A stretch of 28,190 nucleotides of DNA from positions 1 to 28,190 of the IMG/VR virus record IMGVR_UViG_3300027917_000150; one strand, written 5' to 3'. The notes beneath the pieces are model-generated. The model did not search any database. It worked only from the letters and a program-made list of their open reading frames with translations, and was not told where the DNA came from. Origin of the DNA: a virus. The stretch's first letter is position 1. Each line of letters begins with the position of its first letter. A program made the position numbers and the translations under genes. Of this stretch, positions 1-28,190 are shown piece after piece.

Positions 1-962
1 ATCCAGTTGGGGTTCAGCACGATCTGATCATGCGTTACCTTCCAACCAATAGTCCCTCGCTGATCCAACGGGTCCAGACCAGTCTCACCAAGGTCCTTCA
101 CTATGATCGAAGCTACCTGCACCGGTCGCCCAGTGAGCTCGCCCCAGATCAACCCCGGTCCACCGTCAGCATTCCAGTTAGGAGCCATGCCGGACATGCC
201 AGCCAGCCCATAGCTTTCCATACCAACGAACAGAGCCGAGTAAACATCCTCAGTGCTGTTTTGGCCTGAGTCCGCCCATTCCTTCACATTCGAGCTCAGG
301 AACACCTTGCAGTTGACGATCGTTCCAATCAAACCAGAACGCATGCTGTCGCCACCCTCTCGAGTGAACAGAGCAACAAACGTTGGGTCCTGCATTAGTG
401 TAGCCCAGCTGTGGGGGTGAAGCAATAGGGGATACATGCCGCCATCCGCAGGTCGAGCACCTTCAGCTTCCAATGTGGCAACGTCATAGACGATGTCCGC
501 ATAGGAAATCTTATCGTTCGCAACATCGATCGTGGCCCGGGAGGTTGCCCCACCAGCATAGTCGATGGACGCATTCGCCACCAACTCATCACGGATCAAC
601 GTGTCAATCGACAAGCCTGCTTGCTCGCCGAGAATAGCAGAAGTTTCTAAGATTACAGGGTCGTACGCCTGAATCTCAAGTTTGTCCGTATAGCCAACCC
701 ACGCACCGTACCACTCAGGGGTTAGTGTGTAGGTCGAGATATTCGGAGCCGCATGCTCTACGGGGGTCACGCCCTCAGTCAAAGAAGTCGTAACAGCCGA
801 GAGCGATTCCCACCGACGAATCTCCCAGTCCTTATAGCCACGGAACGTAGCAGTACGTCCCCACCGGCCATGGAGCAGTCGTGGGAGAGCACGAAGCATG
901 AGGCGACGGTCATATGCACTCTTAACCGTAGCCGCCATACTTGAAGTGGTCTCATTAGCCAT
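1..962 (-). CDS. Major capsid protein, N4-gp56-like (3' end beyond window)
   Basis: The reading frame opens with ATG at 962 and stays open to the window edge (320 codons), so the stop lies outside. The N-terminal half has the pattern I associate with N4-gp56-family major capsid proteins: a TVxxR/K-W-like stretch (ATFRGYKDWEIRRWESL), then SLTEGVTPVEHAA and a YxxTxKLE-like segment (YGAWVGYTDKLEI). Near the edge, DQRGTIGWK matches the C-terminal motif of that family, so only a few residues should be missing. It would form the icosahedral shell. A GGAGG site lies 9 nt before the ATG. It directly follows a scaffold-like gene on the same strand, the usual order. The Shine-Dalgarno can pair with an upstream sequence (separate entry). 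Confident as capsid, slightly less so for the exact family. Confidence 0.9.
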   Translation of the reverse strand, partial: MANETTSSMAATVKSAYDRRLMLRALPRLLHGRWGRTATFRGYKDWEIRRWESLSAVTTSLTEGVTPVEHAAPNISTYTLTPEWYGAWVGYTDKLEIQAYDPVILETSAILGEQAGLSIDTLIRDELVANASIDYAGGATSRATIDVANDKISYADIVYDVATLEAEGARPADGGMYPLLLHPHSWATLMQDPTFVALFTREGGDSMRSGLIGTIVNCKVFLSSNVKEWADSGQNSTEDVYSALFVGMESYGLAGMSGMAPNWNADGGPGLIWGELTGRPVQVASIIVKDLGETGLDPLDQRGTIGWKVTHDQIVLNPNW

Positions 963-971
963 GTGTAGATT

Positions 972-1022
972 CCTCCACAGATGGCATCTGGCTTATTTAG
1001 TTTTGGGCAAACCGTGTGGAGG
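972..1022 (-). promoter_or_regulatory. Inverted repeat covering the capsid ribosome-binding site
   Basis: On the transcript, CCTCCACA (1022-1015) is perfectly complementary to TGTGGAGG (979-972), which contains the GGAGG Shine-Dalgarno of the capsid gene. The loop is 35 nt. Inside it, CAGAT (GCC) ATCTG can form a small competing hairpin that takes two bases of the same arm. The pairing is seen; a role in tuning capsid translation is inference. Confidence 0.5.
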
Positions 1023-1040
1023 TTCTAGTCCCCCTAGAAC
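1022..1040 (-). repeat. 7-bp hairpin over the scaffold stop codon
   Basis: GTTCTAG, a 5-nt loop and CTAGAAC form a perfect 7-bp stem. The scaffold stop codon TAG (1036-1034) lies in the first arm on the transcript, and a second in-frame TAG lies in the other arm. No T-run follows, so it does not look like a rho-independent terminator. It could protect RNA 3' ends or modulate the scaffold-to-capsid transition. Confidence 0.45.
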
Positions 1041-1825
1041 GGTGATTTATCCCAGTCGATGCCATCCAAGATTGTTATGGGGAGTTGTCCCCTCTCGACA
1101 TACGTCAGAACCGTATCCTCTGTCCAGTTGACATCAGGATATTGGTTCTTCAGCGACTGTATGACGTCTCCCATAGTCTTGGTACCGGAAGGTTGAGCAC
1201 CGTGTTGGGCCATGACCGGGGGTGCCTTAACCCCAGAACTCTGAGCTGGTTCGGGATCGGCTTGAGCTGAGGGTTTACTCTCTAGCTCTGCGATCCGCTT
1301 CTGCAGTTCGTCCTGACGTCTAGCTACACCTTCCCAGCCACTTGCATACAGGGCTTCGGGGCTCGTGAAATCCAGCCTGTCAAATGGTACTCCCATCTGC
1401 ACAAACGATTGTGCATATTGATTCATGGACAGCACCGCTTCTTGGTTGGCTCTCAGTTGCTCGGCTTCCATTTGGGCTCTTTGAGCTCTCTGAAGAGCTA
1501 CGTCACGCTCGTAGGCGATCCGTTCCGCTTCATCCATTCCGGCCATAGCCGCTTGATGCATGCGCTCTTCATACTCTCGTGCCCGCTGGTTAGCCTCTCC
1601 GACTTCCAGAGCACGTCGCTGTTGCTCTACACTTCGCAGTTTACTCATGTCGGACTCATATTTCGAAATCCGCTCCTGCGCCGCTTCGAGCTGGGCCTGC
1701 AAATCTTGGGCATCATCTGGTGTGGAAGGGGCCACCCCCTCTTGAGGAGCTCCACCTTCTGGGCTGGCCATCTCGGGATTAGAAACTCCAGCACCTTCAT
1801 CACCGATAACTCGTTCATCAGGCAT
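1034..1825 (-). CDS. Capsid scaffolding-like protein
   Basis: A 263-residue acidic, highly charged protein lying between the giant gene and the major capsid gene. After a Pro/Gly/Glu-rich N-terminus (about 1-38) comes a long Glu/Gln/Arg/Ala-rich helix with coiled-coil character (about 40-130) and a second charged helix (about 165-185). An Ala/Pro/Gln-rich linker then leads to a short C-terminal domain ending DWDKSPF. This build and position are typical of phage scaffolds, which guide capsid assembly through a C-terminal domain. I chose ATG at 1825, which has AAGGAG 10 nt upstream; a TTG two codons earlier has the same site only 4 nt away. The gene has its own consensus promoter. The scaffold role is inferred from composition and position. 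Confidence 0.75.
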   Translation of the reverse strand: MPDERVIGDEGAGVSNPEMASPEGGAPQEGVAPSTPDDAQDLQAQLEAAQERISKYESDMSKLRSVEQQRRALEVGEANQRAREYEERMHQAAMAGMDEAERIAYERDVALQRAQRAQMEAEQLRANQEAVLSMNQYAQSFVQMGVPFDRLDFTSPEALYASGWEGVARRQDELQKRIAELESKPSAQADPEPAQSSGVKAPPVMAQHGAQPSGTKTMGDVIQSLKNQYPDVNWTEDTVLTYVERGQLPITILDGIDWDKSPF

Positions 1826-1841
1826 ATTCAATTGTCTCCTT

Positions 1842-1858
1842 GGCAGAGTATATCTGCC
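1842..1858 (-). promoter_or_regulatory. Leader hairpin abutting the scaffold Shine-Dalgarno
   Basis: GGCAGA-TATAC-TCTGCC forms a 6-bp stem with a 5-nt loop near the predicted 5' end of the scaffold-capsid transcript. Its last base touches AAGGAG (1841-1836). A 5' stem next to the ribosome site can protect highly expressed mRNAs from decay; this role is inferred. Confidence 0.5.
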
Positions 1859-1867
1859 GACTTACTT

Positions 1868-1896
1868 ATAATACCATATAATGGATCATTTGTCAA
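1868..1896 (-). promoter_or_regulatory. Sigma70-type promoter for scaffold and capsid
   Basis: TTGACA (1896-1891), a 17-bp spacer and TATTAT (1873-1868), preceded by TGG (extended -10). The predicted start near 1861 gives a leader of about 36 nt. The -35 box begins 3 nt after the stop of the giant gene. It shares ATATGG-TA before and at the -10 with the promoters at 17.3 and 26.8 kb. Confidence 0.85.
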
Positions 1897-1899
1897 GTG

Positions 1900-4800
1900 C
1901 TAATGACCCTGATGGACATACCCCCCAGAAGCATACCGCCGGACTGTGTTCTGCACTTCCGAGAGGAACTCTTCCGTCTCCGGGTGTTTACTCTTCACAT
2001 TGTTTATGAACTGCTCATCCACTGCATCCAGACCGGTGCCTTTGGCGATAGCCTCATTCACCCGCTTGGGTAATTCCTTGCCAGTGTATTTGATGATCTT
2101 GTCCGGGAACCATATATTCCCCACCGGGCCCGCCATGCCCACAGAGAAGGCCAGCCTTCGGGTGTCCATGCTCGTGCGCTTTCCAGCTGGGATGAAGGGC
2201 TGTATCGGACGATCTCGTACACTGTACTCGCCCCCAAACTGTCCACTGCCGCCATAGCTACCAGAGTACCCACCGCCTCCATACCCCACCCCTGTGTAGG
2301 ATCGGATAGTATCAGCCTTGTCCTTCTGGTAGTACTTAGCCCACTCGGGATTCAGAGCCGCATACTCCTCAATCAGGGAGCCGTAGTTTCGGTAGGCCTG
2401 AGCAAATTGTGGGTTGGACTGTCGATAGGCTTTACGCCCGGACTCATCCAAGTTCCAATACTCGCCCAGCTCTGCAGAGAATCCCGGATAGGTTTCCCCA
2501 TCCAGCCACTCGGCTTTGGCCTCCTGAGCCCTACGAGCTGTGGAGCGTTCGTGCAGTTCTTGGTCCGTAGGCTGTAGGCTAAACCCTAAAACCCCTGCCG
2601 CACGTTCAGCTATGCCAAGTTGCTGGCTGTAATAGTCCAGATCAGTGATCTCAATCTCATCACCAGCATCCCACATGTAGGACTCAATGAAGCTCTCATC
2701 TCCGCCCAACTCTATGAACTTGTCCTTGAATTCGGTGTTTCGATACCCCGGAGGAATAGCTCCCAGAATGTCACTGCGACGGTTGTCAAGGAGAGCCTCT
2801 TCCTCTCCATCCTCCGCCATAGCGTCTTGGAGCATCCGGTAGTCTAGGTCCCAGAAGTCTCGGCCCTTCAGAGCTTCCATGATGTCTACAGGGTCGAACC
2901 GGTCGCCGTATTCTGCCGTGATCCACTGCATCATCTGCAGGTCGTCCGGCCTCTTACTCTCGCCGAATTGTCTCAGATAATTCCGAGAGGCCAGCTCATA
3001 GTCTTCATTCTTCTTCCCATCTACCGCATCGAACAGTCCGGACAGGTAGTGTTCTTGGTACGCCCACATAATGGCGTCGTCGACCGTGTCATTGTCCTTC
3101 TGCCATTCCCGGAATCCTTCAGGGGTAGCTATCTCTAACAAACGACCAATAATGTCCTTCGGTTGGTTCAGCTCCGGATGTAGCCACTCTATGTTCGAAA
3201 ACTGCTTCCACAAAGCCCCGGATGCCGACACCATCATCGCCAAGTTCTCAGGGGCTAAATACTCCTCATATTCCTTCTCGAACTCTTTATAAGAAGTGTG
3301 CTTGGACTTATCGTAGAATGGAAGGTCTTCTTGGACAATTCTGAAGAACAGGTTCACCATGTCTTCGTAAACCAGTACCTTGGGCTTATACCCAACGTAC
3401 CAAGTCTTGAAGGCCTCAGCATACATGTCCTCCATCTCGAGCATGCCCCGTCTGGCCATGTAATCTGCATAGATCGCTTTACGAGTCTGCTTATCTCCAA
3501 CGGGGGCCTCTCTCAAGGATATATCACGTTCATATCTCAAGGAGTCCAAAGCCTTGAAGTAGGCCCGGGTCTGTTGATCTTCCTGAATTTGCATCAGGAG
3601 AATTTCATTCCGAGCTGTGGGGTCTCGAACGGCATCGCCCTCTGGAGTAGTGACCCAACCAATTTGGTCCCGCAGGTTTGATATAAGACCCTGAGGATCA
3701 GAGTACGCCCGATCTACATAGTGATCCCAGCGTTCCTTAGCTCTCGTCGGTAGGTCAAAGATTGCCGCCACGACTTCATTATTCAGACCATCCTGCAGAG
3801 CCATGATATCATTCTTCAATAGGATCAATTCTGCGTCGGCGTCTGTGTGTATGCGCCCATACTGACCGGTGAAATAACCGAAGCCCCGTAGATAGTATTC
3901 GCTGTTCTCGACCTCCGATCGGGTCTGGAGCCAGTATTCCCGAGCCTGTGGATTATCTCGGTCCTTCAGAATCTCCAGCTGTTCATTGATCCACAGCATG
4001 GTGTCCTCACCGTAGAAGTCGTCCCCCCTGCGCTCTCGCTCTTTGATAATCTCTTCCCTACGATCGGCTAGGAGTTTTACAACAACCCGGGTGTCCTGCT
4101 CTTTGTAGGCAATTGCCTGTTCTGCCAGCAAAGCAGATGCCTCCGGGTTCTTACCATTAGCGATGTCTTCCGTGGCCTTGGTGAGAACTGCCTTCTCGAT
4201 CAGGTAGTCCTTCCAGCTAACTTCCGGTAACATAAAATCTGCCACCCAAGGATGTAGCTTGTACAGGGACTGGCGTAGGTGTCGTCTCCAGTTCGGAGGA
4301 AGAATGAGGTCTAGCTGTGGGATTATGGACCACCGGGGCGTATCGTTCACATCCAGAATGTTGGTAGCGTACGCCATCTCCTGAATGTAAGGGAATGGGG
4401 TAATACCGAACATTCGTCCGGCTTCCCAAATATATCTGGCGGCGGCTGTAACTGGGCTCACGTCTTCCCGCTCTTCATAGTCAGGCCACATGTAGTTCAT
4501 TGGCAGAGCGAACCGGAAGGACAGCGGACCCGTAGCATTGAACCAAATGTCCGTACCCGGGATCGGCAATCGCCCTCTGGTAGAAGGCAGTGGATCACCA
4601 TACCGGTTTATCAGGCCATGCTCTATAGCCACCCTCTCAGAGTGTTGCATGTACTTCATATAAGCAGTGGCCAGCCAAGGACTCTCAACCATGAGCTTGG
4701 TCCACATTGGTAGGGATCGGGCGGGGAACATGTAGAAGGGGATAATATAACCCTTGATGAACCCCTCAATGTTGTTGTAGTTGGTGTAGTCCAACATCCG

Positions 4801-7800
4801 TTCATTGGTGAAGTTTACTGCACCATTGAAGGTCTGCCCCAAGAACTCTCCGCCATAGTTAGCCGCATCGATTCCTTGGATCATGAGATCGGCGTATTCA
4901 TCTCCAAGAGCGGTCAGGGCTCGAGCCTGATCCTCCGCCAGCTTAGTCATGAAGATCGATCCATCATTGAGCCCACCAAGGACGTGTCCACGAAGAGCTG
5001 ACATGGACTCGCCGGTTGCCCGAAGTTCTGTCTCGGACATCACGATCTGCCTCATGGCAGTCGCAGTTCCCGGCATGTAATTATCTAGAGGGGGAAGATT
5101 GAAAGTGGGCCTTGCGCCGTGTTGTCCTTGGGCAATCCAGTTGTATTGGGACGTGATGTATTCCCGATAATTCTGGATCACATCGGCGGCGAATATGTCC
5201 CCACGATTTAGGGCCGCATCCCGTAACTCATCCAAATAGGATCGGTACTCGCCCAAACTATTTACTTCCTTCGGGAATCTCAGCCCACCTTGGGTCTCCT
5301 GTAAGATGACCCACGTCTCGTCCACAACCTGTTCGGCATGGTCCCGGGACGCCTGCTGAGATGCTCTCTCCTCTGCTGAAGGAACCGTTACTTCTATCTC
5401 CACATCTTCTGGTATGAATGGCCCAGCGATCGGATCATTCAATACTTCCTCGAAACGACTTCCAACCCCATCTCCGAAGAAAGTTCTTTGGAAGTCTCTC
5501 AGGACATCTGGGTCCTCAACCCAGTTACTCCCACTCATAAACTCATCTGCAAATGAACCATCCCAATACTGCGGGGACAGCCTAGCGTCGTCGGACAAGC
5601 GGATGCCGGTCAATCGGCCTTCCTCAATTCGGAACTCAAAGCCGTGTGTAGCAACCTCTCCATTGACGTCCCGAGATGCCATAACGAGGTCAGCCACGCT
5701 GGGAGCCTCATTCTCATTCAACCGCCGGACAAGCTCTTTCATCCCGTCTTCGGTCCCGGCTAGTTCATAAAGCTCTTCCATAACGGCACGAGCGTTGTCA
5801 TAGTAGGTCTTCCGCATGGAGTCTACCAGAGCCCACCGCTCTGCCCGATTGCCCTGATATGGATTTGGATATGAATTCCTCAGGAACCCCCGGTACAGTC
5901 CCGACTCTCCGGTCGTAATAATAGTGGCATGTACCTTGTCAATATACTGGACGGTACCATCTATCAGGTCCATCTGCTCTGTGAGCATCTTAACGGACTC
6001 GGTGTCCCCACTATCTAAAGCTAATTTCAGGTTGATCTTAGCGTTCTGTCTGGCGACTATTAGATCATCTTTGGCCTCGAACCACTTAGCTCGAGTGGCA
6101 TTGTGAGCCTCGGCGGACGCACGAGCTCGCTCCCAAGTATCCATGGTGTCTTCGCCAGCGAACTCACGATAATCAGCTCGATCATCGGCAACTGCGGCCT
6201 CATCCGATCGAACAGCGTCTGCAACAGGATCACTTACATCCGTCTCTTCTACCCGACCGAACTCATCACGAGGAGCATCGGCATCCATGGGCTGGGGTCC
6301 CCGCACATCATCAGGGGCTCGAACTTCTTCCAAGGCATCTTCGAATGCCCGAACTTCTATCTCAATCTTATCGGGGGTAGTAAGGTCAGCCCCATTCTCC
6401 CAATATTTGGACCGGTCTCCATGACGGATGTGAGACTCTTCATGGGCAATTAGGAAATCCCTGATCTTCTCGGGGGTATCCAGTTCCTCCCGAAGAGTAT
6501 CTATGGTAATACCCCTAGACTCCAGTCGTCGGAGAACCCGAGCCTTCTGCTTGGACGCCTCCGATCCCCCACCGCCTTGAATGTGTTCGAAGAATTCATC
6601 TACAGTAATATTGCGTTTGATCCGTATCTGACCTTCGGGGGTTGTAGTAGCCAAAGCACCATGTGGTAGCTCATCTACTTCCTCTATGGTAGGGGCTCCC
6701 CACCCTCTCTCAACGAAAGCATCCTTCTCAGCTCTCTTGGCGGTTAAATTGGTGTTGATCTCATCCAATTGGTTTTGGATTTCCGCCCGTCGGGCTCTCA
6801 GGACATCATCCTCTTCTTCTGAGAATGACAGTTTTAGTTGGGAATCTTCCGGACCCAGCCTGTTATTTATGTGGTCCAACTCTTCCTGAAGCTGATTACG
6901 TCCCCTTCGAAGGTGGTCAATTTCGTTATCGAACTCGGCAATCTTCTGTTCCCGATGTCTTAGCCAAGCCTCTGCTCTGCGTCTCTCCACAATAGCGTCA
7001 TTGGCGGCTTGAGCTTCCTCGGGGCTGGTTGCGGCAGTTGCGGATACATGGTTTGGATCAGAGTAAGATGTAGCCTCTGCGGCAACATTCTGCTCCATGG
7101 CCCTATTCACTTCGTCCGCCCGCTCACGGATTGTGTTCTCTATCTTGGCGAACACATTCCCGACCGCCGCCTCACCTAGCTCATCCGCCTCTACCAGTAA
7201 CAGCAGGTCGTCCATTATGGTGGATGCAATTCGTCTGGCGTTCTCCGGACCAACCGCCTCGGACAGTTCATCAAACCATCCCTCGGGGAAGTACAGACCG
7301 AAGGGTGTCTTACCCGCTTTCAGGTCCGCCATCTGGCTTACTAGAGCTTTGAGCTTGGCCGGATTATTCTTCGAGGCGTACCTAGCCGCCATAAACAGGT
7401 CTTTGGTTTCTTGGGCTAGATCGTCGGTAAGACCTAGAGACTTCACTCTCAATTCAATTAGGTCCTCGACCATCCTGAATTCCTTCACGAAGGCCGGAGC
7501 ATACACACGTATACGCAGGGAGGTTTCCATGGCGGAGTTTATCGCCATCCACCCATTTACCCATGCTTCCCATGCATTCTTTGAGCCCTTAGCCCCATCC
7601 AAGAATATGTCCAAGAACCCCAACTTCGGCCACCAGCCCTCAGCAATTCGGCTGTTCAAGTTCCAGCCTGTCTCCGTGGTGACAGAAGCGAAGCCGCCCG
7701 GAACGTCATGGGGGATGAATGGCGTCATGTCAACGAGGGTCGCCATGTCATCCATGAGACTTCCGCCGGACAGTATCATACGCAGGGATGAGTCTAAGAA

Positions 7801-10545
7801 GTTGATCACTGTAAAGCCGGGACGAGCAGGCAAGATTGCTTTAACCCAGTTCATGCGAAGCCAATTAGCACCCCGGTACATGGATTCTAGGTGCTTCTGG
7901 GGAATCTTACCAAGTAGCTTGGCCCGATCCGGGTTCTTCTGAACCAGCTCCATCCACCACTTGGTGAATGTACCCTCTTGGGGACCATCCTTCCACAGAG
8001 ATTTTGTTTTCAGGAACGCATCTTCTACGGCATTCCCAAGAGCTTGGTTTACATTCCGGAAATCATCAACATACCGCTGAGCCTGTTGTCGCAAGTGGCC
8101 CAGCTCTTCTGCAGACAGGAGGGGGTGTCCGGGTTCTATGGGCTGTCCGCTCCTGATTGCCTCTCTACGAGCAGTGGTCCACTCCTCTAATATTCGAGCG
8201 GCCTCATCAGCGTCGAAAGCATCCACACCTCTCTTGCCTTCCATGGCCTCGTCAATGAGCTTAGAGAGCTGGGAATTATATACTTCGTCGACAGCCCCAT
8301 CAAAAATCTTTATGAAGTCAGCTGGGTCTGTAATACCAAGGGTTCTAAGAACACCCTTGGAGCCTAACAGCCGGACCCGGTCTCCGAGGGAGAGTCCAAC
8401 TTTGTTCAATTTAGCGAGCTCATCCATGCGTCCGTACACGATGGCGGCAAAAGCCGCTCGCACTTGCTTGGTGCTTCCCAGAGAGCGCATCATCTTACCG
8501 CTCACACTGAGAACATCACCGGCCACCCAAGTCGCCATGGTCCGGGTAGACTGCTCCAGCATTGTTGCTCCCCAATTGCGGAGCGGCTGGATCGGACTCA
8601 CGAAGTCATCGGCGTGGCCGAATCCTTCATAGGCAAATCCCATAAGCTCATCAAGATATTTTGTTCCCTTGGCGGCTCTAGCGGCGTCGTCAATTAGCTT
8701 TGCGGCACCCTTGAATGGACCCTTCAATACAATGCCGGGTACCTTGAATATGTGCTTCAGGGGTTTCAGGAGCAGGCCAAATACAGCTCCGGGGATGTAG
8801 TTAGTGGGGTCAAAGAATGCTTCGCCCATGAGCTCAGACGCTGGGTCCGAGAACCGTTCGGTAATGTCATGGACTTCCCACTTCTCCAACCATCCGCCCT
8901 TCTGGAGTGTGGCGTCTGCAATTGCTTGGAGAGCTAACTCTTTGCGTTCATCAGAATCTGGGGCCATTGACCATGTATATCGGAAGGCATGGTCAGTGTA
9001 CTCGGGATTCATATTGGCCATGTCATTCTGAGCCTTGATGGCTATCAGCATGAGAGACCTAGCTTCCTCCGTCATATCTCGAACAAGCTGTCCCGTTGGG
9101 TCCTGCTGATAGAGCTCTATGGAATTGGTGTTTACCTCATCCATGATCTCCAAAGCCCGAGTGTAATTGCCAGTCTTCTCTTGTTCAATCTCAGCATAGA
9201 TTACCTGAGCCTGCCGGAGCTGATCCTTGGAAGCCCATCCCATCATCTGAACGTCTGCGTCTGTCAGGGAGTCCACATCCACGTTGATGGGGTTGCCTAT
9301 GAAGGACTGCCCAAACAGCTTGGACTGGTCTTTGTCTATGCCATACTGTTCCCATAGGTGAGCTTTGTCCGCATTTACTTCATCCCAGAACTTCTGTCGG
9401 AACCGATCATAATGCTTGGTTGCTTCATACATATTACGGCTTGCGTCGGACAAGAACGTCACACCAAACAAACGGAACCGCTCACCCAGAGTCATGTCCT
9501 TCCGCTGTTCGTGCTTCTGTATTAACTGCCAGTAGTCTGCCTTCGAACCGGCCAAAGCATCGTTCTTCTCTTCTTGGCTCATCCGTTGCCACATGTAAGC
9601 CCCGGTTCGAGCTTCTGGGCCATACTGCAGGTCTCCGAAGGCAATCCTATAGGCATCAGACAGAGACCCGGAGGTACCAACCTTCACACCATATACAAGG
9701 AATTCCGGTAAAGCTCGGGCCCAAGCCGCTACGGCTGGATACCAAGTTGTATTGGATAGAGTTTGATTGAAGTTTCGGAAGGCGGCATTCATGGACTGCC
9801 AAGCCCCAATAAGTCCCGTCTCCTCTCTTGGGGTTATTGGGAGAGCAGTGCCGCCCATGCCTTCCACACGATAGGGGGTAGTTTCTAGGTACTTCTGGTT
9901 CTCTTCATGCTCTTCTTGAAGAGTCTTGATCCGTTGGAGGGCCTGTTCATCAGTTATGCTTTGAATCTGTAGGGCCGCAAGCTCTTTACTGATCTCATCT
10001 TGTCGATCAAACGTCCGCTGTCGTTGCCGATTGGCCTCAGCCCGCTCTTCCTCACTCTTGACGAACTGTTGCTTCATGGCTTGAGCGGTGTACTGCTCGG
10101 CTCGATAGTGCTTAAACAGCTCACGGTTCCCGGGTTCATCGGGAACTCCATACTGCTCTTCTAGTTCTTTACCGGACAGGGAATCTAGGCGACCCAAAAC
10201 CTCGTCCATAGGGTGGTCGCCACCGGGGCGATAGCGAGGGCCCTTGGGGTCCAAGTCGTACTGGTCCATAATACGTTCGGGGGTACGACCTAAATTTATC
10301 CCCTTGGTTGCTTCCATTAGAAGCGTTTCGGGGGATTTAGGAGTCTCCTTCGGAGGTTCTGGTGCTCTTGCTCCCGGTTGGGGCTGTTGTTCTTGACGAC
10401 CAGTCTGGATAAATCGTCTGAATTCAGGAGCCTGCCAAAATTCCCTAGGTGGTGCGGACTCTCCGGTTCCGGCCTCTTCATGCTCTTGGCGGCGAGTAGT
10501 AAGCTCCCCTAATTGCCTACGAATAGATTCTAGAGGATTGGCCAT
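1900..10545 (-). CDS. Giant 2881-residue virion-type protein with HExxH peptidase motif
   Basis: The longest gene in the window, starting at ATG 10545 with a TAATG overlap to the gene before. Visible regions: a charged, Pro-rich N-terminus (1-120) and coiled coil (about 150-210); a hydrophobic patch (about 583-608); an ARPGF-x-VINFLDS-like segment near 905; a long coiled coil (about 1188-1232); the zinc-peptidase motif HEESHIRH at 1368-1375, with candidate third ligands at E1395/E1397 (EIEVRAFEDAL); a segment IIPFYMFPARSLPMW near 1940, of a kind I associate with very large phage proteins; many helical stretches; and a Gly/Tyr/Ser-rich linker (about 2752-2773) before the C-terminal domain. Such giant genes beside portal and capsid genes often encode internal or ejected virion proteins. 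I saw no N4-type RNA polymerase motifs. A role in ejection, envelope passage or head maturation is inference. Confidence 0.7.
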   Translation of the reverse strand: MANPLESIRRQLGELTTRRQEHEEAGTGESAPPREFWQAPEFRRFIQTGRQEQQPQPGARAPEPPKETPKSPETLLMEATKGINLGRTPERIMDQYDLDPKGPRYRPGGDHPMDEVLGRLDSLSGKELEEQYGVPDEPGNRELFKHYRAEQYTAQAMKQQFVKSEEERAEANRQRQRTFDRQDEISKELAALQIQSITDEQALQRIKTLQEEHEENQKYLETTPYRVEGMGGTALPITPREETGLIGAWQSMNAAFRNFNQTLSNTTWYPAVAAWARALPEFLVYGVKVGTSGSLSDAYRIAFGDLQYGPEARTGAYMWQRMSQEEKNDALAGSKADYWQLIQKHEQRKDMTLGERFRLFGVTFLSDASRNMYEATKHYDRFRQKFWDEVNADKAHLWEQYGIDKDQSKLFGQSFIGNPINVDVDSLTDADVQMMGWASKDQLRQAQVIYAEIEQEKTGNYTRALEIMDEVNTNSIELYQQDPTGQLVRDMTEEARSLMLIAIKAQNDMANMNPEYTDHAFRYTWSMAPDSDERKELALQAIADATLQKGGWLEKWEVHDITERFSDPASELMGEAFFDPTNYIPGAVFGLLLKPLKHIFKVPGIVLKGPFKGAAKLIDDAARAAKGTKYLDELMGFAYEGFGHADDFVSPIQPLRNWGATMLEQSTRTMATWVAGDVLSVSGKMMRSLGSTKQVRAAFAAIVYGRMDELAKLNKVGLSLGDRVRLLGSKGVLRTLGITDPADFIKIFDGAVDEVYNSQLSKLIDEAMEGKRGVDAFDADEAARILEEWTTARREAIRSGQPIEPGHPLLSAEELGHLRQQAQRYVDDFRNVNQALGNAVEDAFLKTKSLWKDGPQEGTFTKWWMELVQKNPDRAKLLGKIPQKHLESMYRGANWLRMNWVKAILPARPGFTVINFLDSSLRMILSGGSLMDDMATLVDMTPFIPHDVPGGFASVTTETGWNLNSRIAEGWWPKLGFLDIFLDGAKGSKNAWEAWVNGWMAINSAMETSLRIRVYAPAFVKEFRMVEDLIELRVKSLGLTDDLAQETKDLFMAARYASKNNPAKLKALVSQMADLKAGKTPFGLYFPEGWFDELSEAVGPENARRIASTIMDDLLLLVEADELGEAAVGNVFAKIENTIRERADEVNRAMEQNVAAEATSYSDPNHVSATAATSPEEAQAANDAIVERRRAEAWLRHREQKIAEFDNEIDHLRRGRNQLQEELDHINNRLGPEDSQLKLSFSEEEDDVLRARRAEIQNQLDEINTNLTAKRAEKDAFVERGWGAPTIEEVDELPHGALATTTPEGQIRIKRNITVDEFFEHIQGGGGSEASKQKARVLRRLESRGITIDTLREELDTPEKIRDFLIAHEESHIRHGDRSKYWENGADLTTPDKIEIEVRAFEDALEEVRAPDDVRGPQPMDADAPRDEFGRVEETDVSDPVADAVRSDEAAVADDRADYREFAGEDTMDTWERARASAEAHNATRAKWFEAKDDLIVARQNAKINLKLALDSGDTESVKMLTEQMDLIDGTVQYIDKVHATIITTGESGLYRGFLRNSYPNPYQGNRAERWALVDSMRKTYYDNARAVMEELYELAGTEDGMKELVRRLNENEAPSVADLVMASRDVNGEVATHGFEFRIEEGRLTGIRLSDDARLSPQYWDGSFADEFMSGSNWVEDPDVLRDFQRTFFGDGVGSRFEEVLNDPIAGPFIPEDVEIEVTVPSAEERASQQASRDHAEQVVDETWVILQETQGGLRFPKEVNSLGEYRSYLDELRDAALNRGDIFAADVIQNYREYITSQYNWIAQGQHGARPTFNLPPLDNYMPGTATAMRQIVMSETELRATGESMSALRGHVLGGLNDGSIFMTKLAEDQARALTALGDEYADLMIQGIDAANYGGEFLGQTFNGAVNFTNERMLDYTNYNNIEGFIKGYIIPFYMFPARSLPMWTKLMVESPWLATAYMKYMQHSERVAIEHGLINRYGDPLPSTRGRLPIPGTDIWFNATGPLSFRFALPMNYMWPDYEEREDVSPVTAAARYIWEAGRMFGITPFPYIQEMAYATNILDVNDTPRWSIIPQLDLILPPNWRRHLRQSLYKLHPWVADFMLPEVSWKDYLIEKAVLTKATEDIANGKNPEASALLAEQAIAYKEQDTRVVVKLLADRREEIIKERERRGDDFYGEDTMLWINEQLEILKDRDNPQAREYWLQTRSEVENSEYYLRGFGYFTGQYGRIHTDADAELILLKNDIMALQDGLNNEVVAAIFDLPTRAKERWDHYVDRAYSDPQGLISNLRDQIGWVTTPEGDAVRDPTARNEILLMQIQEDQQTRAYFKALDSLRYERDISLREAPVGDKQTRKAIYADYMARRGMLEMEDMYAEAFKTWYVGYKPKVLVYEDMVNLFFRIVQEDLPFYDKSKHTSYKEFEKEYEEYLAPENLAMMVSASGALWKQFSNIEWLHPELNQPKDIIGRLLEIATPEGFREWQKDNDTVDDAIMWAYQEHYLSGLFDAVDGKKNEDYELASRNYLRQFGESKRPDDLQMMQWITAEYGDRFDPVDIMEALKGRDFWDLDYRMLQDAMAEDGEEEALLDNRRSDILGAIPPGYRNTEFKDKFIELGGDESFIESYMWDAGDEIEITDLDYYSQQLGIAERAAGVLGFSLQPTDQELHERSTARRAQEAKAEWLDGETYPGFSAELGEYWNLDESGRKAYRQSNPQFAQAYRNYGSLIEEYAALNPEWAKYYQKDKADTIRSYTGVGYGGGGYSGSYGGSGQFGGEYSVRDRPIQPFIPAGKRTSMDTRRLAFSVGMAGPVGNIWFPDKIIKYTGKELPKRVNEAIAKGTGLDAVDEQFINNVKSKHPETEEFLSEVQNTVRRYASGGYVHQGH
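3479..3511 (-). repeat. 33-bp dispersed repeat, copy 1 (in the giant gene)
   Basis: Matches 25136-25168 at 32 of 33 positions in the same orientation and reading frame. Here it encodes EAPVGDKQTRK near residues 2345-2356 of the giant protein; the other copy encodes EAPAGDKQTRK at the C-terminus of a small protein. The only mismatch is 3500 against 25157. Confidence 0.9.
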
Positions 10546-10763
10546 TACTCGCTCTTGTCAGATTTGACCTTCACTTTCTCGACCTTCACTTTCTCGACTT
10601 CCTGAGGAACGTCGATGATTGGTTTCTCCATAAACACAATTAGGTTTGGAGGTACGGGTACAGCAGAGATGAAACTAAATCCATCCTCTGCAAATTTATT
10701 CACGATCTTCTCGGCCATATTCATGTCATTGACCGGGAGCTTGCTTAGTTTGTATTCTTTCAC
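10545..10763 (-). CDS. Small protein with DUF4177-like fold pattern and Lys/Val repeat tail
   Basis: A 72-residue protein. The body (about 1-48: AEKIVNKFAEDGFSFISAV, then a hydrophobic strand LIVFMEKP) resembles the DUF4177 pattern of small helix-strand proteins, where an N-terminal helix is followed by a Gly-Trp/Phe strand; this is a weak match by eye. The tail repeats EKVKV twice, from a short tandem DNA repeat at about 10559-10594. The start is GTG at 10763, overlapping the preceding stop (GTGA) and preceded by GGAGG 4 nt upstream. It lies between a Zn-binding small gene and the giant gene, overlapping both neighbours by a few bases, so it is probably co-translated. Function unknown. Confidence 0.7.
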   Translation of the reverse strand: MKEYKLSKLPVNDMNMAEKIVNKFAEDGFSFISAVPVPPNLIVFMEKPIIDVPQEVEKVKVEKVKVKSDKSE

Positions 10764-11086
10764 TTTGCCTCCACTATATCCCCATGGCTGATCAGGCTGT
10801 AGCCACAGTTAGGGCATATTCCACATCCCAGAGGGAGCGGGTTGCACATTCGAGTCCAAAAATTACAGCCGCATTTAGGAACTGTGGGCCACTCAAACTC
10901 TATTTCAATCATGGTTTGATTGTCCTCATGTTTATTAGCTACATCCATACCCGGATATAGATAGGTGCTTAGTTTGGCATCCCAATACATATCATCCTCA
11001 AAAACAGGAATGGGATCATCCCAAGCATCTCCCAACATACGAACAAATCTATTGACATTTACAGGTCGATTGATTTTGAAGTTCAT
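10760..11086 (-). CDS. Small Cys-rich, probable zinc-binding protein
   Basis: A 108-residue protein whose C-terminal third carries six cysteines (C72, C74, C81, C88, C91, C94), including CxC and CGICPNC, consistent with one or two zinc sites. The N-terminal 70 residues look globular, with aromatic and acidic residues. ATG at 11086 follows AGGAGAG, a good ribosome site that overlaps the stop region of the gene before. It sits in the packaging and head gene run, so a minor structural or assembly role is possible, but I do not recognise the family. Confidence 0.7.
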   Translation of the reverse strand: MNFKINRPVNVNRFVRMLGDAWDDPIPVFEDDMYWDAKLSTYLYPGMDVANKHEDNQTMIEIEFEWPTVPKCGCNFWTRMCNPLPLGCGICPNCGYSLISHGDIVEAK

Positions 11087-11094
11087 TATCTCTC

Positions 11095-12294
11095 CTAGAA
11101 ACTAAGTCGAGGGTTCCTCTCCCCGGGCATAAACGCCCCAGACGGGGTTCTGGTCATTCTCGGAGGGGCATTTGTCAGGAACGGACTGAAAATCATTCGT
11201 GCCATCTCAGCAAATGGTCCCAGCTCACTGCCCTGCCCAGCCTGCGACATTAGGGGGTCCATGACGCCCCGAAGGTCCTGTGCTTGCTGTCGGGTCAGTT
11301 TGCCCTCATTGCCCATGGAACCGGTAGCACTAGCGATCGAACGAAGATACTCATATCCGGGTCCGAACTTGAAGTCCTCTCCGCCTCCTAATGCATTTAC
11401 CATATTATCCAGAGCGGTCACGGCTTCATTAGCCCGTCCTGCCGACTGGAAGTATCCCTCATCCAGTGTTTGGGGAGCAGTAAAGCCCATAGCGGCCTGC
11501 TCTGCGGACTGCGCTGGCTGGAATATAGACGGGATCGCCCCGCCAATAAGCCCAGCATGGGTACCTAGATCAGCCTCGTCGGGACTCAGGGAATACAGTT
11601 CCCATGGGTTGTCCGACTTCTGCATACTCCACATGGTAGCCAATTGGTTTGCGGACGCTCGAGCATCTTCGTCACTAAGGGTTCCAGAACCGATAAGTGC
11701 GTTCTGCATCAGGGTATAGGCCACCAAGGGGTTGTTGAGCTCTCCCATGTCCGTGGGGATCATCGGTTTCCACCAGTCCGGAGAACCCTCTCCCACGCTG
11801 TAGTCACCGATCGTCCAATTTATGTCAGAGGGTTGGTATCCAGTTGACTGGGTGTAGCCGCCACCTCCACCACCATAGCCACCGCCCCCGTAGTATCCAT
11901 ACCCACCGGATTGTGGATTAAAATCCTGACCATATGCCAGAGGGAACTGTTCATTATAACCAAAATAAGTGTCCTCGAACTCTACGCCCGGAACATTTCC
12001 CGGATTATATCCAGTATTATATACCCAAGGATACAATGTAGCTAGTCCACCGGGAGTTTCGCTAATCGGATAGTGTCCAGTCTCTCCATACAACCATTCG
12101 TTGGTATACGTATTCACCCCGGGCTGGAAACCTTCGTTAGGGTCTTCCTCCGGTGAGCTTTGAGATGTTCCTCCTCCACCCGTATTGGTAGGAGGAATGT
12201 AGCTCGTATAACTAAGCCCACTGGGAGCACTTACTGTCCCACTCTTCTGGGTATAGTCCTGAGCAGTATTAAAATAGTCTATAGGATATGGCAT
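11095..12294 (-). CDS. Gly/Tyr-rich protein of the head-gene cluster, unknown function
   Basis: A 399-residue protein between portal and giant genes. The N-terminal 170 residues are of low complexity: Thr/Ser/Pro-rich, then Tyr/Gly/Asn-rich, with a dense Gly-Tyr tract at about 130-147 (GGYGYYGGGGYGG). The remainder looks helical (about 175-350, Ala/Leu/Met/Gln-rich) and ends in an Arg/Pro-rich tail. There is no signal peptide or membrane segment. The start is ATG at 12294 in a TAATG overlap with the 70-residue gene. A similar Gly-Tyr tract occurs near the C-terminus of the giant protein, which hints at a shared assembly property. A virion role is inferred from position only. Confidence 0.75.
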   Translation of the reverse strand: MPYPIDYFNTAQDYTQKSGTVSAPSGLSYTSYIPPTNTGGGGTSQSSPEEDPNEGFQPGVNTYTNEWLYGETGHYPISETPGGLATLYPWVYNTGYNPGNVPGVEFEDTYFGYNEQFPLAYGQDFNPQSGGYGYYGGGGYGGGGGGYTQSTGYQPSDINWTIGDYSVGEGSPDWWKPMIPTDMGELNNPLVAYTLMQNALIGSGTLSDEDARASANQLATMWSMQKSDNPWELYSLSPDEADLGTHAGLIGGAIPSIFQPAQSAEQAAMGFTAPQTLDEGYFQSAGRANEAVTALDNMVNALGGGEDFKFGPGYEYLRSIASATGSMGNEGKLTRQQAQDLRGVMDPLMSQAGQGSELGPFAEMARMIFSPFLTNAPPRMTRTPSGAFMPGERNPRLSF

Positions 12295-12506
12295 TACTCT
12301 ACCCCCATCCTCCGGCTCTCCATCTCCCGGATATATCTAGCTGATGCATCGCTTCCGTACTTGGTCTCAATGTTCTTGAAGTCGTCAGCGGTTAAGGTGT
12401 CGTAGAACTTCAAATCTGGGTCCATCTTGTCGTCAGCGAGAACTCGGCTTACTTGATCCACGGCCTGTCCCGTCAGCTTGGTTATGTTATCGTAATCAAT
12501 TCCCAT
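12294..12506 (-). CDS. Small acidic helical protein downstream of portal
   Basis: A 70-residue, Asp/Lys-rich, mostly helical protein without Cys or membrane segments. It starts at ATG 12506 within the portal stop (TAATG) and ends in a TAATG overlap with the next gene, so it is almost certainly translated with them. Its size and position would fit a head-completion or assembly factor, but I do not recognise the family. Confidence 0.75.
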   Translation of the reverse strand: MGIDYDNITKLTGQAVDQVSRVLADDKMDPDLKFYDTLTADDFKNIETKYGSDASARYIREMESRRMGVE

Positions 12507-14365
12507 TATCCTAATCCCGGCAGAGCTGATTTCAGCTGGTCCATGAAACTAGCTTCGCCCTGACCAGCGGGTTGTCCGCCCTGCTCTTGTGGAGTGGGCT
12601 GTCCGGTAGGGCTTGGTCCACCCTGTAGCTGTTCCGGATTTGGAGGAGCGGCTCCCTGTTGTCCTTGAATGCCACTTTGAGTTAGCTGTTCATACACAAC
12701 CTCGGCAACCTCGTCTCCTGCATCTGCCAACTCCTTCATATTCCTCATTATACCATACTGCACAACGGCCGGATGCATCCTAGCCATGTCCATTATGATC
12801 TTGTCCATCTCATCATCCGGCTGTTGGATGTCGTAGTAGCGTTCCATAATGGTGCTCTGAGACAGGGTCCCACGAGCCTGTGATGCAATTGCGGACTTGC
12901 GTGTCTGCTCTCCCGGGAACTCTGGTTTAAGTCTACACTTGATCTTGTAGTCCGCCATGTCCGGGGTAACAATCGACTCTACAAAATCCCGGCCCTTCAT
13001 TGACCCATACACCCGAATGGAAGCGTCGGGTGCGAACTTCGCTGACAGCCTCATAATCTTACCAGCCACTGTGCTGAACAGTATCTCTAGGTGCTTCACC
13101 GGTTGCTCTAGCCGGATACGGTTCTGGTCTGTCTGTTGTGACAGGGAGTATCCGGATACCGCTGATGCGCTGTCTCCAAAGGCCGACTCAGTGAAGCCGG
13201 TCTGTTGTAGTCTGCCCCGCAAGAAATCTATGTGGTCACTTACGTCAGGCGGGTTCCCCGGCCACTTGGGGAATGCAATGTCCTCATCCAGTCCCATCGG
13301 TACGTGGGTGCCCAGAACCGCATCAAACTTGAAGTTCCGTCCGGGCATGGCTTTCGTCACAATCGGCAAGCTGGACAGTAGGTTGATCTGACGAGCCCTG
13401 CGGTTGATGGCGTTCTCTAAAGAAGTAACCGTTTCTTGAAGAGGCTGGATTGCAGAAGCAGTCCATTCCTTGGGTACGTCCCGGTTCAGGGGCTTCCAGA
13501 ACTGGACCGAGTACGGGAGGTCATCATAGTTGGTTTCCTGAAGGTCCCAAATAAATTCATTATCAAATAGCAGGCACTTCAGAACCATCCACTCTTCCCG
13601 AAACTCTTCCGATCCAAGTACGTGATTAAACCCCAGTGATACGGGACGCTTCTCCCATCTCCAGTGGTCGATCAGCTCTCCTTCAGTCTCCCGCTTCTGC
13701 TTGTCGTCTAGATGCATGTAATTTCGAAGCTGAAGTCCGTACAGGTCCTCAACTTCCTTGACCGTCATGCGCTCTACTCGAAATACCTGTCCCCACCGAC
13801 GTGGTCCACCCTTCAACCAATAGGTCTTCTTAGGGTCAATTACCTGAAGCCGGTTGGGAGTCTCATGGTAGTGTTGCACCATGCGAATACCCTCAGGGGA
13901 TTTCTTGTCCGGGATCGGCCTTGCCCCCATATCATATTCCTCAGCCAGAATCGGGTCCCATGCCGTATACAACACAGCAGACCCATCCCTAGCTAAGTGA
14001 AGGGCGGTCTCATATTCAATGTTGTATTCCTCACGCTCTGAGTTTGCTTCGAAAGTCCCCGCTACGTACTTCTCTATTCTAGAAGACTCTTCCTGAGATA
14101 CGAGGGAATTCGTGAGTCCGTAAGCCTTCCATTCCAAGGGATGAGCCAGTATGATCCCGACAGCGAGGTCAACCACGTTAGTTGGTGTGGGGTCATTAAA
14201 TCTCTCTTCTCCGGGCTTAGCCCGTCCACGAGTGACATAGTGCTGAAAATTGTACCAGTTTCTGCTTGTGTCAATCTCATCATGCCATTCTTTACAGGAA
14301 GTCTTTGCCTTAGCGTAGTCTTTCAGGACCTCGAGCAGGCCCTCGTCGTTCACAGCTGGTAGCAT
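12506..14365 (-). CDS. Portal-like protein
   Basis: A 619-residue protein directly after the large terminase, the standard place for the portal, a dodecameric ring through which DNA enters and leaves the head. Supporting signs: length in the portal range; an N-terminal region with NDPTPTNVVDLAVGIILAHP and mixed strands and helices; a central part around WKPLNRDVPKEWTASAIQPL; and a long Gln/Arg/Leu-rich helix region (QQTDQNRIRLEQPVKHLEI) like portal stem-wing helices. The C-terminal ~55 residues are Gly/Gln/Pro-rich and look disordered. ATG at 14365 lies one base after the terminase stop, with AAGAGAT just upstream. The assignment rests on context and general architecture rather than a diagnostic motif. 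Confidence 0.85.
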   Translation of the reverse strand: MLPAVNDEGLLEVLKDYAKAKTSCKEWHDEIDTSRNWYNFQHYVTRGRAKPGEERFNDPTPTNVVDLAVGIILAHPLEWKAYGLTNSLVSQEESSRIEKYVAGTFEANSEREEYNIEYETALHLARDGSAVLYTAWDPILAEEYDMGARPIPDKKSPEGIRMVQHYHETPNRLQVIDPKKTYWLKGGPRRWGQVFRVERMTVKEVEDLYGLQLRNYMHLDDKQKRETEGELIDHWRWEKRPVSLGFNHVLGSEEFREEWMVLKCLLFDNEFIWDLQETNYDDLPYSVQFWKPLNRDVPKEWTASAIQPLQETVTSLENAINRRARQINLLSSLPIVTKAMPGRNFKFDAVLGTHVPMGLDEDIAFPKWPGNPPDVSDHIDFLRGRLQQTGFTESAFGDSASAVSGYSLSQQTDQNRIRLEQPVKHLEILFSTVAGKIMRLSAKFAPDASIRVYGSMKGRDFVESIVTPDMADYKIKCRLKPEFPGEQTRKSAIASQARGTLSQSTIMERYYDIQQPDDEMDKIIMDMARMHPAVVQYGIMRNMKELADAGDEVAEVVYEQLTQSGIQGQQGAAPPNPEQLQGGPSPTGQPTPQEQGGQPAGQGEASFMDQLKSALPGLG

Positions 14366-14366
14366 A

Positions 14367-15911
14367 TTAATCTCTTAGCTCCGGAGGAAGAGCCGCTTCC
14401 ATCTCACGCTGGATCGGATCGACGTAAGTGAATTCGGAGATATCCCCGAATGGTGACTCGACCACGATCTCTTCCGTGTTATCCACTCCCCCTCTCTCTA
14501 CTGCGTCAAAGGCTGAGATAGCCAGAGCTGTTGCAAAATCCACCTTGTTGCGTCCCTGTCTAATAGGTTTGGTGAGCATGTAGCCCTTCGACTTCACATC
14601 CACTGCCGCAAATCTTATGTGTTCCCTAGCGTCATCGGCCACATAAGCCGCTAGTTTCCCCTGAACCAGAAGATCATACAAATTATGTGTGGCCGCAGTC
14701 ATTGTCGTCTGGTTCTGTGTAAACTCCTCCGTACGAATTCCGAACTTCTCCAGATTGGTCATCGCTTGATGCATCTGTGTTGGGTCGTAGCGAACGATGG
14801 TAATCGGGTGGTATCGATGCATCTCTTTGATGTAGTCTTCCACCACCGTGAAGTCGAACTTATCATCCGGAGATGGTTTCCATATTCGATGAAACGCTAT
14901 TCCTACCTCCTGCGTGGTCGGGTTGAAATACGTTCCTACCACCGCAGTTGAGTCGTGCTTCGGTGCCGCATCCACTCCCACAGATATCGGAAGTCCAAAG
15001 GACCCTGAGTCCTTGTAGTAGCGGAGTGGCCCATCCAACTTCAAAGCCGCTTCATCCCAGTACCGGATCGGAATGAATTCCTCTTTGGTTGTGACCCACT
15101 GATTTCTATGCAACCGCAAGAAGTCATTGGGTCGGAGCGTGGCCATCTGCTCGTCATAATACTCAGAAGTCTGCCACGGCATTCGGGGAACTGTGTCCCA
15201 AAACACGAATACCTTGCCAAGACGTCTACAGACAGGCTCGCCGTTATCGTCGACGATGTCAGCGAGCTCCGGGACCGGCTCCCCGTTTACGAACGCCATC
15301 TCATACAGGTCCCAAAGAAGTTCAGATTCTCCTTCGAACCCCGCATAAGTAACGATTACTCTCAACGGGTTCCGTACAGTAGGCGGCGGGGTCATCTCCG
15401 CCCACAGTTTACGTGAGCGTTCTGACGTATAACCCCACAGCTCGTCCCATAAAGTTAGACCCTGACGACCTCCAGCTACTGATCGATACTCAGAAGCCAA
15501 TGCACGAACGAAGGTACCGTTGGGATAGTATACGACTGACTTCTGGGCCTTGAAGCCCTTCTTACGTGCATCATAGGCAATGTCGTCGTAGACACGAGAT
15601 TGTGCCTGCTCTTCGTCATTAGCCAAGCAATATATTTCCGAATTTGCTGGTCCCTCTTCGGCATACCAAGCCCCAATCCCAGCGGCCAACGTCGTCTTGC
15701 CGGACTTCTTGATCGTGCTGTACACGATTGTAACATACGGAAAATTGCCATTCTCGTCCGGCGTAAGACAATGTTCCAATACTCTTCGTTGGGTATGGTC
15801 GTCGAGAATATGTAACTTGCCCTCTCCGGTCCATCCCTCTAATAGGTCCCAATCTTCCCGGATGAAGAAGCCAGCGTCCGGGTCATCGGCCCACTGAACA
15901 AATCCCCGCAA
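14367..15911 (-). CDS. terL: Terminase large subunit (packaging ATPase and nuclease)
   Basis: A 514-residue motor protein that cuts and pumps phage DNA into the prohead. The ATPase domain shows a Walker A-type STIKKSGKTT (65-74) and a Walker B LTLWDE (152-157) with catalytic E157. The C-terminal RNase H-like nuclease has VGVDAAPKHD (D313), RYDPT (D376) and KVDFATAL (D458), three acidic residues expected to bind metal. Length and domain order are normal. The start appears to be TTG at 15911 (TAATTG overlap with the previous stop), with AGG 7 nt upstream; no ATG or GTG exists before the ATPase core. It lies between a Gly/Arg-rich gene and the portal. No separate small terminase is recognisable nearby. 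Confidence 0.96.
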   Translation of the reverse strand: MRGFVQWADDPDAGFFIREDWDLLEGWTGEGKLHILDDHTQRRVLEHCLTPDENGNFPYVTIVYSTIKKSGKTTLAAGIGAWYAEEGPANSEIYCLANDEEQAQSRVYDDIAYDARKKGFKAQKSVVYYPNGTFVRALASEYRSVAGGRQGLTLWDELWGYTSERSRKLWAEMTPPPTVRNPLRVIVTYAGFEGESELLWDLYEMAFVNGEPVPELADIVDDNGEPVCRRLGKVFVFWDTVPRMPWQTSEYYDEQMATLRPNDFLRLHRNQWVTTKEEFIPIRYWDEAALKLDGPLRYYKDSGSFGLPISVGVDAAPKHDSTAVVGTYFNPTTQEVGIAFHRIWKPSPDDKFDFTVVEDYIKEMHRYHPITIVRYDPTQMHQAMTNLEKFGIRTEEFTQNQTTMTAATHNLYDLLVQGKLAAYVADDAREHIRFAAVDVKSKGYMLTKPIRQGRNKVDFATALAISAFDAVERGGVDNTEEIVVESPFGDISEFTYVDPIQREMEAALPPELRD

Positions 15912-17249
15912 TTACTTACCTATCCTTGACCTGCTCGCAATCCTAGCGAGGTTGGCCCTACGAGCCGCACTGTTGAAACGGGCTCGAGGCTGGTTAAATT
16001 GTATTGGGGCTCCGCCCTTACCACCGCCCATAATCCGCCGAGCATTGTCTATGTTCTGTCGCTCAATGACCTTATTAAGTCCTTCTCCATATCCAGCCCA
16101 CGCACCCCCAAGCCCTCCAGCTGTCGGGGTTGGAAGCGGGGGATCGAACCGGGACTCCCCATACCGTGTAGGAGCTCCACCTTTGGTAGAGGATATCAAG
16201 GCTGGGGGAGTCATTCTCTGTGCGGAGCCGAGCATCGCTCGATCGGCAGACATAGCATTCTCCATCTGCCAAGGCCTTGCCATTCTACGGGCTGATCCAA
16301 GCATTGCTTGATCGGAAGACATAGCTCCGGGCAGTGCTCTCAACATTCTATTGATCCTCACCGATGGGTTGGCATCACCGCCTTGTAGCTGTTCCCATTG
16401 ATTTCTGTCGAATAGGGCACCGGAGAATGTCGGTAGATTTGCTGGCTCAAATTCCGGATATCGTCTGCGATAGTCATCACTTGCGTACATCTTTTGGTGG
16501 GCTTCCTTCTGACCGGCTAACAAAGAATCGGCCATAAATAGCGGACCCAATTGTCCCATTACATTCCCGGCCCCACCAAGAACTCTCTGAGCTAGTTGCT
16601 TTAGGCTTCCAGTAGTTGTAGCGTTAGCTACATCCACACCGGCCATTCCACGTCCCATCGTAGCCGCATCGTCGGCGGTAGAGCCTAATCCGGTTCTCAG
16701 TTTACCAACCATCTCATCTGGGGTATCTCTCAAAGCGGGGTACAGCGTCTCATCAACATTCTGTAAATACTTGAGTTCTGCTGGATTTGCTTCTCCGGAC
16801 TCTACCAGCCCACGAATGTACTTGATCGGGTCTGTGGTCCGTGTCCCCAACGGCCTGCCCCTGCGAGTAAATCCCTGTCTCAGATTGAACAGATCATCTT
16901 GAGCCTGCATACGACGAATTATTCCATCCTCAGCGTATTCCCATGGATTGTCCAACTGTCTGAGAATACCGGCCTCGTCTCCGATGCCTTCGAGAGGAGG
17001 TCCCAAGGGCCTCCACCCCGGCTCAGATGGACCAACGCCATGCCCCGGATAGTCCATGGGTCCCATTCCACCGGGAGCCATAAAGTCTGCATTAGCCGCA
17101 GACCTCCCCATCAAAGTACCAGCTTCCGCATCTATTCCACCGGGACCCCCCAAATTCAAATTACGACCCTGCCAAGGATCGCTTGGAAGTCCTTCGAGAA
17201 TTTCCTGTACTATTTTCCAGTAGTGCTCTAGGTCAAAGCCATCAGGCAT
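15912..17249 (-). CDS. Gly/Ala/Met/Arg-rich protein upstream of terminase
   Basis: A 445-residue protein and the first gene after the 17.3-kb promoter. It has a short acidic helix (1-22), a Gly/Pro/Met-rich stretch (30-90), a more folded middle (about 95-275), two near-identical copies of a 14-residue unit (MSSDQAMLGSARRM at 310-323 and MSADRAMLGSAQRM at 333-346, period 23), then a Gly/Pro-rich linker and a strongly basic C-terminus (about 410-445). The basic tail could bind DNA or packaged contents. Position suggests a virion or packaging-associated protein; it does not look like a known small terminase. ATG 17249 is preceded by a run of six G at spacing 8. Confidence 0.75.
   Translation of the reverse strand: MPDGFDLEHYWKIVQEILEGLPSDPWQGRNLNLGGPGGIDAEAGTLMGRSAANADFMAPGGMGPMDYPGHGVGPSEPGWRPLGPPLEGIGDEAGILRQLDNPWEYAEDGIIRRMQAQDDLFNLRQGFTRRGRPLGTRTTDPIKYIRGLVESGEANPAELKYLQNVDETLYPALRDTPDEMVGKLRTGLGSTADDAATMGRGMAGVDVANATTTGSLKQLAQRVLGGAGNVMGQLGPLFMADSLLAGQKEAHQKMYASDDYRRRYPEFEPANLPTFSGALFDRNQWEQLQGGDANPSVRINRMLRALPGAMSSDQAMLGSARRMARPWQMENAMSADRAMLGSAQRMTPPALISSTKGGAPTRYGESRFDPPLPTPTAGGLGGAWAGYGEGLNKVIERQNIDNARRIMGGGKGGAPIQFNQPRARFNSAARRANLARIASRSRIGK
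16212..16322 (-). repeat. Two-copy 69-bp-period internal repeat
   Basis: Segments 16281-16322 and 16212-16253 encode 14-residue units differing at 3 positions, with a period of 69 bp (23 codons). This looks like a recent in-frame duplication or a repeated binding motif in the protein upstream of terminase. Confidence 0.8.
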
Positions 17250-17290
17250 GTAAATATCCCCCCTACTTATGTGGAGTTGATCATAAAACC

Positions 17291-17319
17291 ATTATACCAT
17301 ATTGGGGGGATTTTGTCAA
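17291..17319 (-). promoter_or_regulatory. Consensus sigma70-type promoter for the packaging genes
   Basis: TTGACA (17319-17314), a 17-bp spacer and TATAAT (17296-17291), preceded by TGG: a perfect match to both hexamers plus an extended -10. The spacer contains a run of six C. The stop codon TGA of the upstream gene (17318-17316) lies inside the -35 box. Predicted start near 17284, giving a leader of about 35 nt before ATG 17249. Confidence 0.93.
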
Positions 17320-17579
17320 TCCGTCAGCCACCATCTAATTTCGGTGTCGTGGGTATTGGTGGCGGTATTTGTAGAGTGAAGATACTCCCAATCTGCCAGC
17401 TTTCCAGCGGCCTTGTCATACTTAGCCTTGTAATACCTAGCCCACTTTCGAGCTTCCTCGACCTCAGCGATCAAAGCCCCAACCGTATTAACTTGGGCCA
17501 TAAAAGCCTCTTGCCAGTAGTCTATCGCCATACTGAAGCCATTCAAGGCCTTAAACAACAATTCAGTCGATGTCCTCAT
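17316..17579 (-). CDS. Small helical protein, unknown function
   Basis: An 87-residue protein, helical throughout (Ala/Glu/Lys/Tyr/Trp-rich at about 10-65), with coiled-coil character around AEVEEARKWARYYKAKYDKAAGK. ATG 17579 overlaps the previous gene by 17 nt and has AAGGA 6 nt upstream. Its stop is embedded in the promoter of the packaging operon, so it ends the upstream unit. Family not recognised. Confidence 0.7.
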   Translation of the reverse strand: MRTSTELLFKALNGFSMAIDYWQEAFMAQVNTVGALIAEVEEARKWARYYKAKYDKAAGKLADWEYLHSTNTATNTHDTEIRWWLTD

Positions 17580-17910
17580 GTACGATCCTTATGTCTCCCA
17601 TTATATTCCAGAGCCGATTACACCGTGGGCATTTGAACTCCCTACCCACGTCTGTAGCTACTACTTCTAGAACTGCCCCGCAGAGACACGTCATGGTTGC
17701 GGTTATTTCCACCTCCGCATACGATCTCTTGGGTTTGTTCTCCTCGTAGTATCTCCGATTATACTTCTGTCGGCAATCGATACAGTAACTGTCTTTGCCC
17801 TTGAAGTTAATTATGTGGGGATAGTGATCCCCGTACTTGCAGTATTTACGTCCCGGGGGTGCCTCACGCTCCGCCGTGATAGGACGCCCCCTCTTATGTT
17901 CTAAAGCCAT
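17563..17910 (-). CDS. Double zinc-finger protein, endonuclease VII-like N-terminal motif
   Basis: A 115-residue protein with two putative zinc sites: C24, C43 and C46 in a KYCKYG...YCIDCRQKYNRRYYEENK context, and C75, C77, C94 and C97 in a zinc-ribbon-like C-terminal half. The first pattern, ending in a Tyr/Arg-rich helix, is what I associate with the zinc module in front of recombination endonuclease VII/HNH domains. No nuclease His-Asn-His core follows, so this may be a stand-alone DNA-binding module or a remnant. ATG 17910 is preferred although GGAGG abuts it; it overlaps the stop of the membrane mini-gene (ATGGCTTTAG), suggesting coupling. A TTG start at 17973 is possible. Confidence 0.65.
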   Translation of the reverse strand: MALEHKRGRPITAEREAPPGRKYCKYGDHYPHIINFKGKDSYCIDCRQKYNRRYYEENKPKRSYAEVEITATMTCLCGAVLEVVATDVGREFKCPRCNRLWNIMGDIRIVHEDID

Positions 17911-18047
17911 CCTCCAAAAACCATCCCGATACACAAGAGCACGACTAGCAGAGTCACCATGACGGTAAGCCAAATCAGGAAAAACTCCATAGCCACGCTC
18001 CTGTCATCAAGTAAACTTGTTACGAGCTTATTGAAATATTTTCTCAT
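17901..18047 (-). CDS. 48-residue single-pass membrane protein
   Basis: A short gene in an ATGA overlap with the glycosyltransferase stop. The N-terminus is basic (MRKYFNKL), followed by a soluble stretch and one strong membrane segment of about 25 residues (FFLIWLTVMVTLLVVLLCIGMVF). An internal ATG at 17990 has AGGAG 7 nt upstream and would give a 29-residue protein that is nearly all membrane segment, so two forms are possible. Its stop overlaps the next gene. It could anchor products of the sugar cassette or act on the envelope (holin- or superinfection-like), but nothing in it is diagnostic. Confidence 0.6.
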   Translation of the reverse strand: MRKYFNKLVTSLLDDRSVAMEFFLIWLTVMVTLLVVLLCIGMVFGGWL

Positions 18048-18922
18048 AGCACTAACCCCATCTCAATGACCTCGTTGACTATAACAGAGTCGAGAACGTT
18101 CCCCATATGTCTTGCTGTACGATTCTTTGTAGTGATTTGGTATAGCCCGCTATCTTGAATCGCATTGTCCCACTCTCGCATTCGTCCCATCGCCATCTGG
18201 TTAGAATCAGGTAGGTGCTCAAGAAGTAAATCCCGATAACCAAGAAACTGACAATGATGGCCATGGCCAAACGCTTCCACTGTACCCGTCTTAAGTAAGA
18301 TTTCATCGTCTCCATGCACTTTCAGGTATAGTTCTATGGGCATACCTCTTCCCATCGCATCGTCTTCCAGCCACTCTCTTGGAAACCACTGTCCAACCTC
18401 TGTCTTTACCGTCCCATCGTTTCCCTTAAAGTCATAGTGAGATTGATCCAAGTAATGCGGAAACAGCGATTTCACCGGCACTCCGCTGACCTTCGCTACG
18501 TTGGGGAAATTTGTCAGCAAATGTATTTGTTGCATAAACCAGTTCTCATAAAACAGAATGTCGTCGTCGGAGTATCCAAATATCCGAGTCCTACTAGCTC
18601 CCATCAGAACCCTCAGGGCCGCAGGCTTTCCTATATTATGGTGCGATAAGATCACCTGATCGATATATCCAGCCGCTACCATCTCAAGTAGCTTTGTCTG
18701 CCACTCCCGACACGATCCATTGTCAAACACCACTACCTGATATTCTTCCCGGAAGGGGAAAGAATTCATCATCATGCTATTCAAAGATAGCTCTATGATC
18801 TGCTTTCTGCCCTTGTGATACCCACTCATATAGGGCAGGTGAGTGATCATTGACAGGGTGTAGGCGGGTGGGTCCGACTTCACCAGCTTATCCCGATTCG
18901 GGTTCATTCCAAGTCTAGCCAT
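18044..18922 (-). CDS. GT-A type (family 2-like) glycosyltransferase
   Basis: A 292-residue enzyme predicted to transfer a sugar from a nucleotide donor. It shows the GT2-like elements VVVFDNGS (about 63-70), NIGKPAALRVLM (96-107) and the metal-binding YSDDD (117-121). The rest is mixed alpha/beta without a membrane segment, so it is probably cytosolic. The start at 18922 is chosen because it makes the tight ATGGCTAG overlap with the preceding methyltransferase stop; an upstream start at 18979 would overlap that gene far more. It ends the sugar cassette. The acceptor (virion protein, DNA or host surface glycan) cannot be told. Confidence 0.8.
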   Translation of the reverse strand: MARLGMNPNRDKLVKSDPPAYTLSMITHLPYMSGYHKGRKQIIELSLNSMMMNSFPFREEYQVVVFDNGSCREWQTKLLEMVAAGYIDQVILSHHNIGKPAALRVLMGASRTRIFGYSDDDILFYENWFMQQIHLLTNFPNVAKVSGVPVKSLFPHYLDQSHYDFKGNDGTVKTEVGQWFPREWLEDDAMGRGMPIELYLKVHGDDEILLKTGTVEAFGHGHHCQFLGYRDLLLEHLPDSNQMAMGRMREWDNAIQDSGLYQITTKNRTARHMGNVLDSVIVNEVIEMGLVL

Positions 18923-19511
18923 GTGGTTTCCTCGCAAATAGGGTGTATTCTGTGGGCTTCTCTTCCTTCCTAAATGCATAGACCGGCCAAAAGTCTCTCA
19001 GCTCCGGGGGAATTGGAGCAAGTACCTTCTCCTCGTGCTCCCAAATCCAGTCTTCTACAGCGAACATGTCGATCGATGCCAGACCATTCTCGTGCCAATA
19101 CCTGCGCCGATTGGCATCATCCCAAACCACCCAGCCTCCCGGCTTCAAGTAATTTTGGACTGAATTCCAGAATCTAACCCGTCCCCGCCCATCTATGAAG
19201 ATAAGATCATATTCCCGAGGAGCCAACCTAGGCAACTTGACTCCGGCGTTCTCTATATCGGAAGCAAAGATCATGGTAGCGGAACCAAATACATTGGACC
19301 TGCTGTCATACAAAAGTCCTCGGCTGTAAAGCTCATTACCCACCCCAGTATACCACCTAGGATCGGTCTCGAATGTAAGCAAGTACTCCACCCGCTCTGC
19401 AAGCCATAGGGTAGAGCCTCCCGCTCCATGCTCCATAACGATCGAGTCTTGATCTATTAGTCTCTCAAAAAACTCAATCGCTAACTGGGGTAGCCATGGT
19501 ACGGCTTTCAT
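18915..19511 (-). CDS. Class I SAM-dependent methyltransferase
   Basis: A 198-residue Rossmann-type enzyme. Motif I is VMEHGAGGST (25-34), with an acidic residue after strand 2 (FETD, 47-50), then YDLIFIDGRGR (strand 4) and LKPGGWVVWDD (motif near strand 5). It lacks a target-recognition region of the DNA-methylase kind, so a sugar or other small-molecule acceptor is more likely in this cassette. ATG 19511 has a strong AGGAGG at 5 nt, and the gene overlaps the previous one by 38 nt. Methylation of a sugar residue is inferred from neighbours. Confidence 0.8.
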   Translation of the reverse strand: MKAVPWLPQLAIEFFERLIDQDSIVMEHGAGGSTLWLAERVEYLLTFETDPRWYTGVGNELYSRGLLYDSRSNVFGSATMIFASDIENAGVKLPRLAPREYDLIFIDGRGRVRFWNSVQNYLKPGGWVVWDDANRRRYWHENGLASIDMFAVEDWIWEHEEKVLAPIPPELRDFWPVYAFRKEEKPTEYTLFARKPHG

Positions 19512-20229
19512 ATGTACCTCCTGCTATCAAAATCAAATCTTCAGCCTCTGAGCCCTCGAACCGCTTTGCCATAAGTTGGATAACATCATTCACCTGCATC
19601 CCAGCCAAACTTATCGCTCGTCCCAGTGTCCACTTCGTAAATAGGGAGGGATGAAATATTCTCATGTCACAGGGGTCTCCCAAGCTGGGGGCCTCAACCA
19701 CAATCTTTCCCGGATCATTAAGCATCTTACGCATAGCAATCAATTCGTCGATTGGATGGTGCATATGCTCAAGCGTATGGATGCAGGTAATCAAATCTAC
19801 CTTCTCGGGAACATTTGCGATATTGCTGTACACACGCTGTTCTGGGTTAATAATAATATCCCGAATATCCACTCCGTATGTTCGTATTCCCCGTTTCCGA
19901 AACTCCTCTAATAGAAGCCCCCGAGCGCAACCCACATCTATGACACTCTCTACCCCATCCAGCTGAATCATCTCTGCTACCCGCTTGGCCCGAAATTCCT
20001 CATGTTTCCTAATGAGTTCGTCTCCTCCGTCTGCGGGGGCCACGGTCTCGGTATACCAATCGTACAAAGCTCTTAGGTCTGTAGGCTCCATCGCCAAGTA
20101 CACAAACCCACATACGCAGAACCAATAGAAGAGCCGCTTGCGTTCTACACCAAAACTACGATACACCTGCCGCTCTCTGGAACCGCAGAGCGGACACTTG
20201 TCGATAGACTTGAATTTTAGTGAAAGCAC
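19474..20229 (-). CDS. SAM methyltransferase with N-terminal zinc site
   Basis: A 251-residue enzyme. The N-terminus has CPLC (C12, C15) and CVC (C38, C40), a likely zinc site. The methyltransferase core follows with VIDVGCARG (96-104), acidic D121 after strand 2, the DLITCIHTLEHMHHP segment (145-159) and PGKIVVEAPS. This two-part layout is the one I know from sugar C-/O-methyltransferases of nucleotide-sugar pathways (Methyltransf_23-like core). The start is GTG at 20229 within a TAGTG overlap. It sits in a run with an epimerase, a nucleotidyltransferase and glycosyltransferases, supporting a sugar substrate. Confidence 0.85.
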   Translation of the reverse strand: MLSLKFKSIDKCPLCGSRERQVYRSFGVERKRLFYWFCVCGFVYLAMEPTDLRALYDWYTETVAPADGGDELIRKHEEFRAKRVAEMIQLDGVESVIDVGCARGLLLEEFRKRGIRTYGVDIRDIIINPEQRVYSNIANVPEKVDLITCIHTLEHMHHPIDELIAMRKMLNDPGKIVVEAPSLGDPCDMRIFHPSLFTKWTLGRAISLAGMQVNDVIQLMAKRFEGSEAEDLILIAGGTYESRTMATPVSD

Positions 20230-20432
20230 TAGTCAAATATCCCATTCGATGCAGTTACAGTCGCATCCACCAGTTCCTTCAGCTCCAGCAATTCCGCTCG
20301 GGTATTGATCTTCAAGCTGTCGTTCAAAGTCAAAACCTTGATCTTAGCAGGACTGCCCTCTTGAATTCCACCAATCGCCCACTTACCATTGCGAAGTTTG
20401 TGGTTCGTACTCTGTTCGTGTTCTACTGCCAT
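20229..20432 (-). CDS. Small protein of the sugar cassette, unknown function
   Basis: A 67-residue protein with a charged N-terminus, a GKWAIGGIQEGSPAKIKVLTL strand-like middle and an amphipathic helix (TRAELLELKELVDATVTASN). The start at 20432 is preferred because ATGGCAGTAG overlaps the previous stop. It looks well folded but has no motif I recognise. Translation is likely coupled on both sides. Confidence 0.65.
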   Translation of the reverse strand: MAVEHEQSTNHKLRNGKWAIGGIQEGSPAKIKVLTLNDSLKINTRAELLELKELVDATVTASNGIFD

Positions 20433-20617
20433 CCTAGTTTCCTCCGTATTCGGTGCCAAATCTTCTTGCCGTGTTGGACACCTATAAACTTCATAGTGTC
20501 TTCAGCCCCATCGTACTCCAAATGGATGATTAGATTGTCCCCATCCAAAAGCTGGGCCCGCTCTGCGAACACTACCCGAATCAATACTTCATCCCCATCA
20601 TCCAGAATTTTCATCAT
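20423..20617 (-). CDS. Small beta-rich protein of the sugar cassette
   Basis: A 64-residue protein with alternating acidic and hydrophobic strands (ILDDGDEVLIRVVF, DNLIIHLEYDGAEDTMKFIGV) and a basic C-terminus (KKIWHRIRRKLGWQ). I chose ATG 20617, which has GGAG at 6 nt and an ATGA overlap with the previous stop; a TTG at 20629 is less likely. The basic tail could bind nucleic acid or membrane lipid. Family not recognised. Confidence 0.6.
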   Translation of the reverse strand: MMKILDDGDEVLIRVVFAERAQLLDGDNLIIHLEYDGAEDTMKFIGVQHGKKIWHRIRRKLGWQ

Positions 20618-20943
20618 CCACTGCTCCAACTCACATCAAAGTCCGAGGTGCTCATAACCGAATAAGAAGGCTGATGATCTCCCCAGTGCATAGGACCCTC
20701 AGAAGAGTACACCCCAACAACCATATTCGTAGATGCCATACCGTACCCCCAATTCGGCTGAACGGGATACGGCTCACGAACATATACCGTCTTCTCCTTA
20801 ATGATTACATTGGGCTCATCAGGGGGCTTCTTGGGAGCTCCACAAGCCATACAGTTCCCACGAGGGTCCATCAGCGTGTAGCCGGAGCAGTATTCGCATA
20901 CACTCCTCAGCCGAGGATCATCTATTGAAATCGGTTCGCTCAT
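20614..20943 (-). CDS. Zinc-ribbon protein
   Basis: A 109-residue protein with a clear zinc-ribbon pattern, CEYC (C16, C19) and CMAC (C31, C34), followed by a Pro/Tyr/Ser-rich, probably flexible, C-terminal part. ATG 20943 has AAGGAG at 7 nt; the TTG just before it is less likely. The gene overlaps the end of the nucleotidyltransferase gene by 26 nt. Function unknown; it may be an adaptor protein. Confidence 0.65.
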   Translation of the reverse strand: MSEPISIDDPRLRSVCEYCSGYTLMDPRGNCMACGAPKKPPDEPNVIIKEKTVYVREPYPVQPNWGYGMASTNMVVGVYSSEGPMHWGDHQPSYSVMSTSDFDVSWSSG

Positions 20944-21565
20944 CAATCAGCTCCTTGTAGTGTTCCCAGTCCCCAACATCATAGTAGTATTCCAAGTCCC
21001 ACAGCTCATACTCAAACCGATCCATAGCCGAGTTGATTGCATCTGTGTAGGTGCGGGGGTACTCCTCAATCCAATGCCTACTTACCGACACTGACCAATC
21101 CAACACTCCCCATGCCCTGCGATAATTCGTGTCTTCGAAGGGAGGCTTATTCACAAATCGATTTCCCCGCAGTACCCCAAACCGGCTAGGCTCGTCCGTT
21201 ATGAACGTGCCGATGCTGAATGGATGCTTAGCTTCTTTCCACCCGCCAATGGGCAAATAGGTATCCGCCATAACGAATTTGATTTCGCTGTGCGGGATCA
21301 TCATCCCAGTATACATTGCACCGTAGATATCTTGTCCGATTAGCTGGGGCTTCAGGATAACCCGATCATAGTCCCGTACCACCCAAGCATGCATCGCTAT
21401 CTTCTCGGGGGAAGTAACAATTACAATCGGCTTGCACCCAGCTCGGAGTAGCACTTGAATGTTGCGCTCCAGTAGGGACATATTCCCTACCGGTAACATC
21501 TCTTTCGGTATTCCGTTGAAGCGGGATGCTCTACCCGCCGCCGCTATAACTCCCAAGGAATCCAT
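20918..21565 (-). CDS. Sugar-phosphate nucleotidyltransferase-like protein
   Basis: A 215-residue protein with the family signature at its N-terminus: VIAAAGRASRFNGIPKEMLPVG (split here as VIAAAGRASRF and GIPKEMLPVG, residues 6-27), the nucleotide-binding Gly-rich loop with Arg and the Lys of the PKxxLPV motif. A VMADTYLP segment takes the place of the metal-binding Asp region. It would make a nucleotide-activated sugar from a sugar 1-phosphate and an NTP. It is a little shorter than typical 230-290-residue members. ATG 21565 follows GGGAGAAAC and overlaps the glycosyltransferase by 35 nt. Substrate unknown. Confidence 0.82.
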   Translation of the reverse strand: MDSLGVIAAAGRASRFNGIPKEMLPVGNMSLLERNIQVLLRAGCKPIVIVTSPEKIAMHAWVVRDYDRVILKPQLIGQDIYGAMYTGMMIPHSEIKFVMADTYLPIGGWKEAKHPFSIGTFITDEPSRFGVLRGNRFVNKPPFEDTNYRRAWGVLDWSVSVSRHWIEEYPRTYTDAINSAMDRFEYELWDLEYYYDVGDWEHYKELIDERTDFNR

Positions 21566-22166
21566 GTTTCTCCCAGAAATATTGTCTATTTGCTTTCACG
21601 GTGTCTCGATTCCGAGACTTGTGATGTTTCTGCTCTAAATGTTCCAGCGGCATATCGATCTTCACCACGGGAATGCCTTCCTTCCAGCATCGCCACCCGT
21701 AATCCAGATCATCTGCCACCGAGCTTTTGAAGTTCTGATCCCACATCCCTACTCGCTCCAGAACGGTCCTGTGGAAATAATAGTGCCATCCACAGGGATA
21801 GGGAACCGTCAATCCTTCGTAATTCCACTTGAGTACTTCATTCGAATACAGGCAAGCGGGATTGAACTTAGAATAGTGATGGAAAGCACCGTAACCCGTA
21901 AATAGAACATCGTTGTTTATGACTATATACCAGTTGCCTTCGGCCATCGTAATTCCAAGATTGATCGCCTCCGGATAGCTGGCGGTGTAGGTCAGACGGG
22001 TCATCTTTACATCTGCCACGTCCGGGTAAGGGGTCGGAGAGTGATTGTCTATTACAACCATCTCACAGGCATCGGATGCGTATTTATTCCAGCTTTCTAT
22101 CAGGGGTTTGGTGTATTGTTCCCAGTTTCCAATCCCCACAGTGACTACGGATATTTCTCTACCCAT
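21531..22166 (-). CDS. GT-A type (family 2-like) glycosyltransferase
   Basis: A 211-residue enzyme with SVVTVGIGNWEQY at the first strand, VVIDNHS (37-43), SYPEAINLGI (63-72), the metal-site INND (83-86) and a late GMWDQNF...ADDLDYGWRCWKEG block (140-164) of the kind that carries the catalytic Asp in GT2 enzymes, followed by HLEQKHH. No membrane segment. The start at 22166 is chosen for the ATGGGTAG overlap with the epimerase stop. With the nucleotidyltransferase and epimerase next to it, it probably uses a sugar made by the cassette. Confidence 0.85.
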   Translation of the reverse strand: MGREISVVTVGIGNWEQYTKPLIESWNKYASDACEMVVIDNHSPTPYPDVADVKMTRLTYTASYPEAINLGITMAEGNWYIVINNDVLFTGYGAFHHYSKFNPACLYSNEVLKWNYEGLTVPYPCGWHYYFHRTVLERVGMWDQNFKSSVADDLDYGWRCWKEGIPVVKIDMPLEHLEQKHHKSRNRDTVKANRQYFWEKHGFLGSYSGGG

Positions 22167-22890
22167 AACCGTCAACAGCCCTTCGCCACTTGTCGTTCGA
22201 CCAATAGGACGGGGGATGTCCATCTACCGGTAGATCGGTCTGATCTATGATATGATAGGCTCCCTGCATATCCTTCTGAACCGCTTCGATTATTGCGTCC
22301 TTGCATATGTCGGGAGTAGATACGCCCCAAAAACTGCGCCTGCGCCAAGTATCGTCTCTCACTCCCTTGATCAAGAACTTGTCTCGCTCCTCAATTGAGT
22401 TCGTTGGCCCAAACCGCAGGATCACACCGGACATGTCTGTATCGGAGAAATAGAAATTACAAAGTTCTTCTGCCATCCGCTTACTGGTATCGTAGGAGCA
22501 GAGCTTTCCCACCACCCTAAAGCGGGTATCTTCATCAATCGGAGTCTGATCCGGCCCCACCATGCCTCTGGTATTCAATTGGTAGTACGCCGTGGAGCTG
22601 ATGTAGATGAACCGAGGAACATTGTTCAGAAAAGCCGCCTCCAAAACATTCAGGGTTCCAAGTACATTCACCTCAATGTAATCAGAAATATGCCCCATGT
22701 TTGGGTGGGGAATTGCGGCCGCATGAATCACGACATCCGCACCTTCCATCTTCTCCTGTAGATTCAAGAAATCTAGGATGTCGTCGCCATCCACCAGATC
22801 ATAGTCCACAACCTCGTGTCCCTGCTTCCTTAGGGGATCACAAATCATAGTGCCAAGATTGCCCTTGCTTCCAGTGATAAATATTTTCAT
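22159..22890 (-). CDS. NAD-dependent epimerase/dehydratase (extended SDR)
   Basis: A 243-residue Rossmann enzyme. It shows TGSKGNLG (6-13) for dinucleotide binding, acidic D31 after strand 2 (preference for NAD), HAAAIPHP (56-63), S99/T100 in YISSTAYY and the catalytic YDTSK (Y133, K137). These are the marks of nucleotide-sugar epimerases and dehydratases; the protein is shorter than the usual ~310 residues, mainly in the C-terminal substrate domain. ATG 22890 has AAGGA 7 nt upstream. It heads the sugar cassette, after a 316-nt gap without genes. The exact reaction cannot be assigned. Confidence 0.87.
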   Translation of the reverse strand: MKIFITGSKGNLGTMICDPLRKQGHEVVDYDLVDGDDILDFLNLQEKMEGADVVIHAAAIPHPNMGHISDYIEVNVLGTLNVLEAAFLNNVPRFIYISSTAYYQLNTRGMVGPDQTPIDEDTRFRVVGKLCSYDTSKRMAEELCNFYFSDTDMSGVILRFGPTNSIEERDKFLIKGVRDDTWRRRSFWGVSTPDICKDAIIEAVQKDMQGAYHIIDQTDLPVDGHPPSYWSNDKWRRAVDGYG

Positions 22891-23206
22891 ATCTGGTCCT
22901 TGATTTGCAGAAATGTCTCCAAACGCCAGCCGCCATCCCGAGAATGCCTACTAGGGTGAGGCACCCTTCACTGTCTCCAGTGAGGGCAGATTGAAGGCGG
23001 ATTTTATCCAGCTTTGTGCGCTATCCTCTAACGGTTCAGGTTCTGTGCTTTGTCCGTTTAATTGGGCATGCCTATAATGCCCTAAGGTTTTAGGATAGGC
23101 TACATGACGGTATGCAAGACCGGAGCTTCAGTGGCCTGTAAGCCACTAAGCAGTGTATTTGTCCCACGCTTATCCCGCTTCGCCGCCGAAGACATATATT
23201 CAATTG
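22891..23206. other. Gene-free, hairpin-rich region; possible non-coding RNA or leader
   Basis: A 316-nt gap in an otherwise packed region. Hairpins seen: 23125-23151 (GCTT, bulged C, AGTGGC, 6-nt loop, GCCACT, AAGC); 23108-23122 (CGGT, 7-nt loop, ACCG); 23178-23191 (CTTCG, 4-nt loop, CGAAG); and 22964-22986 (CCCT, bulged T, CACTG, 4-nt loop, CAGTG, AGGG), whose minus-strand loop is GAGA, a GNRA tetraloop. A minus-strand ORF of 31 codons at 23195-23100 lacks a ribosome site. No T-run terminator and no tRNA were found. It could be a processed leader of the sugar cassette or a small RNA; the strand is unknown. Confidence 0.45.
23050..23078 (+). promoter_or_regulatory. Candidate plus-strand promoter inside the structured gap
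   Basis: TTGTCC (23050-23055, 4 of 6 matches), a 17-bp spacer and a perfect TATAAT (23073-23078). It would start RNA near 23085, reading through the three hairpins at 23108-23191. GGGCAT and ATGCCC flank the -10 (23064-23082 region) as an inverted repeat that could serve as an operator. There is no convincing plus-strand gene downstream, so the product would be an antisense or small RNA. Weak -35. Confidence 0.3.
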
Positions 23207-23752
23207 TTAAATTTCTACAAAGGTCGTTGCGTTCGACAGAGACAGAGCCCCGTCCAACGTACCAAGAATCTCCTCCAGCCGTTCGATTTCCTCCGCCAGC
23301 ATCATCTCGTCGAGATTGATGATCACATCGTCTGGTCGTGCCTCAGCCCCAGCGGCCACGGTCACGACTCCCTTGCGCTGTGCTTCCATGCGGATGTCAT
23401 TGATGTGGCGAGACAGAGTGGATAGGAACTGAGAAGTCTGAGGAGCGACCTCACGTCGCCATACAAGCCAGTCTCCTACCGGTCGGGTGAGCCCACCCAC
23501 AGTAACTTTCGTGACGAGATTGGACTCAGTGATCGCCTTGCGAAGGGCAATCCTTCGATCTTCCAAATCGTTGATCGACTGCAGTTCCCGACTGATTACA
23601 TCGGGGGTGCCGCCCTCCTTGGCCAGCGGGTCCTTCAGGGCTTCCTGCCGAAACAGGTAGGCCACTACGAACTGCCGCTTCTTGGCCAAACGCTTCTCGA
23701 TCGTTCGAACTTCTGCTAAAGCCTCGGTTACGGTGATCTTTATCTTACTCAT
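23207..23752 (-). CDS. Coiled-coil protein, unknown function
   Basis: A 181-residue, highly helical, charged protein. It opens KITVTEALAEVRTIEKRLAKKR, continues with ELQSINDLEDRRIALRKAI, then a short strand pair TKVTVGGLTRPVGDWLVWRREVAP, and ends with an acidic helix EIERLEEILGTLDGALSLSN. The layout (helix, VxxGLTRxxxDWLxWRR, helix) looks like a conserved phage family of unknown function, but I cannot name it. ATG 23752 has AAAGGA 6 nt upstream, overlapping the codons before the previous stop. It is the last gene before the structured gap. Confidence 0.8.
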   Translation of the reverse strand: MSKIKITVTEALAEVRTIEKRLAKKRQFVVAYLFRQEALKDPLAKEGGTPDVISRELQSINDLEDRRIALRKAITESNLVTKVTVGGLTRPVGDWLVWRREVAPQTSQFLSTLSRHINDIRMEAQRKGVVTVAAGAEARPDDVIINLDEMMLAEEIERLEEILGTLDGALSLSNATTFVEI

Positions 23753-23755
23753 GAT

Positions 23756-23965
23756 TTATCCTTTCGACTCAAAGTCTTTACAATTCAGGTCCTGATTCTT
23801 GAACATCGGGTGCAGATACTCGATCTTGATCTCAGGTTCCCGGAACCAATTGCCATTGTACTCCACCGGATTGGGAACAAGACAGGCGGCTCCCTCCCCA
23901 GTCATTTTGAAATGCTTGCAGTTTCCGCAATGCACCGGCTTAGGTTTCCTCTTGAATAGGCTCAT
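23756..23965 (-). CDS. Small Cys-containing protein
   Basis: A 69-residue protein with C13, C16, C28 and C62 in an HCGNCKHF context, suggesting a zinc site. The N-terminus is basic (FKRKPKPV). ATG 23965 follows GGAAGAAG and the gene overlaps the previous one by 26 nt. Small CxxC proteins of this type are common in phage early regions. Function unknown. Confidence 0.7.
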   Translation of the reverse strand: MSLFKRKPKPVHCGNCKHFKMTGEGAACLVPNPVEYNGNWFREPEIKIEYLHPMFKNQDLNCKDFESKG

Positions 23966-24167
23966 CTTCTTCCGTCTCTTCCCAATATATTACTCTCTCG
24001 ATCTTATGGGGTCCCCACATCTTTGTAACCCCATGGGGGGTTACAACACCCGCCCCCATCTTAAGAATATTCTCGGCTCGTTTCATCGCATGGGTTTCTG
24101 ACTTCTGGTCCTCTTCAATTACCCCTGTGTATTCATCATCCAAAAATACTTGCAGTTTCCAGCTCAT
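23940..24167 (-). CDS. Small protein, unknown function
   Basis: A 75-residue protein with strand-rich start (WKLQVFLDDEYTGVIEED), a helix (SETHAMKRAENILKM) and an acidic tail. ATG 24167 is in an ATGA overlap and its ribosome site GGAG lies in a 17-bp sequence (24161-24177) that also starts the neighbour's coupling site. No family recognised. Confidence 0.65.
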   Translation of the reverse strand: MSWKLQVFLDDEYTGVIEEDQKSETHAMKRAENILKMGAGVVTPHGVTKMWGPHKIERVIYWEETEEDEPIQEET

Positions 24168-24177
24168 TTAAAACTCC
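24161..24177 (-). repeat. 17-bp stop/start coupling repeat, copy 1
   Basis: Identical to 24364-24380. On the coding strand it reads GGAG, then TTTTAAATGAGCT: ribosome site, C-terminal SFK codons of the upstream gene, the overlapping stop and start (ATGA), and the second codon of the next gene. Confidence 0.85.
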
Positions 24178-24370
24178 AATCATCATCCGAATACTCGGGG
24201 TCATTCACCTTGTACCGCCTAACTCCATAGTCTTCTTTCAATCTATTCCGAATGGGGGTACGGAGGTCATTCTCTTGGATATACTCCTCGAGCGTCTCCA
24301 CAGATGAGAACACCCCTTCTATATAAGACCACGACCAATCGTAAGACTCCAAAATGTATACGTAGCTCAT
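24164..24370 (-). CDS. Small acidic protein, unknown function
   Basis: A 68-residue protein beginning MSYVYILESYDWSWSYIEGVFSS, then a helix (ETLEEYIQEN) and an acidic C-terminus. The opening (a YVLESYD-like strand, then xGVFSS and a helix) resembles small phage proteins in which a strand and a helix follow a VYxL start, but I cannot name a family. The start at 24370 makes an ATGA overlap with the gene before, with GGAG at 7 nt. Confidence 0.68.
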   Translation of the reverse strand: MSYVYILESYDWSWSYIEGVFSSVETLEEYIQENDLRTPIRNRLKEDYGVRRYKVNDPEYSDDDWSFK

Positions 24371-24380
24371 TTAAAACTCC
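24364..24380 (-). repeat. 17-bp stop/start coupling repeat, copy 2
   Basis: Identical to 24161-24177. It joins the gene ending at 24367 to the gene starting at 24370. The flanking sequences differ, so only the junction itself is repeated. Confidence 0.85.
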
Positions 24381-24561
24381 CCGTTACATTAAAACGGTGC
24401 CGAAGAACATCCTTCTCACGGTACCTTTCCAGCTCATTTAATGCACGTTGAATGGTCAGCCTGCTCATACAAGCATCACAATCTTTGAACTCACAATTGG
24501 CAACAACGTTACCTGCAAAGTCCACGCTAACGAACCACTTATGTACGTGTTTCTTGGTCAT
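24367..24561 (-). CDS. Small His/Cys-containing protein
   Basis: A 64-residue protein starting MTKKHVHKWFVSVDF, then CEFKDCDAC (CxxxxCxxC), and a basic helix (TIQRALNELERYREKDVLRHR). His and Cys positions could hold a metal. ATG 24561 is preceded by GAGG at 3 nt; GTG/TTG starts a few codons earlier are possible. It overlaps the end of the gene before by 23 nt. Unknown function. Confidence 0.62.
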   Translation of the reverse strand: MTKKHVHKWFVSVDFAGNVVANCEFKDCDACMSRLTIQRALNELERYREKDVLRHRFNVTGSFK

Positions 24562-24796
24562 ATGCCTCACCAAGAAGCGTTACCCCAATTCGCTTGATCT
24601 CTTGAGGGGGGACAAAGATCAGTTCCCTCTCTTTGTTCGGGACCGGATTGTCCTCCCACCAAGAGAAGCCTTCCCTTGATATACTCTCAGCAACCTTGTG
24701 GGGCATATTGGTAAGCCGAACGATCGGTTCCCGGACGTACACCTGACCATCCCGGGTGAAGACCGCCACCCTAAAATTATACCCAGTGATTCCCAT
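24539..24796 (-). CDS. Small protein, unknown function
   Basis: An 85-residue protein. It has strands FRVAVFTRDGQVYVREPIVRL, a helix PHKVAESISREGF, an acidic turn SWWEDNPVPN and a strand ELIFVPPQEIKRI; this strand-helix-Gly-Phe-strand order recalls the DUF4177-like small gene at 10.6 kb, though without clear homology. ATG 24796 has GAGGA about 5 nt upstream and lies in a TAATG overlap with the membrane mini-gene, which argues against a GTG start at 24883. Confidence 0.68.
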   Translation of the reverse strand: MGITGYNFRVAVFTRDGQVYVREPIVRLTNMPHKVAESISREGFSWWEDNPVPNKERELIFVPPQEIKRIGVTLLGEAYDQETRT

Positions 24797-24885
24797 TATT
24801 TCCTCTTCCGCCTTGTCTCTAGCCACAGGATCACGGCACCAATCATCATGCCTACTGCAAGGATCAAATGATAACAACGGCACAT
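24796..24885 (-). CDS. 29-residue membrane mini-protein
   Basis: A short gene with GGAGG 8 nt before ATG 24885. The product starts MCRCYH, has one membrane segment of about 16-18 residues (LILAVGMMIGAVILWL) and ends in a strongly basic tail (ETRRKRK), so the C-terminus should stay in the cytoplasm. It fits exactly between its neighbours (TGA, ATTT, ATG before; TAATG after). Possible small regulator of an envelope protein; no function can be assigned. Confidence 0.6.
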   Translation of the reverse strand: MCRCYHLILAVGMMIGAVILWLETRRKRK

Positions 24886-24889
24886 AAAT

Positions 24890-25123
24890 TCACCCTCCCA
24901 TTCGATCCCTAATCTTTATCGAAAGTCTACCCATTCCAAGAGAGGCGAACAAGAACAGCCAGACGGGAATGGCAACTGGCCATATGGCGGCGGTGAGACA
25001 TCCCATGATATAAAACATGGCGGCATCATCTTCATGGGTTGGATAATTGTCCCGCACCACCATGACGGTCATCACACCCCACGTAATGATCAGAGTAATA
25101 ACTGCTCCAATAATATACCACAT
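24890..25123 (-). CDS. Two-pass small membrane protein
   Basis: A 77-residue protein with two predicted membrane segments: about 3-23 (YIIGAVITLIITWGVMTVMVV) and 36-62 (MFYIMGCLTAAIWPVAIPVW and on), joined by an acidic loop with His and Asp, and a basic C-terminus (RLSIKIRDRMGG). ATG 25123 has AGGAG at 9 nt. Two-pass proteins of this size in phages can be holins or superinfection-exclusion factors, but there is no endolysin nearby to support a holin. Confidence 0.72.
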   Translation of the reverse strand: MWYIIGAVITLIITWGVMTVMVVRDNYPTHEDDAAMFYIMGCLTAAIWPVAIPVWLFLFASLGMGRLSIKIRDRMGG

Positions 25124-25125
25124 AG

Positions 25126-25380
25126 TTATTTCTCCTTACGAGTCTGCTTATCTCCAGCGGGGGCCTCTTCAAAGGGCTCCCATAGTTCGTAAGGTACTCC
25201 GGTTTCTAGGATACATTCGTATAAGGTCCTATCTTCCCTCATTTGCACCTTGGATCGAATATGTAGGATTTTAGTCCGCTCGTCCCAAGCTCCCCGTCGA
25301 ACATATTGTCCGGCGAATAGAGTAGTATCTGACTCAATAAACACAATGTGGTGCACTTTTACGTTCTTCATTTTAGTCAT
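25126..25380 (-). CDS. Small protein ending in a duplicated peptide
   Basis: An 84-residue protein with alternating strands (KVHHIVFIESDTTLFAG, KILHIRSKVQMREDRTLYECILETG). Its last 11 or so residues, EAPAGDKQTRK plus EK, are encoded by a 33-bp sequence repeated in the giant gene. The start at 25380 uses a GGAGG-type site embedded in the end of the paralogue before it. Function unknown. Confidence 0.68.
   Translation of the reverse strand: MTKMKNVKVHHIVFIESDTTLFAGQYVRRGAWDERTKILHIRSKVQMREDRTLYECILETGVPYELWEPFEEAPAGDKQTRKEK
25136..25168 (-). repeat. 33-bp dispersed repeat, copy 2 (small accessory gene)
   Basis: 32 of 33 bases match 3479-3511, in the same frame. Here the copy lies at the 3' end of a small gene. 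Confidence 0.9.
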
Positions 25381-25576
25381 CCAACAGCCCCTCCGGTAGG
25401 GCTTCGAGGGCATCCTTCAACTCTTCCCTATTCGGCCATCCAATAGGGTAATCTATCTGTTGTACCACCTTATCAGCCGCCTTAACTACTCTGATAAGGG
25501 CTTCCACTTCCTCTGTGATATCGATGTCGTCCCCGTCTTCGCTATAGCCTATGACCGTATGATACCACTTACTCAT
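25373..25576 (-). CDS. GLLDE-tag paralogue 4
   Basis: A 67-residue protein. After a variable N-terminus (MSKWYHTVIGYSEDGDDIDIT) it has the shared domain EALIRVVKAADKV...EELKDALEALPEGLLDD. The family pattern is LxRVxxAAxxV, a variable middle, then (E/L)xALxALP(E/K)GLLD(E/D). The end of the gene contains GGAGG, 8 nt and ATG for the gene at 25380. ATG 25576 itself uses AAAGGA within the end of paralogue 3. Probably a short helical domain of unknown role; the strong repetition suggests expansion of a useful accessory module. Confidence 0.75.
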   Translation of the reverse strand: MSKWYHTVIGYSEDGDDIDITEEVEALIRVVKAADKVVQQIDYPIGWPNREELKDALEALPEGLLDD

Positions 25577-25802
25577 CTAGCAATCCTTTCGGCAGTGCTT
25601 CGAGGGCTTCATTCAATTCCATATATAGCGGGTGGCTCCATTTATGTGGACTATCCCAATCTGCGTATATCTTCTTGGCTACCCGAACTGCTCGGAGAAG
25701 ATCGCCAAGATAGTCCGGGCAGGGGGCAAAGCAATAATCATAATCCAGATAGTCTGCTATTCTGAAGTTGATGTCGTCGTATATCAGACTCTTGGGTTTC
25801 AT
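25569..25802 (-). CDS. GLLDE-tag paralogue 3
   Basis: A 77-residue protein. The N-terminus is distinct (MKPKSLIYDDINFRIADYLDYDYCF), followed by the family domain LLRAVRVAKKI...LNEALEALPKGLLDE. ATG 25802 is in an ATGA overlap with the stop of the membrane mini-gene; a GTG at 25811 is less likely. Its last codons hold AAAGGA and ATG for paralogue 4. Function unknown. Confidence 0.75.
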   Translation of the reverse strand: MKPKSLIYDDINFRIADYLDYDYCFAPCPDYLGDLLRAVRVAKKIYADWDSPHKWSHPLYMELNEALEALPKGLLDE

Positions 25803-25894
25803 TTCACGCACCTTGCAATAAGGCCAATCATTGCTCCAATTACAATAGCTAATGCAAGCATATCCCCGGTGCTCAGTTCTTTATCCCTCTTCAT
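25799..25894 (-). CDS. 31-residue membrane mini-protein
   Basis: A short gene whose ATG (25894) lies out of frame inside the GLLDE codons of paralogue 2, with AAGGA 7 nt upstream. The product has a charged N-terminus (MKRDKELSTGD) and one membrane segment (MLALAIVIGAMIGLIA) ending RCVK. It fills the gap between paralogues 2 and 3, ending in an ATGA overlap. Third membrane mini-protein of this kind in the window. Function unknown. Confidence 0.62.
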   Translation of the reverse strand: MKRDKELSTGDMLALAIVIGAMIGLIARCVK

Positions 25895-26084
25895 CCAGTA
25901 ATCCTTCCGGCAGGGCTTCGAGGGCATCATACAATTCTTCCCAACCTGACCCCCCAGAGCTCTCATCCACCACATAGGCCGCCCTTGCTACTCGGAGAAG
26001 CTGCCACCAATGCAGGCGTGTCTTCCATATACCCCGCATAAATCGTTCGTGCTCCTCGGCGTTGGCTCCGTATTGTTCACTCAT
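25881..26084 (-). CDS. GLLDE-tag paralogue 2
   Basis: A 67-residue protein with variable N-terminus (MSEQYGANAEEHERFMRG) and the family domain QLLRVARAAYVV...ELYDALEALPEGLLDE, extended by EG. The start at 26084 is set by AAGGA 7 nt upstream, inside the end of paralogue 1. Its own end provides the site for the 31-residue membrane protein. Function unknown. Confidence 0.76.
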   Translation of the reverse strand: MSEQYGANAEEHERFMRGIWKTRLHWWQLLRVARAAYVVDESSGGSGWEELYDALEALPEGLLDEEG

Positions 26085-26322
26085 CCAACAATCCTTCCGG
26101 TAAGGCGGAGAGGGCATCACAAAACTCTTTTACTGCATCCTCTGGCCCATACGGTTCAACTTTCTCAGCCGCTCGAGCTACTCTGATGAGGGCATCGAAG
26201 CTGTCTATTATCTCTTTACCACCACAATCGCAGTCGTCATCGGTGTAGCCGTAGTACCATACCTTACAATTTCCATCATGGACATTCTTCATTAACAGCA
26301 AATCCAAGAAAATTAGTGTCAT
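26077..26322 (-). CDS. GLLDE-tag paralogue 1
   Basis: An 81-residue protein. A hydrophobic start (MTLIFLDLLLMKN) is followed by a Tyr/Asp/Cys-rich part with CDCGG, then the family domain ALIRVARAAEKV...EFCDALSALPEGLLDE. ATG 26322 makes an ATGA overlap with the gene before, with GAGGA upstream; a later ATG at 26292 is possible. The stretch CDCGG may be a metal site or incidental. Function unknown. Confidence 0.74.
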   Translation of the reverse strand: MTLIFLDLLLMKNVHDGNCKVWYYGYTDDDCDCGGKEIIDSFDALIRVARAAEKVEPYGPEDAVKEFCDALSALPEGLLDE

Positions 26323-26549
26323 CGGGGGTCCTCATCTATCTCCTTTCGATCTACGTACTCCCCATCTATCCGATACACCGAGTGCTCCCCAACCCTCCCA
26401 CATATACTACAAGGCTCGCCCTCGTAGCTGGAGTTGGGGTACATCGCATGACCGCGGTGGGGCATTCCATAGGACTTACCGTCAATCACAAACAGGCTCC
26501 CAGCAGGCCACGTCACGACTCTATAGGGTACCTTCCACATTAGGCTCAT
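26319..26549 (-). CDS. First gene of the 26.8-kb unit, small CxxC protein
   Basis: A 76-residue protein with strands around KVPYRVVTWPAGSLFVIDG, a CSICGR motif and an acidic C-terminus (DRKEIDEDPR). I prefer ATG 26549; a GTG at 26558 would add three residues. Neither has a strong ribosome site, only GAAAG, which fits control by the structured leader in front of it. It is the promoter-proximal gene of the leftward unit. Function unknown. Confidence 0.65.
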   Translation of the reverse strand: MSLMWKVPYRVVTWPAGSLFVIDGKSYGMPHRGHAMYPNSSYEGEPCSICGRVGEHSVYRIDGEYVDRKEIDEDPR

Positions 26550-26560
26550 ATCTTTCACAT

Positions 26561-26778
26561 TCTTTCAGCCTGCCGCCCCGCTCAGGTCGCTCATCAGGTC
26601 AACGGTTAGATGCCCTCAATGACGGGGCGGACAAGCCTCACCTATTGGCAATCAAAAGAGATAGGGCTCCCGTACGGCACCGATCCGGAACCTATGAATA
26701 TTTTTATAATCCAGCCCCAAAATGGGCCCCTGTTCAGGAAAAATTTCCTGATCGGGAGGGTGAAACAGCTCTCCAACA
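26561..26778 (-). promoter_or_regulatory. Structured ~220-nt leader of the leftward accessory operon
   Basis: The stretch between the promoter and the first gene has no convincing gene. CCGCCCCG (26630-26623 on the transcript) can pair with CGGGGCGG (26580-26573), an 8-bp GC-rich stem enclosing about 42 nt, ending about 20 nt before the first start codon. A second element is the palindrome at 26735-26750. The leader is long for a phage gene, so a cis-acting RNA role is plausible but unproven. Confidence 0.45.
26735..26750. promoter_or_regulatory. Palindrome, candidate operator
   Basis: CAGGAAA, AA, TTTCCTG: perfect 7-bp arms, about 28-43 nt downstream of the predicted start of the 26.8-kb promoter. 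The position suits a repressor site, or the stem may form in RNA. No repressor gene is visible. Confidence 0.4.
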
Positions 26779-26783
26779 TATCC

Positions 26784-26812
26784 ATTCTACCATATATTCT
26801 TTTGAATGTCAA
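26784..26812 (-). promoter_or_regulatory. Sigma70-type promoter of the accessory operon
   Basis: TTGACA (26812-26807), a 17-bp spacer and TAGAAT (26789-26784), preceded by TGG (extended -10). It has the same ATATGG-TA core as the other two promoters. Predicted start near 26777. It lies at the switch between leftward and rightward genes. Confidence 0.9.
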
Positions 26813-26933
26813 GGCTAAATGTATAGGTAGATTGCCCAGCAACGAAATCCACAGACCTAATTCCAAATGTACCTACCCCACCCCACCACTACCCACCCGG
26901 GCCGGTAGCTGAATTGTGTGTATGCAGGGTCTG

Positions 26934-27101
26934 ATGGATCGGGAGATGGGTTTCAAGAGATCAACATTGAATTGGTGCTCCAGCCCTTCATATCAGCATA
27001 CTGTGCATGGCACACTATCATGCATGGTCCGCCATATGCACCCATTCAGCCCCACTAAGCCACCATCTACCGCTAATCACCCATACAAATGCGAGTTATA
27101 A
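26934..27101 (+). CDS. Doubtful short plus-strand ORF
   Basis: 55 codons starting ATG 26934 with AGGG 4 nt upstream; the product is Ser/His/Pro/Cys-rich. A second frame, 26918-27058 (GTG start, 46 residues, ending HGPPYAPIQPH), looks at least as protein-like but has no ribosome site. At most one can be real, and the stretch may be non-coding. From 27102 to 27224 I see only a 9-codon ORF after AGGAG (GTG 27126). Confidence 0.22.
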   Translation: MDREMGFKRSTLNWCSSPSYQHTVHGTLSCMVRHMHPFSPTKPPSTANHPYKCEL

Positions 27102-27187
27102 ATATGTTGCTACAGGAGCCCGCTCGTGCATTCAATGCATGTAGCTATCAAGTAAGCTCACCAACATCATATTAGTGGTACGCTTCT

Positions 27188-27248
27188 GTTCACCCGAGAC
27201 GGTTCACGAACACGGAGAGCACGTGTGGTTCACAACGCTCGGGTTCAC
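27188..27248. repeat. Four GTTCAC motifs in 61 bp
   Basis: GTTCAC occurs at 27188, 27202, 27228 and 27243 in the same orientation, three of them as GGTTCAC. One is part of GTTC-AC-GAAC, an imperfect dyad. Spacing (14, 26, 15) is near one and a half to two and a half helical turns. This may be an iteron-like or regulator-binding array. Confidence 0.4.
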
Positions 27249-27368
27249 AAGCTGACGACGCTCCATCCTCCCTTAGCTGTCACAGACCTAATCATTCAAA
27301 GACTGTTCAACTACGGCGGCGTACTGCCAATGCAAGAACAAGTACACGCAGGCCGCCGCCTAGCGTAG
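27225..27368 (+). CDS. Small plus-strand protein, unknown function
   Basis: 47 residues from GTG 27225, with GGAG at 7 nt. The sequence has a helical centre with amphipathic pattern (AVTDLIIQRLFNYGGVLP) and basic, His-containing ends. It begins inside the GTTCAC-repeat stretch and ends 92 bp before the next likely start. The ribosome site and the protein-like centre support it; its shortness limits confidence. Confidence 0.45.
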   Translation: MVHNARVHKLTTLHPPLAVTDLIIQRLFNYGGVLPMQEQVHAGRRLA

Positions 27369-27460
27369 CAGTCCTCGTGACACGTCTGATCAATACCTTG
27401 CTTCTATCGAGCATATCGTTGATGCATCATACCAGTAGCATACGCAAGGGTCTGATCAAT

Positions 27461-27718
27461 GTGATCCACTGCGGTTGTTGCTATACTTGCTCACCAAATA
27501 TGTCCAGCTTCTACTACCGTATCACACCAGTCAAGCCGTGGCATATGATAAATCGTACGTCCACCCAGCGAATACGGGCAAAGGGACCAGCGAACTACGA
27601 AAAAACCAATACGCTGGTCCCATTACCCTTCTTCGACGGCACAACAATTATCATGGTATGTCCAATAGATGTTTGCTCCGTTCACTCGCAACAAGCCCGG
27701 TCCAAGAAGAGCACTTGA
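27461..27718 (+). CDS. Small plus-strand protein, unknown function
   Basis: 85 residues from GTG 27461, with AAGGG 10 nt upstream; the frame is open from 27377 and an ATG lies at 27500. The N-terminus has CGCCYTC; the body reads SSFYYRITPVKPWHMINRT, then LVPLPFFDGTTIIMVCP and a basic Ser/Lys tail. C-ending codons are common in this frame, favouring it over the overlapping frame at 27475-27753, which is also open. The gene contains a strong hairpin (27583-27621). Unknown function. Confidence 0.5.
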   Translation: MIHCGCCYTCSPNMSSFYYRITPVKPWHMINRTSTQRIRAKGPANYEKTNTLVPLPFFDGTTIIMVCPIDVCSVHSQQARSKKST

Positions 27719-27769
27719 TCGGTCTTGTCACTCCTTCACTCCGACCTAGGTAGCTTGACTGGTGTGATA
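27520..27769. repeat. Perfect 17-bp inverted repeat pair
   Basis: 27520-27536 and 27753-27769 are exact reverse complements, 216 bp apart. A chance match of this length within 250 bp is very unlikely. The pair brackets the end of a plus-strand gene. Confidence 0.85.
27583..27621. repeat. Perfect 10-bp stem-loop
   Basis: GGGACCAGCG and CGCTGGTCCC, separated by 19 nt that include a run of six A. It lies inside the outer 17-bp inverted repeat, so the two can nest. It may be a DNA or RNA structure used in replication or control. Confidence 0.8.
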
Positions 27770-27863
27770 GCTGGGATTAAGCTGGACCGTGTAAGAGAAA
27801 AGTGCATTTAGGAGCATGGTACAGCTAGAGCATTTCGGCTCCTCGACGAAAGGATGTATTGCA

Positions 27864-28190
27864 ATGTCACCTATCGTAGCTGGACCACAAATTTGCGGCT
27901 GTGGCGGACATCCACAGTGCTGTGGCGACGACGTGATCGTACAGGAGCATCTCGTTGCAGTCCACAGCATTCTAGAAGACTGGGGACTAGATTATTATCT
28001 AGGTCTGCACCCCAACGTCGATGTGAACATCCTATGCTGTGAAATCATTGGCACTGCCATGAATAGGATCAGTGGCATCATATGGCCACCCCAACCCGTT
28101 CACATCTCATGGCCGTTTGGCAAGCCATGCCCAGCATGTGCCGCAGGTGACGACGCTCACCTAGTTGATCATTATCCGCAAGACAACATC
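27864..28190 (+). CDS. Cys/His-rich plus-strand protein (3' end beyond window)
   Basis: An open frame of 109 codons from ATG 27864 to the window edge, with AAAGGA 9 nt upstream. An in-frame ATG at 27816 has AGGAG only 1 nt away and is less likely. The product begins with a Cys-rich segment (CGCGGHPQCCGDD), continues with a helix (VQEHLVAVHSILEDWGLDYYL) and a hydrophobic part (VNILCCEIIGTAMNRISGIIWPP), then CPAC followed by DDAHLVDHYP. The two Cys clusters and His residues suggest zinc binding. It is the clearest gene of the rightward unit. Family not recognised. Confidence 0.72.
   Translation, partial: MSPIVAGPQICGCGGHPQCCGDDVIVQEHLVAVHSILEDWGLDYYLGLHPNVDVNILCCEIIGTAMNRISGIIWPPQPVHISWPFGKPCPACAAGDDAHLVDHYPQDNI

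Follow-up and report, generated by a model that had tools for sequence, protein, structure and literature searches.

A viral contig of 28,190 bases, analysed over its whole length and referred to here as the window, carries four small genes (A to D; Table 1) whose products share a C-terminal motif ending in (E/K)GLLD(E/D), and in all four the codons for this tail hold a purine-rich SD together with, out of frame, the ATG at which the next gene starts (ggAAGGAttgttggATG, ggAAGGAttactggATG, gaAAGGAttgctagATG and GGAGGggctgttggATG). Is the tail peptide kept for what its codons do in the RNA, or for what it does in the protein? A sequence-only reading of this locus took the former position, proposing that the peptide is conserved since its codons must encode the next SD and start, and that the tail thereby serves as a portable coupling module. 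The observations set out below are probably explained instead by an orphan gene that was duplicated in tandem inside an interlinked phage operon of the ordinary kind.

Every confident gene of the contig lies on the minus strand, including those for the terminase and the major head protein, and a single gene of 2,881 residues (1900-10545, minus strand) is found between the head genes. The terminase has distant relatives in GenBank phages, at 22-25% identity among the matches listed, and 13 related IMG/VR contigs were found through it at 37-69% identity. The promoter-like site listed in Table 1 is probably the promoter of the small-gene operon, as judged by its sequence, and since no terminator-like site was found on the minus strand from there down to 22800, a single transcript probably spans the cassette. 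The approximately 1.6 kb at 26600-28190 is without a convincing minus-strand gene, contains inverted repeats of 17 nt (perfect; 27520-27536/27753-27769) and 24 nt (27569-27592/27612-27635), and is possibly a control region.

Table 1. Genes, promoter-like site and repeated DNA blocks of the window (negative values are overlaps in nt).
Feature	Position	Strand	Source
Major head protein	3-962	-	PHROGs
Terminase	14367-15911	-	PHROGs
Gene E, 84 aa, starts inside the tail of D (-8)	25126-25380	-	
Paralogue D, 67 aa, C-terminus LPEGLLDD*, starts inside the tail of C (-8)	25373-25576	-	
52-nt block, D copy (reference)	25377-25428	-	repeat family D1
Paralogue C, 77 aa, C-terminus LPKGLLDE*, overlaps the mini-gene (-4)	25569-25802	-	
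52-nt block, C copy	25573-25624	-	repeat family D1
Mini-gene, 31 aa, putative single-span membrane protein, starts inside the tail of B (-14)	25799-25894	-	
Paralogue B, 67 aa, C-terminus LPEGLLDEEG*, starts inside the tail of A (-8)	25881-26084	-	
52-nt block, B copy	25891-25942	-	repeat family D1
Paralogue A, 81 aa, C-terminus LPEGLLDE*	26077-26322	-	
52-nt block, A copy, includes the next gene's SD and ATG	26081-26132	-	repeat family D1
Gene Z, 76 aa, overlaps A (-4), may be a zinc ribbon (match below cut-off)	26319-26549	-	
Promoter-like site, TTGACA-17-TAGAAT, extended -10 TG	26784-26812	-	consensus scan, 11/12 matches

Among the neighbours of the paralogues, gene E shows no similarity to the four, and no relatives were found in searches with gene E and with a 181-residue neighbour gene. 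Because a second ATG is present at 25371, immediately beyond the stop of D, the start of gene E was placed by its SD spacing. The mini-gene between B and C has a weak codon-usage score that is not above the cut-off; a second membrane-like mini-gene of similar kind (24796-24885, minus strand; 29 residues, MCRCYHLILAVGMMIGAVILWLETRRKRK) overlaps its own next gene by 1 nt.

The four open reading frames are present on the minus strand as first described, with positive codon-usage scores for all, and C has a weaker alternative start, a GTG at 25811. Their common C-terminal domain of about 45 residues is real: in leave-one-out searches, where a profile of three paralogues was run against 5,258 stop-to-stop frames, each fourth member was recovered with an E-value of 4e-11 to 2e-8. 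When the last seven residues were removed from the profile the fourth paralogue was still matched (E 1e-4 to 7e-3), and the paralogy therefore does not depend on the tail alone. The N-terminal parts of A and D are also alike (WY..GY..D), and the tail of B, GLLDEEG*, is two residues longer than the motif originally described. An AlphaFold model of D built from five sequences (mean pLDDT 60) has two helices, at residues 22-40 and 50-58, and suggests with low confidence that the C-terminal domain is probably helical. The family matches nothing in the libraries searched (Pfam, PHROGs, NCBIfam, PADLOC and PDB), no hit lying above curated cut-offs or at a significant E-value; weak matches to leucine-rich repeat proteins span 11-18 residues at the C-terminus and were discounted as a local likeness. 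The place of A to D among small promoter-proximal genes suggests, as a guess, accessory functions of the host-takeover type.

The next gene overlaps the tails of A, B, C and D by 8, 14, 8 and 8 nt, respectively, such that the GLLDE peptide is accompanied by an overlapping gene in all four copies, each of them in the window. The SD and ATG stand at suitable spacing in each tail and the genes downstream are of different kinds, as the portable-module proposal would have it. Given the peptide, however, an SD-like 4-mer arises in every synonymous version of the tail; because the codons of the E-G or K-G dipeptide are always purine-rich, the SD follows from the peptide with no need of separate selection. 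The ATG arises in about half of the synonymous versions, as it requires only that Asp be encoded by GAT, which supplies its first two bases, and not by GAC. GAT usage in this phage is 0.48, and the Asp codon is GAT in four of four copies, for which the probability by chance is about 0.05. This is what would be expected with the ATG under selection, and it is an observation that counts in favour of the proposal and against our preferred explanation.

If the tail were conserved for its RNA role, its synonymous sites would be expected to be constrained. Codons were compared wherever two paralogues share an amino acid, with the expectation taken as a random draw from the codon usage of the phage; the comparison covers four sequences, and its pairs are non-independent. 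In the tail, 13 of 30 matched codon pairs are identical versus 10.1 expected (p 0.17), and without the GAT codon the count is 7 of 24 versus 7.0 expected. At the Leu, Gly and Glu positions of the tail, codons thus vary as usage predicts, and the GAT that makes the ATG is the sole exception, a result at odds with conservation of the peptide for an RNA function. That the peptide is most fixed in the tail, where synonymous sites are at chance, points to the peptide and not to the RNA. The first helix block has 19 identical pairs of 38 (10.1 expected, p 0.003), and DALEALP, directly upstream of the tail, has 28 of 36 (10.3 expected, p<0.001). At the four DALEALP sites (25394-25414, 25590-25610, 25908-25928 and 26098-26118, minus strand) codons are consequently far more alike than usage predicts, with gene conversion, recent duplication or a DNA/RNA element as candidate causes. 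RNA folding at the junctions is not in excess of that of shuffled sequences (z -0.01 to 1.61), a hairpin (AGCCCU..AGGGGCU) that would cover the ribosome site at the D/E junction was rejected as no better than shuffles, and an Rfam search gave no match.

The arrangement is moreover common in this phage. In a tabulation of 35 junctions from our own gene calls, with starts picked by SD and codon scores, 24 overlap; without the tails of A to D the figure is 20 of 31. An SD-like 4-mer stands just upstream of the start at 30 of the 35, lying inside the upstream gene where the junction overlaps. Overlapping neighbours and an SD in the end of the upstream gene, the two hallmarks of an interlinked (nin-type) operon, are both found here. 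An overlap of 8 nt also joins an epimerase gene to its next gene (VDGYG*) and the 198-residue gene at 18915-19511 to the one following (FARKPHG*), and overlaps of this length with unrelated tails occur in six related contigs (L026, L027, L028, L031, L032 and L035). The second of these junctions has its match in L026, where the 8-nt overlap is kept despite a changed tail (FARKPDA*). Five successive small-gene junctions of L026 overlap by 4, 8, 14, 7 and 4 nt, with tails of EEDEE, EVRDD, QDGNS, GPRGC and QKEEV, respectively. An SD and start within the upstream tail is, as read from these sequences, the ordinary arrangement in this phage. That part of the sequence-only reading in which the tails carry the next SD and start is thus upheld, and translation across them is probably coupled, while the view of the tail as a distinctive portable module finds no support.

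Homologues of A to D were sought in IMG/VR with the alignment, single proteins, a degenerate tail pattern and the DNA block, and by sequence in bacterial and archaeal genomes and GenBank phages, with none found; no homologue bearing GLLDE was found beyond this contig in the same three collections, and 18 contigs with the tail pattern include no convincing relatives. After the paralogues themselves, the best match in all eight leave-one-out searches is L026:56-277, drawn from the terminase relatives (and appearing in the search as an identical stretch, L037), which is weak when taken alone (E 0.2-1.2). It shares the layout of the family (LERVARMAQVV ... ALEEALKEIP ... at the C-terminus) and sits in a small-gene string upstream of a methyltransferase-type gene that, judged by eye and unaligned, resembles the 18915-19511 gene of the window. 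From these sequence features it is a probable, not a proven, homologue of A to D. It ends in PTWVFEEDEE, without GLLDE, and its next gene overlaps by 4 nt, which argues that GLLDE is not needed for the overlap arrangement.

Taken with the many unrelated tails that show the same geometry of 4, 8 and 14 nt, this candidate leaves the distinctive coupling module as the most improbable of the explanations weighed here, the four GAT codons notwithstanding. A second alternative operates at the level of DNA. A 52-nt block (GATGCCCTCGAAGCCCTNCCGGAAGGATTG..GGATGA) is repeated at the gene ends of A to D, with copies 69-83% identical to the D copy, and this block may be a recombination boundary used for expansion of the array, for conversion, or for the entry of genes behind a ready ribosome site. 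The likeness of the DALEALP codons is suggestive of exchange or gene conversion in the recent past, the block copies are followed by different genes, and a second, unrelated junction (GGAGTTTTAAATGAGCT) is exactly duplicated about 1 kb downstream. Plain tandem duplication, however, also accounts for the DNA similarity, a search for the block in other viral contigs found none, and no relative turned up in which another gene follows it; we consider the boundary unlikely. Slightly less likely still is its fuller form, in which recombination in the block would have repeatedly put a paralogue, the membrane mini-gene and gene E downstream of an SD and start already in place, the operon growing as genes are captured at coupled junctions.

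As to the second junction itself, GGAGTTTTAAATGAGCT is an exact repeat at 24161-24177 and 24364-24380 (minus strand), each copy holding an SD and an ATGA overlap at the end of genes of no obvious relation (tails GSFK* and WSFK*). Further repeats of 16-17 nt (24156-24171, 24426-24441, 24144-24160 and 23910-23926) overlap the gene start at GGAGTTTTAAATGAGCT and recur elsewhere in different reading frames, as though small DNA fragments had been copied from place to place.

Under the preferred explanation, tandem duplication, a small orphan phage gene would have been duplicated more than once within a polycistronic operon. The duplicated unit would extend to the gene's end and thereby bring with it the start codon and ribosome-binding site used by whichever gene follows. 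The four copies would have retained the C-terminal domain and its tail because they descend from one gene and because the protein is selected for, as their N-termini diverged. Ribosomes finishing the upstream gene probably reinitiate a few bases back at the SD-assisted ATG, as they would at the majority of junctions elsewhere in this phage, and this fits better than the unmasking of a hidden site because no junction folds more stably than its shuffles.

Interlinked genes are known from the ninR region of lambda (Kroger and Hobom 1982, cited in PMC8022706), and the nin genes are described as joined by ATGA (PMC8022706). Read in the same way as the window, lambda O to Q has overlaps of 4 nt at seven junctions and of 11, 23 and 34 nt at others, which agrees with that description. 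Both loci are strings of small genes with short start/stop overlaps and an SD inside the upstream tail, whereas the nin genes are annotated as different proteins and A to D form one paralogous set, three of whose four tail overlaps are of 8 nt rather than 4; no sequence relation between them is known. The start/stop overlap and the SD in the end of the upstream gene are likewise shared with termination-reinitiation pairs (PMC12548453, PMC6728339). According to a review of the subject, coupling is most efficient from -4 to +3 nt and declines with longer overlap, and an SD usually aids it and is not strictly required (PMC12548453), so the 8-nt junctions may couple moderately and the 14-nt junction less. 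Short conserved boundary sequences have been proposed to serve modular exchange in phages, including lambdoid phages, as discussed in PMC3029335. The window resembles these in its short repeats at gene boundaries, and it differs from what is discussed there in that its repeats are homologous gene ends, explained by duplication alone.

Were the 52-nt block to prove a recombination boundary, one would have a concrete example of how a small-gene operon of a phage grows. Where E-G or K-G precedes LLD[E/D], the peptide by itself nearly yields an SD and a start codon, and the locus illustrates how a striking coincidence between a peptide and a ribosome-binding site can arise from gene packing and paralogy.
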